Assembly: GCF_017876655.1 (NCBI RefSeq)
Contig: NZ_JAGIOK010000001.1
Location: forward strand, 1,178,001-1,242,000
Source: Microbacterium imperiale
GTDB lineage: Bacteria; Actinomycetota; Actinomycetes; Actinomycetales; Microbacteriaceae
Length of the DNA: 64,000 bases
Direction: 5' to 3'
Below are positions 1-64,000 of the stretch, piece after piece (positions within the stretch are counted from its first letter, which is position 1; each line of letters starts with the position of its first letter). The notes beneath the pieces were generated by a model, which was not told the DNA's origin, did not search any database, and saw only the letters and a list, made by a program, of their open reading frames with translations. A program made the translations under genes and the position numbers.

Positions 1-945
1 GACGACCCGACCTCCGGCCACGAGGACCGGCGCGACCTGCCCGTTCAGCGTCGGACCGATGCGCGGCGCGAGGTCGACGCCGCAGACCTCCGTGCGGTCG
101 GCGTACGAGAGGTAGTACTCGTCGAAGGGCGGCAGCGCGATGAGCGCACACTCGCTCCCCGGCGGCGGTCCCACCGCGGCATCGGGTGCCGCGAAGAGCC
201 CGGGCTCGATCTCGGCCACGCGGCCGGCGGCCGCCTCGGCGGCCCGTCGCGAGATGCCGATGGGCAGGCCCGCCCACCAGCGGAAGTCCTCCACGCGCGC
301 GGGGCCGTGCGAACGGACATAGCCCGCGAACATGTCGGCCAGCGGATCCGCGACGCCTCGCGCCGCCGGCAGCTCGTCGACCGCGACGAGGAACTGCTCG
401 CGGGTGGGTCCACCGGTGCGCGGCACGACCGGACCGAACGCGAGCACGCCGCGCACCGCGAGCGCCGAGAGGATGTGGTTGCCGCGCGACCCGGCCGGGT
501 CGATGCCCGCGTCCCGCAGAACCTCGGCGAACCCGTCGCGCGTCAGCCTGTTCCCACCGCGGAGCGCGGCGCGGGCGGCGCGCTCGGCCCGCGCCAGCAC
601 CGCGTCGTCAACGGCGAGCCCGCGCAGGATGCCGGCCGCCGCGCGCTGCTGCCGGTCCGCGGTGACCGCGAGCAGCGCGGGCAGGTCGACCGAGCGCACG
701 ATGTGCAGCGTGCCGCGCTGCGTCCACGAGCGCACGAGCGTGCCGTCCTCGAACGCCGCGTCGACCTCGCGCAGCACCGGCTCACCCGTGGTGCGCACGG
801 ACAGCGCCCAGCGACCGGCCCAGAACTCCTGAGCCTGCACCGCGAGCATGTGCCCGGCGGTGTCGGCCAGCGTGGACGCGGGCGCGCTGAGCAGGTGCGA
901 GCGCATCCGCTGGGCTGCGAACTCCGGCGTCGACATGCCGCTCAT
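1..945 (-). CDS. Winged-helix DNA-binding domain protein (AlkZ/YcaQ-like), 3' part cut by window edge
   Basis: An open frame of 315 codons without a stop runs from ATG at 945 (or the in-frame ATG at 936) off the left edge, so the C-terminus is missing. The protein begins MSGMSTPEFAAQRMRS and contains LAVQAQEFWAGRWALSVR and GTLVRSWTQRGTLHIV. The early VQAQ segment and the W(T/S)xRGTLHI segment are typical of the winged-helix family that includes the DNA glycosylase AlkZ/YcaQ and many uncharacterised actinobacterial proteins. A DNA-repair role is possible but not shown. It is transcribed divergently from the amino-acid transporter genes starting at 1094. I am confident it is a real gene and moderately confident of the family; the specific function is unknown. 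Confidence 0.8.
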   Translation of the reverse strand, partial: MSGMSTPEFAAQRMRSHLLSAPASTLADTAGHMLAVQAQEFWAGRWALSVRTTGEPVLREVDAAFEDGTLVRSWTQRGTLHIVRSVDLPALLAVTADRQQRAAAGILRGLAVDDAVLARAERAARAALRGGNRLTRDGFAEVLRDAGIDPAGSRGNHILSALAVRGVLAFGPVVPRTGGPTREQFLVAVDELPAARGVADPLADMFAGYVRSHGPARVEDFRWWAGLPIGISRRAAEAAAGRVAEIEPGLFAAPDAAVGPPPGSECALIALPPFDEYYLSYADRTEVCGVDLAPRIGPTLNGQVAPVLVAGGRVV

Positions 946-1093
946 CCTGCCGCATGGCGGGCGGTCGGCTCGCGGCATCCGCTGCACGTAATACAGGGAC
1001 GCGCAACACGATCGTCGTGCGTCCCGGGGGAGAATGGATGCAGCCGCCGGTGACAGCACGCCGATGTGCGGCATCCGCACCCGGAGGTACCCG

Positions 1094-1948
1094 ATGTCCC
1101 GCTCCCTCGTCCGCGCCGCCTCGGTCGGTGTCGCCGCCCTCGCGATCGTCCTCGCCGGCTGCTCGTCCTCGCCCGCACCCGCCGCCTCCGGCGACGCCGC
1201 CGGCGGGCCCGCCGCCGAGGATTACGTCACGCCGGGCAAGTTCACCATCGCCACCGGTGAGACCGCGTACGAGCCGTACTTCATCGACGACGACCCCGAG
1301 TCGGGCGAGGGCTTCGAGGCCGCCGTGGCATACGCCGTCGCCGAGAAGCTCGGGTTCGCGGCCGAGGACGTCGAGTGGGTCCGCACGAGCTTCGAGGGCG
1401 CGATCGCACCCGGACCGAAGAGCTTCGACGTCAACATCCAGCAGTACACGATCACCGACGAGCGCAAGCAGGGCGTCGACTTCTCGTCGCCGTACTACTC
1501 GGCGAGCCAGTCGATCGTCGCGCTGAAGGGCGGAGCCGCCGACGGCGTCGGCGACATCGCGGGTCTCGCCGACCTCACGATCGGCGCGATGGCGAACTCC
1601 ACGAGCGCCCAGACCCTCGAGCAGGTCGCCCCCGACGCCGAGGAACGTCTGTACAACTCCAACGAGGATGCCGTCGCCGCCCTCGGCGCCGGCCAGATCG
1701 ACGCGATCGTGCTCGACACCCCGACGGCCTACCTTGCGGTGAACTTCTACATCGAGAACTCGTTCTTCGTCGGTGAGCTGCCGAAGGCGGGCATCGAGGA
1801 CGAGTGGGGCCTGCTCCTGGCGAAGGACTCGCCGCTGACCCCCGCCGTGACCGAAGCCGTCGACGAGCTGCGCGCCGACGGCACCCTGGCCGAGCTCGAG
1901 AAGGAGTGGCTGTCGGGACTGACGGAGGGCGTGACGCTCCTCCAGTGA
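1094..1948 (+). CDS. Amino-acid ABC transporter substrate-binding lipoprotein
   Basis: 284 aa. A lipoprotein signal peptide (MSRSLVRAAS, hydrophobic core, LAGC lipobox) is followed by a bilobal type-3 solute-binding domain. FTIATGETAYEPYFI is the usual first strand, and the later DFSSPYYSASQSIVAL and ANSTSAQTLEQV segments fit polar amino-acid binding proteins. The start at 1094 is chosen because GGAGG lies about seven bases upstream and the signal peptide begins there; an in-frame ATG at 1034 would add 20 residues before the signal peptide. The permease and ATPase genes follow at once, making a three-gene importer. The ligand cannot be named from sequence; a polar or modified amino acid is the family expectation. 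Confidence 0.9.
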   Translation: MSRSLVRAASVGVAALAIVLAGCSSSPAPAASGDAAGGPAAEDYVTPGKFTIATGETAYEPYFIDDDPESGEGFEAAVAYAVAEKLGFAAEDVEWVRTSFEGAIAPGPKSFDVNIQQYTITDERKQGVDFSSPYYSASQSIVALKGGAADGVGDIAGLADLTIGAMANSTSAQTLEQVAPDAEERLYNSNEDAVAALGAGQIDAIVLDTPTAYLAVNFYIENSFFVGELPKAGIEDEWGLLLAKDSPLTPAVTEAVDELRADGTLAELEKEWLSGLTEGVTLLQ

Positions 1949-1956
1949 GAGCGGGC

Positions 1957-1962
1957 TAGCGT
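1957..1962 (+). promoter_or_regulatory. Possible -10 box for leaderless permease transcript
   Basis: TAGCGT lies six bases before the GTG start at 1969. The same spacing to a start codon recurs at several genes in this window, which suggests an internal leaderless promoter inside the importer operon. There is no clear -35 box. Confidence 0.4.
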
Positions 1963-1968
1963 CTATCC

Positions 1969-2814
1969 GTGACCACCTTCACTCCGAGCGCGCTCGAACT
2001 CGAGCGCCGCGCCTATCGGCGCGGCCGGGAACGCCGATCCGTGCTGATCGCGATCGCCTCGACGATCGCCTTCGCGGCCGTCGTCTGGGTCACCGTCATC
2101 AACACGAAGGGCTGGGCGACCGTCCAGCAGAGCTTCTTCGATCCCGAGGTCGCGCTGCAGGCGCTGCCCGAGGTGTGGAAGGGCTTCCTGGTCAACCTGC
2201 GCGTGCTCGCGTTCTCGGTGGTCACCGTCAGCGCGGCCGCCCTCGTGCTGGCGCTGCTACGCACCCTGCGCGGCCCGGTGTTCTTCCCGCTGCGGCTGCT
2301 GGCGGCCGCCTACACCGACCTCTTCCGCGGACTGCCGTTCGTCATCGTGCTGTACCTCGTGGGGTTCGGGCTGCCGACGATCCTCAACACCCGCATCGAC
2401 CCCGTGCTGCTGGGTGTGCTCGCGATCACGCTCACCTATTCGGCCTATGTCGCCGAGGTCGTGCGCGCGGGCATCGAGTCGGTGCATCCGTCGCAGCGGC
2501 TCGCCGCGCGGGCGCTGGGGCTGAGCTACCCGCAGACCCTCCGTCGCGTGGTGCTGCCGCAGGCGCTGCGCAAGATGACACCCCCGCTCATGAACGACTT
2601 CATCTCGATGCAGAAGGATGTCGGACTCATCTCGATCCTCGCCGCGTTCGATGCGATCGCCGAGGCCAAGGGCGTCGTCGCGACGACCTACAACTTCACG
2701 CCCTACGTCGTGGCCGGCGTGCTCTTCGTGCTGCTCGCGATCCCGACGATCCGCCTGACGGACTGGTACACCGCGCGACTGCGTCGCCGCGAGCAGACGG
2801 GATCGATCCTGTGA
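1969..2814 (+). CDS. Amino-acid ABC transporter permease
   Basis: 281 aa integral membrane protein of the HisM/GlnP class. After a charged N-terminal tail (about 20 residues) come hydrophobic segments beginning VLIAIASTIAFAAVVWVTVI. The EAA-type cytoplasmic loop reads AARALGLSYPQTLRRVVLPQ, where it would contact the ATPase. DLFRGLPFVIVLYLVGFGLP is the usual RG(L/T)P motif of polar amino-acid permeases. The start is GTG with no good Shine-Dalgarno site but a TAGCGT box six bases upstream. Its stop overlaps the GTG start of the ATPase, so the two are translationally coupled. Only one permease is present, so the channel is probably a homodimer. Confidence 0.92.
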   Translation: MTTFTPSALELERRAYRRGRERRSVLIAIASTIAFAAVVWVTVINTKGWATVQQSFFDPEVALQALPEVWKGFLVNLRVLAFSVVTVSAAALVLALLRTLRGPVFFPLRLLAAAYTDLFRGLPFVIVLYLVGFGLPTILNTRIDPVLLGVLAITLTYSAYVAEVVRAGIESVHPSQRLAARALGLSYPQTLRRVVLPQALRKMTPPLMNDFISMQKDVGLISILAAFDAIAEAKGVVATTYNFTPYVVAGVLFVLLAIPTIRLTDWYTARLRRREQTGSIL

Positions 2815-3563
2815 GCGAGATGATCGCGGTCACCGATGTGCTGCGGGCCAGCGGCATCCGCAAGTCGTTCGGCGACAAAGAGGTGCTGCGCGGCGTCGAC
2901 GTGTCGCTCGCGCGGCACGAGGTCGTCGCCCTGATCGGGGCGAGCGGGTCGGGCAAGTCGACGCTGCTGCGCTGCCTCGGGCTGCTCGAGCCCATCGACG
3001 ACGGCCAGATCCTGCTCGCGGGCGACGACATCTCCGACCCCCGCGTGGACGCGAACGCCGTACGGGCGCGCCTGGGTGCGGTGTTCCAGAGCTACAACCT
3101 GTTCCCGCACCTGTCGGTGCTTGACAACGTGACCCTCGCCTCGCGGGTCGTGCACCGCGTCCCGCGGCGCGAGGCCGAGGCGCGGGCTCGCGAGCTGCTC
3201 GCGCGGATCGGACTGGCCGACAAGGCCGGCGAGCACCCCGACCGACTGTCGGGCGGGCAGCAGCAGCGCGCGGCCATCATCCGGGCGGTCGCGACCGATC
3301 CCGAGGTGCTGCTGCTCGACGAGATCACCTCGGCGCTCGATCCCGAGCTCGTCGGCGAGGTGCTCGAACTCGTCCGCGACCTCGCGGAGGGCGGCTCGAC
3401 GATCCTGATGGCGACGCACGAGATGGCGTTCGCGAGGGATGTCGCCGACCGTGTCGTCTTCCTCGATCAGGGCACGATCGTCGAGGAGGGCCGGCCGTCC
3501 GAGGTCTTCGGCGCCCCGCGCGAGCCCCGCACCCGGGCCTTCCTGTCGCGCTTCCTCCCCTGA
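2811..3563 (+). CDS. Amino-acid ABC transporter ATP-binding protein
   Basis: 250 aa ABC ATPase of the polar amino-acid family (GlnQ/HisP type). It has Walker A GASGSGKST, Q-loop within GAVFQSYNLFPHLSVL, signature LSGGQQQR, Walker B LLLDEITSALDPELV and H-loop MATHEM. The D-loop neighbourhood reads DEITSALD where DEPTSALD is commoner; the catalytic Glu is intact. The GTG start at 2811 overlaps the permease stop; an ATG at 2820 is an alternative. It energises the importer formed with the two preceding genes. A long inverted repeat (3573-3644) separates it from the convergent folD. Confidence 0.93.
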   Translation: MSEMIAVTDVLRASGIRKSFGDKEVLRGVDVSLARHEVVALIGASGSGKSTLLRCLGLLEPIDDGQILLAGDDISDPRVDANAVRARLGAVFQSYNLFPHLSVLDNVTLASRVVHRVPRREAEARARELLARIGLADKAGEHPDRLSGGQQQRAAIIRAVATDPEVLLLDEITSALDPELVGEVLELVRDLAEGGSTILMATHEMAFARDVADRVVFLDQGTIVEEGRPSEVFGAPREPRTRAFLSRFLP

Positions 3564-3572
3564 GCCCGGTTG

Positions 3573-3644
3573 CTCCCGTCGACTCGTCACGATGTGCGGG
3601 TCCGGCGCGACCGGCATCCGCGATTCCCGGCGAGTCGACGGGAG
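3573..3644. terminator. Long inverted repeat between convergent genes
   Basis: Fourteen-base arms CTCCCGTCGACTCG (3573-3586) and CGAGTCGACGGGAG (3631-3644) are perfectly complementary. They enclose 44 bases that can also fold (GCGGGTCCGG against CCGG/CCGC). Placed between the transporter stop and the folD stop, it could act as a bidirectional terminator. There is no U-tract. Confidence 0.55.
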
Positions 3645-3654
3645 GAAGAGGGGG

Positions 3655-4536
3655 TCAGGCGGTCGCGCGCTCGGCGGCCTCGACGACGTTGGTCATCAGC
3701 AGGGCGACGGTCATCGGACCGACGCCGCCGGGGTTCGGGGAGAGGAAGCCGGCGACCTCGGCCACGTCGGGGGCGATGTCGCCGTAGACCTTCGACTTGC
3801 CGGTCTCGGGGTCGTTCTCGCGCGTGACGCCGACGTCGAGGACGGCCGCGCCCGGCTTGACGTCGGCGGCGGTCACGAGGTGCTTCACACCCGCGGCGCC
3901 CACGATGACGTCGGCCTCGCGCAGGTGCGCGCCGAGGTCGGCGGTGCCGGTGTGGGTGAGGGTCACGGTCGCGTTGATCTCGCGGCGGGTCAGCAGCAGT
4001 CCGATCGAGCGGCCGATCGTGACGCCGCGTCCGACGACGACGACGTTCTTGCCGGCGAGGTCGTACCCGTTGCGCTGCAGCAGCTCGATGACCGCGCGCG
4101 GCGTGCACGGCAGCGGCGTCGTGATGGGCTCGTTGACGTTGAGGACGAGACGGCCGAGGTTGACGGGGTGCAGGCCGTCGGCATCCTTCGCGGGGTCGAT
4201 GCGCTCGAGGATGCGGTCGGTGTCGAGGTGCTTGGGCAGCGGCAACTGCACGATGTAGCCGTGGCACGTCGGGTCGGCGTTGAGGCGATCGATGACCTCT
4301 TCGACCTCGGCCTGCGTCGACTCGGCGGGCAGCTCGATCTGGATCGAGTTCATGCCGATCGCCTCGGACTCGCGGTGCTTCATCCCCACGTACAGCTGGG
4401 ATGCCGGGTCGGCTCCGACCAGCACCGTCGCGATGCCCGGGGTCACCCCGCGGGCCGTCAGCGCGGCGACGCGCTCGGCCAGTTCGGTCTTGATCGCAGC
4501 GGCGGTGGCCCGCCCGTCGAGCTTCTGCGCGGTCAT
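3655..4536 (-). CDS. folD: Bifunctional methylenetetrahydrofolate dehydrogenase / methenyltetrahydrofolate cyclohydrolase
   Basis: 293 aa, the usual FolD length. It interconverts 5,10-methylene-THF, 5,10-methenyl-THF and 10-formyl-THF using NADP. The substrate region has [14 protein letters not shown], with the Tyr and the KxxxxxxxG lysine of the active site, then [13 protein letters not shown] and the conserved [13 protein letters not shown]. The cofactor loop is [16 protein letters not shown], and the C-terminus has [17 protein letters not shown], another family signature. A GGAGAA Shine-Dalgarno sits just before ATG 4536. It is downstream of glyA on the same strand, so serine-derived one-carbon units made by GlyA feed FolD. 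A strong hairpin at 4598-4631 lies between them and may lower read-through. Confidence 0.97.
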
Positions 4537-4597
4537 GTCGTTCTCCGTTCGAGGGGTCGCGGCCGCCCGGTCGCGGCCGCCGAGAACGTCCCGCCCA

Positions 4598-4631
4598 CGC
4601 GAGCACGCACCGTTCGGGGTGCGTGCTCGCG
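4598..4631. terminator. Perfect hairpin between glyA and folD
   Basis: Arms CGCGAGCACGCACC (4598-4611) and GGTGCGTGCTCGCG (4618-4631) pair over 14 bases around a GTTCGG loop. There is no U-tract. It may be a partial terminator or an RNA-stability element after glyA. The stem resembles the palindrome at 30313-30366. Confidence 0.6.
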
Positions 4632-4667
4632 GGAAGGATGCGCGCGCGGCGACCGGCGACGGCCGGG

Positions 4668-5942
4668 TTACTGCTGCAGGTCGGGGTACAGCGGGAAGGC
4701 GTCGGCGAGGGTCGCGACGCGGGCGCGCAGGGCCTCGAGGTCGGCGCCGGGCTGCAGCGCGAGCGCGATGATGTCGGCGACCTCGGTGAACTCGGCGTCG
4801 CCGAAGCCGCGCGTCGCGAGCGCGGGCGTACCGATGCGCAGACCCGAGGTGACCATCGGCGGGCGCGGGTCGTTGGGGACCGCGTTGCGGTTGACGGTGA
4901 TGTGGATCTCGTGCAGCAGGTCTTCGGCCTGCTTGCCGTCCAGCTCGGCGTCGCGCAGGTCGACCAGCACGAGGTGCACGTCGGTGCCGCCCGAGCGCAC
5001 GGCGATGCCGGCATCCGCGACATCCTGCTGCGTCAGACGCTCCGCGATGATCGACGCACCGCGCACGGTGCGCTCCTGGCGCTCCTTGAACTCCGGCGTC
5101 GCGGCGAGCTTGAACGCGGTCGCCTTCGCGGCGATGACGTGCATGAGCGGGCCGCCCTGCTGGCCGGGGAAGACCGCGGTGTTGATCTTTTTCGCCAGGT
5201 CGGCGTCGTTGGTCAGGATGATGCCCGAGCGCGGGCCGCCGATGGTCTTGTGCACCGTCGACGAGACGACGTGGGCGTGGGGCACCGGAGAGGGGTGCAC
5301 GCCCGCGGCGACGAGTCCGGCGAAGTGCGCCATGTCGACCCAGAGGTACGCGCCGACCTCGTCGGCGATCGCGCGGAACGCGGCGAAGTCGAGCTGGCGC
5401 GGGTAGGCCGACCAGCCGGCGATGATGACCTTCGGCTTGTGCTCGAGGGCGAGGCGGCGCACCTCGTCCATGTCGATGAGCGAGGTCTCGGGGTCGACGC
5501 CGTAGGCGACGATGTCGTACAGCCGGCCCGAGAAGTTGATCTTCATGCCGTGGGTGAGGTGGCCGCCGTGGTCGAGCGAGAGACCGAGCAGCGTGTCGCC
5601 GGGGCGGGCGATCGCGTGCAGCACGGCGGCGTTAGCGGTTGCGCCCGAGTGGGGCTGAACATTCGCGAACTCGGAGCCGAACAGCGACTTCGCGCGCGAG
5701 ATCGCCAGCTCCTCGGCGACGTCGACCTCTTCGCAGCCACCGTAGTAGCGGCGTCCGGGGTAGCCCTCGGCGTACTTGTTCGTGAGCACCGAGCCCTGCG
5801 ACTGCAGCACCGAGACGGGCACGAAGTTCTCGGAGGCGATCATCTCGAGGTAGCCGCGCTGGCGGTCGAGCTCGCGCTCGAGCACCTGGGCGATCTCGGG
5901 GTCGACCTCCGCGAGCGGGGCGTTGAAGTACGAATCGGTCAT
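4668..5942 (-). CDS. glyA: Serine hydroxymethyltransferase
   Basis: 424 aa PLP enzyme converting serine and THF to glycine and 5,10-methylene-THF. The start [20 protein letters not shown] leads into [20 protein letters not shown] and then [17 protein letters not shown], the classic N-terminal signatures. The PLP lysine lies in [15 protein letters not shown], and the C-terminal region has [17 protein letters not shown] 5942 is chosen because the family N-terminus begins there and GGAG lies about eight bases upstream, although the frame stays open further upstream. A ZTP riboswitch occupies the leader (about 6001-6074). Together with folD it forms a one-carbon module that would respond to ZTP, the alarmone of folate shortage. 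Confidence 0.98.
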
Positions 5943-6000
5943 GACGATCTCCAGACGACGGCTTTCGGGACGGATTTCACAAGCAGAGAAGATTCCACAT

Positions 6001-6074
6001 CGGCCCAGGCGTGCGGTCGAATGCCGTGTCGGTCGCTCCCCGGTGGTGGCCCACCTCAACGCCAGTCGCGACGC
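6001..6074 (-). promoter_or_regulatory. ZTP (pfl motif) riboswitch upstream of glyA
   Basis: Read on the minus strand, the glyA leader has GTCGCGACTGGCG near 6073, then a GGTGG-gcca-CCACC hairpin, then GGGGAGCGACC, a short linker and CACGCCTGGGC near 6003-6013. This order and these words match the conserved core of the ZTP/pfl riboswitch: the GACUGGCG start, a hairpin followed by GGGGAGCGACC closing P1, and a downstream CGCCUGGGC pseudoknot partner. In known genomes pfl elements commonly control glyA, folD and purH. About 58 bases separate the aptamer from ATG 5942. No U-rich terminator is visible, so control of translation initiation seems likelier, but the expression platform was not resolved. 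Confidence 0.88.
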
Positions 6075-6079
6075 GTCCG

Positions 6080-6085
6080 AGCATA
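6080..6085 (-). promoter_or_regulatory. Probable -10 box of the glyA promoter
   Basis: On the minus strand TATGCT lies about six bases upstream of the start of the ZTP aptamer, so the transcript would begin directly with the riboswitch. No convincing -35 box is present. Confidence 0.5.
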
Positions 6086-6101
6086 ACCGATGCCGCGCTG
6101 G

Positions 6102-6107
6102 TACGCT
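6102..6107 (+). promoter_or_regulatory. Possible -10 box of the hexosaminidase promoter
   Basis: TACGCT is followed 12 bases later by the 21-bp operator-like site at 6120-6140, so a repressor bound there would sit just downstream of the transcription start. The glyA promoter runs divergently in the same 200 bp. Confidence 0.4.
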
Positions 6108-6119
6108 GGCCCGAATCGG

Positions 6120-6140
6120 TTTGTTAGGCCTCCTTACAGA
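6120..6140. promoter_or_regulatory. Operator-like site A, shared with the ROK repressor gene
   Basis: TTTGTTAGGCCTCCTTACAG (first 20 of 21 bases) ends ten bases before the hexosaminidase start codon. It matches the two sites upstream of the ROK regulator (16491-16511 and 16539-16559): TTTG(T/C)TAG, five variable bases, (C/T)TTAC and an A-rich end. Shared position and sequence suggest one ROK repressor controls both loci. Confidence 0.7.
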
Positions 6141-6150
6141 TGGGTACGCC

Positions 6151-7662
6151 ATGACGTCGCTGCCGCTCGTGCCTCTGCCCGCCGCCGTCACGTCCGCCGA
6201 CGGTCCGCCGTTCGCGCTCGACCGCGGCGTCCGCATCACCGGCGATGCCTCGGCTGCGGCTGTCCTGCACCGCCTCGTCGCCACCCGTACAGGCGTGCAT
6301 CTCGGGCACGCCGACGACGCGGACGCATCGGATGCGGCCCGGATCGCGGTCACCGTCGACGGCGCCGGCCCCGCGGAGTCGTACCGGCTCGCGGTGCGCC
6401 ACGACGGCATCGAGGTCCGCGGCGCCGACGCGGCGGGCCTCTTCTACGGCATCCAGACGCTCGGTCAGCTCATCACCGGCTCCGCCTCCGGCTGGACCGT
6501 GCCCGCGGTCGACATCGACGACGCTCCCCGGTTCGCCTACCGCGGTGTCATGCTCGACGTCGCCCGGCACTTCCACGACGTCGCGACGGTGACGGCGTTC
6601 CTCGAGCGCGCCGCGAGCCTGAAGTTCAACGTGCTGCATCTGCACCTGAGCGATGACCAGGCCTGGCGGCTCGAGCTGCACAGCCGCCCCGAGCTCACCG
6701 CGCGCACCGCCGCGGGCGCCGTCGGCGGCGACCCGGGCGGGTTGTACACACAGGCCGACTACCGCAGCATCATCGAGCACGCAGCCGCGCATCACATGAC
6801 CGTGGTGCCGGAGTTCGACATGCCGGGGCATACCCACGCGGTCGGGATCGCGTACCCCGAGGTCGCGGCAGCCCCGGCGCTCGAGGGGTGGGATGCCGCC
6901 GGCGGCCCGACCCCCGTCGCCGGCGAGGCCTACACCGGGATCGGCGTCGGCTTCTCGTCGCTGCGCATCGGCGACGACGCGACGGATGCCTTCGTCGCGG
7001 ACGTCTTCACCGAACTCGCGGCGCTGACCCCCGGCCCCTATCTGCACTTCGGCGGCGACGAGGCGCACGGCACTCCCCCGGCCGACTTCGCCGCATTCGT
7101 CGAGCGCACCTCGGCGCTGATCGCGAGCCTCGGCAAGACCCCGATCGCCTGGCACGAGGCCGGAGCCGCGGGCGATCTCGCACCCGGCACCGTCGGGCAG
7201 TACTGGAGCTTCGTCCGCCCCGCCGAGGGCGCGGCCGACAAGGCACGCGCGTTCGTGACCGCCGGCGGACGCGTCATCCTCTCCCCCGCCGATGCGGTGT
7301 ATCTCGACATGAAGCCCGATGAGACCGCCGCGCTCGGCCTGACGTGGGCGAACGGACCGACGAGCCTGGAGCGCGCGTACCGCTGGGAGCCCGCCGACGT
7401 CGTCGAGGGCCTGTCGGAGGACGACATCCTCGGGGTCGAGGCACCGCTGTGGACCGAGACGGTGCGCACCCTCGACGACATCGACGCATTGACCTTCCCG
7501 CGCATCGCCGCGGCGGCCGAGGCGGCCTGGTCGCCGCCGACCGGCCGCGCGCCGGGTCGCACCTGGGAGTCGTTCCGCTCGCGGGTGGGCGGACTCGGCC
7601 CGCTGTGGACGACGCTCGACATCCGCTTCCCCGCATCTCCGGAGGTTTCGTGGACTCTGTGA
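6151..7662 (+). CDS. Beta-N-acetylhexosaminidase (GH20)
   Basis: 503 aa. It has an N-terminal GH20b-like domain (about 1-125) and a TIM barrel containing [28 protein letters not shown] and HFGGDEAH. The Asp303-Glu304 pair in HFGGDEAH is the substrate-assisted catalytic pair of GH20. It would release GlcNAc (or GalNAc) from chitobiose or glycoconjugates. No signal peptide is seen, so a cytoplasmic enzyme acting on imported disaccharides is likely. ATG 6151 is chosen because an operator-like site lies just upstream, although the frame is open further up. The nagA start overlaps its end. The shared operator links it to the ROK-controlled importer at 11977-15233. Confidence 0.94.
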
Positions 7663-8804
7663 ACCACCTCGTGCACTCGGCACGACTCGTCGACGACGGC
7701 ATCGAGACCGCGGATGCGTGGCTGCTCGTCCGCGACGGCCGTGTCGCTGCGCGCGGCACCGGCGATGGGTGGCGCGACCGTGTCGCCGAGGCGCACGAGG
7801 TCACGGATGCCGTCGCCGAGGCCGGTCCGCGCGCCGTCCTGACCCCCGGGTTCGTCGACATCCACGGGCACGGCGGCGGCGGTGCCGCGTACGACGACGG
7901 CGCGGAGGCGATCCGCGCCGCCCGCGCTCTGCATCGGGCGCACGGCACGACTCGCGCCGTGATCTCGCTCGTGACCGCCTCGCTCGACGACCTGGCCCGC
8001 CGCGTGTCGACGATCGCCGACCTGGCCGAGACGGATGCCGCTGTGCTCGGGTCGCATCTCGAGGGACCGTTCCTCGATCCCGGCCACCACGGCGCGCACG
8101 ATCCCGGCCTCCTCGTCGCACCGGCGCCCGGCGCGGTCGACCGTCTGCTCGAGGCCGGGCGCGGCACCGTGCGGCAGGTGACCATCGCACCCGAGCTTCC
8201 CGGAGCGCTCGCGGCGATCGAGCAGATCACGGCGTCCGGTGCGGCGGCGGCGGTCGGCCACACCGACGCGGACGCCGATGTCACCCGCCGAGCCTTCGAC
8301 GCGGGCGCGACGATCCTGACGCACGCATTCAATGCCATGCCCGGACTGCACCACCGCGCGCCCGGCCCCGTCGGGGCCGCCACCGGCGACCCGCGGGTGA
8401 CGGTCGAGGTGATCGCCGACGGTGTGCACCTGCACCCCGACATCCTCCGCATCGTCTTCGCCGCCGCCCCCGGACGCGTCGCGCTCGTGACCGACGCCAT
8501 GGCGGCGGCCGGATCCGCGGACGGCGAGTACCTGCTCGGCGCGCTCCGCGTCCGGGTCGAGAACACCGTCGCCCGACTGGCCGACGGCACGATCGCCGGC
8601 TCGACCCTGACCCAGGATGCCGCCCTGCGCACGGCGATCGCCGCGGGCGTCGCGCTGCCCGAGGCCGTCCGCGCGCTCACCTCGACCCCCGCCTGCGCGA
8701 TCGGCCGTCCCGACCTCGGATCGCTTCGCCCCGGCGCCCCCGCCGACGCCGTGCTGCTGGATGACGCGCTGCAGGTGCGCCGGGTCTGGACCGGCCGGGT
8801 CTGA
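7650..8804 (+). CDS. nagA: N-acetylglucosamine-6-phosphate deacetylase
   Basis: 384 aa amidohydrolase converting GlcNAc-6-P to glucosamine-6-P and acetate. Metal-site HGHGGGG is at about residues 72-78, HLEGPFL gives Glu138, and further ligands lie in GHTDAD and THAFNAM. The catalytic Asp282 is in LVTDAMAAAGSADG, and the substrate histidine in DGVHLHPD. The start is GTG 7650, four bases after GGAGG and overlapping the hexosaminidase end by 13 bases; GTG 7659 is an alternative. Translational coupling places it in the GlcNAc pathway: hexosaminidase releases GlcNAc, a ROK or BadF-type kinase phosphorylates it, and NagA deacetylates it. No nagB is present in the window. Confidence 0.95.
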   Translation: MDSVNHLVHSARLVDDGIETADAWLLVRDGRVAARGTGDGWRDRVAEAHEVTDAVAEAGPRAVLTPGFVDIHGHGGGGAAYDDGAEAIRAARALHRAHGTTRAVISLVTASLDDLARRVSTIADLAETDAAVLGSHLEGPFLDPGHHGAHDPGLLVAPAPGAVDRLLEAGRGTVRQVTIAPELPGALAAIEQITASGAAAAVGHTDADADVTRRAFDAGATILTHAFNAMPGLHHRAPGPVGAATGDPRVTVEVIADGVHLHPDILRIVFAAAPGRVALVTDAMAAAGSADGEYLLGALRVRVENTVARLADGTIAGSTLTQDAALRTAIAAGVALPEAVRALTSTPACAIGRPDLGSLRPGAPADAVLLDDALQVRRVWTGRV

Positions 8805-8832
8805 GGCCGCCGGCGCGGCATCCGCGGGCGCC

Positions 8833-8838
8833 TAGAAT
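8833..8838 (+). promoter_or_regulatory. -10 box for a leaderless transcript
   Basis: TAGAAT is followed after seven bases by the ATG at 8846, with no Shine-Dalgarno in between. This is typical spacing for an actinobacterial leaderless mRNA. Confidence 0.55.
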
Positions 8839-8845
8839 TGCAGGC

Positions 8846-9244
8846 ATGTCCGATCTGCCGAACGTGCGTCCCGCTCAGCCCGAAGCGCCGCAGCAGGCGC
8901 CCGGCACGCGGCCCGCGCTGTCGCCGATCGAGCTGCTCGCCTTCGCGTGCCAGCTGTTCGCGTTCGCGACCTTCGCGATCTGGGGCTTCGCCGCCTGGGA
9001 CTTCCCCGGCAACATCGTCGCGGGGATCGCCGCGCCGGTCGCCGCGGTCCTGCTGTGGGCGCTGTTCGTGTCGCCCCGGGCCGTCTTCGTCGTGCACCCC
9101 TTCGTGCGGGCGCTCGTCGAGCTGTTCGTGTACGCCTCGGCGACCATCGCCTGGTGGAGTATGGGCCACGCGTGGATCGGGCTCGTCTTCGGCGTCGTCG
9201 CGGTGACCTTCGGTCTGCTCTCCGGACGCCGCCGCCTGGCATGA
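8846..9244 (+). CDS. YrdB/DUF2568-like small membrane protein
   Basis: 132 aa. A short polar N-terminus is followed by four hydrophobic segments: LLAFACQLFAFATFAIWGFA, NIVAGIAAPVAAVLLWALFV, FVRALVELFVYASATIAWWS and WIGLVFGVVAVTFGLLSG. The WG(F)...WxLFVSPRA...ELxVY pattern resembles the YrdB family (DUF2568), whose function is unknown. It probably starts without a leader (TAGAAT seven bases before ATG). Its stop overlaps the ATG of the FAD-linked oxidase in an ATGA junction, so the two genes are co-translated. Confidence 0.8.
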   Translation: MSDLPNVRPAQPEAPQQAPGTRPALSPIELLAFACQLFAFATFAIWGFAAWDFPGNIVAGIAAPVAAVLLWALFVSPRAVFVVHPFVRALVELFVYASATIAWWSMGHAWIGLVFGVVAVTFGLLSGRRRLA

Positions 9245-10608
9245 CCGCTCCCGACGTCGTCGCCCGCCTCGTCGCCGAGCTCGGCGATCGCGTCGACGTG
9301 TCGGATGCCGCTCTCGCCGGTGCCCGGGCCGACAAGTCGGGCCACGCGGCATCCGGGTCGCCCCTCGCCGTTGTCACGGCCCGCTCGGTGGCAGATGTCC
9401 AGACGACGATGCGCATCGCGTCCGAGACCGGCACGCCGGTCGTCCCCCGCGGAGCCGGCACGGGTCTGGCCGGCGGCGCCAACACGGGCGCCGGTGAGAT
9501 CGCGCTGTCGCTGCGCGCGATGGACCGGGTCGTCGAGGTGCGTCCCGACGACCTGATCGCGGTCGTGGAGCCCGGCATCCTCAACGCCGACCTCAACGCC
9601 GCCCTCGCTCCGCTCGGCCTGTGGTGGGCGCCCGATCCCGCCAGCCGCGAGATCTCGACCGTCGGCGGCAACATCGCCACGGGGGCCGGCGGTCTGCTGT
9701 GCGCGAAGTACGGGGTGGTGCGCGACGCGGTTCTCGGTGTCGACCTGGTGCTCGCGGACGGCCGCCTGCTGCGCCTAGGTCATCGCACCGTCAAGGGCGT
9801 GACGGGCCTCGACCTGACGTCTCTCGTCATCGGCTCGGAGGGCATCCTCGGCGTCGTCGTGGGCGCGACCCTCAAGCTGCGCCGGCTGATCCCGGGTGAG
9901 GCCCGCACGATCGCCGCCACCTTCGGCGACGTCCGTTCCGCCGCCGTCGCCGCCTCCGCGGTGACCGCCGCGGGCGTGCAGCCGGCGATCATGGAGCTGA
10001 TGGACGCGACATCGCTCGCGGCCGCACACCGGTTGCTCGGACTGCCCGCTCCCACCCCGGGAGCGGCTCAGCTGACGGTGCAGACCGACGGTCCCGCGGC
10101 CCACGCGGAGGCCGAGGCGATCGTCGCCGTCCTCGCCGGGGCCGGTGGCACGGTCCGCCTCGCCGCCGACGACGCCGAGGCGCAGCAGCTGTGGACGGTG
10201 CGCCGGTCGATGCACCCGGCGATGGAGACGCTCGGGACGACGCTCATCGAAGACGTGTCGGTGCCGCGCAGCGCCCTGCCGGCCATGTTCGACGAGATCG
10301 CGCGCATCGAACAGCGCTTCGGCCTGACGATCCCCACCGTCTGCCACGCCGGCGACGGCAACCTGCACCCGAACTTCGTCTTCTCCGGCACCGAGGTGCC
10401 CGATGTCGTGTGGGATGCCGCCGAGGATCTGTTCCAGTCGGCGCTCCGCCTCGGCGGCACCCTGACGGGCGAGCACGGCGTCGGTGTGCTCAAGCGCCGG
10501 TGGCTGGCCGACGAACTGGGCGCGGACCAGTGGGAGCTGCAGCGACAGATCGCCCGCGTCTTCGACCCCGCCGGCATCCTCAACCCGGGAAAGGTGTTCA
10601 CCCCGTGA
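9241..10608 (+). CDS. FAD-linked oxidase, GlcD-like (glycolate/D-lactate dehydrogenase family)
   Basis: 455 aa. The N-terminal FAD-binding (PCMH) domain has VVPRGAGTGLAGGANTGAG and STVGGNIATGAGGLLCAKYG, followed by TVKGVTGLDLTSLVIGSEGI. The C-terminal FAD_oxidase_C region has TVCHAGDGNLHPNFVF and GGTLTGEHGVGVLKRRWL, the conserved H(A)GDGNxHP and GEHGVG motifs. The family oxidises 2-hydroxy acids such as glycolate or D-lactate. No GlcE/GlcF partners or Fe-S domain are nearby, so it may act alone. ATG 9241 overlaps the previous stop, and its own stop overlaps the NUDIX start. Confidence 0.92.
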   Translation: MTAPDVVARLVAELGDRVDVSDAALAGARADKSGHAASGSPLAVVTARSVADVQTTMRIASETGTPVVPRGAGTGLAGGANTGAGEIALSLRAMDRVVEVRPDDLIAVVEPGILNADLNAALAPLGLWWAPDPASREISTVGGNIATGAGGLLCAKYGVVRDAVLGVDLVLADGRLLRLGHRTVKGVTGLDLTSLVIGSEGILGVVVGATLKLRRLIPGEARTIAATFGDVRSAAVAASAVTAAGVQPAIMELMDATSLAAAHRLLGLPAPTPGAAQLTVQTDGPAAHAEAEAIVAVLAGAGGTVRLAADDAEAQQLWTVRRSMHPAMETLGTTLIEDVSVPRSALPAMFDEIARIEQRFGLTIPTVCHAGDGNLHPNFVFSGTEVPDVVWDAAEDLFQSALRLGGTLTGEHGVGVLKRRWLADELGADQWELQRQIARVFDPAGILNPGKVFTP

Positions 10609-11018
10609 CCGGGACGGCCGGACCACGGGTCGTGCACGTCAGTGCGGCGGTCGTCACCGACGGCGCGGGACGCACGCTGCTCGTTCGCAAACGCGGCACC
10701 GAGCGGTTCATGGCTCCCGGCGGCAAGCCCGAGCCGGGCGAGACCGCGGCGCAGGCTCTCGCCCGCGAGCTGCACGAGGAGCTGGGCGCCGAGGTCGCGG
10801 CATCCGAGCTGGTCTACCTGGGTCGCTTCGAGTCCGAGGCGGCGAACGAACCGGGTTTTCGGGTCGTGGCGGAGGCGTTCGCCGTTCGCCTCGATCCCGA
10901 GCGGGTCGCCGCGGCGGCCGAGATCGCCGAAGCCCGCTGGCTCACGGCCGACGAGGCCGGGCAGCTGCCCCTCGCCCCGCTCAGCACCGAGCACCTGCTC
11001 CCCCTCACCTGGCGCTGA
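10605..11018 (+). CDS. NUDIX hydrolase
   Basis: 137 aa. The NUDIX box starts at GGKPEPGETAAQALARELHE and continues EELGAEV, matching GX5EX7REUXEEXGU, so metal-dependent pyrophosphohydrolase activity is expected. The N-terminus has VSAAVVTDGAGRTLLVRKRG, as in MutT-like proteins, but a specific substrate (oxidised dNTP or other nucleoside diphosphate derivative) cannot be assigned. GTG 10605 overlaps the stop of the FAD-linked oxidase. It is the last gene of a plus-strand run and converges on the ROK kinase 35 bases later. Confidence 0.92.
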   Translation: MTGTAGPRVVHVSAAVVTDGAGRTLLVRKRGTERFMAPGGKPEPGETAAQALARELHEELGAEVAASELVYLGRFESEAANEPGFRVVAEAFAVRLDPERVAAAAEIAEARWLTADEAGQLPLAPLSTEHLLPLTWR

Positions 11019-11053
11019 CGCAGTCGTTCGGCCGGTCGTGTCGGCGGCTCGGC

Positions 11054-11980
11054 TCAGCCCGCCGCGGCTCGGCGTGTGACGAGGTCGTGCGGCACGGCAT
11101 CCGGGGTCAGCGCGGCGCCGAGGGCGCCGACGGCGACACCCTGCGGTACGAGCACGACGCGGCCCGCGAGCCGCAGCGACCGCAGGAACGGCGAGGCCGC
11201 CGCCGATGCGGCGAGCGCGGTGCGCACGGGCTCGAGCAACCGGTCGCCGAGTCCCGCGACGCCGCCGCCGAGCACGACGGCGTCGACATCGGTGGTCAGG
11301 ACGAGCAGCTGCACGGCGCCCGCGACCCCGCGCACGAGGTCGGCCCGCAGCTCGGCGGCCCGCACATCACCGCCGTCGGCCGCATCGAAGACGTCCCGCA
11401 CGGGCAGGTCGGCCGGGCGACCCCACCGCTGCGCGACGGCGCCCCCGCCGGCGAGCGCCTCGATGCAGCCGCGCTGGCCGCACCGGCACGCCGGCCCCGC
11501 CGGGTCGATCGAGACGTGGCCGATCTCGCCCGCAGCACCGCGGGTGCCGCGTCGGGGCCCGGTCGCGTCGACGATCCCGGCGGCGATCCCGGTGCCCAGG
11601 TTGAGGTACGCGAGCGACTCGAGCCCCGGCAGCAGGGCGCGTGCGCCGACCGCCGCGCAGCGGACGTCGTTGTCGACGGCGGGACGGATGCCGGTGCGCC
11701 CGGCGACCGCGGCGGCGAGATCGCTCCGCTCGATCCCCAGGTTCAGCGCGTGCTCGACGACCCCGCTGCCCGGCACGATCTGGCCCGGGACGCCGATTCC
11801 GACGCTGACGCTGCCGGCCGGGACCGCGAGCTCGTCGATGACCGCCGCGATCCCGTCGGCGACGGCATCCGCGCCCCAGCCGGTCGGGCGCCGGACGCTC
11901 GCGGTCTCGCGTCCCGTCTCGTCGACCGCCACACCCAGGATCTTGGTGCCGCCCACGTCGACGCCGATGCGCAGCGTCAT
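11054..11980 (-). CDS. ROK-family sugar kinase
   Basis: 308 aa. The N-terminal phosphate-binding motif is IGVDVGGTKILGVAVDETG, and NLGTGIAAGIV is the second ATP motif. A zinc site reads GEIGHVSIDPAGPACRCGQR followed by GCIEALAGG, the GHx(n)CxCGxxGCxE signature of ROK kinases. GVPGQIVPG fits a sugar-binding loop. It lacks a DNA-binding helix, so it is a kinase rather than a regulator; glucose, GlcNAc or mannosamine are possible substrates. ATG 11980 overlaps the stop of the upstream permease (ATGA), and it is the last gene of the ROK repressor / importer operon. Linkage to hexosaminidase and nagA through the shared operator makes GlcNAc a reasonable guess. Confidence 0.92.
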   Translation of the reverse strand: MTLRIGVDVGGTKILGVAVDETGRETASVRRPTGWGADAVADGIAAVIDELAVPAGSVSVGIGVPGQIVPGSGVVEHALNLGIERSDLAAAVAGRTGIRPAVDNDVRCAAVGARALLPGLESLAYLNLGTGIAAGIVDATGPRRGTRGAAGEIGHVSIDPAGPACRCGQRGCIEALAGGGAVAQRWGRPADLPVRDVFDAADGGDVRAAELRADLVRGVAGAVQLLVLTTDVDAVVLGGGVAGLGDRLLEPVRTALAASAAASPFLRSLRLAGRVVLVPQGVAVGALGAALTPDAVPHDLVTRRAAAG

Positions 11981-12942
11981 CCCTTCACCGCGCCGGCCAC
12001 CAGGCCGCCCGACATCCGCCCCTGCACGATCAGGAAGAAGATGACGACCGGGATCGAGATGAGCGTCGACGCGGCCATCACGGCGCCCCAGTTCGTCGCG
12101 GCGGTGGCCGACTGGAACGACAGCAGCCAGGGCGGAAGTGTGAGGTTGTACCCCTTCATCAGCAGCAGCGCCATCGTGAACTCGTTCCACGACTGGATGA
12201 ACGCGAAGATGCCCGTCGCGACCAGGCCCGGTGCCAGCAGCGGGAACGTCACCCGCCAGAACGCCTGCGTCCGCGTGCACCCGTCGATCATCGCCGCCTC
12301 TTCGAGGTCGGCGGGGACGCCCGCGACGAAGCCGCGCAGCGTCCAGATCGTGAACGGGATGACCGCCGCGACGTAGACGATGCCGAGTCCGAGGAGGGTG
12401 TTCATCAGACGCCAGTCGTCGATCATCCCGTAGATCGTGAACATCATCGCCTCGCCGGGAACCATCTGCACGATCAGCACCGCGACGATGAACGACCGCC
12501 GGCCCCGGAAGCGGATGCGGGCCACGGCGATCGACGCGAGGAACGCGAACAGCAGCGTCACGATCAGCACGCCCACGGTCACGAGTGTCGACGACACCAG
12601 ACCGTGGACGAAGTCCGTCTGTCCCGGTGCCGCCTCGCGCGTCCACGCGGTGGCGTAGTTTCCGAGCGTGAAGTCGAAGGGCAGGAAGCTCGGGGTGCGG
12701 CTGATGATGCTCTCGCCCCGCGTGAACGACATGTTCAGCATCCAGTAGACCGGGAACACCGAGCACACGAACACGATGAGCGCCGCGAGGTTGAGAGCCG
12801 CGCGCGAGAAGAGCCGTCGCCGCGGCGGTCGTCGCGACGAGAGCGAGCGCGGCCGCGGACGCGGCAGCCGTCCGCCGTCGCCGACGACCTCCTCGACGCC
12901 GACCGTGCCGAGCTGGACGGCGGGGGTGACCTGGGTGCTCAC
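11977..12942 (-). CDS. Carbohydrate ABC transporter permease (MalG type)
   Basis: 321 aa. A long basic, proline/arginine-rich N-terminal tail (about 50 residues) precedes six hydrophobic segments, starting AALNLAALIVFVCSVFPVYW. The EAA loop EEAAMIDGCTRTQAFWRVTF is the CUT1-family ATPase contact. The start is GTG 12942, with a strong AAGGAGGAGGAG site just upstream and a GTGA overlap with the preceding permease. It works with that permease and the SBP at 13974. No ATPase gene is in the operon, so a shared MsiK-type ATPase elsewhere is presumably used, as is usual for actinobacterial CUT1 importers. Confidence 0.93.
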   Translation of the reverse strand: MSTQVTPAVQLGTVGVEEVVGDGGRLPRPRPRSLSSRRPPRRRLFSRAALNLAALIVFVCSVFPVYWMLNMSFTRGESIISRTPSFLPFDFTLGNYATAWTREAAPGQTDFVHGLVSSTLVTVGVLIVTLLFAFLASIAVARIRFRGRRSFIVAVLIVQMVPGEAMMFTIYGMIDDWRLMNTLLGLGIVYVAAVIPFTIWTLRGFVAGVPADLEEAAMIDGCTRTQAFWRVTFPLLAPGLVATGIFAFIQSWNEFTMALLLMKGYNLTLPPWLLSFQSATAATNWGAVMAASTLISIPVVIFFLIVQGRMSGGLVAGAVKG

Positions 12943-13910
12943 AGCTCCTCCTCCTTGAGGGTCGTGCGGATGTATCCCCACGACAGAGCCAGCAGCAGCG
13001 CTACGGTGAGCACGCCGATGGCGCTGGTGACGCCGAATTCGCCCGGCCCCTGCCGGAAGATGTAGGTGCCGAGCACGTTCGTCTCGGACACGAGGCCGCC
13101 CCGCTGCTGCAGGGCGTAGACCTGGGTGAAGATGCGCAGGTTCCAGATGACCTGCAGCACCACGACGACGGTGACGACGTTGCGCAGGTACGGGAAGACG
13201 ACCAGGCGGAACCGCGCCCAGCCGACCGCGCCGTCGAGGGAGGCCGCTTCGAGCACCTCGCCGGGCACCTGGCCGAGCGCGGCGTACAGCGTGAAGGCCG
13301 CGAAGGGGACGCCCTGCCACACCACGATGACGGTGAGGACGAAGAAGAACGACCACGGGTTGGCGAGCCAGGAGTGGTTGGTCCAGTCGCCGGTTCCGGT
13401 GACGGTGTTGAGCGCCCAGTTGACGATCCCGTACTGCGAATCGAAGATCCACCCCCACACGGTGGTCGCCGCCAGCGGTGGCATGGCCCATGCGAGCAGC
13501 AGCCCGAGCGAGACGAGCATGCGCCAGCCGCGTCGCAGGCGCGTCATGAGCACGGCGATGAGCGCGCCGAGTCCGACGATCAGCACGGTCATCGCCACCA
13601 TGAGCCCGAGGCTGCGCACGAGGACGGCCGGGAAGTCGGACTGCGTGAAGACCTCGAGGTAGTTGTCGATCCCGACCGGGTTCGGCAGCGTGCCCTGCAC
13701 CTTGTTGCGGATCGAGTAGTCCGTGAACGACTGCACCAGCATCGACACGGCCGGGTAGAGCACCATCACGCCGAGGATGATCAGCGAGGGGGCGAGCAGC
13801 GTCAGAGCACTGCCGCCGTCACGGCGCCGTCGCGAGCGTTCGCGCGCGGTGAGCGCGGGGCGGTCGGCGCGACGGTGCTGCCGGGGCTCCCGCGTGAGGA
13901 GGTCTGTCAT
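12939..13910 (-). CDS. Carbohydrate ABC transporter permease (MalF type)
   Basis: 323 aa. A basic N-terminal tail precedes ALTLLAPSLIILGVMVLYPA, and six hydrophobic segments are visible. The EAA-type loop is EVLEAASLDGAVGWARFRLV. It pairs with the MalG-type permease whose GTG start overlaps its stop. It is separated from the SBP gene by a perfect 14-bp hairpin (13934-13967), a common arrangement that allows more SBP than permease mRNA. The cargo is unknown; the context suggests an amino-sugar oligosaccharide. Confidence 0.93.
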   Translation of the reverse strand: MTDLLTREPRQHRRADRPALTARERSRRRRDGGSALTLLAPSLIILGVMVLYPAVSMLVQSFTDYSIRNKVQGTLPNPVGIDNYLEVFTQSDFPAVLVRSLGLMVAMTVLIVGLGALIAVLMTRLRRGWRMLVSLGLLLAWAMPPLAATTVWGWIFDSQYGIVNWALNTVTGTGDWTNHSWLANPWSFFFVLTVIVVWQGVPFAAFTLYAALGQVPGEVLEAASLDGAVGWARFRLVVFPYLRNVVTVVVVLQVIWNLRIFTQVYALQQRGGLVSETNVLGTYIFRQGPGEFGVTSAIGVLTVALLLALSWGYIRTTLKEEEL

Positions 13911-13933
13911 CGTCCTGTCCTCTCTGCGTGCGC

Positions 13934-13967
13934 GGTGGAGCGCGGGGCGGCGACCCCGCGCTCCACC
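13934..13967. terminator. Intercistronic hairpin between SBP and permease genes
   Basis: Perfect 14-bp arms GGTGGAGCGCGGGG (13934-13947) and CCCCGCGCTCCACC (13954-13967) enclose six bases. No U-tract follows. It is likely a processing or stability element, or a partial terminator, that favours expression of the upstream SBP gene. Confidence 0.65.
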
Positions 13968-13973
13968 CGACGA

Positions 13974-15233
13974 CTACTTGTTGAGGATGGCCTCGATCTG
14001 ACCGTCGAGTTCCGTCGCGATCGCGGTCACGTCGCCGCCCTGCGCGATCTTCACGAGGGCGTCCTTGATGACCCCCGACGACTCGACCTCGGACCACTGC
14101 GGGCTCGCGGGCACGGCCTTCGACGAGGCGACGGCCTTTGCCGCCTCGGTCGTGATCTCGTCGTCCGGCAGGTACTCGGCGAACGACGTGAGGGCGGGGA
14201 TCAGACCGTTCTCGGCGAGGATCTTCTGGTAGCCCTCCGAGAGGATGATCTTGAGCGCGGCCTCGGCCTTCTCAGGCGCGTCCGACTTCGCTGCCACGGC
14301 GATGTTCGATCCGCCGGCGAACACCGGCGCGACCTCGCCGGCGGTCTTCCCGGGCAGCGCGAACGCCTTGAGGTCGGCGCCGACGGTGTCGGGGCACCCG
14401 GGCGCCTCGGCGGCGTCGGCGGGAGCCAGGATCGACCACTTGACCCAGGCGGGGGCGGAGAGGAACCCGATCTCACCCGCGCAGAAGGGCACCTGCGGAT
14501 CGGTCTCGTCGGCGTCGGCCGGCGCGATCGTGGCGTTCTCGTAGACGTCCTGCAGCATCTCCAGGCCGGCGATGCCGCCGGGGCTCGAGAAGCCGCCCGT
14601 CCACGTGCCGCCGTCCTGTGTCGCGATCTCCCCGCCGTTCGCCCACACATACGGCAGGGCGTTGTACCAGTCCTTGCCGGGCGCGTAGATGCCGGATTTC
14701 GTCGGCGTGGTCGCGGCGATCCCGGCGGCGACGTACTCCTCGAGCGTCGTCGGCACCGCGCCGCTGTACGACGCGGGCGAGTAGAACACGATGCGCGATC
14801 CCGCGTAGTAGGGAGCGGCGTAGAGCGTGCCGTCCTCGGAACCGAGCTCGACGAAGCTCTGCAGCATCTCGTCGCCGCCCAGTTCGGACTCGATGCCCGA
14901 CAGGTCGGTGAACAGGCCCTGCGCGATGAAGCCGGCGGACTGGGTGTTGCCGATCTCGACGACGTCGGGAGCGTCGTTGGACGACAGCGCCGCGACGTAG
15001 TTGTCGGCGGTGTCGGCCCAGGTCTTCTCCTCGATCGTCAGCGTCCAGCCCTCGTTCTCGGCTTCGAACGTCTCGACGAGGTAGTCGCGCGCATCCTGCG
15101 GGGTGTCGGTGCCGACCAGCCACACGGTGAGTTCTCCGCTGGCCGAGGACTGTCCCGCTTCTCCGCTCGCGCAGCCGGCGAGCACGATGGCGGAGACACC
15201 GAGGAGCGACAGTGCTCCGAGGCTCTTCTTCAT
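13974..15233 (-). CDS. Sugar ABC transporter substrate-binding lipoprotein
   Basis: 419 aa. The signal peptide MKKSLGALSLLGVSAIVLAG runs into Cys, giving an LAGC lipobox. The mature part resembles CUT1 SBPs: TVWLVGTDTPQDARDYLVET, then APDVVEIGNTQSAGFIAQG, GKDWYNALPYVWANGGEI and PVFAGGSNIAVA. I choose ATG 15233 because AGGA sits six bases upstream; ATG 15239 lies too close to that site. It is the first importer gene downstream of the ROK repressor; an 8-bp tandem repeat lies in the intervening 107 bp. A GlcNAc oligomer or related sugar is the inferred ligand. Confidence 0.93.
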   Translation of the reverse strand: MKKSLGALSLLGVSAIVLAGCASGEAGQSSASGELTVWLVGTDTPQDARDYLVETFEAENEGWTLTIEEKTWADTADNYVAALSSNDAPDVVEIGNTQSAGFIAQGLFTDLSGIESELGGDEMLQSFVELGSEDGTLYAAPYYAGSRIVFYSPASYSGAVPTTLEEYVAAGIAATTPTKSGIYAPGKDWYNALPYVWANGGEIATQDGGTWTGGFSSPGGIAGLEMLQDVYENATIAPADADETDPQVPFCAGEIGFLSAPAWVKWSILAPADAAEAPGCPDTVGADLKAFALPGKTAGEVAPVFAGGSNIAVAAKSDAPEKAEAALKIILSEGYQKILAENGLIPALTSFAEYLPDDEITTEAAKAVASSKAVPASPQWSEVESSGVIKDALVKIAQGGDVTAIATELDGQIEAILNK

Positions 15234-15294
15234 GGTCATTCCTTCTTCTCTGGTGTCGACGAGTCGGATGGCTCGTCCCGGTGGGAGCGGTGGT

Positions 15295-15337
15295 GCTGTG
15301 GAGCTGTGGAGCTGTGGAGCTGTGGAGCTGTGGAGCT
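15295..15337. repeat. Tandem repeat (GCTGTGGA) x5
   Basis: Five perfect head-to-tail copies of the octamer GCTGTGGA plus three more bases lie between the ROK regulator stop and the SBP start. Eight-base units can expand or contract by slippage. Because the tract is non-coding, a change would alter spacing and mRNA folding rather than a reading frame. Confidence 0.9.
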
Positions 15338-15340
15338 TCG

Positions 15341-16489
15341 TCAGGAGACGCCGAGGCGTCCCGACAGGACCATGACGGCCGCACCGCGCAGGACGATGTC
15401 CTGGCCCTGCTCCGTCATCCGCACCTGCAGCTCGTCGTGGAACGTGGCGAGCGTGCGGGTGCGCACCGTCTCGGCGGCGGCGCTCGCGAGCGTGCCGTCG
15501 AGAAGTTCAGAAGGGCCGGAGAGGATGACCTCCGACAGGTCGAGGGCGCCGACGATGGGCGCGAGCGCGATTCCCAGTCGCTCGCCGGCGTCACGCAGCA
15601 GCCCGTCGCGATCGGCCGCCGCACCGCCGTCGATGCGAGACGACAGGGACGGGATCGAGAGCCAGGCCTCGAGGCATCCGATCTTGCCGCACGCGCACGC
15701 GGGACCGCCGTCGGTCCCGACCGTCACGTGTCCGATCTCACCGGCGGCCGACCGCGCACCGCGCAACGGCTCGCCCCCGGTGAGGAGCCCGGCGCCGACA
15801 CCGCGGCCGACCTTGACGAGGATGATGTCGTCGCCGGCGCCGCCGAAGGTGTGCTCCGCGAGCACCGCCGCGTTGGCGTCGTTCGCGACGAGCACGGGAA
15901 CGCCCAGCGCCTCGGTGAGGATGCCGCCGAGGTCGAGACGATCCCACCCGAGACCCGGGGCGGCCAGCACGACGCCCGCGTCGTCGACGACACCCGGCGT
16001 CCCCACGCCGACCCCGAGGACGGGGGCGTGCGCGTCCGCGATGAGGTGGCGGGCGAGTCCGATGACCGCGTCGAGGATGCCGCCGGGCTCGGCCGGCACC
16101 GGGATGTCGTGCCGGGCGACGATGTCGCCGTCGAGCGTGAGGACCGCTCCCGAGAAGCTCTCGCTGCCCGACAGATCGAGGCCCACGATCCGATGTCCGT
16201 CGCGCGCGAGGTCGACGAGGATCGCCGGCTTGCCCGGTCCGGATGCTTCGCGTACCCCCTGCTCGGCGACGAAGCCATCGGAGATGAGCTCGGACACGAG
16301 GTCCGAGATCGTCACGCGGGTCAGCGCCGTCTCGCGGGCGAGGTCGGCCCGGCTCATCGCGCCGCCGTGGAAGAGGCTCTGCAACACGAGCGCACGGTTG
16401 TGGGCGCGAGCGTGCTCGGGGAGGATCTTCGCCCCCGGGCGTCGCGTGCGGGTCGCGCGGCGACCGCCGTCCGTGTCGGTGCTCGTCAT
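15341..16489 (-). CDS. ROK-family transcriptional repressor (NagC/XylR type)
   Basis: 382 aa. An N-terminal winged helix (about residues 25-85) has HNRALVLQSLFHGGAMSRAD followed by LARETALTRVTISDLVSELI. The ROK sugar-binding domain has GVGTPGVVDDAG and the zinc motif GEIGHVTVGTDGGPACACGK followed by IGCLEAW. In this family sugar or sugar-phosphate binding releases the repressor from DNA. Two 21-bp sites lie immediately upstream (16491-16511 and 16539-16559), so it is probably autoregulated. A third site precedes the hexosaminidase gene. It is the first gene of the operon repressor - SBP - permeases - ROK kinase. Confidence 0.94.
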   Translation of the reverse strand: MTSTDTDGGRRATRTRRPGAKILPEHARAHNRALVLQSLFHGGAMSRADLARETALTRVTISDLVSELISDGFVAEQGVREASGPGKPAILVDLARDGHRIVGLDLSGSESFSGAVLTLDGDIVARHDIPVPAEPGGILDAVIGLARHLIADAHAPVLGVGVGTPGVVDDAGVVLAAPGLGWDRLDLGGILTEALGVPVLVANDANAAVLAEHTFGGAGDDIILVKVGRGVGAGLLTGGEPLRGARSAAGEIGHVTVGTDGGPACACGKIGCLEAWLSIPSLSSRIDGGAAADRDGLLRDAGERLGIALAPIVGALDLSEVILSGPSELLDGTLASAAAETVRTRTLATFHDELQVRMTEQGQDIVLRGAAVMVLSGRLGVS

Positions 16490-16490
16490 G

Positions 16491-16511
16491 TTTGTTAGTA
16501 GACCTTACGAA
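16491..16511. promoter_or_regulatory. Operator-like site B at the ROK repressor start
   Basis: TTTGTTAGTAGACCTTACGA (20 of 21 bases) lies one base upstream of the ROK regulator ATG (minus strand). It matches site A before the hexosaminidase at 14 or more positions, including TTTGTTAG and CTTAC. Its halves form an imperfect dyad. Confidence 0.7.
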
Positions 16512-16538
16512 CCCGACGGCGGCAAGAGTTCGCCGAGG

Positions 16539-16559
16539 TTTGCTAGCAGTGTTTACAAA
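16539..16559. promoter_or_regulatory. Operator-like site C upstream of the ROK repressor
   Basis: TTTGCTAGCAGTGTTTACAA (20 of 21 bases) is centred about 48 bp from site B, with the same TTTGNTAG-N5-(C/T)TTAC pattern. Paired sites suit cooperative binding and autorepression. Confidence 0.65.
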
Positions 16560-16625
16560 CTCGTTACACGACCACCCGCTTCTCGGGCCGTCTGTCAAGG
16601 GCGAACAAGGCGCTCCCCTCTCTCC

Positions 16626-16631
16626 TAGGGT
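16626..16631 (+). promoter_or_regulatory. Possible -10 box for the small lipoprotein gene
   Basis: TAGGGT lies 30 bases before the ATG at 16662, leaving a short leader that contains the GAGGAG ribosome-binding site. There is no clear -35 box. Confidence 0.4.
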
Positions 16632-16661
16632 GGGGAGCGTCGTCGCACCGAGGAGACCCCC

Positions 16662-17093
16662 ATGAACCGTCGCCTGACCGCCCTGACCGTGACCGCGGTC
16701 GCCCTGTTCGCCCTGACCGGCTGCACGGCGGGCAACGCCGACGGCGGCGATGCGGCCCCCAGCAACCAGTCCGTCGAGGATGCGTGCACGCAGGTCGACG
16801 ATGTGATGACCGAGGCGACCGCGGGCCTGCAGGAGATCGACCCCTCCGACCCCGCGACCGCGGCCGAGGCGCTGCGCACGATCGCCGACGGCATGGGCGA
16901 CGCCGCGACCGAGGTGACCAACGAAGAGGTGTCGGGAATCCTGCCCGACCTGCAGACGGCGTTCTCGTCCGCCGCCGAATCCATGGAGGCCGTCGCCGCC
17001 GGCGACACCGAGCGCGCGACCGAGCTGAACACGGCCCTCACCGACGTCCAGGGCAGCATCGAGAGCTACACGGAGCTGTGCGGCGCGAACTGA
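16662..17093 (+). CDS. Small lipoprotein of unknown function
   Basis: 143 aa. The signal peptide MNRRLTALTVTAVALFALTG ends in an LTGC lipobox. The mature part is acidic and helix-rich (DACTQVDDVMTEATAGLQEI; AESMEAVAAGDTERATELNT) with two further cysteines that could form a disulfide. A GAGGAG site sits eight bases before ATG 16662. I do not recognise a family. It stands alone between the divergent ROK regulator and the L,D-transpeptidase on its own strand. An envelope location is the only safe inference. Confidence 0.8.
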   Translation: MNRRLTALTVTAVALFALTGCTAGNADGGDAAPSNQSVEDACTQVDDVMTEATAGLQEIDPSDPATAAEALRTIADGMGDAATEVTNEEVSGILPDLQTAFSSAAESMEAVAAGDTERATELNTALTDVQGSIESYTELCGAN

Positions 17094-17214
17094 TCCGCAC
17101 GGCGCGAGCCGATTCGCGCAGCAGATAACGCTCTGATTTCACTCAGGCCGCTCTCGGCCAGGGGTCGCGTACCATGAACCGCGAGTGCGCACGCGCGCAG
17201 ACGGGGGTACAGCG

Positions 17215-18654
17215 GTGACGGATGTCGCTTCGAAGCATGATCACGCGAGCACGGCCGAGCAGGCCGCGTTGTCGGCCGACGCCGACCAGCGGGTCGAGTG
17301 GGCGCCTGCCGAGCCGACGCGGAAGAAGCGCCGACTCGGCCTGTGGATCGGCATCCCGGCGGGCCTCATCGCCCTCGGCGCGGCCGCGGCCTCACTGTTC
17401 CTGATCGCTCCCGGAACGACCATCGGCGGCGTCTCCGTCGGCTTCCTCACCCCCGGCGCCGCGGCGGCCGCCGTGCAGGACCGCCTCGATGAGACCACGG
17501 TGACCTTCGGCGACGGCGGCGCCAGCGTGTCGGGGGCCGACCTCGGCGCCCGGGTCGACGGCACCGCGCTGGCGGCATCCGCGTTCGAAGCGCGCCCCGC
17601 CTGGAACGTCACGCAGTGGTTCGGTGACCCCATCGCGGCCCCCGTCACGGTCGACGACGCCGGGGCTGCGGCGGCCCTTCGAGACGCGGCGCCCGACCTC
17701 TACGTCGAGCCGGTCGCCTCGTCGGTCGCCTTCGACGGCTCGAACTTCGTCGTCACCCCCGACGTGCCCGGCTCGGGCATCGACGTCGAGGCGACGCGCA
17801 CCGCCCTGCAGGGCGCGTTCGACTCCGGCGCGACGGATGCCGTCATCGAGCCCGAGATCGCTCCCGTGACGTCGGTCACGACCACCGCGGCCGCCGAAGA
17901 GACGGCGGCGTCGCTCAACGGCATGCTCGACTCGGTCGGCTTCTACGTCGGCGACGAGCGCACCGTGCCCGTCGACCGCGCCGTCGCCGCGAGCTGGATG
18001 ACGGTCACGACCGCCGAGGACGGATCGTTCGCGGTCGCCGCCGACCCGGCTCTGATCCAGCCCGTCGTCGACACGCTGCCTGACCTAGTCAACCGCGAGC
18101 CCGTCAACGGTGTCGTCTTCGCCAACGCCGCGGGCACGATCATCGACGACTCCGACGCGGGCGTCGAAGGGCGCGCGCTGCAGTCGACCGACGGCATCGC
18201 CGCCGGCTTCGCCGAGCAGCTCGCCAACGGGGATGCCGCCTACCGACTGCCCGTCGACGTCGTCCCCGTGACGACCGAGACGATCACTCGCCTCCTCGAG
18301 GTCAACCTGAGCGAGCAGCGCCTGTACCTCAAGGAGAACGGCGTCGTCGTCGACTCGTGGCTCGTCTCCACCGGCCGGCCCGGCGCCGACACGCAGACCG
18401 GTCGCTACACGATCGGCTGGAAGACCCCGCGTCAGGACATGCGCGGCACGGCCCCCGATTCGGGCGTCTCCTACGTGCAGCCCGACGTGAAGTGGGCGAT
18501 GTACTTCAACGGCGACCAGGCCTTCCACGGCGTGTACTGGCACAGCAACTGGGGCACCCGGATGAGCGCGGGCTGCGTGGGCATGCCCGACTCGCGCGCG
18601 GCGCAGATCTACGAGTGGGCTGTCGCCGGCACCGACGTGTGGGTCCACTCCTGA
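17215..18654 (+). CDS. L,D-transpeptidase (YkuD) with peptidoglycan-binding domain
   Basis: 479 aa. A basic cytoplasmic tail (KKRRLGL) precedes one transmembrane segment, WIGIPAGLIALGAAAASLFL, at about residues 43-63. The extracellular part has repeated PG_binding_4-like regions and a C-terminal YkuD domain starting VNLSEQRLYLKENGVVVDSW. The catalytic motif is HSNWGTRMSAGCVGM with Cys454, fitting HX(n)SHGC-type active sites. It would form 3-3 peptidoglycan cross-links or attach proteins. GTG 17215 is chosen because GGGGGT lies six bases upstream; GTG 17185 in frame would add ten residues. It is monocistronic. Confidence 0.92.
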   Translation: MTDVASKHDHASTAEQAALSADADQRVEWAPAEPTRKKRRLGLWIGIPAGLIALGAAAASLFLIAPGTTIGGVSVGFLTPGAAAAAVQDRLDETTVTFGDGGASVSGADLGARVDGTALAASAFEARPAWNVTQWFGDPIAAPVTVDDAGAAAALRDAAPDLYVEPVASSVAFDGSNFVVTPDVPGSGIDVEATRTALQGAFDSGATDAVIEPEIAPVTSVTTTAAAEETAASLNGMLDSVGFYVGDERTVPVDRAVAASWMTVTTAEDGSFAVAADPALIQPVVDTLPDLVNREPVNGVVFANAAGTIIDDSDAGVEGRALQSTDGIAAGFAEQLANGDAAYRLPVDVVPVTTETITRLLEVNLSEQRLYLKENGVVVDSWLVSTGRPGADTQTGRYTIGWKTPRQDMRGTAPDSGVSYVQPDVKWAMYFNGDQAFHGVYWHSNWGTRMSAGCVGMPDSRAAQIYEWAVAGTDVWVHS

Positions 18655-18727
18655 GCTCACGCCTCGTCAGTCGGACGGCTGATCGACGCCCGGCGGATCG
18701 ACCCGTGCGTTCCGTCAGCTCGACCGT

Positions 18728-18733
18728 TACCCT
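18728..18733 (+). promoter_or_regulatory. -10 box for a leaderless GNAT transcript
   Basis: TACCCT is followed after six bases by ATG 18740. The same spacing is seen at 1957, 21580, 40110 and 60977, which supports ATG 18740 over the GTG at 18734. Confidence 0.5.
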
Positions 18734-18739
18734 GTGACC

Positions 18740-19192
18740 ATGGCTGAGCTCCGCGTAGAAGAACTGTCGGCGTCGACGATCGTCGCTGTGAACAACCTGT
18801 CGCTCAAGCCGGGGCAGGAGCGCTTCGTCGTGCCCGAGAGCTACGCGATCGCCGCGACCGTGGTCAACCCCGCGACGACCTGGCAGCGCGTGATCCTCGA
18901 CGGCGACGAGGTCGTCGGATTCGTCAGCGCCGGGTTCGATTCCGAGGCGCCGGTGGAGCACTTCCGGTCGGTGCTGTGGCGCATCAACGTCGACGCCGAC
19001 GACCAGGGCCGCGGCGTCGGCCGGTTCGCGGTCGAGAAGCTCGTCGAAGAGGCCCGGGCGCGCGGGTTCGACTGCCTCGACGTGATGTACGAAGCCGGTG
19101 AGGGCGGCCCCGAGGCCTTCTTCACGCGTGTCGGCTTCACCCCCGTGGGCGAGACGGAGTACGGCGAGGTCATCGCCGAGATCCGGTTCTGA
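18740..19192 (+). CDS. GNAT-family N-acetyltransferase
   Basis: 150 aa. The acetyl-CoA pyrophosphate loop is VDADDQGRGVGRFAVEKLVE, matching the Q/RxxGxG/A signature of GNAT motif A. It is followed by a C-terminal AFFTRVGFTPVGETEYGEV strand-helix typical of the fold. It resembles SpeG/YkkB-like or other small-molecule acetyltransferases, but the acceptor cannot be named. It probably starts without a leader at ATG 18740. It ends at a strong bidirectional terminator shared with convergent icd. Confidence 0.85.
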   Translation: MAELRVEELSASTIVAVNNLSLKPGQERFVVPESYAIAATVVNPATTWQRVILDGDEVVGFVSAGFDSEAPVEHFRSVLWRINVDADDQGRGVGRFAVEKLVEEARARGFDCLDVMYEAGEGGPEAFFTRVGFTPVGETEYGEVIAEIRF

Positions 19193-19207
19193 CGCCCCGT
19201 TCCGGCA

Positions 19208-19249
19208 ACGACGACGCCCCGACCGCGCAAGCGGCCGGGGCGTCGTCGT
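19208..19249. terminator. Bidirectional hairpin terminator between GNAT gene and icd
   Basis: Nineteen-base arms (19208-19226 and 19231-19249) built around ACGACGACGCCCCG pair with one mismatch and a GCAA tetraloop. It lies between two convergent genes. A long GC-rich stem without a U-tract is the usual form of actinobacterial terminators. Confidence 0.85.
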
Positions 19250-19258
19250 GAGCGGGCG

Positions 19259-22586
<3,328 letters not shown>

Positions 22587-22590
<4 letters not shown>

Positions 22591-23516
22591 GCGCCCCGGC
22601 GGTCCTCGCGATCGACGCAGGCCAGAGCGGCATCAAGGTGCGCCTGCCGCAGGGCGTTCGCGGTGATGACCTCGTCCTCGACGGCATCCGCACCGGCGAG
22701 CCGCTGCTGCCCCAGCTCGCCGCCGTGGTCGCGGCCACGCGCGAGCGCACCGGCGCCCGGGTCGACACCGTCGCGGCGGGCATCTCGGGCCTCACCGATG
22801 CGAACGCGGATGCCGCGGCGATGCTCGACCTCGTCCGCGACCTGGGCGTGCGCGACGTGCTGCTCGCGCACGACTCGACGACCTCGTTCCTCGGCGCGCT
22901 GGGTGATCGCGCCGGAGCGGTCGTGGCGGCCGGCACCGGCGTGGTGACCCTCGCGGTCGGCGCCGAGACGACGGCACGCGTCGACGGCTGGGGCTGGATC
23001 ATGGGCGACGCCGGCAGCGGCTACTGGATCGGGCGCGAGGCGCTCGACGCCGTGATGCGTGCGTACGACGGTCGCGGGCCGAACACGATGCTGACGGCCG
23101 CGGCATCCGATCTGTGGCCCGATCTGTCGCAGGCGTACATGACCCTGCAGGCCGACCCCGATCGCGTGCGCATCGTGGCCAGCTTCGCCGCCGTCGTGGC
23201 GCGGGCTGCCGCCGCCGACGACGCGGTCGCCCGCGACATCACGGCACGCGCCGCCCACGAGCTCGCCGGAAGCGTGCGGGCGGCGATCGCGCAGGTGCGC
23301 ACCGATGAGCCGACGTTCCCCGTCTGCTCCATCGGCGGTGTCTTCGGGTCACCGCTGCTGCACGCCGACTTCGTCGCCGACCTGCACGGCAGCGACGAGT
23401 CCGTGCGCCTCGTCGACCCGGTGGGTGTCGGCATCGACGGCGTCGCCGCCCTGGTCGCCGTGACGGACACCCACCCCCTGGCGGCGCTCGTCCACCGCGC
23501 CGGCCTCGCCCACTGA
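22587..23516 (+). CDS. BadF/BcrA-type ATPase, N-acetylglucosamine-kinase-like
   Basis: 309 aa of the actin-like ATPase superfamily. The PHOSPHATE-1 loop is VLAIDAGQSGIKVRL, then AAGISGLTDANADA, LLAHDSTTSFLGAL with a conserved acidic residue, VVAAGTGVVTLAVG, and the conserved GWGWIMGDAGSGYWIGREAL. This last segment is typical of eukaryotic-type GlcNAc kinases in the BadF group. It likely phosphorylates an amino sugar or related sugar released after deacetylation by the overlapping esterase. ATG 22587 overlaps the esterase stop (ATGA). No ROK-type operator was seen here. Confidence 0.88.
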
Positions 23517-23619
23517 CCCGAGCCGAGGAGCACCGCCACGTCTTCGCCGCTCGGCCGCCTTTGTTGATCTTCTCGACAAAAAGCTTGCGGTCGCCGAGTG
23601 GACGGACGTACACTCGCTG

Positions 23620-23633
23620 TCGAAACGCTTCGA
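23620..23633. promoter_or_regulatory. LacI-type operator O1 upstream of the LacI regulator
   Basis: TCGAAACGCTTCGA is a near-perfect palindrome with central CG, the usual LacI-family operator form. It lies 45 bases before ATG 23678. It matches the centre of O2 at 24720-24745. Confidence 0.8.
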
Positions 23634-23677
23634 GAATGGGCTCGGCGTTCTGATCCGCGATCGACGAAGAGGTGGAC

Positions 23678-24691
23678 ATGGCTCGCATCGACGAGGTGGC
23701 GGCAGCTGCTCGCGTGTCGATCTCGACCGTGTCGTACGCATTGAGCGGCAAGCGCTCGATCTCTGCCGAGACCCGTCGCCGGGTCGAGGAGGCGGCGCGT
23801 GAGCTCGGCTACGAGCCGCACGCCGGGGCGCGGGCGCTGGCCGGACGCCGCACCCAGATCTTCGCGCTCACCGAACCGCTGCGCGCCGACACGCACGCGC
23901 CGACGCACATGGCTTTCGTCCTGGCGGCGTCGGTGGCGGCGCGACGCCGCGACTACGACATCCTGCTCCTGACGGATGAGGAAGCCTCGACGGGCATGCG
24001 CCGCGTCGCCGCGAGCGACCTGGTCGACGCGATCCTCGTTCTCGACGTGGCGCCCGACGACGCGCGGGTCGAGATCGCGCGGTCGATCCGCATTCCGACG
24101 GTGTTCATCGGGATCCCCGACGACCACGCCGGCCTGGACTGCGTCGACCTCGATTTCGAGGCGGCCGCCGAACTCGCCGTCGACCGCCTCACGGACACGG
24201 GCCACCGCCACGTCGCGATGATCGGGCAGAGCGAGGTCGCCTACCGCGCATCGAACTTCCCGCCCCGCGTGCGGGCGGCGGCCGCCGCCCGCGCCGACGC
24301 ACGCGGCATCCGTCACACGTTCACGGCAGCGGGCGCGACCGCGACCGAGCCGGCCGTCGTCCGCGCCGCGACCACGGCCGCCATCGACGAGGGCGCGACG
24401 GCGTTCATCCTGCACGCGGCCGAGGACACTCACGAGGTCGTCCTCGCGACCATCGCCGAACGCGGACTCCTGGTGGGGCGCGACGTCTCGGTCATCTCCG
24501 TGGCCTCGGTCTTCGACGCCACTCGACTGTCGACACCGCTCGACACGATCCCCCTGGTGCCGGCGGTCTCGTGCGACGCCGCCGTCGACCTCGCCCTCGC
24601 GCGCCTGCACGATGCCAGTTGCGCGCCCGTCCTCCATCTGATCCCGCCCGAGTACCGCTCGGTCGGCTCCGTCGCCGCCCCTCCGGCCTGA
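23678..24691 (+). CDS. LacI-family transcriptional regulator
   Basis: 337 aa. The N-terminal helix-turn-helix reads RIDEVAAAARVSISTVSYAL with hinge SGKRSISAETRRRVEEAARE, then LGYEPHAGARALAGRRTQ. The periplasmic-binding-like effector domain follows, with DLVDAILVLDVAPDDARVEI and GHRHVAMIGQSEVAYRA. ATG 23678 is chosen with AGAGG five bases upstream; GTG 23672 is in frame. Palindromes O1 (upstream of itself) and O2 (upstream of the SBP gene) point to autorepression and control of the importer and alpha-xylosidase. The effector is probably a xyloside or xyloglucan fragment. Confidence 0.94.
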   Translation: MARIDEVAAAARVSISTVSYALSGKRSISAETRRRVEEAARELGYEPHAGARALAGRRTQIFALTEPLRADTHAPTHMAFVLAASVAARRRDYDILLLTDEEASTGMRRVAASDLVDAILVLDVAPDDARVEIARSIRIPTVFIGIPDDHAGLDCVDLDFEAAAELAVDRLTDTGHRHVAMIGQSEVAYRASNFPPRVRAAAAARADARGIRHTFTAAGATATEPAVVRAATTAAIDEGATAFILHAAEDTHEVVLATIAERGLLVGRDVSVISVASVFDATRLSTPLDTIPLVPAVSCDAAVDLALARLHDASCAPVLHLIPPEYRSVGSVAAPPA

Positions 24692-24719
24692 CGTCCGCAC
24701 GGCGGCTGTTCCTTCACGC

Positions 24720-24745
24720 CCATCGTCGAAGCGCTTCGACGATGG
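24720..24745. promoter_or_regulatory. LacI-type operator O2 upstream of the sugar importer
   Basis: A perfect 26-bp palindrome with core TCGTCGAAGCGCTTCGACGA lies 77 bases before the SBP start codon. Its centre TCGAAGCGCTTCGA matches O1, differing at one base. This is a strong candidate for repression by the neighbouring LacI protein. Confidence 0.88.
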
Positions 24746-24821
24746 CGCGGATCCGTTCACCCTTCCGCACCACCCACCGAAAGTACCGACCGTCCTGGTC
24801 ATCGAGAAAGGAGTGCCAACG

Positions 24822-26129
24822 ATGGCACGCACGACACGACGCGCCGCAACCCTCTCCGCGGTCGCCGCCCTCTCCGCCGCCGGCCTCGCGCTGGCCGGCT
24901 GCAGCAGCGGCGGCGGCGACGCCGGAGGTGACGGCGACACCCTGCGCCTGTGGCACTACGAGAGCGCCGACAGCGCGATGGGCAAAGCCTGGGACGAGGC
25001 GATCCGGATCTTCGAAGAGGAGACCGGCGCGACCGTCGAGTTCGAGGAGAAGTCCTTCGAGCAGATCCAGAAGACCGCGAGCCAGGTGCTCGACACCGAC
25101 GCGGCGCCCGACCTCATGGAGTTCAACAAGGGCAACGCGACCGCGGGGTTCCTGGCCAGCACCGGCCTGATCTCCGACATCTCCGACGCGGTCGACGAGT
25201 ACGGCTGGGCAGACAAGCTCGCGCCCTCGCTGCAGACGACGGCGAAGTACAGCGAGGACGGCGTGATGGGCGGCGACGCCTGGTACGGCATCCCGAACTA
25301 CGGCGAGTTCGTGGGCGTGTACTACAACCTCGACATGTTCGCGGAGGCCGGGCTCGAGGTCCCCACCACGTACGACGAGTTCGTGAGCGTCCTCGACGCG
25401 TTCGTCGCGCGCGGTGTGACCCCGCTGGCCGAAGCGGGCGCCGAATACCCGCTCGGACAGCTCTGGTACCAGCTGGCGCTCTCCCAGGCCGACCGGTCGT
25501 TCGTCGACGACTACCAGCTCTACGAGAACCCCGTCGACTGGTCGGGACCCGAGGTGACCTACGCGACCGAGACCCTCGCCGAGTACGTCGACAAGGGCTA
25601 CATCGCGAAGGACGTCTCGTCCGTCGTCGCCGAGGACGCGGGCGTGTCGTTCATCAACGGCACCTCGCCCATCTTCGTGTCGGGCTCGTGGTGGTACGGC
25701 CGCTTCGTCACCGAGGCGACCGGATTCGACTGGTCGCTCGAGTCGTTCCCCGAGTCGCAGCTCTCGCTCGGTTCGTCGGGCAACCTGTGGGTCGTCCCGG
25801 CCAACGCCGCGAACGCCGACCTCGCGTACGAGTTCATCGACATCACGATGCGTCCCGAGATCCAGGCGATCATCGGCAACAACGGCGGCGTCCCGGTGGC
25901 GGCCGACGCGGCCGACATCACCGACGAGAAGAGCGCTGCGCTCATCGAGACCTTCAACGGCATCCTCGATGACGACGGCCTCTCGTTCTACCCGGACTGG
26001 CCCGCGCCCGGCTTCTACGACGTCCTCGTCCAGGAGCTGCAGGGGCTGGTGACCGGCGCCCAGGATGCCGCGACCACGGCCGCGAACCTCGGCGAGCAGT
26101 ACGACGAAGGCACGGCGGACTACCGCTGA
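24822..26129 (+). CDS. Sugar ABC transporter substrate-binding lipoprotein (xyloglucan/xyloside-type context)
   Basis: 435 aa. The signal peptide starts MARTTRRAATLSAVAALSAA and ends in LAGC. The mature CUT1-type domain has LRLWHYESADSAMGKAWDEA, then FEQIQKTASQVLDTDAAPDL and WYGIPNYGEFVGVYYNLDMF. AAGGAG lies eight bases before ATG 24822. It is first in an operon with two permeases and a GH31 alpha-xylosidase, downstream of operator O2. A 14-bp hairpin separates it from the permeases. An alpha-xyloside such as isoprimeverose or a xyloglucan fragment is the inferred cargo. Confidence 0.93.
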   Translation: MARTTRRAATLSAVAALSAAGLALAGCSSGGGDAGGDGDTLRLWHYESADSAMGKAWDEAIRIFEEETGATVEFEEKSFEQIQKTASQVLDTDAAPDLMEFNKGNATAGFLASTGLISDISDAVDEYGWADKLAPSLQTTAKYSEDGVMGGDAWYGIPNYGEFVGVYYNLDMFAEAGLEVPTTYDEFVSVLDAFVARGVTPLAEAGAEYPLGQLWYQLALSQADRSFVDDYQLYENPVDWSGPEVTYATETLAEYVDKGYIAKDVSSVVAEDAGVSFINGTSPIFVSGSWWYGRFVTEATGFDWSLESFPESQLSLGSSGNLWVVPANAANADLAYEFIDITMRPEIQAIIGNNGGVPVAADAADITDEKSAALIETFNGILDDDGLSFYPDWPAPGFYDVLVQELQGLVTGAQDAATTAANLGEQYDEGTADYR

Positions 26130-26136
26130 TCCGATC

Positions 26137-26167
26137 GGGAGGGACGGATGCCGCATCCGTCCCTCCC
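26137..26167. terminator. Intercistronic hairpin between SBP and permease genes
   Basis: Perfect 14-bp arms GGGAGGGACGGATG (26137-26150) and CATCCGTCCCTCCC (26154-26167) enclose CCG. As in the other sugar operon, it stands just after the SBP gene and could raise SBP mRNA over permease mRNA. Confidence 0.65.
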
Positions 26168-26185
26168 CCGACCCCGGAGTCACTC

Positions 26186-27151
26186 ATGACCGTCACCGAA
26201 ACGCGCGCCCTGCGCACCTCGCTCCCGCCCGAGGAGCCGTCCATCCCGCAGCGCGGCACCGGCCGCGCCGGCTACTGGCTGTATCTGCTGCCCGGTTTCG
26301 CGCTGCTCGTCGTCATCATCATCGTCCCGCTCGTCTGGAACCTGCTCCTCACCTTCACCGACTGGCGCGGTGTCGGCACACCCGAGTTCATCGGTCTCGA
26401 GAACTGGGCGGCGATCCTCGTCGACGAGGACTTCTGGACCTCGTTCGCCAACTCCGTGTGGATGGTGCTGGCCATGGTCGTGGTCCCGACCGTCGTCGGC
26501 CTCTTCGTCGCCGCGGCGCTGTTCGACGTCATCGGGCGCAAGTTCGGCGGCAAGGTCGCGAGTTTCCTGCGGGCCACCTATTACCTGCCGCAGATCCTCC
26601 CCGCCGCCGTCGCAGGCATCGTGATCGGCTGGATCGTCCGCCCCGGCGGTGACGGGGCCCTGAACCAGGTCCTCGGGATCGTCGGCATCGGCCCGATCGA
26701 CTGGCTCGGGCAGATGCCCTCCGCCCTGATCGTCCTGATGGTCGTGCTCGTCTGGGTGCAGATCGGCTACCCGGTCGTGGTCTTCATGGCTGCACTGCAG
26801 CGCGTGGACCCCGAATTGTACGAGGCCGCCGAGCTCGACGGCGCGAACTGGGGGCAGCGCTTCGTCGCGATCACCATGAGCATCATCCGGCCCGAGATCT
26901 TCGTCGTCACCCTCACATGCACGATCGCGGCCCTGAAGGTCTTCGGCCCGGTCTACGTCATCACCCGCGGCGGCCCCGCCGGCTCGACGCTCGTGCCGGC
27001 GTACTACGCCTACCAGGAGTTCTTCACCAAGCGCGACGTCGGCTACGGCGCGACGATCGCGACGGTGCTCACGATCCTCGTCGTGATCGTGTCGATCATC
27101 TTCGTGCGCGTCCAGAACTCGCTCGAGCGCAAGGAAAGGGCGGGCCTGTGA
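26186..27151 (+). CDS. Sugar ABC transporter permease (MalF type)
   Basis: 321 aa. The first membrane segment is WLYLLPGFALLVVIIIVPLV, with about six segments in all. The EAA loop is LYEAAELDGANWGQRFVAIT. The C-terminal GGPAGSTLVPAYYAYQEFF motif is common in CUT1 MalF-type permeases. Its TGA overlaps the ATG of the next permease by one base. It forms the channel with that permease; no dedicated ATPase is present, as usual for actinobacterial CUT1 systems. Confidence 0.94.
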   Translation: MTVTETRALRTSLPPEEPSIPQRGTGRAGYWLYLLPGFALLVVIIIVPLVWNLLLTFTDWRGVGTPEFIGLENWAAILVDEDFWTSFANSVWMVLAMVVVPTVVGLFVAAALFDVIGRKFGGKVASFLRATYYLPQILPAAVAGIVIGWIVRPGGDGALNQVLGIVGIGPIDWLGQMPSALIVLMVVLVWVQIGYPVVVFMAALQRVDPELYEAAELDGANWGQRFVAITMSIIRPEIFVVTLTCTIAALKVFGPVYVITRGGPAGSTLVPAYYAYQEFFTKRDVGYGATIATVLTILVVIVSIIFVRVQNSLERKERAGL

Positions 27152-28050
27152 TGGCGACCTCCACTCTGCTTCCCCCGGTCACGGCACGTTCCACGCCGCG
27201 ACGGACCCGCCCGCGCGGCGGGATGACGCGGCCCCGCGGACGCGACTGGATCGTCGTCGCTCTCGTCGCGCTCGGCGCCCTCGCGGTGCTCGCGCCGTTC
27301 TACCTCGTCGTCGTGAACTCCTTCAAGTCACCCACGGACTACGCCACCTCGGGTGCCCTCGCGCTCCCCCAGGCGCTCGACTTCACCGGTCTCGGCCGCT
27401 TCTGGGAGCGCGTGAACTTCCCCGAGAAGGTCTGGAACTCTCTTTTCATCTCGGGCGTCGTGGCCGTCCTCGCGGTGCTCATCTCGATGCTGAACGCCTT
27501 CGCGATCGGCATCGGCCGCGTGAAGTACCGCACCTCGATCGTGCTGCTCTTCCTGCTCGCCAACCTGCTGCCGCAAGAGGCGCTGCTGTACCCGCTGTAC
27601 TACATGTTCAAAGAGGTCGGCCTCTACGACAACGTGTGGTCGGTCATCATCATCTTCGGCGTGGTGCAGGCGGCGTTCGGCACCTACCTGTTGAGCTCCG
27701 TGTACGGCACCTTCCCGAAAGAGGTGCTCGAAGCGGCATCCCTCGACGGCGCCAGCCGGTGGCAGATCCTGTGGCGCGTGGTCTTCCCGATCAGCCGCCC
27801 CACCCTGTCGGTGCTGCTGATCTTCTTCTTCATCTGGACCTGGAACGAGTTCCTCATTCCGCTGACCTTCCTGGCCAGCAACGCGAACCAGACGGTTCCC
27901 GTGGCGATCAGCGTGCTGCAGGGCGACCGGCTCATGGACGTGACGACCACGAGCGCGTCGGCGTTGCTCGGCATCATCCCGACGCTCATCTTCTTCCTCG
28001 TCTTCCAACGCACCCTCACCCGGGGCATCACCGCAGGAGCAGTCAAGTAA
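27151..28050 (+). CDS. Carbohydrate ABC transporter permease (MalG type)
   Basis: 299 aa. A basic N-terminal tail is followed by VVALVALGALAVLAPFYLVV and further hydrophobic segments. The EAA loop is EVLEAASLDGASRWQILWRV. The C-terminus has LFFFIWTWNEFLIPLTFL-like residues typical of MalG-type proteins. ATG 27151 overlaps the previous stop; GTG 27148 one codon upstream is an alternative. Its TAA overlaps the ATG of the GH31 gene. Confidence 0.94.
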   Translation: MATSTLLPPVTARSTPRRTRPRGGMTRPRGRDWIVVALVALGALAVLAPFYLVVVNSFKSPTDYATSGALALPQALDFTGLGRFWERVNFPEKVWNSLFISGVVAVLAVLISMLNAFAIGIGRVKYRTSIVLLFLLANLLPQEALLYPLYYMFKEVGLYDNVWSVIIIFGVVQAAFGTYLLSSVYGTFPKEVLEAASLDGASRWQILWRVVFPISRPTLSVLLIFFFIWTWNEFLIPLTFLASNANQTVPVAISVLQGDRLMDVTTTSASALLGIIPTLIFFLVFQRTLTRGITAGAVK

Positions 28051-30287
28051 TGAAGTTCACCGATGGTTTCTGGCAGCTGCGCCCGGGCGTCAGCCCGCTC
28101 TACGCGCAAGAGGCCTACGACATCGACCCCGGCTCTCATCCGACCGACGGCGACGCCGTCGTCGTCACGGCGACGACCGCGATCATCGGTCGGCGCGGTG
28201 ACACCCTGAACCGGCCCGTGCTCACCGTCACGCTGTCCTCTCCCCTCGAGGGCGTGGTGCGGGTGCGGATCGAGCGTCACGTCGGCGGGCGTCGGCACGA
28301 CGGCTTCGCGCTGCCGGGAGCTGTGGCCGGCGGCGCCGGTGCGGCATCCGTCACCCGCGATGAAGGCGTGCTGCGGAGCGGACCGCTCACCGCCCGTATC
28401 CGCCGCGGCGCACCGTGGAGCCTCGACTTCGACGTCGACGGCCGGCGCATCACCGGCAGCGGCTTCCGCGCCCCGGCGTGGTTCGGCATCGCGGACGATG
28501 CGCAGGTCGACCCGGGGATGCCGGGCGAGGCCGTCAGCGGCATGAACCTGCCCCGGGCGGCGAGCTACGTCCGCGAACAGCTCGACCTGGGCGTCGGGGA
28601 GCTCGTGTACGGACTCGGCGAGCGATTCGGCCCGCTCGTGAAGAACGGGCAGAGCGTGGACATCTGGAACGCCGACGGCGGCACCTCGAGCGAGCAGGCC
28701 TACAAGAACATCCCGTTCTACCTCACGAGCGCCGGCTACGGCGTCCTCGTGAACGACCCCGGGCATGTGTCGTTCGAGGTCGGCTCGGAGGCGGTCGAGC
28801 GTGTGCAGTTCGCCGTCTCGGGTGAGGCGCTCGAGTATCTCGTGTTCGCGGGCCCCACCCCGAAGGACGTCCTGGCCCGCTACACCGCGCTGACCGGCCG
28901 CGCGGCGGTCGTACCCGCCTGGTCCTACGGCCTGTGGCTGTCGACGTCGTTCACGACCGACTACGACGAGGCGACGGTGACGTCGTTCATCGACGAGATG
29001 GCCCGGCGCGAGCTGCCCGTCTCGGTCTTCCACTTCGACTGCTTCTGGATGCGCGAGTTCAACTGGTGCGATTTCGTGTGGGACCCGCGGGTCTTCCCCG
29101 ATCCCGACGGCATGCTCGAACGCCTGCACGCCAAAGACCTCCGGGTGAGCGTCTGGATCAATCCGTACATCGCCCAGCGCTCGCCCCTGTTCGCCGAAGC
29201 GGCCGAGGCCGGATACCTCGTGCGGCGCCCCGACGGCACGGTGTGGCAGTGGGACAAGTGGCAGGCCGGGATGGGACTGGTGGATTTCACGAATCCGGAT
29301 GCCACGGCCTGGTACCAGGGCAAACTGCGTGCCCTCGTCGACCAGGGCGTCGACTGCTTCAAGACGGACTTCGGCGAGCGCATCCCCGTCGAGGTCGTCT
29401 GGGCCGACGGATCCGACCCCGAGCGGATGCACAACCTCTACACGCAGCTGTACAACCACGCGGTGCACGACGTGCTCGTCGATGCCCGCGGCGAGGGCGA
29501 GGCCGTGCTCTTCGCGCGATCCGCGACCGCGGGCGGGCAGCAGATGCCCGTCCACTGGGGCGGCGACAACACCTCGACGTTCCCGTCCATGGCCGAGACG
29601 CTGCGCGGCGGGCTGTCGCTCGCCTTCAGCGGCTTCGCGCACTGGAGCCACGACATCGGCGGCTTCGAGGGCACACCCGACCCGCTCGTCTACAAGCGCT
29701 GGACCGCCTTCGGCCTCCTGAGCACCCACAGCCGCTTCCACGGGTCGAGCTCGTACCGCGTCCCCTGGAACTTCGACGACGAGGCGGTCGAGGTCACGCG
29801 GCGATTCACCCAACTGAAGCTGCAGCTCATGCCCTACCTGTACCAGGCGGGACGCGAGGCGGCGGCCACGGGCATCCCCGTCTTCCGTCCGCTGCAGATC
29901 GAGTTCCCGGACGACCCGGCCACCAGCTACCTGGACCGCCAGTTCATGCTGGGCTCGGAGCTGCTCGTGGCGCCGGTCATGTCGGCGGACGGCGAGGTCG
30001 AGTTCTATCTGCCCGCGGGCACGTGGACGAACCTGCTCACGGGCGAGACGGTCGAGGGCGGCAGCTGGCGGCGCGAGACGCACGACGTCTTCTCGCTGCC
30101 GCTGTACGCCCGTCCCGGCGCGGTCATCCCGTGGGGTGCCCGCACCGACCGGCCGGACTACGACTATCTCGACGGCCTCACGCTGCGGGTGTTCGCGGGA
30201 GGCTCCGGCGCCCGCGAGGTGACGGTGACGACCCCCGAGGGCCGCGCCGAGACCTTCACAGTCGACCTCGCCGACGTCACCGGCTGA
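28050..30287 (+). CDS. Alpha-xylosidase (GH31, YicI type)
   Basis: 745 aa, close to the YicI length. After an N-terminal beta-sandwich (about 1-260), the barrel has FHFDCFWMREFNWCDFVWDP, then VDCFKTDFGERIP with nucleophile Asp440 and MPVHWGGDNTSTF with acid/base Asp506. The FHFDxFWM and KTDFGE motifs are characteristic of YicI-like alpha-xylosidases rather than alpha-glucosidases. It removes terminal alpha-xylose from isoprimeverose and xyloglucan fragments. No signal peptide, so it acts on imported sugar. ATG 28050 overlaps the permease stop. It is the last gene of the LacI-controlled operon. Confidence 0.94.
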   Translation: MKFTDGFWQLRPGVSPLYAQEAYDIDPGSHPTDGDAVVVTATTAIIGRRGDTLNRPVLTVTLSSPLEGVVRVRIERHVGGRRHDGFALPGAVAGGAGAASVTRDEGVLRSGPLTARIRRGAPWSLDFDVDGRRITGSGFRAPAWFGIADDAQVDPGMPGEAVSGMNLPRAASYVREQLDLGVGELVYGLGERFGPLVKNGQSVDIWNADGGTSSEQAYKNIPFYLTSAGYGVLVNDPGHVSFEVGSEAVERVQFAVSGEALEYLVFAGPTPKDVLARYTALTGRAAVVPAWSYGLWLSTSFTTDYDEATVTSFIDEMARRELPVSVFHFDCFWMREFNWCDFVWDPRVFPDPDGMLERLHAKDLRVSVWINPYIAQRSPLFAEAAEAGYLVRRPDGTVWQWDKWQAGMGLVDFTNPDATAWYQGKLRALVDQGVDCFKTDFGERIPVEVVWADGSDPERMHNLYTQLYNHAVHDVLVDARGEGEAVLFARSATAGGQQMPVHWGGDNTSTFPSMAETLRGGLSLAFSGFAHWSHDIGGFEGTPDPLVYKRWTAFGLLSTHSRFHGSSSYRVPWNFDDEAVEVTRRFTQLKLQLMPYLYQAGREAAATGIPVFRPLQIEFPDDPATSYLDRQFMLGSELLVAPVMSADGEVEFYLPAGTWTNLLTGETVEGGSWRRETHDVFSLPLYARPGAVIPWGARTDRPDYDYLDGLTLRVFAGGSGAREVTVTTPEGRAETFTVDLADVTG

Positions 30288-30312
30288 GCCACCGCCACCG
30301 AGAACGCACCGT

Positions 30313-30366
30313 CACGCCGAGAACGCACCGCCCGGTACGTTCCCGGGGCGGTGCGTTCTCGGCGTG
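30313..30366. terminator. Long palindrome between convergent GH31 and ABC exporter genes
   Basis: Twenty-base arms CACGCCGAGAACGCACCGCC (30313-30332) and its exact complement (30347-30366) enclose 14 bases. A partial extra copy (CCGAGAACGCACCGTCAC) precedes the left arm. It probably terminates both genes. The GAGAACGCACC word also resembles the stem at 4598. Confidence 0.85.
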
Positions 30367-30369
30367 AAC

Positions 30370-32181
30370 TCAGACCAGCGACTCGCGCCAGGCGGCATGC
30401 AGCTGCGCGAACTTGCCGGTGCCGGCGATGAGGGCCGCGGGAGTGTCGTCTTCGATGATGCGGCCGTGCTCCATCACGAGCACGCGGTCGGCGATCGCCA
30501 CCGTCGACAGGCGGTGCGCGATGATGATCGCCGTCCGGTCGGCCAGCAGCGTGCCCAGGGCCTCCTGGATCTGCCGTTCACTCGGGATGTCGAGCGACGC
30601 CGTCGCCTCGTCGAGGATCAGCACCGCGGGGTCGGCGAGGAAGGCGCGGGCGAACGAGATCAGCTGACGCTGCCCCGCCGACACCCGACCGCCGCGCTTG
30701 TTGACGTCGGTGGCGTAGCCGTCGGGCAGCCGCTCGATGAACTCGTGCGCGCCCACCGCGCGCGCCGCGGCCCGGATCTCGTCCATCGTCGCGTCGGGCT
30801 TGCCGAGGGCGATGTTGTCGGCGACCGTTCCGCTGAACAGGTACGCCTCCTGCGTGACCATGACGATCGCGCGGCGCAGGTCCTTCGGATGCAGCCGGCG
30901 CAGGTCGACGCCGTCGAGCGTGACGCGGCCCTTCGTGGGGTCGTAGAACCGCGCGACGAGCTTGGCGAGCGTCGACTTGCCAGCGCCGGTCGTGCCGACG
31001 AGCGCGATCGTCTGCCCCGCGGGCATGTCGAGCGCGAAGTCGGGCAGGATCGTCACAGCATCCGAGTATCCGAAGGTCACGTCCTCGAAGCGCAGGTGCC
31101 CGCGGGCCTCGCGCAGCTCGACCGGATCCGTCGGGTCGGGCACCGTCGGGTCCTCCTCGAGCACGCCCGACACCTTCTCGAGCGCGGCGGTGGCCGACTG
31201 GTACGAGTTGAGGAAGAAGGCGACCTCCTGCATCGGCGCGAAGAAGTTCCGCACGTAGAGGACCGCTGACAGCAGGAACCCGAGGCTCAGCGTGCCCTCG
31301 ACCACCCGGAATCCGCCCCACGCCAGCACGAGGGCGAGTGACACGGATGCCACGGCCATGAGCGCCGGCTCGAACGTGCCGAAGAGGCGGATCGAGCGCA
31401 TGTTCACGTCGCGGTAGTCGCTCGACAGAGCGCCGAACTCCTCGTCGTTCGCCGGCTCCTTGCGGAATGCCTTGACGGCGCGGATGCCGGTCATCGACTC
31501 GACGAACTTCACGATCACCTTCGCGCTGATCACGCGCGACTCGCGGTACACGACCTGCGAGCGCAGGTAGAACCAGCGCATGAGCAGGAACAGCGGGATG
31601 CCCATAACGGCGAGGATGACGCCCGACTGCCAGTCCAGCAACAGCAGCGCGACGAGCGTGAATCCGCCGTACAGCAGGCCCGAGACCAGCTCGTTCAGAC
31701 CGCCGTCGAGGAGCTCCCGGATCGTGTCGAGGTCGCTCGTCTGACGCGAGATGATGCGCCCCGACGTGTACGACTCGTGGAACTCGAGGCTCAGCCGCTG
31801 CGTGTGGCGGAAGATGCGCTTGCGCAGATCGATCATGACCGCCTGCGTCAGGCGCGCCGCGACGACGGCGTACCAGCCGATAAGCGCCGCCCCGCCGATG
31901 CCCGTGGCCAGGAAGACGGCGACCACCAGGATCGTCGGCATCCAATCCGCCTCGGTCTGCACCGCCGGCAGCGCGTTGGCGATTCCCCAGCCGACGAGCG
32001 CGGGACCTGCCACGCGCAGCGCGGTGGAGACGACGAGCACGACGGCGGCGAGCGCGAGCTGCATGCGCAGCGGCGAGACGAGCGACCCGAGCAGGCGCAG
32101 CGAACGGCGCCGGATCTCGCGGCTCTCCTCGCGGGTGTAGTCGGAGCGGTCCTCGCCGCTCGTCCCGGTGACGGTGCTCAC
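30370..32181 (-). CDS. ABC exporter half-transporter (TMD-NBD), second subunit
   Basis: 603 aa with six transmembrane segments followed by an ABC ATPase. The membrane region starts [20 protein letters not shown]. The NBD has Walker [10 protein letters not shown], signature [16 protein letters not shown] (VSAGQ in place of LSGGQ), Walker [14 protein letters not shown] and H-loop AHRLS. The start is GTG 32181, overlapping the stop of the preceding half-transporter. The two together probably form a heterodimeric MDR-type exporter (TM287/288 or LmrCD-like). Cargo unknown. A 28-codon leader ORF precedes the pair. Confidence 0.93.
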
Positions 32182-33998
32182 AGGGTCACCTCCCTTTCGT
32201 CGCGTCGTTCGTGTTCGTCCTCGAGGCTCGAGATGACGTGTCGGTAGTGCTCGCTCGTGCGCAGCAGCTCGGAGTGCGTGCCCACCGCCGTGACGCGCCC
32301 CTCCTCGAGCAGCGCGACGCGGTCGGCGAGGGTAACCGTCGAGGGACGGTGCGCGACGATCAGCGCGGTCGTGTCGGCGAGCACCTCGCGCAGCGCGTCC
32401 TCGACGAGCGCCTCGGTGTCGACGTCGAGCGCCGACAGCGGGTCATCGAGGACGAGCACGGCGGGGCGCGCCGCGACGGCACGGGCGAGCGCCAGACGCT
32501 GCCGCTGGCCGCCCGACAGGCTGAGCCCCTCTTCGCCGATCACGGTGTCGACACCGTCGGGCAGGTCGTCGACGAAGGTCGCCTGCGCCACCGCGAGCGC
32601 CTCGCGGAGGACGCGTTCGGCCTCGGCGGATCCGCGCTCGAGGTCTTCGCGCCCGAGCAGGATGTTCTCGCGCACGGTCTGCGAGAAGAGCGTCGCATCC
32701 TCGAAGGCCATGCCGACGTGGCGCCGCAGCTCGGTGAGCCGGAGGTCGCGCACGTCCACGCCGTCGAGCAGCACACGGCCTCCCGTGACGTCGTACAGGC
32801 GCCCGGGCAGCGTCGTGAGCGTCGTCTTGCCCGAGCCCGTCAGGCCGACCAGCGCCATCGTCTCCCCCGGCCGCAGCGCGAGGTCGATGCCGTCGAGCAG
32901 GTCGCGCTCGCTCTCGGGGGCGTCCTGGTACCGGAAGCGGGCACCCTCGAAGACGAGCTCGCCGCGCGGGTGCGCGATGATCGTCGGGCTCTCGGGGTCG
33001 ACGATCGTGTTCTGCTCGTCGAAGACCTCGAAGATGCGGTCGGTCGCGGTGCGCGCGTCGACGAGGAACGAGAAGAGGAAGCCGATCGACTCGACCGGCC
33101 AGCGCAGGATCGTCGCCATCGCGAAGAAGGCGATGAGCGAGTCGACCCCCAGCTCCCCCGCCTGCACGAGGTAGATGCCGGCGCCGAGGCACAGCGCGAA
33201 AGCGATGTCGGGCAGCAGCACGAGCCAGAACCAGATCCACCCGACGGCCCGGGCCTTCTTGACCTCGGTCTCGCGGAGCGTCTCGGCCTGCCGTGTGAAC
33301 TTCTGCAGCGCGTGAGCGCCCCGACCGAATGCCTTGAGCACCCGGATGCCGTGCACCGACTCCTCGACCGCGGTGGCCAGGTCGCCGGCCTGATCCTGGC
33401 TCTGTCGCGAGAGCATGCCGTAGCGCTTCTCGAAGACGAAGCCCGCGATCCACAGCGGCGCCGACACGACGACGAAGATCGTGCCGAGCAGCCAGTGCCA
33501 CCGGAAGAGGATGATCGAGCCCACGACGATCGTCACCATGTTGACGACCAGCAGCACGATGCCGAAGGCGAGCCAGCGGCGGATGAGGCTGATGTCCTGC
33601 ATCATGCGGCTGAGCAGCTGACCCGACTGCCACCGGTCGTGGAAGGCGACGGGCAGGCGCTGCAGGCGCGCGTAGAAGTCGGTGCGCAGCTCGTACTCGA
33701 CCTTCGTGGCGGGCGCGAGCACGAACCAGCGGCGAGCCCAGACCATGAGCGCTTCGAAGAGGCCGAGGGCGAGCACGGCACCCGCGCCGAGCACGATGAG
33801 CCACGGGTCGCCCGACGCGATCGGGCCCTCGGGCCCGACGATCACCTCGAGGACGAGCGGGATGCCGAGCGCCAGAAGGCTCGCGATGAGCGCGCTGACG
33901 AAGCCGAGGCTCAGGCGTGGCAGCACCGGCTTGGCGAAGGGCAGCAGCCGCGCGAGCGCGCGCGGAGTGGACAGACGGGAAGGCGTCGAGGAGGTCAT
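32178..33998 (-). CDS. ABC exporter half-transporter (TMD-NBD), first subunit
   Basis: 606 aa. Six transmembrane segments (first, [20 protein letters not shown]) precede an NBD with Walker [10 protein letters not shown], signature [15 protein letters not shown] and H-loop AHRPST. The Walker B region is [13 protein letters not shown]: Asp replaces the catalytic Glu. That makes it the degenerate site of a heterodimer whose partner retains Glu (LDEATASLD), a pattern known for LmrC/TM287-type exporters. ATG 33998. Both subunits are expressed from the promoter at 34255-34282 through a leader with a small ORF. Confidence 0.93.
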
Positions 33999-34084
33999 GA
34001 TCCTGAGGTGTGTCGAGCGGATGCCGAAGGGCGCGGGACGCGCGAGCGCGTCGAAGTGGGCCGGGGCCCGAGGGGAGGAACGTC

Positions 34085-34104
34085 GGAAGCGGCGGTGCGC
34101 TTCC
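34085..34104 (-). promoter_or_regulatory. Leader hairpin after the 28-codon ORF
   Basis: On the minus strand GGAAGCG (revcomp of 34098-34104) pairs with CGCTTCC (revcomp of 34085-34091) around six bases. It starts five bases after the stop of the leader ORF. A ribosome stalled on the ORF could affect its folding. No U-tract is present. Confidence 0.5.
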
Positions 34105-34109
34105 CGGAA

Positions 34110-34196
34110 CTACCGGACGTTTCCTGCGCGAGCGGGGCGTCCGTCGGCCGCGATGAGGGAAGCGACGGACTTCGTGATGACGATGGCCGGGGACAT
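34110..34196 (-). CDS. Small leader ORF (28 aa) upstream of the ABC exporter
   Basis: The peptide is MSPAIVITKSVASLIAADGR followed by PARAGNVR and TAG. It has a near-ideal ribosome-binding site, AGGAGG, five bases before ATG 34196. It lies between the exporter promoter and the first exporter gene, 111 bases upstream of ATG 33998, and is followed by a small hairpin. Such layouts occur in drug-inducible ABC genes, where stalling on the leader changes downstream expression, but no stalling motif is recognised here. It could instead simply be a small protein gene. Confidence 0.6.
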   Translation of the reverse strand: MSPAIVITKSVASLIAADGRPARAGNVR

Positions 34197-34254
34197 GGCT
34201 TCCTCCTGGGGTCGAGCGGACAGGGCACCCGCGACACGCACGGGAGCCCTCCAG

Positions 34255-34282
34255 GCTATACCTGAGTGTTCGCTGAATACAA
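34255..34282 (-). promoter_or_regulatory. Sigma70-like promoter of the exporter operon
   Basis: On the minus strand TTGTAT (34282-34277) and TATAGC (34260-34255) are separated by 16 bases. Transcription would start near 34248, giving a leader of about 50 bases before the small ORF. Confidence 0.6.
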
Positions 34283-34300
34283 GGGCCGACCGCGCGGGGG

Positions 34301-34831
34301 TCAGCCTCGCACCCGCGCCTCACGGGCCAGCAGGCTCCGCTTGACTTCGACGCCCCACGCGAAGCCGCCGAGCGCACCGCCGGTACGGAGCACCCGGTGG
34401 CAGGGCACGAACAGCGCCGCAGCATTGCGCGCGCAGACGGATGCCGCCGCACGCACGGCACCGGGCGACCCGAGCGCCGCGGCGAAGCCGGTGTAGGTCA
34501 GCGGCTCGCCCGGCGTGATGCGGCGGAGCGCCTCCCAGCCGGCGCTCTGCAGCACCGTGCCGGGCTGGCGCACCGGGACGGCGCCTATCGCCGCGAGATC
34601 CCCGGCGTAGTACGCGGCGACCGCCGCGGCGGCATCCGTGCGTCCGTCGACGACGCGCGCGGGGCGGGCGGCGGGGCGCAGGCGGTCGAGGATGGCGGCG
34701 GGGTCGGAAGTCCAGCCCGACGCGAGCACCACCCCGTGCGCCTCGAGGATCGTGAAGGAGCCGTCGGGAGTCGCCACGGTCTCGATGAGAGCCGTGTCGG
34801 TCGCGGTCGGAACGTCGACGGTGTCGGTCAT
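34301..34831 (-). CDS. ogt: Methylated-DNA--protein-cysteine methyltransferase
   Basis: 176 aa. The active-site motif is [20 protein letters not shown], with Cys in PCHRV accepting the methyl group from O6-methylguanine. The upstream [20 protein letters not shown] carries the DNA-binding helix region (usual PxGxVxTYGxxAxxxG pattern, with some changes). The N-terminal domain is short. ATG 34831 overlaps the stop of the upstream Ada/AlkA gene (ATGA), so direct-reversal and base-excision repair of alkylated DNA are translated together. It follows ABC genes only by position. Confidence 0.93.
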
Positions 34832-36342
34832 GCTCGGGCCTTTCGGGGCGGAGAGAGGGTCGGCGCGGTCGCGCTCTCGCGCCAGGCCTGGGTGACGGGG
34901 GCGGCGTACCAGAGGTGCGCCATGAGGTAGCTGCGCCACGGGGCTGCGCGTTCGGCCCACGCGACGAGCTCTGCCGGCCCGGCCGGGATGCCGGCGGCCG
35001 CAGCGCCTGCTCGGGCCGCCACATCGCCGGGCAGCAGGATGTCGGGGTCGCCGAGCACCCGCATCCGCACGTAGTCGGCGGTCCAGGGGCCGATGCCGGG
35101 CAGGGCGAGCAAGGCGGCGCGCTGCTCGTGCGTGTCGTCGCCGGGCGACAGGCGCAGCGACCCGTCGGCGAGCGCGGTGGCCGCCCCGACGATAGCCCGG
35201 ATGCGAGCGCCGGGACCGCGCAGGACGTCGGCACCGTGTTCGGCGATCGCCCGCATCGTCGGGAAGAGGACGGCCGGTCCTGCCGCGGTCTCGACGGGCT
35301 CGCCGAGTGCGGCGGTCAGCCGGCCCTGCACGGTGCGGGCCGAGGCGACGCTGATCTGCTGCCCGATCATGGCGCGGATGAGCATCTCGTCGGCGTCGAT
35401 CGCGGCGGGAAGTCGCACACCCGGGATCCGTGCGACGAGCGGGGTGAGCTCGGGATGCCGGGCGAGCGCCTCGTCGATCGCGGTCGGGTCGGCGTCGAGG
35501 TCGAAGAGCCGGCGCACCCGCGCGATGAGGGCCGAGAGGTCGGGCAGCGACGCGAGCTCGGCGCGCAGACGCACGCGCCCCGCGTCATCCTGGCGCACCT
35601 CGAACCACGCCGGTCCACCCGAGAGCCGGATCACGCGCGCGAACGACCGCTCGTCGCCCGACTCGACCCCGGGGATCGCGTGCGCCCGCATCCAGCCGAA
35701 CAGACCCGCGGCGTCGAACGGTTCACGAACCGGCAGCACGAGGTCGATGCGGCCGGCCGCACGCTCCCCCGCCTGCCGGCGTGCGCGCAGCTGGCCGGGA
35801 GGCACCGCGAAGACCTCGCCGATCGTCTCGTTGAACTGCCGTACGCTCGCGAACCCCGATGCGAAGGCGACGTCGGCGATCGGCAGGTCGGTCTCGACGA
35901 GCAGAGTGCGCGCGGTATGGGCGCGATGGGCTCGCGCGAGGGCGAGCGGCCCCGCACCGAGCTCCGCCGTCAGCAGCCGGGTGAGGTGGCGCGACGAGTA
36001 GCCGAGACGGGATGCCAGCCCGGGCACGCCCTCGCGATCGACGACGCCGTCGGCGATGAGACGCATCGCACGCGCGGCGAGGTCGCCGCGGAGGTTCCAC
36101 TGCGGCGAACCGGGCGTCGCCTCGGGCAGGCAGCGCTTGCACGCGCGATAGCCGGCCTCATGCGCGGCCGCGCTCGTCGGGTAGAAGGTGACGTTCGCGG
36201 GCTTGGGGGTGCGGGCGGGGCAGCTCGGCCGGCAGTAGATCCCGGTCGAACGCACGGCGGTGACGAACTGCCCGTCGAAACGGGTGTCGCGGGCGTCGAT
36301 GGCGCGGTAGCGCTCGTCGAAGCCCATCGCAGCAATCGTCAT
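34828..36342 (-). CDS. alkA: Ada-AraC-AlkA fusion: regulator and 3-methyladenine DNA glycosylase II
   Basis: 504 aa multidomain protein. The N-terminal Ada metal domain (about 8-75) has [20 protein letters not shown] and YRACKRCLP, giving Cys37, Cys41, Cys68 and Cys71. An AraC-type helix-turn-helix follows (about 85-185) with [20 protein letters not shown] and [20 protein letters not shown]. The C-terminal AlkA part has an HhH-GPD motif, [20 protein letters not shown], with the expected catalytic Asp downstream. It lacks the Ada O6-methylguanine Cys domain, which the overlapping ogt gene supplies. Methylation of the Ada cysteine would activate the pair. ATG 36342 or 36327. Confidence 0.93.
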
Positions 36343-36408
36343 GCCTTCAGCCTGACACGCCCCACCGACCCCGGCTCGCGGAAATCGGACACGACCCTGA
36401 TGACGCGA

Positions 36409-37134
36409 TCAGCGGGCCGGAATCGGAGGATCGGTCACAAGCGGCTGCGGCTGAAGGGGCACGCCGGTCTCGTCGTAATAGACCGGGCCGTCGGGCGGGA
36501 AGAAGAACTGCGGCACCGACGACGGCCCCTCGGTGGCGGGGAGCCGCCGCCAGACGTCATCCGGATACAGCTCCTCGCCGAACATCGTCGTGAGGATGTC
36601 CGAGATCGACCCGGCCGCGCATGCCGTCTCGCTGGTAACGAGCACGCGGCCATCGACGGGGCGGATGACGACCACGGTACGGGCGGTGTCGCTCTGCCCC
36701 ACGACGGTCACCTCCCGGGCGTCCCCGGAGCCTCGCTCGACGGCGTCCGCGTCCACGCCGAGCTCGGTGAATGCGTCGGATGCCGCAGACGCGACCTCCG
36801 CGGCATCCCGACCCGGCAGCTCGATCGCGCGCACCGCGGTGAAGGAGTACCCGGTGGCCGAGCTCACGCCCACCTGACACCCGCTCGGGCGCGCTCCGTA
36901 CTGCCCCTGATCGACCCGCCAGTCCGTCGGCTTGATCGCCATGATCACCGTGTGCAGCTCGTCCGCCATCGTCGTGAACTGCTCGCGCGCCCGGATGTAG
37001 AGATCCGCGGCGCGCTGATCCTGGGCGCTTTCCGCCTCGCCGGCTGGCACGCGCGGCATGCCGGCGCACGCACCCGTCAGAGCCGCGGCGGCGACGATCG
37101 TCGCGACGACGGCGAGACGGTGACCTGGGCGCAC
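36409..37134 (-). CDS. Lipoprotein, paralogue 2 of a T7SS-linked family
   Basis: 241 aa. The signal peptide MRPGHRLAVVATIVAAAALT ends in a TGAC lipobox. The mature part has FTTMADELHTVIMAIKPTDW, a PSGCQVG segment, GDAREVTVVGQSDTARTVVV and a C-terminal DDVWRRLP...YYDETG region. It is clearly paralogous to the neighbour at 37141-37842 (FTTMATGVHSVIMAIEPTEW; VWRRLPAF; YYDEAG). A third, frameshifted relative is at 51804-52432 beside the T7SS ATPase gene. Family function unknown. Last gene of the operon starting at 39827. Confidence 0.88.
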   Translation of the reverse strand: MRPGHRLAVVATIVAAAALTGACAGMPRVPAGEAESAQDQRAADLYIRAREQFTTMADELHTVIMAIKPTDWRVDQGQYGARPSGCQVGVSSATGYSFTAVRAIELPGRDAAEVASAASDAFTELGVDADAVERGSGDAREVTVVGQSDTARTVVVIRPVDGRVLVTSETACAAGSISDILTTMFGEELYPDDVWRRLPATEGPSSVPQFFFPPDGPVYYDETGVPLQPQPLVTDPPIPAR

Positions 37135-37140
37135 GGGCTC

Positions 37141-37842
37141 TCAGTCGCCGGTGGGCTGCGGCTGCAGGGGGTTGCCGGCTTCGTCGTAGTACATCGGCCC
37201 GCCCGCGGGGAACGAGAACGACGGCTCGGAATCGGGGCCATCGAAGGCGGGGAGCCGGCGCCAGACGTCCGCGGGCAACCGCTCCTCGGCGAACACCTCG
37301 GTCGCAAGGTCGTGCGCCGAGCCGGGCGCGCACTCCGTCTGGGACGAGACCCGCACCTGGCCCGTCGCCGGGCGGATGGTCACGACGGTGCGTTCGGCGA
37401 TGCCGCCCTCCGCGACGACGGTCACCTCGCGGGCGTCCGCCTGGCCCCGGTCCGTCGTGACGCTCTCGATACCGAGAGAGGCGAAGGCCTCGGACGCCGC
37501 CGCGGCGACATCGAGCGGATCACGACCGGGCAGCTCGAGACCGCGGACGGCGACAAGACGGTACCCGCCCTCTTCGCTGAGGCCCGACTGGCACCCCGTC
37601 GGATGAGCGCCGTATGCGCCGTCGACGACGCTCCACTCCGTCGGCTCGATGGCCATGATCACCGAGTGCACCCCGGTCGCCATCGTGGTGAAACGCCCCT
37701 CCGCCTGGGCGTACGTCTCACCGGCGCCGCCCTCTCCCGTGCCTCCGGTCGATCCGGGATCGCTCTGGCCGCCGCATCCGCTCATCGTCAACACCAATCC
37801 GACGGCGAGCGCCGTCATCGTCATCCGCGTGGTCGATCTCAT
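37141..37842 (-). CDS. Lipoprotein, paralogue 1 of a T7SS-linked family
   Basis: 233 aa. The signal peptide MRSTTRMTMTALAVGLVLTM ends in an MSGC lipobox. The conserved mature segments are RFTTMATGVHSVIMAIEPTE, HPTGCQSGLSEEGGYRLVAV, ADAREVTVVAEGGIAERTVV and LPADVWRRLPAFDG. It is a tandem duplicate of the gene at 36409, six bases downstream. The stop of the alpha/beta hydrolase gene is three bases before its start. An envelope-bound partner of the hydrolase or the secretion apparatus is possible but not shown. Confidence 0.88.
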   Translation of the reverse strand: MRSTTRMTMTALAVGLVLTMSGCGGQSDPGSTGGTGEGGAGETYAQAEGRFTTMATGVHSVIMAIEPTEWSVVDGAYGAHPTGCQSGLSEEGGYRLVAVRGLELPGRDPLDVAAAASEAFASLGIESVTTDRGQADAREVTVVAEGGIAERTVVTIRPATGQVRVSSQTECAPGSAHDLATEVFAEERLPADVWRRLPAFDGPDSEPSFSFPAGGPMYYDEAGNPLQPQPTGD

Positions 37843-37845
37843 CTG

Positions 37846-39537
37846 TCACGTCCGGTAAGGGTCAACGGGCAGCCACTCCAGCCAATCGGGCAGGTCCCAG
37901 AAGCCGCGCTCGCTGCCGTCGCCGTCCATCTCCGTCCCGGGCTCGCCGGTCAGGATGATCTGCTGGATGTTGTAGAACGACTCCGATCCTTCCACGAGGT
38001 ACCCCTCGCCGTCTCCGGACGGAAGCGGCCCGTTGCCGCCATCGTGTGACGCGTGACCGGGTGTCGGGGCGAGGTCGACGCCGTCGGCGCTTCCACCGTC
38101 GCTGCCGAACTCCGTCACCCCCGGAAGGGTCTCGGGAACGGTGCCGTGCGCGCCGCCCCAGCTCGTGTCGCGTCCGATGCGCGCCCACGCGTCGTTCTCC
38201 GACAACGTCGCGTAGGTGCGCAACCCCTCGGCGTTCTCGAGGTTCGACAGCACCTCGGGGTCGCTCGGGAACCCCGCCGACCCGACCGCGATGAACTGGT
38301 CGACCCCGAGCCCGTCGGGGCGCGACCCGATCGCCAGCGCCGCGGTCGTGCTGCCGTAGGAGTGCGCGATCACCGCCTTCTCGGACGCGGGGTGGACCGC
38401 GTCGAGACCGAGCAGGAAGGACCGCAGGGCCGGCGCGCCATCGTTCGCCCGCTGCATGGAGGGCTCCTCGGCCACGGTCGGCGAGTCGTACCCGAACCAC
38501 ACGACGCTCGCGATGCCCGGTCCGGCGGCATTGAGCGCCCGAGCGGAGTCGCCCCACTCGCCCATGCCCGTGACGTTGGAGAGCATCCCCGGCACGAGGA
38601 CGTTGATGTCGGTCGCGGTCGCCAGGTCGCCGTACGCGATAGCTGCCGTCACCTGTGCCGAGCCGTCGGGATCGAACGAGATCAAGCTGGCGTGCGATCC
38701 ACCCTGGGCGAGGGTGTTCCACAGCGCCTCGATCTGCTCGCCGAACTCTCCGGTCGGATGGGAGCTGTACAGCGCCTCGAGCCGGTGGCTGTTCACGTCA
38801 GCCCGCACGTCGTAGGGAATGCCGTCGAGATTGCCGATGATGTCGGGATGCGCGAGCTTGAGCTCCTTCTGCAGCTTCTCATGCGCGAGCCACAGCTCCA
38901 GCACCGCTTGCGGCGTATCCGCCGCGAGCAGCTGCTCGAGCAGACTCCTCGCCTCCGATGTCATCGCCGGCCCCGCACCGCCGGCGAGCTCGGCGAGCGC
39001 GGCGTCGTAGGCGGTGTCCCAAGCGGAGTAGTGGTTCTCGAACTGCTCCCACAGATCCGCGAGGTCGCCGGCGGCGGCATCCCGTGTCGCGACGGCATCC
39101 TGCGCCGCGTCGTTCGCGCGGCGGACGTCGGCGGGCTCACCCGAGCGGGACGTCGACAGCGCGCTCAGCGCCGCTTCCTCCGCCTCCGCGGCCGCTGAGC
39201 TCCACGCCGCGTGGGCGGACTCGATGTCGTCGATGAGCCGGTTCGCCGCCTCGGCGGACGACGAGAACGCGTCGGCGTACCGCTGCAGCACACCGGCGAG
39301 CAGCTCGGCCTCGGCGATCTCCGCCGCCAGCCCGTTGGCGACCTCTTGCGCGTCCGCGCGGGCCGCGGTTATGGAGGCGCCGACACCGTCGAGGTCGGTC
39401 GCGGACTGGACCGTGGTGCGAAGGTCGCCGAGCGAGCCGGCGACTCGGCTGAAAGCGCCGCTCCACCAGCTCATCGACCCGGCGCTGCCTTCGAGGCGCT
39501 CCAGCGGATAGCCCCGGTTGGGCGAGGTGAGGCTCAC
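37846..39537 (-). CDS. DUF1023-type alpha/beta hydrolase with an N-terminal helical (WXG-like) region
   Basis: 563 aa. The N-terminal 220 or so residues are helical and low in aromatic residues (VANGLAAEIAEAELLAGVLQ; AANRLIDDIESAHAAWSSAA), like WXG/LXG substrates of T7SS. The C-terminal half is an alpha/beta hydrolase of the DUF1023 kind, with the nucleophile elbow KAVIAHSYGSTTAALAIGSR and the late SHDGGNGP His. There is no signal peptide. The start is GTG 39537, overlapping the stop of the 97-aa Esx-sized protein. It may be an exported esterase/lipase effector guided by its small partner. This is an inference from architecture and gene order. Confidence 0.82.
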   Translation of the reverse strand: MSLTSPNRGYPLERLEGSAGSMSWWSGAFSRVAGSLGDLRTTVQSATDLDGVGASITAARADAQEVANGLAAEIAEAELLAGVLQRYADAFSSSAEAANRLIDDIESAHAAWSSAAAEAEEAALSALSTSRSGEPADVRRANDAAQDAVATRDAAAGDLADLWEQFENHYSAWDTAYDAALAELAGGAGPAMTSEARSLLEQLLAADTPQAVLELWLAHEKLQKELKLAHPDIIGNLDGIPYDVRADVNSHRLEALYSSHPTGEFGEQIEALWNTLAQGGSHASLISFDPDGSAQVTAAIAYGDLATATDINVLVPGMLSNVTGMGEWGDSARALNAAGPGIASVVWFGYDSPTVAEEPSMQRANDGAPALRSFLLGLDAVHPASEKAVIAHSYGSTTAALAIGSRPDGLGVDQFIAVGSAGFPSDPEVLSNLENAEGLRTYATLSENDAWARIGRDTSWGGAHGTVPETLPGVTEFGSDGGSADGVDLAPTPGHASHDGGNGPLPSGDGEGYLVEGSESFYNIQQIILTGEPGTEMDGDGSERGFWDLPDWLEWLPVDPYRT

Positions 39538-39827
39538 GGCTGGTTCCTGCCCGTCAGCTCGACATCGAGATCCGAGTAGCGGGCCGCGATCTCCGACAGG
39601 GATGCACCGACCCCGGATGCCGCGCCCGTGCGGTCCAGCACGGCCTGATGCAGGCCGGTCAACCGCCGGTTGATCTCGAGGCGCAGCACGACGCGATGCG
39701 CGGGGTTCTCGACACCGGTGTCGTCGCCCTGGATGTCGGCGTTGTCCATCACCGCGCTCGACACGCGCGTCTGGATGGCATCCGCCGCGCTCGTGAGCGC
39801 GTGGTAGTAGATCTCGACATCCGACAT
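39534..39827 (-). CDS. Small Esx-sized protein, first gene of the hydrolase operon
   Basis: 97 aa. MSDVEIYYHALTSAADAIQT and RRLTGLHQAVLDRTGAASGV suggest a mostly helical protein of WXG100 size without a WXG motif. GAGAGAGG lies before ATG 39827; the frame is open further upstream but lacks a better start. It is co-translated with the DUF1023 hydrolase (GTGA overlap). Its promoter carries the GGGGAG-TT-CTCCCC dyad shared with the two esx operons, which is the best evidence that it belongs to the T7SS. Confidence 0.78.
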   Translation of the reverse strand: MSDVEIYYHALTSAADAIQTRVSSAVMDNADIQGDDTGVENPAHRVVLRLEINRRLTGLHQAVLDRTGAASGVGASLSEIAARYSDLDVELTGRNQP

Positions 39828-39869
39828 GACGCCCTCTCTCGAAAGCCGACTCGCTCCGGCCGCGGTCAC

Positions 39870-39914
39870 ACGCTAATGAGGGGCTCGCCGCCGCGTCGAT
39901 GGGGAGAACTCCCC
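39870..39914 (-). promoter_or_regulatory. Shared T7SS promoter, copy 1 (dyad + -10)
   Basis: On the minus strand GGGGAGTTCTCCCCATCG (39914-39897) is followed by a -10 box TAGCGT (39875-39870). Twenty-five bases separate the dyad from the -10 box. The dyad is perfect (GGGGAG-TT-CTCCCC). The same arrangement precedes both esx genes at 45757-45801 and 51674-51717. Confidence 0.85.
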
Positions 39915-40109
39915 TCCCCGCCGCGCAAGCGCTGGCGTTCGCCGTCGGCACCGCGCTGATCGGCGTGCCGTCAACAGGCTGAAGCTGTACCGAGCGTCCC
40001 CGCAATGCCCGGATGTCGCCGCTCAGCCTGCTCACGGCACATCCGATCGCCGCGGCACGCACCGCCGCTGCCACCGCGCAAGCGCTGGCGTCCGCGGCCC
40101 TCGCCGGGT

Positions 40110-40115
40110 TAGCGT
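40110..40115 (+). promoter_or_regulatory. -10 box for a leaderless oxidoreductase transcript
   Basis: TAGCGT is followed by CGCGGC and ATG 40122, a six-base spacing and no Shine-Dalgarno. Confidence 0.5.
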
Positions 40116-40121
40116 CGCGGC

Positions 40122-41549
40122 ATGAGCGAACGCACCTACGACCTCGTCGTCATCGGAGCCGGTCCCGTCGGAGAGAATGTCGCCGACCGAGCTGCGCAGG
40201 GCGGCCTCAGCGTCGCGATCGTCGAGAGCGAACTGGTCGGCGGCGAGTGCTCGTATTGGGCGTGCATGCCGTCGAAAGGTCTGCTGCGGGCGGGCGCGGC
40301 GATCCGGGCGGCGAAGGCCGTCGACGGCGCGAAGCAGGCGGTCACCGGCGAGATCGACGTCGCGGGTGTGCTGCGTCGCCGCGACACGCTGACGTCGGAT
40401 TGGAATGACGCGTCGCAGGTCGAGTGGCTGCAGGGCGCCGGGGTCGACCTCGTGCGCGGACACGGGCGCCTCGCCGGCGAGAAGCGCGTCGAGGTCACCG
40501 GATCCGACGGCGCCGTCACCACGCTCATCGCGAACCACGCCGTCGCGGTGTGCACCGGCTCGGCCGCCCTGCTGCCCGGCGTCCCCGGCCTGGCGGAGGT
40601 GTCGCCCTGGACGAGTCGTGAGGCCACCGCCGTGCAGGAGGTCCCGGGCTCGCTCGCGATCGTTGGCGGCGGTGTCGTCGCGGCCGAGATGGCCACGGCC
40701 TTCGTCGATCTCGGCAGTGACGTGACGCTCATCGCGCGCAGCCGGCTTCTCGGACCGATGGAGCCTTTCGCCGGCGACCTCGTCGGCCAGTCGCTCACCG
40801 ACCGCGGAGCCCGGGTGCTGCTGCACACCGGCCTCGTCTCGGCCCGACGGGTCGACGACGGACAGGTCGAGCTCGAGCTCTCGAACGGCACGCACGTCCG
40901 AGCCGACGAGGTTCTCGTCGCGACAGGCCGTGTGCCCCGCACGGACGATCTCGGACTGGATGCCGTCGGCCTCGAGCCCGGCTCGTGGTTGGACGTCGAC
41001 GACACCATGCTCGTGCGGGGGTCGGACTGGCTGTACGCGGTCGGCGATGTCAACCACCGTGCGCTCCTCACCCACCAGGGCAAGTACCAGGCGCGGGCTG
41101 CGGGCGACGTGATCGTCGCGCGCGCAACCGGTGGCACCGTCGACGACGCGCCGTGGGGCGCGCACGTCGCGACTGCCGACCACGCTGCCGTTCCGCAGGT
41201 GACCTTCACCGATCCCGAGGTCGCCTCGATCGGCGAGACCGAGGCGTCGGCACGCGCCGCGGGGCGCCGCATCCGGGTCCTCGACTACGACCTCTCGGCG
41301 ATCGCGGGAGCGTCCACGCGTTCGGACGCGTACACCGGTCAGGCGCGCGCGATCGTCGACGAGGATCGCGGCGTCCTCATCGGCGCGACGTTCGTCGGAG
41401 CGGATGTCGGCGAGCTCCTGCACTCCGCCACGATCGCGGTCGTCGGCGAGGTTCCGCTCGCGCGGCTCTGGCACGCGGTGCCGTCCTACCCGACGCTCAG
41501 CGAGGTCTGGCTGCGCTTCCTCGAGACATACGGCCGCCCGACCGCCTGA
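40122..41549 (+). CDS. Pyridine nucleotide-disulfide oxidoreductase (dihydrolipoamide/mercuric-reductase-like)
   Basis: 475 aa. FAD-binding VVIGAGPVGENVADRAAQGG is followed by the redox motif GGECSYWACMPSKGLLRAG. The cysteine pair is CxxxxC, with GGEC and WAC replacing the usual GGTCxNxGC. The NAD(P) motif is SLAIVGGGVVAAEMATAFVD, and LYAVGDVNHRALLTHQGKYQ is the second FAD motif. The C-terminal dimer domain has VTFTDPEVASIGETEASARA but not the HAHPTLSE His-Glu pair: it reads HAVPSYPTLSEVWLRF. The substrate is unknown. It is monocistronic, opposite to the T7SS operons on both sides. Confidence 0.88.
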   Translation: MSERTYDLVVIGAGPVGENVADRAAQGGLSVAIVESELVGGECSYWACMPSKGLLRAGAAIRAAKAVDGAKQAVTGEIDVAGVLRRRDTLTSDWNDASQVEWLQGAGVDLVRGHGRLAGEKRVEVTGSDGAVTTLIANHAVAVCTGSAALLPGVPGLAEVSPWTSREATAVQEVPGSLAIVGGGVVAAEMATAFVDLGSDVTLIARSRLLGPMEPFAGDLVGQSLTDRGARVLLHTGLVSARRVDDGQVELELSNGTHVRADEVLVATGRVPRTDDLGLDAVGLEPGSWLDVDDTMLVRGSDWLYAVGDVNHRALLTHQGKYQARAAGDVIVARATGGTVDDAPWGAHVATADHAAVPQVTFTDPEVASIGETEASARAAGRRIRVLDYDLSAIAGASTRSDAYTGQARAIVDEDRGVLIGATFVGADVGELLHSATIAVVGEVPLARLWHAVPSYPTLSEVWLRFLETYGRPTA

Positions 41550-41597
41550 CCCGGAGATCGCCTCGCCCGCTGCGACGTCCGGAACGGACCAGCGCGA

Positions 41598-42272
41598 TCA
41601 CCCGGCCGGCGCCTCCCAGCGCAGGCTCGAGACCGACAGGTCGAACAGCGTCTTCATCAGCACCATGGCCTCGTCGTCATCGGCCGCGCCGGTCGGCCGT
41701 GCGATCGTCACCGTCAGCTGCAGAGCCTGCCGCCGGCGCGATCCCGGAATCGGAGTCAGGTACCCGACCTCGGTGGCGAGGTACTCCTGACCGTCGAGGG
41801 TGCGACGCGTCTCGCGCTCGAAGCGCAGGAAGCGCCTGTCGCCGAGAAGCGGCGTCGCGCCGCCGTCGCGGATGAGGGTCCCGACCAGCGGGTCGAGGTT
41901 CTCCCCGGTGGCGGTGCGCGTCGAGGCGACCATCGACGCGGGAAGGGCCAAGGCGTCGTCGTCGCCGGTGGCCGGCGTGAACATCGCGATGACGTCCGCC
42001 GCGGCCATGGCGGTGAACGCCTCGTCGAGCAGCGGCCGCAGGCGCGCGTACAGGTCGGGGCGATGGGCCTGCAACAGACGACCCCGTACCGACGCCTGCA
42101 GGTCGTCCCGCGAGGCCTCGTCGACCGCGCGCCTCACCCAGCCCGGAGGCAGCGCGAGCACGAAGTCGGGCTTCTCCGGCAGGCCCATCGCGGCGCGAAG
42201 CGATACGCGCGCACGAGCGGTCAGTGCGGGCGACGTGTCGGGCGCGGTGACGGCATCCGTCGTATCGGTCAC
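41598..42272 (-). CDS. T7SS-cassette protein, family shared with 49022-49675
   Basis: 224 aa, soluble. It has ALPPGWVRRAVDEASRDDLQ, a variable middle, GYLTPIPGSRRRQALQLTVT and TLFDLSVSSLRW. Its relative at 49022-49675 has LLPPGWEAHDL, YLIPIPGSRRTAAVQWTVTV and ALFDGHIATFTW, so the two cassettes each carry one. No known domain is recognised; chaperone, immunity or adaptor roles are all possible. The GTG start has GAGAGGA upstream, 13 bases after the membrane protein stop. Last gene of cassette A. Confidence 0.8.
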   Translation of the reverse strand: MTDTTDAVTAPDTSPALTARARVSLRAAMGLPEKPDFVLALPPGWVRRAVDEASRDDLQASVRGRLLQAHRPDLYARLRPLLDEAFTAMAAADVIAMFTPATGDDDALALPASMVASTRTATGENLDPLVGTLIRDGGATPLLGDRRFLRFERETRRTLDGQEYLATEVGYLTPIPGSRRRQALQLTVTIARPTGAADDDEAMVLMKTLFDLSVSSLRWEAPAG

Positions 42273-42285
42273 GATCGTCCTCTCG

Positions 42286-43095
42286 TCACCGGCGCCGCTC
42301 GGCGTCGATGAGATACAGGGTTCCGGGGTCGCGCGACAGCGCCCGCTCGAGGGTGTCGGCGTCGATCAGGCCGCGCTGGTGCAGCACCGCGAGCGCGGCC
42401 TGACGGTCGTCGATGATGGCCTGGCGCTCGTCCCAGGGCAGCGCTGCGATGCGGGCGCGGATGTCGCCGGCGCCGAGACCCGACTCGGGCGCGGCTTCAC
42501 CGTCACCCTCGGCAACCCGAACGCGGAAGCGCGCGAGCATGATGAAGGCTGCGACCACCGCGACGCCGAGCGCGACGAACACGGGGCCTTGCCACTGCTG
42601 CCAGCTCTCGTATCCATCGAGCTCGGCAATGCCCGGCATCGTCCCCAGGGCGAGCACGGCCATGGTCGCCGCCACGAGGTGGACGGAGAACTCCGGCCAG
42701 GAGAATCTGGCTCCCCGCGCGAGCCAGATGACCAGCAGCACGGCCTGCGCCACGGCCGCGATGATGAACATCACGCCCGCGATCGGCATCGCCCGTTGCG
42801 CTTCGATGCGGAAGAACTCGAAGCGATCGCCCATGAGCACGGCGAGTCCTGTGATCGGCGCGATGAACGCGCCGAGGATGATGGCCCACAGGACGACGGC
42901 GAGGATGCCGCGCAGCGGCGACTTCTTCCCGCTGGCGCGCAAGCGATGCGCGATCGCGGCACCGTCGCCGCCGAAGTGCTGGAAGATCTCGGGATGCCGC
43001 TGATAAGCCATCACCTCGAGCTGCGCGAGACGCACCTCGGACGACAACGAATGGTCCTCCGCCCAGGCCCGGGCAGACGGGTGAAGGAAGCTCAT
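42286..43095 (-). CDS. T7SS-cassette membrane protein with C-terminal cytosolic tail
   Basis: 269 aa. Four or more membrane segments lie at about residues 65-185 (GILAVVLWAIILGAFIAPIT; GVMFIIAAVAQAVLLVIWLA; VFVALGVAVVAAFIMLARF). The hydrophilic C-terminal tail has DERQAIIDDRQAALAVLHQR then GLIDADTLERAL, resembling the REELVARGxI(S/T)xxE tails of the proteins at 46796 and 47638. ATGA overlap with the upstream 43092-43721 gene start region and gene order put it in cassette A. No enzymatic motif seen. Confidence 0.8.
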   Translation of the reverse strand: MSFLHPSARAWAEDHSLSSEVRLAQLEVMAYQRHPEIFQHFGGDGAAIAHRLRASGKKSPLRGILAVVLWAIILGAFIAPITGLAVLMGDRFEFFRIEAQRAMPIAGVMFIIAAVAQAVLLVIWLARGARFSWPEFSVHLVAATMAVLALGTMPGIAELDGYESWQQWQGPVFVALGVAVVAAFIMLARFRVRVAEGDGEAAPESGLGAGDIRARIAALPWDERQAIIDDRQAALAVLHQRGLIDADTLERALSRDPGTLYLIDAERRR

Positions 43096-43721
43096 GATGT
43101 CGGCACGGTATCAGGCCACGGTTCCTGCGCCGCGAACCCGCGGGGAAGCGACGCGACGCGCTGGCCGCCGTCCGGCCCGATGAGCGTCAGCGTCTGCACG
43201 AACGCGTGGAATGAGCCGACGACGAGCGCGAAGAGCTCGGGAATGGTCGGCTGCAGGCTTGCGTGGACGAGCACATCACCGGCGACGAACAGGACGTCGA
43301 TCCCGACGAGATCGACCTCGCCCGCGTCGACCGAGCTGGTCCGCTGGATGCCGGTGCCGAGCCTGTCGGCGTCGTAAGGCACACCCGCCCCGGGGTCGAC
43401 GGCGAAGCCCTCGGGCGCCGTGCCGAACGCGACGAAGGCGTGGGCGACGATCGGTGCGGGCACCGGCCAGAGCTGGAACGCGAGGGCCGCGTCATCGGGC
43501 CGCGCGGCGAGTCCCGAACGCAGGAGATCCGCGACAGGGCCTGCGTGGGAGTCATCATCCCACCGCTGGCCCCACCCTTCACGGACGAGGTCAGCCTGCT
43601 CGGCGACCCAGGCATCGACGTCGGCGACCTCCGCGGGAAGCTGAAGCCAGCCGCCGCCCTCCGCGGCCGCGTCCAGACGCCACCCGCCGGCGCCCCACCC
43701 CTCGGGCATCGTCGCGGTCAT
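43092..43721 (-). CDS. T7SS-cassette soluble protein, possibly related to 48426-49025
   Basis: 209 aa. It is rich in Trp/Asp at the N-terminus (MPEGWGAGGWRLDAAAEGGG) and beta-strand-like later (DLVGIDVLFVAGDVLVHASL). LGTGIQRTSS and the FVAGD...LQPTIPELF stretch resemble LGTGFSVTML and FFGED...LGPVVPYGM in the 199-aa protein of cassette B, suggesting distant homology. ATG 43721 overlaps the substrate gene stop (ATGA). A dedicated partner or immunity protein for the gene before it is possible; nothing proves it. Confidence 0.78.
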   Translation of the reverse strand: MTATMPEGWGAGGWRLDAAAEGGGWLQLPAEVADVDAWVAEQADLVREGWGQRWDDDSHAGPVADLLRSGLAARPDDAALAFQLWPVPAPIVAHAFVAFGTAPEGFAVDPGAGVPYDADRLGTGIQRTSSVDAGEVDLVGIDVLFVAGDVLVHASLQPTIPELFALVVGSFHAFVQTLTLIGPDGGQRVASLPRGFAAQEPWPDTVPTS

Positions 43722-44971
43722 AGGACAGCTCCTACCCATGGGAGGAGCGAACTCGGCTTGCGGTCGGCGTTGCCGGTCCACAGCGCGATCTTGTCAATCG
43801 CGCTCCAGCTGCCCGAGACCATCGTGTAGGCACCCTGCCACGCAGCAGAGATGACCGTCGAGTTGCACCATCCGCGAGCCGAACCCGCGACCGATTCAGC
43901 GAGTCCCGTGACGCCGGTCGAGTTCGGTCCGAACATGAACCGGCACATGATGTCGCCGACGCCGGCGGGATTGTTCATCTGCCACAGACCCCGCGAGACG
44001 TTGACGAAGCTGTTCGGGGCGCTCGTGCTGAACGCCGCGATGGTCCGCAGCGAATTGACTTGTCCCGCGGCCGCGGACCAGCTGGAGGGCCGGAACGCCG
44101 TGAACATGTCGCCCGCGAAATCGACGAGCCCGGGCTTTCCCTGGAACAGTTTGCCGACCTTGCCGAACGGGATGAGGCTGATGATCGCGATGACGAGCTT
44201 CTCGGGGCCGGCATCGCCGCGGAGCACCTGGTAGGCCGTCAACAGCAGCGTGATCACCCCGATGACCGAGCCGATGAGGGCGAAGATCGGACCGCCGATG
44301 ATGATGCCCAGAATCGCCACGGCGATGCCGATGTACCCCAGCACTTCGAGGACGACGGCGAGGACCCCGTCGGTGTCGTCCCAGAAGCTGTCGCGGATGG
44401 AGCCGTCGAGCACGTCTCCGATGGAGGATGCCGCGCGGTCGAACGCCTCGTCCCACGTGTCGTAGTGACGGTCGAAGACCGCGGCCTCATCGCGGAACTC
44501 GTCGTAGAGCTCGTGCTTGCGCGCATCGTCCTCGGCCTGGTCGGCGAGCTGCCGCGCCGCGGCCGACCCGGGCTCCGGCTCGACGAGGGGCGCGGGACGG
44601 TCGTCGCGGGTTCCGGGCGCTCCGGCGTAGGCGTTCCACGCCGCTTCGGCAGCCGACACCGCGGCGCTGATGAGGGGCTGCACCGATGACACGGCCTGCC
44701 CGTACTCGACGAGGATCGGCCCCGTCGGCTGGTACAGCTCACCCGCTCGACGCAGTTCTGCGTGGGTGTCGCCGACGATCTCGCGGACCTTCTCGATGGC
44801 CTTTCCCTGTTGCCCGTCGCCACCCTCGACGAGCGACCGCAGCACTTCCGCGCTCTCGTCCATTTGACGCCCGATGGACTCGATACGCCGGCCTCGGGCG
44901 GTGATCGTGCCGGCGTCGCCCTCGAGAGTCTCGATCGCGCGCCCTCTCGGCGAAGATTCCATTCCACTCAT
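43718..44971 (-). CDS. Putative T7SS-secreted substrate with hydrophobic hairpin (cassette A)
   Basis: 417 aa. The helical N-terminal half (about 1-185) resembles the T7SS signal region of LXG/WXG-like substrates (RGRRIESIGRQMDESAEVLR; ELYQPTGPILVEYGQAVSSV). It is followed by two to three long hydrophobic segments at about 200-260 (VLGYIGIAVAILGIIIGGPI; FALIGSVIGVITLLLTAYQV) and a C-terminal 150 residues with NSLRTIAAFSTSAPNSFVNV. The paralogue at 49672-50946 shares the first two parts but has a different tail. This is the pattern of a polymorphic effector with an exchangeable tip; pore formation is a guess. ATG 44971, 17 bases after the W-x-R protein stop. Confidence 0.82.
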   Translation of the reverse strand: MSGMESSPRGRAIETLEGDAGTITARGRRIESIGRQMDESAEVLRSLVEGGDGQQGKAIEKVREIVGDTHAELRRAGELYQPTGPILVEYGQAVSSVQPLISAAVSAAEAAWNAYAGAPGTRDDRPAPLVEPEPGSAAARQLADQAEDDARKHELYDEFRDEAAVFDRHYDTWDEAFDRAASSIGDVLDGSIRDSFWDDTDGVLAVVLEVLGYIGIAVAILGIIIGGPIFALIGSVIGVITLLLTAYQVLRGDAGPEKLVIAIISLIPFGKVGKLFQGKPGLVDFAGDMFTAFRPSSWSAAAGQVNSLRTIAAFSTSAPNSFVNVSRGLWQMNNPAGVGDIMCRFMFGPNSTGVTGLAESVAGSARGWCNSTVISAAWQGAYTMVSGSWSAIDKIALWTGNADRKPSSLLPWVGAVL

Positions 44972-44987
44972 GCCCGTCCCCCTCGGT

Positions 44988-45329
44988 TCACCGCGCTGGC
45001 GACGGGCGCGACGCGGAGCTCAGCCCGGACGCGTCGATGTCCATCTGCGCGGCCGTTTCGTCATCCCAGTCGCGGAACCCGTCGAGGACGCCCACGACGT
45101 GCTCGCGGATCTTGGTGATGTCGCGCGCCAGATCACCGCGACGGTTGTCCCACCCGGATTCGAACGAGTCGACGCGGTCGCGCAGCGCACCTCGGCCGTA
45201 TGGCCGTCCGATCGCGCCCAGCAGATCGCCACTCAGACTCGCCGCGTCTTCGAGCTCGCTCAGAATGCGCTCGAGCTGCCCGCTCGTGCGCTCCAACGAC
45301 GAGTAGTTGACCCACACCACATCAGCCAC
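44988..45329 (-). CDS. WXG100-sized protein, W-x-x-R-R type (cassette A)
   Basis: 113 aa, predicted helical hairpin. Key features are VVWVNYSSLERTSGQLERIL, SPYG-like GRPYGRGALRDRVDSFESGW and WDNRRGDLARDI. The paralogue at 50952-51254 has SPYGESALRDAASEFERRWD followed by DRRKQL. The conserved YG(x)ALRD...FE..WD.RR occupies the place where WXG would stand. It may be the second Esx partner, or a chaperone binding the following substrate. It begins 86 bases after the esx stop; a strong hairpin (45360-45393) stands in between. Confidence 0.82.
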   Translation of the reverse strand: MADVVWVNYSSLERTSGQLERILSELEDAASLSGDLLGAIGRPYGRGALRDRVDSFESGWDNRRGDLARDITKIREHVVGVLDGFRDWDDETAAQMDIDASGLSSASRPSPAR

Positions 45330-45359
45330 GACATCTCCTCCCCTGCGCTCCTACCGACC

Positions 45360-45393
45360 CGCGGGCCGGGAGCGTCATGGCTCCCGGCCCGCG
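45360..45393. terminator. Hairpin between esx and the second gene (cassette A)
   Basis: Perfect 14-bp arms CGCGGGCCGGGAGC (45360-45373) and GCTCCCGGCCCGCG (45380-45393) enclose GTCATG. Likely a partial terminator or mRNA-stabilising stem that raises esx over the rest of the operon. Cassette B has an unrelated stem in the same place. Confidence 0.7.
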
Positions 45394-45409
45394 GAAAGCG
45401 ATACTCGCC

Positions 45410-45756
45410 TCGGCGTCAGCTGCCGGCGAGCTGCTGGTCGAGGTCCTGGATCGCGCGCATCATGCCCAGCAGCGACTCGGACATGTCGTTGATGCCATCG
45501 ACCGCGTTCTTCAGACCCGTCGTCAGCTCGGAGTACCCCTCACCGAACTTGCCCGACGCGTGCTGCGTCTTGAAGTCCTCACCCAGCAACGTGTCGACCT
45601 GCGACTTCAGGGTGTCCAGCTGCCCCTGAATGTCATCACGCGCCTGCGACAGCGAGCTCGCAACCTGCTCCATCTCGCCATAAGACGCACCGAAATCAGC
45701 CATGACGGCCCTCCCAAGAATTCGCTTCCCGACCCCCCTCCGGAGCCGACACTGAA
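45410..45756. repeat. 347-bp direct repeat carrying esx, copy A
   Basis: This stretch matches 51326-51672 at every position I compared except one (C at 45503, A at 51419, a synonymous change). The repeat covers the whole esx gene and 53 bases of leader, and ends just before the -10 box. Beyond both ends the sequences diverge abruptly. This indicates recent duplication or ongoing gene conversion. Confidence 0.9.
45416..45703 (-). CDS. Esx/WXG100-like secreted protein, copy A (identical to copy B)
   Basis: 95 aa. MADFGASYGEMEQVASSLSQ, then ARDDIQGQLDTLKSQVDTLL and GEDFKTQHASGKFGEGYSEL. The size, helix-loop-helix pattern and position match WXG100 proteins, but the central WXG is replaced by DFKT. 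The C-terminal QDLDQQL has no clear YxxxD/E export signal. GGGAGG lies six bases upstream of ATG 45703. The protein is identical to the product of 51332-51619. It is the first gene of cassette A, behind the shared dyad promoter, and is the probable main exported Esx protein of this T7SS. Confidence 0.88.
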   Translation of the reverse strand: MADFGASYGEMEQVASSLSQARDDIQGQLDTLKSQVDTLLGEDFKTQHASGKFGEGYSELTTGLKNAVDGINDMSESLLGMMRAIQDLDQQLAGS

Positions 45757-45801
45757 AAGCTATCGGCCCCCATCACCCGAGGTCGATGGGGAGAACTCCC
45801 C
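45757..45801 (-). promoter_or_regulatory. Shared T7SS promoter, copy 2 (dyad + -10)
   Basis: On the minus strand GGGGAGTTCTCCCCATCG (45801-45784) is followed 25 bases later by TAGCTT (45762-45757). The start codon of esx copy A is 54 bases further on. The dyad and ATCG are identical to copies 1 and 3. Confidence 0.85.
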
Positions 45802-45909
45802 ACTTCACAACCAGCCCGGACCGACGTCGACGAGCTCAGCGCGGGTCGAGACCTTCGTGTGCTTCGGGGTAGTACGACGAACGTGCTTCTCCGGCGACCG
45901 TCAACGACA

Positions 45910-46011
45910 TCATCCCGAGGACCGCAATTCCAAGCGCCACCAGAGCACCGCGTCCCACGTGGTCGCTTCATCGATCAGAGGTTCGAGAGGACGTGCCGAC
46001 ATACCGCTCAT
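45910..46011 (-). pseudogene. Truncated N-terminal remnant of the 46796/47638 membrane-protein family
   Basis: A 33-codon frame begins at ATG 46011 after a near-perfect AGGAGG site and ends at TGA. The peptide MSARPLEPLIDEATTWDAVL followed by WWRLELR matches the N-termini of the 47638 protein (ALLDESGDWDAVKWWRLEQR) and the 46796 protein (GLLDEPGDWDGVKRWRLELR). The rest of the family, including all membrane segments, is absent. The 407 bases between 45704 and 46110 otherwise hold only the esx promoter and no other recognisable gene. It looks like a decayed third copy that kept its ribosome-binding site; a functional micropeptide cannot be excluded. Confidence 0.65.
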
Positions 46012-46110
46012 CTTTCCTCCTGGCGGGCGGTCGACGAATGTCGCGATAGGACGGCGGTACCGCCGAGCAGAATCACGACGGCAAGCGTACGCAGTAGACG
46101 GACAGCTGCG

Positions 46111-46785
46111 TCAGCGAGCGCGTACCGAGCGCGTCAGCCTCGACCACAGCGGATCCCCCGCGCTCAGGCCATTGACGATGCGCAGGACGCCGCCGATCTG
46201 ACCGATGCCGCTGAGGGCGCCGTAAACGCCGACGAGCAAAGACGGCGCCGTGAAGATGCTGACGCCGGCACTGAGATCGCGCCCGAACACAGCAAGGCCG
46301 CCCACGGCGAACAGCAGCGCGAGGGATGCCGTCATCAGGCGGACGAGAATGCGAGGTTCGAGGTTGACGGTGCGCGCCTGTACCCAGCCGGCGGCACGCG
46401 GAGTGCGCTGGCCGTTCGCGTAGGGCGCGCGGAGCCAGAACGAGGCGGCGCGCGTGAGCGCGCGACCGGTCCGCCACAGGGCGACGAGCAACGTCGAACC
46501 CGCCAGTGCGATCACGATGGCGATCAGAATCGCAATCACATCGACAGCGCCTACCCGTCCGGCGGCGGCCATCGCCGCGACCATTCCCGCGGCGACGAAG
46601 CCTCCCCCCGCGGCAGCGACGAAACCGACGACACCGAGCGCCCAGCGCGACCACCGCTCGTAGTCGGCGCGCAACGCGGCGGCGGCACGATCGGCCTCAG
46701 CGGGCGGAACGGATGCCGCTGGCTCCCCCGCCTCACCTGCGGTGAGAAGCGGGCGGGACGCGGCCCGAACGAAAGCGAACGCCAT
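46111..46785 (-). CDS. T7SS-cassette membrane protein of unknown family
   Basis: 224 aa. There are four or five hydrophobic segments: WALGVVGFVAAAGGGFVAAG, VIAILIAIVIALAGSTLLVA and LMTASLALLFAVGGLAVFGR, then SIFTAPSLLVGVYGALSGIG. No known motif is recognised. The start MAFAFVRAASRPLLTAGEAG (ATG 46785) lies 10 bases after the previous stop but has no good Shine-Dalgarno; GTG 46851 in frame, overlapping the previous gene, is an alternative. It is the last intact gene of cassette B. Confidence 0.68.
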   Translation of the reverse strand: MAFAFVRAASRPLLTAGEAGEPAASVPPAEADRAAAALRADYERWSRWALGVVGFVAAAGGGFVAAGMVAAMAAAGRVGAVDVIAILIAIVIALAGSTLLVALWRTGRALTRAASFWLRAPYANGQRTPRAAGWVQARTVNLEPRILVRLMTASLALLFAVGGLAVFGRDLSAGVSIFTAPSLLVGVYGALSGIGQIGGVLRIVNGLSAGDPLWSRLTRSVRAR

Positions 46786-46795
46786 GGACAGGATG

Positions 46796-47620
46796 CTACG
46801 AGCCCGACGCGTCACGCTCGCCCTGACCGGCGCGAGACACGGCGTGCGCACCGAACGGCGACATTACCTGCGGCGCCACCGTGCGCCCGAGATGCCCCAA
46901 CGGGGCCGCGAGCGCCATCTCGCCGAGCTCGGGCGTGATGCGACCCCGAGCGACGAGCTCGCGAATCGCGGCATCCCGCTCCTCCAGCGCCGTCCCGCGG
47001 GCCTCGGGGCGCATCTCGCTGACCGCCTGGTCGACATTCTGGAGGTCGTCCTGCGGCCCGCTCTTCTGCACCGAGAAACGGATTACCGTCCACATCGCGA
47101 GGGCGACATTTGCGGCGACTGCCCACAGCCACACCTCGCTCCCATCCCAGAACGGCCGCGCAGCAGTCAGACCGATAGCCAGCACCAGCAAGCCCGGGAT
47201 CATGTTCCACAGCGCGAGCGTCCACGTGATGGTCGCACCGGCGTACCGCGGAGTCCTGAGTTCCTGCACCTCGCCGTGTGCGTTCACCAGCAGCGCGAAC
47301 GCTGTCAATGGGCCGGCGTACATCAACGGCATGTCCCAGCGGCTAGCGCCCTGGATCACCAGCCATTGCACCATCATCGCCGCCGACAGCGCCGGCAGAG
47401 CCAGCGCGAGCATGAAGGCGAGGCTCTGCAAGCAGCTACCTGCCGCGAACCTGGGCACCTCTGCTCGCCAAGCCTCGCGCGGACCCAATAGCGCTACCTT
47501 CGCCTGAGCGGGCGCGGCGTCGACCAACGTGCGCAGCTCCAGACGCCACCGCTTCACGCCGTCCCAGTCGCCCGGCTCGTCGAGCAGGCCTCGTACGGTC
47601 CGATCACCCACGTCGACCAT
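46796..47620 (-). CDS. T7SS-cassette membrane protein, tandem paralogue of 47638-48429
   Basis: 274 aa. The N-terminal motif GLLDEPGDWDGVKRWRLELR is followed by about four membrane segments (SLAFMLALALPALSAAMMVQ; WNMIPGLLVLAIGLTAARPF; VWLWAVAANVALAMWTVIRF). The hydrophilic tail has NVDQAVSEMRPEARGTALEE and RDAAIRELVARGRITPELGE. It aligns along its length with the next gene (SLAILLSIALPTLAAGMMIQ; AERDGAIRELVARGSISADE). Function unknown; the tail is a probable cytosolic docking or regulatory part. ATG 47620. Confidence 0.8.
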   Translation of the reverse strand: MVDVGDRTVRGLLDEPGDWDGVKRWRLELRTLVDAAPAQAKVALLGPREAWRAEVPRFAAGSCLQSLAFMLALALPALSAAMMVQWLVIQGASRWDMPLMYAGPLTAFALLVNAHGEVQELRTPRYAGATITWTLALWNMIPGLLVLAIGLTAARPFWDGSEVWLWAVAANVALAMWTVIRFSVQKSGPQDDLQNVDQAVSEMRPEARGTALEERDAAIRELVARGRITPELGEMALAAPLGHLGRTVAPQVMSPFGAHAVSRAGQGERDASGS

Positions 47621-47637
47621 TCTGGCGGTCGGCGGCC

Positions 47638-48429
47638 TCAGCTGAGGTGGCCGACGCCCGCGAGCGCGGCCTTCGCCCGAGGCGACATGGCCTCCGGCGC
47701 CATCGTCATCCCGAGCTTTCCGAGCGGAGCCGCCGAGGCGCGCTCCGCTTCATCAGCAGAGATCGAACCGCGCGCGACCAGCTCCCGGATCGCCCCATCC
47801 CGCTCTGCACGCGCTTCCTCGCGGCGACTCTCGGGGACTTCCGTCAGGGCCTGATCCACGTTCTCGACCTCGTTGCGGGGGCCACCACGCGGAATGGGAC
47901 CGCGCGCGAGCAGGAACACATGCAGGGCGATGTGCGCCGCGGCCACGGCCAGCCAGTATCCCGCGCCCTCCAGGTAGGGGGCGGCAGCCGTGAGACCGAT
48001 GATGAGGACGATCGCGGCGGGGACGATGTTGACAATGGCGATGACGATGAGCGAACCCCAGGCGCTCGCGCGGCGGCGCCGCAGAGACTCGATCGCACCG
48101 AAGAGACTGACGACGAAGGCGAAGGCGAGGAGCGGGCCCGCGTAGCCGAGCGGCATGTCCCAGGGACTCTGCCCCCGGGTGGCCCACTGGATCATCATCC
48201 CGGCGGCGAGTGTCGGCAGCGCGATGCTGAGGAGGATGGCGAGGCTCTTCAGGAAGCTGCCGAGAGTGACCCGCGTCTCCGTGCGCCGTGCCTCCTGCGG
48301 CCCCAGGGTCGCGATCGAGGCCTGCACGAAGGGCTCCCGGGCGAACGCCCTCTGTTCGAGCCTCCACCACTTCACCGCGTCCCAGTCGCCGGACTCATCC
48401 AGCAGCGCGCGCACCGTCCGATCGCTCAT
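47638..48429 (-). CDS. T7SS-cassette membrane protein, tandem paralogue of 46796-47620
   Basis: 263 aa. MSDRTVRALLDESGDWDAVK then WWRLEQRAFA opens the protein; four membrane segments follow (KSLAILLSIALPTLAAGMMI; VNIVPAAIVLIIGLTAAAPY; WLAVAAAHIALHVFLLARG). The charged tail is NVDQALTEVPESRREEARAE then RDGAIRELVARGSISADEAE. ATG 48429 is chosen because it overlaps the preceding stop as ATGA; ATG 48438 in frame would extend it by three residues. The first 30 residues are the piece preserved in the remnant at 45910-46011. Confidence 0.82.
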   Translation of the reverse strand: MSDRTVRALLDESGDWDAVKWWRLEQRAFAREPFVQASIATLGPQEARRTETRVTLGSFLKSLAILLSIALPTLAAGMMIQWATRGQSPWDMPLGYAGPLLAFAFVVSLFGAIESLRRRRASAWGSLIVIAIVNIVPAAIVLIIGLTAAAPYLEGAGYWLAVAAAHIALHVFLLARGPIPRGGPRNEVENVDQALTEVPESRREEARAERDGAIRELVARGSISADEAERASAAPLGKLGMTMAPEAMSPRAKAALAGVGHLS

Positions 48430-49025
48430 GCGACCCATCCTTCCCCGAAGCGGGCCGCCGCAGCATCGAGCTGGTCGACGTAGTCACGGGCGTCCGCAGC
48501 TATGAAGCCGTCGACGCGGGCGCTTTCGAGCATCGCTTCGACGGGGATCTGAGCGAAGGCCATGCCGTAGGGAACGACGGGGCCGAGGGAGACGATGACC
48601 GTCCGGTCCTCACCGAAGAACAGCCAGCGACGTGTGGCGAGATCCCGCTGCTGACGACGCTCGAGCATCGTCACCGAGAAACCGGTTCCCAGATACGACG
48701 TTTCGACGACGTAGGGCGTCGGCGGAAGGAGGAGCGCGTCCGACCACAGGAGACCCGCGTGCTCCGCCTGCGAGAGGCGCGTTTCCGCGACGGCAAGCAC
48801 CAGCGGCGCGATCACCGCACCATCTGCGGCCACGATGACGAAGACTTCACGATCATCACCCGCGACGGTCCGCGCGTCGCGGATGGCGGCGGAGATCCTG
48901 TCGACGTGCTGCACTTCGAGCCCGGCGCGCGCGACGAAATCGCGCGCGATCGCCTCCGCCGGGGCGTCGTCCGCACCGCTCACGGGGATGCAACGGTCGG
49001 CGTCGTAGGTCAGGTGAAGCATCAT
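48426..49025 (-). CDS. T7SS-cassette soluble protein (cassette B)
   Basis: 199 aa. Beta-rich sequence with EVFVIVAADGAVIAPLVLAV, PTPYVVETSYLGTGFSVTML and WLFFGEDRTVIVSLGPVVPY. It may be distantly related to the 209-aa protein of cassette A. The double ATG at 49025/49022 overlaps the preceding stop (ATGA), so translation is coupled to the 49022-49675 gene. No catalytic motif or signal peptide. Role unknown; partner or immunity protein are both possible. Confidence 0.78.
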   Translation of the reverse strand: MMLHLTYDADRCIPVSGADDAPAEAIARDFVARAGLEVQHVDRISAAIRDARTVAGDDREVFVIVAADGAVIAPLVLAVAETRLSQAEHAGLLWSDALLLPPTPYVVETSYLGTGFSVTMLERRQQRDLATRRWLFFGEDRTVIVSLGPVVPYGMAFAQIPVEAMLESARVDGFIAADARDYVDQLDAAAARFGEGWVA

Positions 49026-49675
49026 GCGGGGTTGCTCCAGGTGAAGGTGGCGATGTGCCCGTCGAAGAGCGCGATCCAGGACTGGATCAGGGGGCTGTCG
49101 GCCGCCACATCGGCACCGTGGGCCACCGTGACCGTCCACTGAACGGCCGCGGTGCGGCGGGAGCCGGGAATCGGGATGAGGTAGTGGACGAGGGTTGATA
49201 CCGCTTCCACCTCGTCGAGGACGACGGGGCGCCGTTCCGTCCAGCGAACGATCCGATAGTCCTCGCCGATCGCGACGCCCCCGCGACGTTCGATTGCCTC
49301 GCGCACGACCGCATCCAGGGGCACCTCGGGCGAGGCGACCCGCTTCATGCCCACGAGGCTCGCGGCTCCCAAGACCCACGTGGGCGCGCCTTCCCGGGCA
49401 AGAGCGTAGACGAAGGCGCGCTGTCCCCGCAGCGCGGTCATCGCCTCTGCGACGTGTCGCCGGAGGGCGGAGGCGAGGTCGGGCCGTTGCGCCGACGCCA
49501 ACCGCGCCGTCGCCTGAGCGAGCACGGAGGATTCGCCCGCAGCAGTGAGGTCGTGAGCCTCCCAGCCGGGAGGAAGAAGCATCCGGTAAGCCGGGATGTT
49601 CTCCGTCGCTCGGGAACGGAGTTCGGTTCGCAGGTCCGCCACGCGATCAGTCTGCCAGTCGACCGGGGCGCTCAT
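49022..49675 (-). CDS. T7SS-cassette protein, family shared with 41598-42272
   Basis: 217 aa. AYRMLLPPGWEAHDLTAAGE, LASAQRPDLASALRRHVAEA and HYLIPIPGSRRTAAVQWTVT are the family landmarks; the cassette A relative has ALPPGWVRRAV, LLQAHRPDLYARLRPLLDEA and GYLTPIPGSRRRQALQLTVT. The shared PPGW...RPDL...PIPGSRR pattern defines an unnamed family. ATG 49675 overlaps the stop of the substrate gene. Presence of one copy per cassette directly linked to a substrate suggests a substrate-specific helper. Confidence 0.8.
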   Translation of the reverse strand: MSAPVDWQTDRVADLRTELRSRATENIPAYRMLLPPGWEAHDLTAAGESSVLAQATARLASAQRPDLASALRRHVAEAMTALRGQRAFVYALAREGAPTWVLGAASLVGMKRVASPEVPLDAVVREAIERRGGVAIGEDYRIVRWTERRPVVLDEVEAVSTLVHYLIPIPGSRRTAAVQWTVTVAHGADVAADSPLIQSWIALFDGHIATFTWSNPA

Positions 49676-50946
49676 GCGACCGGCGCCGAGGAGGCGCCGG
49701 CCGGGCCGGGCGCCATGATCGCGTCGGACGAGTAATCGCTGAAGTCGAACGGATTCTGCTGCGGGTTGAACGCCCCCTGGAACGATCCCGTCGCGGTGTC
49801 GCGGATCATGCCCGTGATGCCCAGCTGCTGGGTCCACACCGACGAGACGGTGTCGAAGGCACCACGACCGGTGGCAGGTACCTGCGCCCAGTCGTCGAGG
49901 CCCTTACCGCTGAAGAGCTTGGAAGAGATGTCCGCGAAGGCGTCGGTGAACGACGACGTCCGGAACCCGGCGAGGTCGCGCATAACGGTCGACGCCGAGC
50001 GTCCGCCGCCGAACAGCCGGCCGAAGTCGTCTCCGAAGGAGCTGCCCACCTGAGCCCAGGAGCCGGGCCCGAAGCCCTTGATGAACTTCGCGGCTGGACC
50101 GACGAGCGGGATGACGCCGATGATGGCGAAGGTCAGCTCGAGCCCGTCGCCGTCGCCGACGCCGAACTTGGCGATCGCGACGACGAGGCTGAGCACGGCG
50201 ACGATCGCCGCGAGTGCGCCGATGATCGGTCCGCCGATGACGATGGCGAGGACGGCGAGGATGATGCCCGCGACCGCGAGGACGTTTCCGACGAACTCCA
50301 GAAGACCGCGGAGGTCGTCCATCGTGGAGTCCTCGATGGCGTCGCTCGTGTCCTCCTCGATGTTGCGCGAGGCGGTCGTGAACGCCGTGTGCCAGGTGTC
50401 CCACTGCTCGTCGTACTGCGCGGCCGTGGCGTTCCACTGGTCGAGCGAATCGCTCGCGGCGTTCGCGGCGTCGCGGGCGTCGCCCTCGGCGCGCTCGAAC
50501 GCGGAAACCTCCGACGGCTCGGCGTCGTCGCCCGGCTCGCGGGGAACCGCCGACGATGCCGCGGCTGCCTGCTGACTGCGCTGGTAGTACTCCGTCCACA
50601 GGCGGTCGAGCTCGGCCACGAGCGGTCGCATGGCGCTCTGGGCCGCGTCGAGGGCTTCACCGTAGGTGCGGATGTGCGGGCCGACCGCGCTGTAGAGCTC
50701 CGCGGCCTCACCGAGGTCGCTGCCCACCTTCTCCGCGAGCTCTCGCAGCTTGTCGATCGACTGGCCCTCCATCGACGCGCCGTCGTCGACGAGCCGCTGG
50801 ATCAGAGACCACGAGTTCGCCATGTCCGAACCGAGATCCGTGATCTGCTGACCGCGGGTGCGCACCTCGTCGGGCTCACCCTCGACGACCTCGATGGGGT
50901 GGTTACCGGGCGAATACGGCATGTGCGGGCCGACATTCATGCTCAT
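49672..50946 (-). CDS. Putative T7SS-secreted substrate with hydrophobic hairpin (cassette B)
   Basis: 424 aa. The N-terminal helical region has DEVRTRGQQITDLGSDMANS, SIDKLRELAEKVGSDLGEAA and ELYSAVGPHIRTYGEALDAA, matching the cassette A protein in order. The hydrophobic part is VLAVAGIILAVLAIVIGGPI then IGALAAIVAVLSLVVAIAKF. The C-terminal 130 residues (FGRLFGGGRSASTVMRDLAG; DDWAQVPATGRGAFDTVSSV) differ from cassette A. An effector with a variable tail is the simplest reading; no nuclease, NADase or lipase motif is visible. ATG 50946 is five bases from the preceding stop. Confidence 0.82.
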   Translation of the reverse strand: MSMNVGPHMPYSPGNHPIEVVEGEPDEVRTRGQQITDLGSDMANSWSLIQRLVDDGASMEGQSIDKLRELAEKVGSDLGEAAELYSAVGPHIRTYGEALDAAQSAMRPLVAELDRLWTEYYQRSQQAAAASSAVPREPGDDAEPSEVSAFERAEGDARDAANAASDSLDQWNATAAQYDEQWDTWHTAFTTASRNIEEDTSDAIEDSTMDDLRGLLEFVGNVLAVAGIILAVLAIVIGGPIIGALAAIVAVLSLVVAIAKFGVGDGDGLELTFAIIGVIPLVGPAAKFIKGFGPGSWAQVGSSFGDDFGRLFGGGRSASTVMRDLAGFRTSSFTDAFADISSKLFSGKGLDDWAQVPATGRGAFDTVSSVWTQQLGITGMIRDTATGSFQGAFNPQQNPFDFSDYSSDAIMAPGPAGASSAPVA

Positions 50947-50951
50947 CGTCT

Positions 50952-51254
50952 TCAGTCCTCGCTCTCGAACTTCGTCGCCATGTCGGCATCGAAGTCCTGG
51001 AAACCGGTGATGACCGTCTCCAGGTGGTCTGCGACCGCCTGGCAGTTCTCGGTCAGCTGCTTGCGCCGGTCGTCCCAGCGCCGCTCGAACTCGCTCGCGG
51101 CATCGCGCAGCGCGGATTCTCCGTACGGACTCCCCACCGCGTGCTCGAGATCACGACGCCGCGCGCCCGCGGACTCGAATTCGCTGATGATGTTGTTCAG
51201 CTCGGTCCGCAGCGGCTCCAGCTCGCTGTAGTTGACCTTGACCCCGTTACCCAT
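50952..51254 (-). CDS. WXG100-sized protein, W-x-x-R-R type (cassette B)
   Basis: 100 aa. VKVNYSELEPLRTELNNIIS, GSPYGESALRDAASEFERRW and WDDRRKQLTENC give the same landmarks as the cassette A protein (VNYSSLE; GRPYGRGALRD; WDNRRGDL). A helical hairpin is expected. ATG 51254 lies 77 bases after the esx stop, beyond a strong hairpin. Probably a heterodimer partner of Esx or the chaperone of the following substrate. Confidence 0.82.
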   Translation of the reverse strand: MGNGVKVNYSELEPLRTELNNIISEFESAGARRRDLEHAVGSPYGESALRDAASEFERRWDDRRKQLTENCQAVADHLETVITGFQDFDADMATKFESED

Positions 51255-51289
51255 GATTCCCCTCCCCCGGATTCGACCTGATCATGATC

Positions 51290-51322
51290 GAGGCGTGGCG
51301 GATGCCGTATCCGCCACGCCTC
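51290..51322. terminator. Hairpin between esx and the second gene (cassette B)
   Basis: Perfect 14-bp arms GAGGCGTGGCGGAT (51290-51303) and ATCCGCCACGCCTC (51309-51322) enclose GCCGT. It has the same position but a different sequence from the cassette A stem, so the structure rather than the sequence is kept. Confidence 0.7.
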
Positions 51323-51325
51323 GCG

Positions 51326-51672
51326 TCGGCGTCAGCTGCCGGCGAGCTGCTGGTCGAGGTCCTGGATCGCGCGCATCATGCCCAGCAGCGACTCGGACAT
51401 GTCGTTGATGCCATCGACAGCGTTCTTCAGACCCGTCGTCAGCTCGGAGTACCCCTCACCGAACTTGCCCGACGCGTGCTGCGTCTTGAAGTCCTCACCC
51501 AGCAACGTGTCGACCTGCGACTTCAGGGTGTCCAGCTGCCCCTGAATGTCATCACGCGCCTGCGACAGCGAGCTCGCAACCTGCTCCATCTCGCCATAAG
51601 ACGCACCGAAATCAGCCATGACGGCCCTCCCAAGAATTCGCTTCCCGACCCCCCTCCGGAGCCGACACTGAA
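51326..51672. repeat. 347-bp direct repeat carrying esx, copy B
   Basis: Second copy of the repeat at 45410-45756, with one difference seen (A at 51419). It spans the esx gene and leader and stops just before the -10 box; flanking operons have diverged strongly. The copies are 5916 bp apart in the same orientation, so recombination between them would delete cassette B down to a single esx. Confidence 0.9.
51332..51619 (-). CDS. Esx/WXG100-like secreted protein, copy B (identical to copy A)
   Basis: 95 aa, identical in protein sequence to the product of 45416-45703. The central WXG is replaced by DFKT, as in copy A. It is the first gene of cassette B, with the same ribosome-binding site and leader, behind copy 3 of the dyad promoter. 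Its stop is followed by a strong hairpin before the second gene. Identity of two copies among otherwise diverged operons suggests dosage or selection for one common partner of both substrates. Confidence 0.88.
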   Translation of the reverse strand: MADFGASYGEMEQVASSLSQARDDIQGQLDTLKSQVDTLLGEDFKTQHASGKFGEGYSELTTGLKNAVDGINDMSESLLGMMRAIQDLDQQLAGS

Positions 51673-51673
51673 G

Positions 51674-51717
51674 AACTTACTGAACCCTGAGGTCTAGGGC
51701 GATGGGGAGAACTCCCC
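51674..51717 (-). promoter_or_regulatory. Shared T7SS promoter, copy 3 (dyad + -10)
   Basis: On the minus strand GGGGAGTTCTCCCCATCG (51717-51700) is followed 24 bases later by TAAGTT (51679-51674). The dyad plus ATCG is identical to copies 1 and 2, while the bases between dyad and -10 box are not conserved. Confidence 0.85.
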
Positions 51718-51784
51718 ATCTCGGAATCTGCTACGCAATCGCTCTCCGTCAGAACGACGGCCGGGGCGAACACAGACGGGTGCC

Positions 51785-51803
51785 GCGGGCCTCGGAGGCC
51801 CGC
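51785..51803. terminator. Short hairpin after the frameshifted lipoprotein gene
   Basis: Seven-base arms GCGGGCC and GGCCCGC enclose TCGGA directly after the minus-strand stop at 51804. A weak terminator candidate for the T7SS ATPase operon. Confidence 0.45.
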
Positions 51804-52432
51804 TCAGTCTGCGGGCGGCGGGGAAGAGGGCAGCCGCGGCTCACCATCGGCGATGCCGAAGAAAATCGGGTCGGAGGGCGCCTCCTGCTTTGGGACCGGC
51901 CAATCCGGAATCGGATCGTCGCCATACATCATCCGATCCAATTCCTCGATGTCGCCGGGCTGGCAGGGCGAGGTCGCGGTCAGCACCACGTTGCCGTTGT
52001 CGATCAACGTCACCGTCAACAGCGAGTAAACCCCTGCTTGCGCACGATCACATCACCCGACGACACCGTCCCAGACGCGAGATCCATACCCTCGACCTCG
52101 AAACCTGCCTCGACCAGATGCTGAGACACCGCCTCCCGTTTGCCCAGGATCTCCGCCGGATCGATGCTCACCGTCCGGGTCAGATCGAACTTCCACCCGT
52201 CGCCGCACCCGACTCCCGACGGCAGCATCCCGTACGTCCCCACCTCCCAGGGCCCGTCGTGGACCGCCGCAAGCACTCCGTTCGTCGTCTCCCGGAAATC
52301 CAGATACAGGCTCTCCGCCCGCTCGAACAGTTCCTCACCTGTCGGTTCTGCCACCGTCGCCCCACATCCCGTCAGAACGGTGACCGCGAACGCGGCCGCC
52401 GTCGCACCGAACAGACTTCTCCGCATGCTCAC
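51804..52432 (-). pseudogene. Frameshifted lipoprotein, third member of the 36409/37141 family
   Basis: Frame 1 (52432-52016, 138 aa) has signal peptide MRRSLFGATAAAFAVTVLTG with an LTGC lipobox and the family segments YLDFRETTNGVLAAVHDGPW and LPSGVGCGDGWKFD. It stops just after SSGDVIVRKQGFTRC. The -1 frame continues YSLLTVTLIDNGNVVLTATS and PCQPGDIEELDRMMYG to the stop at 51804, which matches the second half of the paralogues (TVVVIRPVDGRVLVTSETAC). The break lies in the run GGGGTTT (about 52031-52037), so a one-base loss in a homopolymer is the simplest cause. Signal peptide and conserved cysteines are intact. Sequencing error is also possible. Start GTG 52432. Confidence 0.75.
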
Positions 52433-52575
52433 CGCCGCTCCTCACCGATGCGTAGGGTGCGGCGCGATCGCGCCACGATGGTGCCGAGGAGCACGACCTG
52501 CGCCACGGCGAGCGCGAACCACAGCCGCAGCTGCGCTTCCGAGTGGCCCGCGCGGCACGCCCTCGCCCCGACCAC
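52429..52575 (-). CDS. Small single-span membrane protein between the T7SS ATPase and lipoprotein genes
   Basis: 48 codons from GTG 52575. Its N-terminus is VGARACRAGHSEAQLRLW; one hydrophobic segment, FALAVAQVVLLGTIV, is followed by a basic tail ARSRRTLRIGEERR, so the C-terminus is probably cytosolic. It fits exactly into the 150-base gap: it starts eight bases after the ATPase stop and its TGA overlaps the GTG of the lipoprotein gene. No strong Shine-Dalgarno. The tight packing supports a real gene, but the family is unknown. Confidence 0.5.
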   Translation of the reverse strand: MVGARACRAGHSEAQLRLWFALAVAQVVLLGTIVARSRRTLRIGEERR

Positions 52576-52582
52576 ATCCCGC

Positions 52583-55500
52583 TCAGCGAATGGTCTCGGT
52601 GACGGTGTCGGTCGACACGGGCTCCGCCGGGCTCGCCGCGGCAGGAACAGATGCCGCGACGGTCTCGGACTCCACGAGAGGCATCTGCACCGTGACGGCG
52701 CGACCGGCCTGCACGAAGATGCCGCGGCCCTCGGGGAAGTCGCTGCGCTTGACCTTCGGGAACGGCACCTTGAACACGGCGTCGCCGTCAAAGGCATCCG
52801 GTTTGAGGATGATGCCCTTGCGGCCGCCCTTGAAGTCGCCCACGAGGCCGAATCCGCTGGTCACCTGAGTGACGTCGGCGTCGCCGATGAGCAGGTGGTC
52901 GCTGCGGTTGACCGCCTGGAACAGAGCCTTCAGCGGACGCTCGGCCGGCGAGTCGGCGAACTGCGGCACATCCTCGACGACGATGAGGATGCGGCGCCCC
53001 AGCGTCTCGTCCGTGACGAGCTCGGCGAGCTCGGTCGCGAGCTCCTTCGCGTCGTCGGGCGTCGTGGCGCTGCGCACCCACGGCGCGAACTCACGCAGCT
53101 GCGACCGGCGCCCGCCGAAGTGGAACAGCGTCACCTCGGGGTCGAGGCGCGTCATCGAGGTGATGAGGGCCTTCATCGCGGTCGTCTTGCCGGCCATCGG
53201 CGGGCCCGCAACCACGAAGGTCCCCACCGGGTCGAACTCGCGCGCGGCCAGGGTGTCTTCGGCCACACCGAGCACGGGGAACTCACCGATCCGGTCGGGA
53301 AGGTCCGCGGGCGCGAGACGTGTGGGCAGCGAGCCGATCTCGGCGACCTCGCGCACGCCGCGCAAGCGCAGCTCGTCGGCGAGCTGACCGAGCAGCTTGG
53401 TCTGCTCGGCGACGTTGGGCGTCCCGCCGAGGACGGCGATCTGCGTCTCGAAGCCGTCGACGATGGCGCGTCCGGGCGCAGAACGCTCGTCGAGCACGTC
53501 CTTCGGCGCGTTCAGCAGCGCGTAGGCGTTCTCGTCCGAGAGGCGCAGGACGACCCTGCGCGAGATGTTCGAGCTGACCGCCGTGGGCACCGAGCCCGAG
53601 CGGTCGGCGGTCGCCACGACGTGGACGCCCAGCGGGCGACCCTCGCCGAGGATCCGCATGAACGCCTGGTAGAACGGCATCCGCGCCGTGGTGGACTCCC
53701 ACTCGGCCCGGAACTGCGGCAACCCGTCGAGCAGCAGCACGATGCGCGCCTCGTCGCGGCCGGTCAGCTCGCGGTACTCCCCGATCGTCGAGGCATTGGC
53801 GGCGCTGAAGCGCTTGCCGCGGTCGTCGAGCACCTTCCCGAGCGAGCGCATGATGCGCTGCACGCGCTCGGCGTCATCGCCGGGGATCACCGAGCCGACG
53901 TGCGGCAGGACCTCGAGGCTCTTGAGCGACCCCGACCCGAAGTCGAGGCCGTAGACCTCGATGTTCTCGGCGCGACGACCGGTCGTGGCCGCCGCGATGG
54001 CGATGGTGCGCAGAACGGTCGACTTGCCCGAGCCGCTCGTGCCGTACACGAGCAACGAACCGTCGCGGTCGGGCTCGAAGTAGACCGCCTCCTGCAGCTG
54101 TCGCTCGGGGATGTCGCTCTTGCCGATGAGGATGGCGCCGGCCCGGCCGGACGGCAGCGACCGGATGTCGACGGTGGTCTCGAGGTCGTCGAGCCAGGGC
54201 CGACGGGGCTCGGGGATGCGCGCCTGGTTCGCCGCCGCGACGAGGGTCGCCACGATGCGCTTCTGGTCGTTCGGCCCCGGATCGACCTCGGCGGCCGGAT
54301 CCTCGGGCTGCTCGTCGACCTCCCACCGCTGCACCGATCCGAACCGCAGCTCGGCCACGCTCACGTCCGCGGCCACGACCTCGTCGCTGCTCCAGCCACC
54401 GGCGTACGCCGACTGGAAGGGGACCAGACGACCCGGGCCGGTCTTCGCGATACCGCGGCCGGGGATGCTGGGGTCGAACCGTGCCGCCACGGGATCGTCG
54501 ACGACATCCTTCGAGTCCGACTCGTCGGCCATGCGGAGCGCGACGCGAAGGTTCGTGTTGGCGCGCAGGTTGTCTTTGATGACGCCCGCGGGACGCTGCG
54601 TCGCCATGATGAGGTGGATGCCGAGCGAGCGACCGCGCTGGGCGATGTCGACGACGCCGTCGACGAACTCCGGCACCTCGCCGGCGAGCGCCGCGAACTC
54701 GTCGATGACGAGGACGAGGGCGGGCGGCGTCTCGGGGTCGCGCCGCTTCTCGAGCTCGAGCAGGTCCTTCGCCTTCTTGCGGTTGAAGAGGTGCTCGCGG
54801 TGGTGCAGCTCGGCCCGCAGGCTCGTCAGCGCGCGGCGCACGAGGTGCGGGCTGAGGTCGGTCACGAGACCGACGGTGTGCGGCAGCTCGACGCAGTCGG
54901 CGAAGGCCGAACCGCCCTTGTAGTCGACGAAGAGGAACGTCACGCGGTCGGGGCTGTGGGCGGCGGCCATACCGAGCACCCACGCCTGCAGGAACTCCGA
55001 CTTGCCGGCACCCGTCGTGCCGCCGACGAGGGCGTGCGGCCCCTGGGTCCGCAGGTCGAGCGTCATGGCGTCGGTCGCGCCCTGGCCCACGATCGCGCGC
55101 AGGTTGCCGGCCTTCTTCAGGCGCGGCAGCGCACCCCCGCTGCGGTCGAGGATCGTGTTGTTCTCGCGCCAGCGCTCGATCGCGAACGACGGGTCGGTCG
55201 CGAGCTCCGCGCCCACGAGCGAGAGGAACATGACGGAGTTCGGGATGTCGGACGAGTCCTCGATGATCGTGCTGGCGTCCGCGACGGGTGCGAGCCGCTT
55301 CGACAGCACGGTCATGAGCTCGTTCGACACGCCCTCGACTTCGGTCGTGGGGTACTCGACACCGCTGCGGACGGTGCCCACCCGCGCGCGGTCGAGACCG
55401 TCGGTGACGTCGACGAACGTGCGGCAGACCGCCGGCAGCGCGTCGACGACGGGAGCGACGAAGATGCCGTAGACGCCGACGTCCGCACCGCGCTCGAGCA

Positions 55501-57160
55501 CCTGGGTCAGGCGCGCACGGTCGACGGGGGCATCGGAGGTGACGATGACGAGCACCGCGGTCTGTCCGGGGAAGGTCGCCTCTTCGGCGGCACGACGGAC
55601 GTCGGTGCCGTAACGCATCGGGTCCCAGTCGTCGTCGAAGGGAAGCCGCGGGGCGGCTGCCGCCTTCGACCGGCGCATGACGAGCTCTTCGAGGCCCGAC
55701 AGCATCGCGGCACCCGTGGACGCGGAGTCCGACAGCGGCATCTCGCGAAACGGGCTGCGCTCGCTCGAGGTGTGCGGCAGCCACTTGAGCCACTCGAGCT
55801 CCTTGGCCCACTCCGGCTCGGTGAGGGCGACGGCGGCGAGGTCGTTCGGCGAGTGCAAGCCGAACAGCTGCACGGCCAGACCGCGCAGCGCATCCGCGGC
55901 CTCGCGCGCACCACCGGCGACGCCGATGACCCCGACGCTCTGCAGCGACTCGAGCACGGGGACGCCGTCGATCATCCGGTACCGGTCGCGCAGGCGGTCG
56001 ACGCGCTCGACGTACTCCTGCAGCGCGTCCGGGTTCTCGGCGCGCTTGACGCTCGTGCGCGAGGGCGCTTCCGCCGTCCCCATCCGCACCGCGAGGAAGT
56101 TCCAGTGCTCCGGGCGCCGCGTCCACAGCATCGGGCCGAGCTGCATCGCCTGCTCGAACACGACGGCCACCGGCGGCACCTCGGCGTTACGCACCTCGCG
56201 CTCGCGCGGGCGCAGCCGGTACAGCTTCTCTTCGAGCTCCTCGAAGGTGCGCTCGAAGATCTCGGCTTCCTTGCGCTGGCGCTGACCCAGCTGCGTGCGC
56301 TGCGAGATGAAGTTGCCGAGCAGCATCATCGGGGTCATGAACACGATGAGCAGCGTGCGGGGCTGGTTGGTCATCGAGAACAGGGCGATGCCGAGAATGA
56401 GCGGGGCGATGAGCATCGGCCAGGGGAAGAGCCGTGAGACCGGGTCTTTCGGCATCCGCGGCTCGTCGAGCTCTTCGCCGACGTAGCGCGCCTCGACGCG
56501 GGGGCTGCGGTTGAACAGCAGGCTGCCGCCGCGTTCGAGCACCGGGTCCTGCTCGACGGGCGCGAAGCTCTCGGCCATCGAGATGACGAGCTCGGTGTCA
56601 CCGAGCTGGAAGCGCTGCCCGGGGATGACGCGCAGGCGCTGCACGAGCCCGCCGTCGATCACGATGCCGTTGGCGGAGTTGAGGTCGACGAGCTCGACCG
56701 ACGCGCCGACCTCGATGCGGGCGTGACGCTTCGACACCAGACGGTCGTCGAGCACGATGTCGTTGCCCTGCGACCGCCCGATCGTGAAGTGCCCCTGCGG
56801 CAGCGAGAACTCGCGGCCGGCGAGCGGGCCGCCCACGACGTGCAGCAGCGCGGCGACCGGACCGCCGGCACCCCGGCTCGAGACGTAATCGGCGCCGAGG
56901 TTCGTGACCGAGGCGACGAAGCCCGATCCGACCGGCGCATCGCCCACCAGCATGTGCGGGTCGAGCATCACGAAGTCGGGCGAGGTCGGCGGCGCGACGG
57001 TGAGCGTCAGCACGTCGTGCGGGCCGGCGGCGACCTCGCGCCGCGGGTCGCTGTCGACGATGCGGCGGGCGACGTCCTGCACGGTGGCGGTCGAGTCCGA
57101 CGTGACGACGATGTCGGTGCCGGTGTGGTCACGGCGCTGGAGGGTCAGCTTGAGTCTCAA
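52583..57160 (-). CDS. T7SS motor ATPase, FtsK/SpoIIIE type with N-terminal FHA domain (EssC/EccC)
   Basis: 1525 aa. Residues 1-60 (MRLKLTLQRRDHTGTDIVVT) look like a small beta-grasp domain. An FHA domain follows at about 112-190 with FTIGRSQGNDIVLDDRLVSK, RHARIEV and NSANGIVIDG. Two transmembrane segments lie at about 245-285 (WPMLIAPLILGIALFSMTNQ). Three FtsK-like ATPase domains follow: Walker [11 protein letters not shown] near 713 with VLVIDEFAAL, GTSGSGKST near 1037 with LLLDGLP, and GPPMAGKTT near 1317 with VVEDVPQF. Only the first has the complete Walker B Asp-Glu. The FHA-containing single-chain layout is that of Firmicute EssC rather than mycobacterial EccCa/Cb. It drives export of the Esx and substrate proteins encoded next to it. 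Confidence 0.94.
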   Translation of the reverse strand: MRLKLTLQRRDHTGTDIVVTSDSTATVQDVARRIVDSDPRREVAAGPHDVLTLTVAPPTSPDFVMLDPHMLVGDAPVGSGFVASVTNLGADYVSSRGAGGPVAALLHVVGGPLAGREFSLPQGHFTIGRSQGNDIVLDDRLVSKRHARIEVGASVELVDLNSANGIVIDGGLVQRLRVIPGQRFQLGDTELVISMAESFAPVEQDPVLERGGSLLFNRSPRVEARYVGEELDEPRMPKDPVSRLFPWPMLIAPLILGIALFSMTNQPRTLLIVFMTPMMLLGNFISQRTQLGQRQRKEAEIFERTFEELEEKLYRLRPREREVRNAEVPPVAVVFEQAMQLGPMLWTRRPEHWNFLAVRMGTAEAPSRTSVKRAENPDALQEYVERVDRLRDRYRMIDGVPVLESLQSVGVIGVAGGAREAADALRGLAVQLFGLHSPNDLAAVALTEPEWAKELEWLKWLPHTSSERSPFREMPLSDSASTGAAMLSGLEELVMRRSKAAAAPRLPFDDDWDPMRYGTDVRRAAEEATFPGQTAVLVIVTSDAPVDRARLTQVLERGADVGVYGIFVAPVVDALPAVCRTFVDVTDGLDRARVGTVRSGVEYPTTEVEGVSNELMTVLSKRLAPVADASTIIEDSSDIPNSVMFLSLVGAELATDPSFAIERWRENNTILDRSGGALPRLKKAGNLRAIVGQGATDAMTLDLRTQGPHALVGGTTGAGKSEFLQAWVLGMAAAHSPDRVTFLFVDYKGGSAFADCVELPHTVGLVTDLSPHLVRRALTSLRAELHHREHLFNRKKAKDLLELEKRRDPETPPALVLVIDEFAALAGEVPEFVDGVVDIAQRGRSLGIHLIMATQRPAGVIKDNLRANTNLRVALRMADESDSKDVVDDPVAARFDPSIPGRGIAKTGPGRLVPFQSAYAGGWSSDEVVAADVSVAELRFGSVQRWEVDEQPEDPAAEVDPGPNDQKRIVATLVAAANQARIPEPRRPWLDDLETTVDIRSLPSGRAGAILIGKSDIPERQLQEAVYFEPDRDGSLLVYGTSGSGKSTVLRTIAIAAATTGRRAENIEVYGLDFGSGSLKSLEVLPHVGSVIPGDDAERVQRIMRSLGKVLDDRGKRFSAANASTIGEYRELTGRDEARIVLLLDGLPQFRAEWESTTARMPFYQAFMRILGEGRPLGVHVVATADRSGSVPTAVSSNISRRVVLRLSDENAYALLNAPKDVLDERSAPGRAIVDGFETQIAVLGGTPNVAEQTKLLGQLADELRLRGVREVAEIGSLPTRLAPADLPDRIGEFPVLGVAEDTLAAREFDPVGTFVVAGPPMAGKTTAMKALITSMTRLDPEVTLFHFGGRRSQLREFAPWVRSATTPDDAKELATELAELVTDETLGRRILIVVEDVPQFADSPAERPLKALFQAVNRSDHLLIGDADVTQVTSGFGLVGDFKGGRKGIILKPDAFDGDAVFKVPFPKVKRSDFPEGRGIFVQAGRAVTVQMPLVESETVAASVPAAASPAEPVSTDTVTETIR

Positions 57161-57190
57161 CGAGGGCTCCTGTCAGCGGGTGTGCCGGCG

Positions 57191-58636
57191 TCAGCGGATG
57201 GCGACGACCGCGTGGCGGTCGCCGAAGCGGATGGTGTCGCCGTCGTGGACCTCGACGGGGCGCCCCGGCTCGAGCGCCTGCTCCGCGCCGCCGCGGACGA
57301 GGATGCTGCCGTTGGTCGAGCCGCGTTCGAGGGCGACGACGCGCCCGTCCTGCCGCAGCAGCGCCCAGTGCGTTTTCGAGATCGAGCGGGTCGGATCGAC
57401 GACCGGCACCGGCAGCACGTCGACGTCGTCGGGGCCTGTGGCCGGGGCACGGCCGAGCACGACGCCGCCGCCCGAGATGGCGATGACGTCGCCCGAGTCG
57501 AGCGTGAGCGCGACGGCAGCCGATCCCGCCGCCGACGAAGAGACCGGCACGGATGCCGCGGGCTGCGGCGCCGCCGCTGCCGGGGCCGCCGCTGCCGGGG
57601 CAGACGGCGCGGGCTGTGCCGCCGCGGGCTGCGCGGGGGCGGCCTGTGCGGGGGCGGGATCTTCGAGCAGCGGCGGCGGCGACCACGCGGCGGCGCCGGC
57701 AGCCGGAGCGACGATCGCTCCCGGGGCGACGGCCGCGGGCGCGGGCACGCCGGCCGGCAGCGGCGGCTCCACCGCGGGAGCGGGCTGCGGTGCGGCGAAG
57801 GGCGCCGGAGCGACCATCGTCGGGATGCCGGAGCGAGGCTCGTCGTCGGCGGCATCCGTTTCGCCGATGACGACGTTGCCGGGGGTCGAGCGGACCGCTC
57901 CGAGGACGCCGCCCTTGTTGCGCGCGAGCGGTACGTAGGCGCTGGCCTCCGTCGAGGCGACCGGGGTCGCGAGCGACGGCAGCTCGGTCTTCACGTCGAG
58001 CAGGTCGGTCGCGACCGTCTTGCGCGCGATGCGCATGCGCTTCTCGTCGTAGGGATTCAGTCCGCGACGGGCGTCGACGAGCCACGTCGCGGCGGCGAGA
58101 TCGGGCCAGCTGCGTCCTCGGCGGGCGGGGTCGAACAGCGGTGAGAGGGCTATCACGAGGAGCGGGCCGATGATCGGCAGCAGCGTGCTCGCACACATCA
58201 CCAGGTAACGCACGACGGCGCCCCGCCAGAAACCGGGGCGCTCGAGGGTACGGACGTTCACCGCGCGCAGACCCGTGAGGGCCTTGCCGAGGGTGACGCC
58301 GCGCCGCCCGAGCAGGATGAGCTGCACGAGGATGAAGGCCGTCGACAGCACCGAGCTCACGGCTCCCAGGACGATCAGCAAGACGAGGTCGTCGCGGGCG
58401 GCGAGAGCCGCGACCGGATCGGCATCGAGCGCGACGCCCGTGACCGCGGGCAGCACCACGAGGAGCATCGGCAGCTGCACGAGCAGCAGGACGAGCGCCT
58501 CGAGGACGGTCGCGAGCACGCGCCGACCGTACGGTGCGCGGATCAGACCGAGCGAAGCCGCATACTCCGGCCGTGGTCGCCCGGCACCGTCGAGGCCCTC
58601 GATCGTCCGAGCGCGCTCATCGATCTCCCAGATCAC
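57191..58636 (-). CDS. RDD-family membrane protein with C-terminal FHA domain (T7SS-linked)
   Basis: 481 aa. An N-terminal RDD-type region (about 20-185) has RAPYGRRVLATVLEALVLLL, RRGVTLGKALTGLRAVNVRT and three or more membrane segments. A long Pro/Ala-rich linker (about 250-370) leads to a C-terminal FHA domain with VVLGRAPATGPDDVDVLPVP, SISKTHWALLRQDGRVVALE and RGSTNGSILVRGG. FHA domains bind phosphothreonine, so phospho-signals may control both this protein and the FHA-bearing ATPase. GTG 58636 has GGAGGA four bases upstream. It precedes the ATPase gene by 30 bases, so both are probably one operon. TAGGGT on the minus strand upstream is a possible -10; the dyad is absent here. Confidence 0.88.
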   Translation of the reverse strand: MIWEIDERARTIEGLDGAGRPRPEYAASLGLIRAPYGRRVLATVLEALVLLLVQLPMLLVVLPAVTGVALDADPVAALAARDDLVLLIVLGAVSSVLSTAFILVQLILLGRRGVTLGKALTGLRAVNVRTLERPGFWRGAVVRYLVMCASTLLPIIGPLLVIALSPLFDPARRGRSWPDLAAATWLVDARRGLNPYDEKRMRIARKTVATDLLDVKTELPSLATPVASTEASAYVPLARNKGGVLGAVRSTPGNVVIGETDAADDEPRSGIPTMVAPAPFAAPQPAPAVEPPLPAGVPAPAAVAPGAIVAPAAGAAAWSPPPLLEDPAPAQAAPAQPAAAQPAPSAPAAAAPAAAAPQPAASVPVSSSAAGSAAVALTLDSGDVIAISGGGVVLGRAPATGPDDVDVLPVPVVDPTRSISKTHWALLRQDGRVVALERGSTNGSILVRGGAEQALEPGRPVEVHDGDTIRFGDRHAVVAIR

Positions 58637-58711
58637 TCGTTCCTCCCCGAACCGGCTTATCCCCGAAGCGACCCTATCGCTCGCGGCCGGCGCCTCGGGA
58701 CACGCGCGATC

Positions 58712-60316
58712 TCAGTGGAAGAAGTGACGCTCGCCGGTGAAGAACATCGTGACCCCGGCGGCCTGCGCCGCGTCGATGACCTCCTGGTCGCGCACCGACC
58801 CACCGGGCTGGATGATCGTCTTGATCCCCGCGTCGATGAGCACCTGCGGACCGTCCGCGAACGGGAAGAACGCGTCGGATGCCGCAACCGAACCGGCTGC
58901 GCGGTCCCCCGCGCGCTCGACCGCGAGGCGGCACGAGTCGACACGGTTGACCTGGCCCATGCCGATACCCACCGTGGCGGAACCCTGCGCGAGCACGATC
59001 GCGTTCGACTTGACGGCGCGGCACGACTTCCAGGCGAAGATCATGCCCTCGAGCTCGGAGGGATCGGGACGCTCGCCCGAGACCAGCTGCCAGTTGGTGG
59101 CGACCGACTCGATGTCGTCGGGGAACCGGTCGGCGTCCTGCAGCAGGAGTCCGCCCGAGACGAGGCGGACGTCCATGCGCTCCTGTCGCCAGTCGGCGGG
59201 CAGGCGCAGAACGCGCAGGTTCTTCTTCAGCTTGAACACTTCGAGCGCCTCGGGCTCGAAGTCGGGGGCGACGATCACCTCGGTGAAGATGTCGCGCAGG
59301 TTCTCGGCCATCTTGAGCGTCACCGTGCGGTTCGCGGCGATGACGCCGCCGAACGCCGACACCGGGTCGCACTCGTGCGCCCGCAGATGCGCCGATGCGA
59401 TCGGGTCGAGCGCCTGCGGAGCCGTCACGGCGATGCCGCAGGGGTTCGCGTGCTTGATGATCGCGACGGCGGGCTTGACCATGTCGAAGGCTGCGCGCAG
59501 GGCGGCGTCGGCGTCGACGTAGTTGTTGTACGACATCTCCTTGCCCTGGAGCTGCTCGGCCTGAGCGATGCCGTGGCCGCCCGCGCGCGTGTAGATCGCG
59601 GCGCGCTGGTGCGAGTTCTCGCCGTAGCGCAGGGTCGCCAGCCGCTCGGCGCGGATGGTCAGGTGCTGCGGCAGCTCGTCGCCCTCGAGCGTCGACTCGG
59701 CGAACCACGTCGCGACGGCGCGGTCGTACTCGGCGGTGTGCGCGAAGGCGCGGGCCGCGAGGTCGCGGCGCTGAGCGAGCGTCGTGCCGCCGGCCTGCAC
59801 CGCCTCGATGATCGCCGGGTAGGACGACGGCGAGACCACGATCGCGACGTTGGCGAAGTTCTTCGCCGACGCCCGCACCATCGCGGGGCCGCCGATGTCG
59901 ATCTGCTCGACGACGTCGTCGCCGGTCGCGCCCGAGGCCACGGTCTCGACGAAGGGGTACAGGTTCACCACGACGAGGTCGAACGCCGCGATCCCGAGGT
60001 CGCCGAGCTGGTTCTCGTGGCTCTCGAGGCGGAGGTCGGCCAGCAGGCCGGCGTGCACCGCGGGGTGCAGCGTCTTGACGCGACCGTCGAGCGACTCCGG
60101 GAAGCCGGTGACCTCCGAGACGTCGGTGACGGCGAGGCCCGCCTCGCGCAGCAGCGCGGCCGAGCCGCCGGTCGAGACGATCTCGACGCCGGCGCCGGCC
60201 AGCGCCTGAGCGAGCGGCAGCAGATCGGTCTTGTCGCTCACCGAGATCAGTGCGCGGCGCACGCCCACGAGGTCGCGTGAACGGTAGAGGGCGGGGTCGT
60301 GGCTCGGTCCGGCCAT
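58712..60316 (-). CDS. purH: Bifunctional AICAR transformylase / IMP cyclohydrolase
   Basis: 534 aa, the family length. The N-terminal IMP cyclohydrolase domain has [39 protein letters not shown] and [20 protein letters not shown]. The AICAR transformylase domain has [15 protein letters not shown], the catalytic Lys-His region [18 protein letters not shown] and [20 protein letters not shown]. It performs the last two steps of IMP synthesis. ATG 60316. purN lies 39 bases upstream in the same operon; AICAR/ZTP made or consumed here connects it to the ZTP riboswitch of glyA. Confidence 0.98.
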
Positions 60317-60355
60317 GTCGGTTCTCCTGGTGCGGGTGTGGGCCTGCGGTGCGGG

Positions 60356-60970
60356 TCAGGCGGTGGCAGCGGGTGGGTTCGAGGAAGCGGGAGCGGCGAG
60401 GTCGAGCTCGCCCTCGGCGATGCGCCGGACGACGTCGATCAGTAGACGTCGCTCGACGGGCTTGATGCGGTCGTGCAGCGACGTCTCGTCGTCGCCGGGC
60501 AGGACCGGCACGCGCTCCTGCGCGAGGATCGGCCCCGTGTCGACGCCGTCGTCGACGACGATCACGCTCGCGCCGGTCTGCTCCGCGCCGGCCGCGAGCG
60601 CGTCACGGACACCGTGCGCGCCCGGGAACTCGGGCAGGTAGGCGGGGTGGGTGTTGATGATGCGCGGCGCGAAAGCCGCGACGACGGCGGCCGGCAGCAG
60701 ACGCATCAGCCCACTCAGGACGATGAGGTCGGGCCGCCACGCCGTCAGCTGACGCGCGAGCTCGTCGCCCCACTCCTCCCGCGTCGCGTACTCGCGGTAC
60801 GGCACGGCGAAGGTCGGGATGTTGTAGGCGTCGGCGTGGGCGAGTCCGTCCGCGGGACGGTCGGCGCCGACCACGACGATGCGGGCCGGGAAGCCGGGTT
60901 CGGCCGCGGCGTCCAGCAGCGCTCGCAGATTGGAGCCGCCACCGGAGATGAGGACCGCGACCGTCAGCAC
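60356..60970 (-). CDS. purN: Phosphoribosylglycinamide formyltransferase
   Basis: 204 aa. The start [20 protein letters not shown] is the phosphate-binding N-terminus, and the active site is [20 protein letters not shown] with the catalytic Asn-His and, later, [11 protein letters not shown] with the Asp. It transfers the formyl group from 10-formyl-THF to GAR in purine synthesis, using the product of FolD. GTG 60970 lies six bases after a TAGAGT box, so the transcript is probably leaderless. purH follows in the same direction. Confidence 0.96.
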
Positions 60971-60974
60971 CGTC

Positions 60975-62261
60975 TTACTCTACCCACGGCGCGTCGGCGT
61001 CCCGAGCCCCAGCGCGCTCGCGGTCGCGGTCGTCCGCGTCGCTGCCACGCGCCGCCCCCGCTGCGCGCGGACCGAGCAGCGCGATGGCGGCTCCGAGGCC
61101 GATCTCGAGGGCGAAAGCGAGGCCGACGGCCCCGGGAGCCGGCCCCACCTGCGTCAGGCGGTCGGGACCCAACGCGCCGGAGGCGAGCGCCGAGAGCACA
61201 GCCGCGACGAGCCCGCTCGCCACGACGAGGCCGCCGAGAGCGGCCAGCCGCGGCCCGACCGGCTCGACGGCGGAACGCGACGGCGGCGCGGGCAGGCGGC
61301 GCCGCGCCGCGAGCCCCGCGATGAACCCCACGGCGACGAAGAGGAGGGCCAGCAGCAGAGCGAAGGAGGGCGTCGAGGGCGGGATCGCGGCGAGCACCGG
61401 GATGCTCGGGATGACGCCGAGCTGCGTCCCGGATGCCGCGACGGTCGACCCCGCGCCGACGACGAACCCCGGCCCGGCGGCGAAGGCCGCGCCCCAGACG
61501 ATCAGGGTGGGCAGGTAGGCCAGCTGCGCGATCGTGAACGCCGTCGCGCCGAGCGCGTCGACGTTGGCCGCCTGGAAGAGCGAGATGATCGCGCCGCCGC
61601 GGGCGAGCACCGCCACGCCCACCAGCAGCGCGCCGACGGCGGCGAACCCGAGGGCGCTGATGGCGAGGGCGCGACCGGCTGCCGACACCGCGGCGGCGTA
61701 TCCGCTGCGGTCGAGGCGGACGAAGAGCGAATCGACCGGCCCGTCGTCGCCGTCGCGCCATGCCCGCACGAGCGAGCCGACGAGCGCGGGCACCGCGAAG
61801 ACGAGCGTCGGGAAGAGCACCGCCTGCCACGGCGTCACCGACGCGATCGGGGTGGCGGCTGTCGTCGCGAGCACGGTCGACAGCGCGGCGACCGTCCCGG
61901 CCCCGACGACGACGCCCGTGAACCCGGCTCCCGCCGCAGCGGCCCGGCCACCGGAGCGGGCGGCGAACATCGCGATGAGGCCCGCCACGGCGAGCGGTGC
62001 CAGCGAGAGCGGCATCGTGACGGCGTCGGGCGCGATGCCCGTGGCCACCGTGTACTCCTGCGGCAGCGTGATCTCGAGCGGCACCAGGTTGCCGAGCTGC
62101 CAGAGGCGCACCGCGGCGGGCCAGAGCGCGGACCAGTCCGCCCCCGCGCCGAACGCGACGGCCCACAGCACGGTGAGCGGAGCGAGCGCCGCGACAACGC
62201 CGACGGCCACCGCGACGAGGGCGTCGACGGCGGAGAGGAGGGCGACAAGCAGGCGATTCAT
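60975..62261 (-). CDS. DUF6350-like polytopic membrane protein
   Basis: 428 aa, about ten hydrophobic segments, starting [20 protein letters not shown]. Its position just upstream of purN-purH and near sucD, with the motif region [20 protein letters not shown], fits the actinobacterial DUF6350 family (cell-division membrane protein-like annotation is sometimes given). Function unknown. ATG 62261 is nine bases after TAGGGT on the same strand. The C-terminal 30 residues are hydrophilic ([20 protein letters not shown]). Its stop overlaps the purN promoter. Confidence 0.85.
60977..60982 (-). promoter_or_regulatory. -10 box for a leaderless purN transcript
   Basis: On the minus strand TAGAGT is followed by AAGACG and the GTG start at 60970. 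The promoter overlaps the last codons of the upstream membrane-protein gene. Confidence 0.55.
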
Positions 62262-62270
62262 GCCTGATCG

Positions 62271-62276
62271 ACCCTA
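62271..62276 (-). promoter_or_regulatory. Possible -10 box for the DUF6350-like gene
   Basis: TAGGGT on the minus strand, nine bases upstream of ATG 62261. No Shine-Dalgarno is visible, consistent with a short or absent leader. Confidence 0.4.
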
Positions 62277-62341
62277 CCCAGCGAGCCTGTGCGTGTCGGA
62301 CCGGACGCGCGCGGAGCGCTACCGTCTTCTCGGAGGATTTT

Positions 62342-63778
62342 GTGAACACTACGCAGCAGCGCGCGCCGCAGGGTGCCATCGACCGTTACTTCGACATCAG
62401 CCGTCGCGGCTCGACCATCGGCACCGAGGTGCGGGGCGGCCTCGTCACGTTCGTGACGATGGCCTACATCGTCATCCTCAACCCGATCATCCTGTCGGGC
62501 AAGCCCGACGTGGACGGCACGACCCTCGGATTCGCCGCGGTGAGCGCGGCGACGGCGCTGACCGCCGGTGTCATGACCATCCTGTTCGGCCTCATCACGC
62601 GGCTGCCGTTCGCCTTCGCCGCGGGACTGGGCATCAACGCCTTCGTCGCGTTCGGCGTCGTGGGCGAGGTCACGTGGGCCGAGGCGATGGCCCTCGTCAT
62701 GATCAACGGCGTCATCATCGTGCTGCTGGCAGCCACCGGCCTGCGCAAGCTGATCTTCGACGCCGTGCCGGTGCAGCTCAAGCTCGCGATCACCGTCGCC
62801 ATCGGCTTCTTCATCGCCTTCATCGGCTTCGTCAACTCCGGCTTCGTCACCTCGACGGGCCAGGCCTCTCCCCCGGTCGGGCTGGGTGTCGGCGGTTCGG
62901 TCGCCTCGGCGCCGACCCTCATGTTCGTCATCACCCTGCTGCTGACCGGCATCCTCGTCGCGCGCAAGGTCAAGGGCGGCATGCTCATCGGCATCGTCGC
63001 CGGCACCGTGCTGTCGGTCATCGTCGAGGCGATCTGGCACCTCGGCCCGGCGACCGACAACGCCGGCGGCTGGGGCCTGACGGTGCCCGCGCTCACGGGA
63101 TCGCCCGTCAGCGTTCCTGACCTCAGCCTCATCGGCGCCGTCGACTTCGGCTTCGACCTCGGCAAGGTCAGCATCGTCACCCTCGTCATGCTCGTCTTCA
63201 CGCTGGTGTTCTCGAACTTCTTCGACGCCATGGGCACGATGACGGGCCTCGCGAAAGAGGCTAACCTCGCCGACGAGAAGGGCGACTTCCCGCGCATCAA
63301 GTCGGCGCTGATCGTCGAGGGCGTCGGCGCGATCGCGGGCGGCGCGACCAGCTCGTCGTCGGCCACGGTGTTCGTCGAATCGGGCTCGGGCATCGGCGAG
63401 GGCGCGCGCACGGGCCTCGCCAACGTCGTGACCGGTGTCGTGTTCCTCCTGGCGATGTTCTTCACCCCGCTGACGTCGATCGTCCCCACCGAGGTCGCCG
63501 CCGCGGCGCTCGTCATCGTCGGCGCGATGATGCTGTCGCAGATCGCGCACATCGACCTGACCGACTTCCGCGTGCTGCTGCCGGTCTTCCTCACGGCGAC
63601 CGTCATGCCGCTGACCTACTCGATCGCCAACGGCATCGGTGCGGGCTTCATCGCCTGGGTGCTCGTGAACGCGCTGTCGGGCCGCGCGAAGCAGATCAGC
63701 CCGCTGCTGTGGGTCGTCGCGGCGGGCTTCGTGGTGTTCTTCGCCCGCGGACCCCTCGAGGCGATGCTGGGCGTCTGA
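62342..63778 (+). CDS. NCS2-family purine permease (AzgA/PbuG type)
   Basis: 478 aa with about 12 to 14 membrane segments. Landmarks are RGGLVTFVTMAYIVILNPII, FAFAAGLGINAFVAFGVVGE and the conserved FSNFFDAMGTMTGLAKEANL, followed by GATSSSSATVFVESGSGIGE GA as two adjacent pieces. These match the AzgA-like hypoxanthine/guanine/adenine permeases rather than UraA/UapA-type carriers. The start is GTG 62342 with GGAGG six bases upstream. It lies divergent from the DUF6350-like gene and close to purN-purH, so purine uptake and synthesis genes are clustered. A strong hairpin at 63805-63838 ends it. Confidence 0.94.
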   Translation: MNTTQQRAPQGAIDRYFDISRRGSTIGTEVRGGLVTFVTMAYIVILNPIILSGKPDVDGTTLGFAAVSAATALTAGVMTILFGLITRLPFAFAAGLGINAFVAFGVVGEVTWAEAMALVMINGVIIVLLAATGLRKLIFDAVPVQLKLAITVAIGFFIAFIGFVNSGFVTSTGQASPPVGLGVGGSVASAPTLMFVITLLLTGILVARKVKGGMLIGIVAGTVLSVIVEAIWHLGPATDNAGGWGLTVPALTGSPVSVPDLSLIGAVDFGFDLGKVSIVTLVMLVFTLVFSNFFDAMGTMTGLAKEANLADEKGDFPRIKSALIVEGVGAIAGGATSSSSATVFVESGSGIGEGARTGLANVVTGVVFLLAMFFTPLTSIVPTEVAAAALVIVGAMMLSQIAHIDLTDFRVLLPVFLTATVMPLTYSIANGIGAGFIAWVLVNALSGRAKQISPLLWVVAAGFVVFFARGPLEAMLGV

Positions 63779-63804
63779 CGCCACGGACCCAGCGCCGGGT
63801 ACAG

Positions 63805-63838
63805 CGAAGGGGCGGATGCCGCAGCATCCGCCCCTTCG
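63805..63838. terminator. Bidirectional hairpin terminator between the purine permease gene and sucD
   Basis: Perfect 15-bp arms CGAAGGGGCGGATGC (63805-63819) and GCATCCGCCCCTTCG (63824-63838) enclose four bases, between two convergent genes. Confidence 0.85.
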
Positions 63839-63854
63839 TCGTGTCCGGGAAGCG

Positions 63855-64000
<146 letters not shown>

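Follow-up and report, generated by a model that had tools for sequence, protein, structure and literature searches.

A conserved inverted-repeat promoter element of a predicted type VII secretion regulon in one actinobacterial order, and a candidate for its regulator

To our knowledge, little has been described of how non-mycobacterial actinobacteria time type VII secretion; the kinase, phosphatase and FHA protein of type VII secretion systems (T7SS) have so far been proposed as controls of assembly or activity. EmbR of Mycobacterium tuberculosis, an FHA-containing transcription factor, carries its FHA part (residues 290-382) behind the DNA-binding part, whereas the candidate regulator described below begins with the FHA domain and has a different domain at its C-terminal end. 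The site of DevR (DosR), a NarL family regulator of actinobacteria, is an inverted repeat with GGG-N8-CCC, which is also the geometry of the element analysed here. The same GGG-N8-CCC inverted repeat is found in the OsdR consensus, AGGGCCGATCGGCCCT, as given in the available part of PMC5069765; the inner bases of the DevR and OsdR operators differ from those of our element, however, and their targets are dormancy genes. According to the accessible portion of PMC3701619, the ESX locus of Bacillus subtilis is activated by a phosphorylated regulator, DegU, as is proposed here for T7SS, although that system belongs to another phylum than the present sites and the likeness concerns the scheme of regulation.

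The T7SSd and its relatives in Actinomycetota (Garrett et al. 2024, PMC11217815, the available main text of which contains neither “promoter” nor “Microbacteri”) combine an FHA-bearing EccC/EssC-type ATPase with a kinase, and the same combination was found here. The window, i.e. the whole 64,000-nt stretch of DNA that was analysed, contains an EccC/EssC-type ATPase of 1525 aa with FHA and FtsK/SpoIIIE domains (52583-57160, minus strand) and an RDD membrane protein of 481 aa with a C-terminal FHA domain (57191-58636, minus strand), and the kinase, recognised by sequence, is encoded elsewhere in the genome (L463:13553-15223, outside the window). Compared with T7SSd, as far as described in that part of the paper, the present clusters contain in addition genes of the MoxR, DUF58-like and transglutaminase-like kinds (named by eye) and a core protein of ~2000 aa.

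Three exact copies of GGGGAGTTCTCCCCATCG are present on the minus strand of the window, at 39897-39914 (site 1), 45784-45801 (site 2) and 51700-51717 (site 3), as reported in the initial annotation. When up to three mismatches were allowed, the window gave four matches (the fourth being site 3 on the opposite strand) against 0.16 expected, a number reached in 0 of 100 shuffles. Site 1 is composed of the inverted repeat core and ATCG; its full 18-mer, GAGGGGAGTTCTCCCCAT, agrees with the motif at 11 of 13 positions, while those of site 2 (GTGGGGAGTTCTCCCCAT) and site 3 (ATGGGGAGTTCTCCCCAT) agree at 12 and 13, respectively. The -10-like hexamers named in the same annotation, TAGCGT (39870-39875), TAGCTT (45757-45762) and TAAGTT (51674-51679), all on the minus strand, indeed follow at 25, 25 and 24 bases, provided that these are counted from the end of CCCC (21, 21 and 20 if counted from ATCG), and beyond them ATG codons are located at 39827, 45703 and 51619.

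All genes behind the three sites lie on the minus strand. The site 1 operon starts with a protein of 97 aa (39534-39827), which has no Pfam match and is called WXG-like from its length and position alone, and encodes an alpha/beta hydrolase of 563 aa (37846-39537; PF06259, E 7.6e-18; N-terminal stretch helical-looking by eye) and two putative lipoproteins of 233 and 241 aa (37141-37842 and 36409-37134; lipoboxes assigned by eye). Site 2 precedes a WXG100 protein of 95 aa (45416-45703; PF06013, E 3e-10), a second small protein of 113 aa (44988-45329; no Pfam match) and an LXG-like putative substrate of 417 aa (43718-44971; hydrophobic centre by eye, no Pfam match). The corresponding products behind site 3 are a WXG100 protein of 95 aa (51332-51619), a small protein of 100 aa (50952-51254; no Pfam match) and an LXG-like putative substrate of 424 aa (49672-50946; by eye, no Pfam match). 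Sites 2 and 3 have a duplicated leader and WXG gene in common (287 of 288 coding bases identical) and are therefore not independent from just below the -10 box onward; the earlier statement that the sites are “not just duplicated DNA” holds for the linker between dyad and -10, which differs. The exact 14-bp core occurs five times in the whole genome, three times in the window, once in front of a large T7SS-core gene at a distance of ~115 bp (with no TANNNT at 24 or 25 bases) and once elsewhere, without the flanking AT.

The element, given initially as the dyad GGGGAG-TT-CTCCCC plus ATCG, had to be redefined by comparison as ATGGGNA-NNNN-TCCCCAT, followed by TANNNT. This comparison indicates that the essential part is an 18-bp inverted repeat, ATGGGNANNNNTCCCCAT, with AT as part of both arms. 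A GGG-N8-CCC inverted repeat is present in all 24 sites of the genus; the right arm has CCCC without exception, 71% of these sites preserve the fourth G in the left arm, and the central TT is retained unequally (first T in 88%, second T in 42%). The promoter is sigma70-like with respect to its -10 box, TANNNT, but not with respect to a TTGACA -35 at 16-18 bp, the best match to which amounts to 4/6 bases in 12 of the 24 sites, three in eight and two in four. The remark that no normal -35 box fits was thus broadly right; the weak -35-like sequence (at most 4/6) overlaps the right arm of the repeat.

The enrichment in front of WXG genes, for which a search of this and related genomes had been suggested, is pronounced: 25 of 29 WXG loci of the genus, picked by protein alone, carry the element in their upstream regions (0.05 expected), and in 24 of these 25 TANNNT follows at exactly 24-25 bases. 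The upstream regions of T7SS core genes contain it in 21 of 30 cases (0.08 expected), 12 with TANNNT at 24 or 25 bases and nine without; the core-gene site of our own genome, which has no TANNNT at this distance, is not one of the 21. Of the 396 genomes examined from the order, 82 match the strict pattern and none its reversed control; outside the order, 0 of 288 genomes match the strict pattern. WXG-type families form the largest class (33 WXG100 and 10 WXG100_2) among the 119 first genes after the element, which were obtained from 131 site rows (seven without a gene, four dropped, one duplicate) by a simple start/RBS rule, so that some are certainly mis-called. Eight named loci with the element are non-actinobacterial and are apparently chance matches.

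The sequences themselves show the element and its spacing, how well it is conserved, and which genes it precedes. On these grounds, the element is the predicted promoter of a T7SS (WXG100/EccC) regulon whose conservation extends over many genera of a single actinobacterial order, in line with the single promoter design originally suggested for T7SS genes. The three sites of the window, considered as operators alone, are almost certainly to be counted among the predicted operators of this regulon.

As to the way in which the element may act, we propose that an FHA-HTH activator binds the repeat and that the T7SS regulon is kinase-controlled, a predicted chain to which, as a whole, we assign a probability of about 0.55. 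A dimeric activator would bind the 18-bp repeat with its centre ~44 bp upstream of the transcription start, a position that follows from setting the -10 box at -12 to -7 and refers to predicted starts. The repeat overlaps the weak -35, and the activator bound there would, in a class-II-like manner, help ordinary RNA polymerase to use the TANNNT -10, which lacks a good -35. This role would most likely fall to a protein of ~240 aa encoded in the T7SS core cluster next to the kinase gene; it has an FHA domain at the N terminus and, at the C terminus, a conserved domain resembling a helix-turn-helix (FHA-HTH protein). Its FHA domain would read a phospho-threonine set by this kinase, a PP2C phosphatase encoded in the cluster would remove the mark, and kinase signalling would thus induce the machine jointly with its WXG partners, the substrates and the lipoproteins. 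What we infer here is that the protein binds DNA, that it activates and does not repress, and that phosphorylation controls it.

No described operator or regulator for the element was found in the portion of the literature searched, in agreement with the initial annotation, which knew of none; the FHA-HTH protein can now be named as the best candidate for its reader. In a non-random set of 52 related genomes, with stretches of unequal length, the element was found in the fetched T7SS clusters of 31 of 38 genomes with the FHA-HTH protein versus 2 of 14 without it. If the strict pattern is counted in whole genomes, 4 of the 14 have a site (p 6e-4), the extra two being G328 and G363, from the stretches of which the protein is absent. 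A site but no FHA-HTH protein was present in the stretches of G341 and of our own genome, and of the 38 genomes that have the protein, seven lacked a site in theirs. Since kinase, EccC and MoxR markers are all missing from the stretches of G363 and G257, absence of the protein from these two means little; without both, p is 9e-5. A search of ~402 kb (12.7%) of our own genome, including its three T7SS loci and the second contig, did not reveal the FHA-HTH protein; the T7SS cluster there stops after the kinase, and the flanking genes resemble those of G328.

The FHA fold is present in the candidate, and its C-terminal part is helical, with an HTH-like order of helices. The only Pfam HTH-type match, not a convincing one, was obtained for one of 30 members (E 0.14), and the protein bears only a weak similarity to a GerE-type HTH (25% over 55 columns, at a probability of 6%). 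The VIA-align listing for residues 1-105 contained no conspicuous helix-turn-helix protein but, given this coverage, says nothing about the C-terminal part; likewise, the absence of Microbacterium thalli, the closest named relative seen, among the 120 matches listed in a protein search settles nothing. We tentatively suggest, at slightly less than even odds, that the T7SS cluster of Micrococcales-type actinobacteria may have its own phospho-reading transcription factor, of a new C-terminal helix-turn-helix type, binding ATGGGNANNNNTCCCCAT.

The same T7SS operator could instead be read by a NarL/FixJ or LuxR-type (GerE) regulator from elsewhere, e.g. a two-component response regulator, which is conceivable, if rather unlikely. 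The GGG-N8-CCC geometry is that of OsdR (consensus from the available part of PMC5069765), in G441 and G258 (one genus) the element separates the core gene from a response regulator gene placed back to back with it, and small LuxR genes account for 3 of the 119 first genes after the element (Gordonia, Williamsia). However, a relative of the response regulator (own-genome query, E 1e-18) occurs in 10 of 25 element-bearing versus 6 of 19 other genomes. In four element-bearing genomes (from a survey of nine, one G477 member being left out), the GerE sets have no clear common ortholog except generic response regulators at E 1e-3, a threshold which divergent members could escape, no DevR/OsdR ortholog was linked to the sites, and the recognition helices of the candidates differ by eye. 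The response regulator beside the core gene in L138 (P0001) was rejected: the element lies between the two genes, yet its relatives occur in 116 of 119 genomes of the genus (E 1e-15), and also in many genomes without a site by the looser pattern. No autoregulated regulator was seen by eye after 17 sites of two genomes (f12/g17) or after the other sites viewed. The three LuxR genes of Gordonia and Williamsia may be autoregulated regulators.

A role of the repeat in repression is improbable: a symmetrical operator close to -44 may also be bound by a repressor, but an activator touching the polymerase is favoured because the -35 is poor and the spacing of 24-25 bp to the -10 is strict. Of the two possibilities first considered, a dedicated activator fits best, whereas an alternative sigma factor that finds its -35 around TCCCCATCG is very unlikely, because the slightly higher conservation of the right arm (24 genus sites) and its invariant CCCC are set against a left arm that mirrors the right, a weak -35 that overlaps the right arm, a sigma70-like TANNNT that is kept, and a single dyad in G204 that is flanked on both sides by a correctly spaced TANNNT and then a WXG-like gene. 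A CRP/FNR-type activator is hardly to be expected, since its case consists of geometry alone (TGGGG-N6-CCCCA resembles CRP spacing), while PF00325 at E 1e-3 has no match in our own genome and, with matches in 12 of 13 genomes surveyed, with and without the element alike, does not discriminate.

The fixed operator offers a signature by which T7SS substrates, partners and accessory genes may be recognised independently of homology, also where they lie at a distance from the cluster. Moreover, with a named candidate regulator, a kinase and a phosphatase in one cluster, the control circuit is directly testable in soil bacteria. If activation by the FHA-HTH protein is true, the kinase, phosphatase and FHA protein would act as a transcriptional switch for the entire secretion regulon, including the substrates, and, given the 4281 homologues of the FHA-HTH protein (E 1e-10), such a switch would exist in very many species.

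The three exact minus-strand copies of the 18-base sequence made up of dyad plus ATCG in the window (39897-39914, 45784-45801 and 51700-51717), each in front of a T7SS operon, were confirmed and are statistically significant within it, and the -10-like hexamer TANNNT lies 25, 25 and 24 bases past CCCC at sites 1, 2 and 3, as the initial annotation had stated. The WXG-like first gene proposed for every site is a WXG100 gene at copies 2 and 3; at copy 1 it is WXG-like by size and place alone. The view that these sites are not just duplicated DNA holds for the linkers between dyad and hexamer, but not for the leader and WXG gene, which are duplicated in copies 2 and 3. The linkers of these two copies have different sequences and one is a base shorter, as expected if the dyad and its distance to the hexamer were under selection. 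The two WXG100 genes (45416-45703 and 51332-51619) are identical except at 1 of 288 bases; each is preceded by an element and followed by a distinct gene set. This near-identical pair is a duplication of an export module.

The proposed whole-genome search revealed five exact copies of the 14-bp core, four of them associated with T7SS genes. The fourth is located near position 2105199 of the first contig (C1), ~115 bp upstream of the gene for the 2022-aa protein of the T7SS core cluster, and has no TANNNT at 24 or 25 bases. The fifth (C1:1513293-1513306, stretch L004) lacks the AT flanks and no T7SS gene was seen adjoining it. A variant of the element with TAGCGT (C1:2387495-2387540, stretch L446) precedes a lipoprotein gene.

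Within the genus, the exact 18-mer occurs at 6 sites in 4 of 59 genomes, including that of M. imperiale, with T7SS-type genes downstream of all of them (the gene in stretch L010 being judged LXG-like by eye). A set of upstream regions was then picked solely through protein matches to the WXG gene, which were found in 30 of the 59 genomes; one of the 30 loci had no upstream DNA. The repeat ATGGGNANNNNTCCCCAT, at no fewer than 11 of 13 positions, was present at 25 of the 29 loci tested, compared with 0.05 expected from dinucleotide shuffles; it was not found at L026, L034, L039 and L040. TANNNT started exactly 24 or 25 bases past CCCC at 24 of these 25 loci and was missing at L024. All 24 complete sites keep GGG, A, T and CCCC, and the AT flanks of both arms are 79-96% conserved. 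At the four positions of the centre the most frequent base reaches 42, 88, 42 and 62%; the 25-base class has eleven different linkers, with just 36% identity among them. By the same test, 21 of 30 regions upstream of the core gene carry the repeat (0.08 expected). The TANNNT spacing is kept in just 12 of the 21, and in several families the core-gene promoter must have another design.

With TANNNT placed at -12 to -7, the dyad is centred at -44.5 or -43.5. The absence of a normal -35 box was broadly corroborated: the best TTGACA match at 16-18 bp spacing has at most 4 of 6 bases, a weak fit reached in 12 of the 24 sites (e.g. TCGACC, TCGACG), and this weak -35-like sequence overlaps the right arm of the dyad. 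In one genome (G204) both sides of a single dyad carry TANNNT and, beyond it, a WXG-like gene, consistent with a symmetrical operator. The simplest reading, in which we infer activation itself, is that a dimeric activator would bind the dyad and contact the polymerase. DevR sites have the geometry GGG-N8-CCC. The OsdR consensus has it too (PMC5069765). The repeat shares this geometry with both and is a candidate operator of the OsdR/DevR type.

No described regulator for the element was found in the literature searched. Our candidate is a ~240-aa protein of the T7SS cluster with an N-terminal FHA domain and a C-terminal helix-turn-helix-like domain (FHA-HTH), and the lead to it came from Gordonia and Williamsia, where genes for a PP2C and an FHA protein lie directly upstream of the element and a small LuxR gene downstream of it. 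This mini-locus was observed in L410 and L412 (Gordonia) and L327 (Williamsia), with no T7SS core genes seen within the 8 kb fetched around it. Its FHA protein shares 55% identity with the one encoded in a Microbacterium T7SS cluster, and its PP2C shares 44% with the counterpart in the T7SS cluster of G158. The second half of the FHA protein (RLGW....FNRKLDNVC.K and RR..LVE, with FNRKLDNVC invariant in 30 sequences) matched no convincing Pfam family. There are 4281 homologues at E 1e-10, named hypothetical or FHA domain-containing protein among the matches listed. An AlphaFold model of mean pLDDT 80 has an FHA sandwich at residues 1-101 and helices at 129-144, 156-163, 167-183, 197-210 and 216-223, those of the C-terminal part (pLDDT 76.5 when modelled alone) being ordered in a helix-turn-helix-like manner in the model. 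Against profiles of the Gordonia LuxR family the C-terminal ends align in register, weakly (E 0.006 for a single comparison, probability 6%). Like EmbR, the candidate carries an FHA domain; its membership in the EmbR type is putative.

Co-occurrence was examined in 52 genomes with a fetched core-gene stretch, a site being defined by at least 12 of 13 positions. A site was present in 31 of the 38 genomes with FHA-HTH in the stretch and in 2 of the 14 in which it was absent from the stretch (Fisher p 1.6e-5 for related genomes chosen partly by presence or absence of the element; reversed control 0 throughout). Counting the strict whole-genome pattern, by which G328 and G363 gain a site, gives 4 of 14 (p 6e-4), and with G363 and G257 excluded, for lack of any marker gene in their stretches, p is 9e-5. 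M. imperiale is an exception: its core cluster stops after the kinase, and FHA-HTH was not found in ~402 kb (12.7%) of the genome, including the three T7SS loci, the second contig and the surroundings of the L446 element. The flanking genes in G328 resemble those of this core cluster. Beyond the window, C1:984000-1002000 contains, by sequence, a second EccC-like gene (1459 aa, L105:4905-9284) with its own WXG gene (L105:9392-9688) and no FHA-HTH protein nearby.

Other regulators were also considered. A response regulator flanks the T7SS cluster in G441 and lies ~7 kb away in G380, and nothing general emerged from the response-regulator hypothesis. Two families, with three genomes between them, have such a gene adjoining or close to a T7SS cluster (L270:13159-15011, L185, L260:3809-6828), and in L270 and L260 a sensor kinase accompanies it. 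By eye, with a simple gene caller, no regulator was seen inside the T7SS cluster in stretches of eleven genomes, and surveys of GerE regulators in nine genomes and of CRP regulators in 13 yielded nothing general.

A looser pattern run on the 119 genus genomes gave 142 sites, spread over 68 of them (reversed control 21). Among the order's 396 genomes, from 109 genera, the strict pattern was detected in 82, from 28 genera (reversed control 0). A phylum sample of 296 genomes included 288 from outside the order, and none of these had it. In named contigs the pattern was present in at least 120 stretches; those among the matches listed belong to Microbacterium, Arthrobacter, Brachybacterium, Agreia, Leifsonia, Herbiconiux, Terracoccus, Intrasporangium, Agrococcus, Cellulosimicrobium and others, with single loci in Gordonia (two species), Williamsia and Aeromicrobium; eight unrelated bacteria among these matches are expected chance matches. 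The 46-base promoter of site 3 is letter-for-letter identical in Microbacterium thalli NE2TL11.

The first 130 residues of each of 119 first genes behind the element were scanned against domain families. The families matched were WXG100 (33), WXG100_2 (10), EspC (8), DUF6507 (3), LXG (1), a T7SS signal domain (1) and GerE (3). Among the remainder many look by eye like the starts of LXG-like, core or lipoprotein genes. In L231 of G246 (3812-7662) small proteins encoded close to LXG-like genes, several with the element, are possibly dedicated partners. Naming by eye in the group containing Brachybacterium (f12/g17) placed the element before thiolase-like, secreted peptidase-like and lipoprotein genes (L219, L222, L228). 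Genomes of this group have up to nine sites, some of them also before genes for lipoproteins, secreted proteins or small proteins of the membrane, and here the regulon may extend past T7SS.
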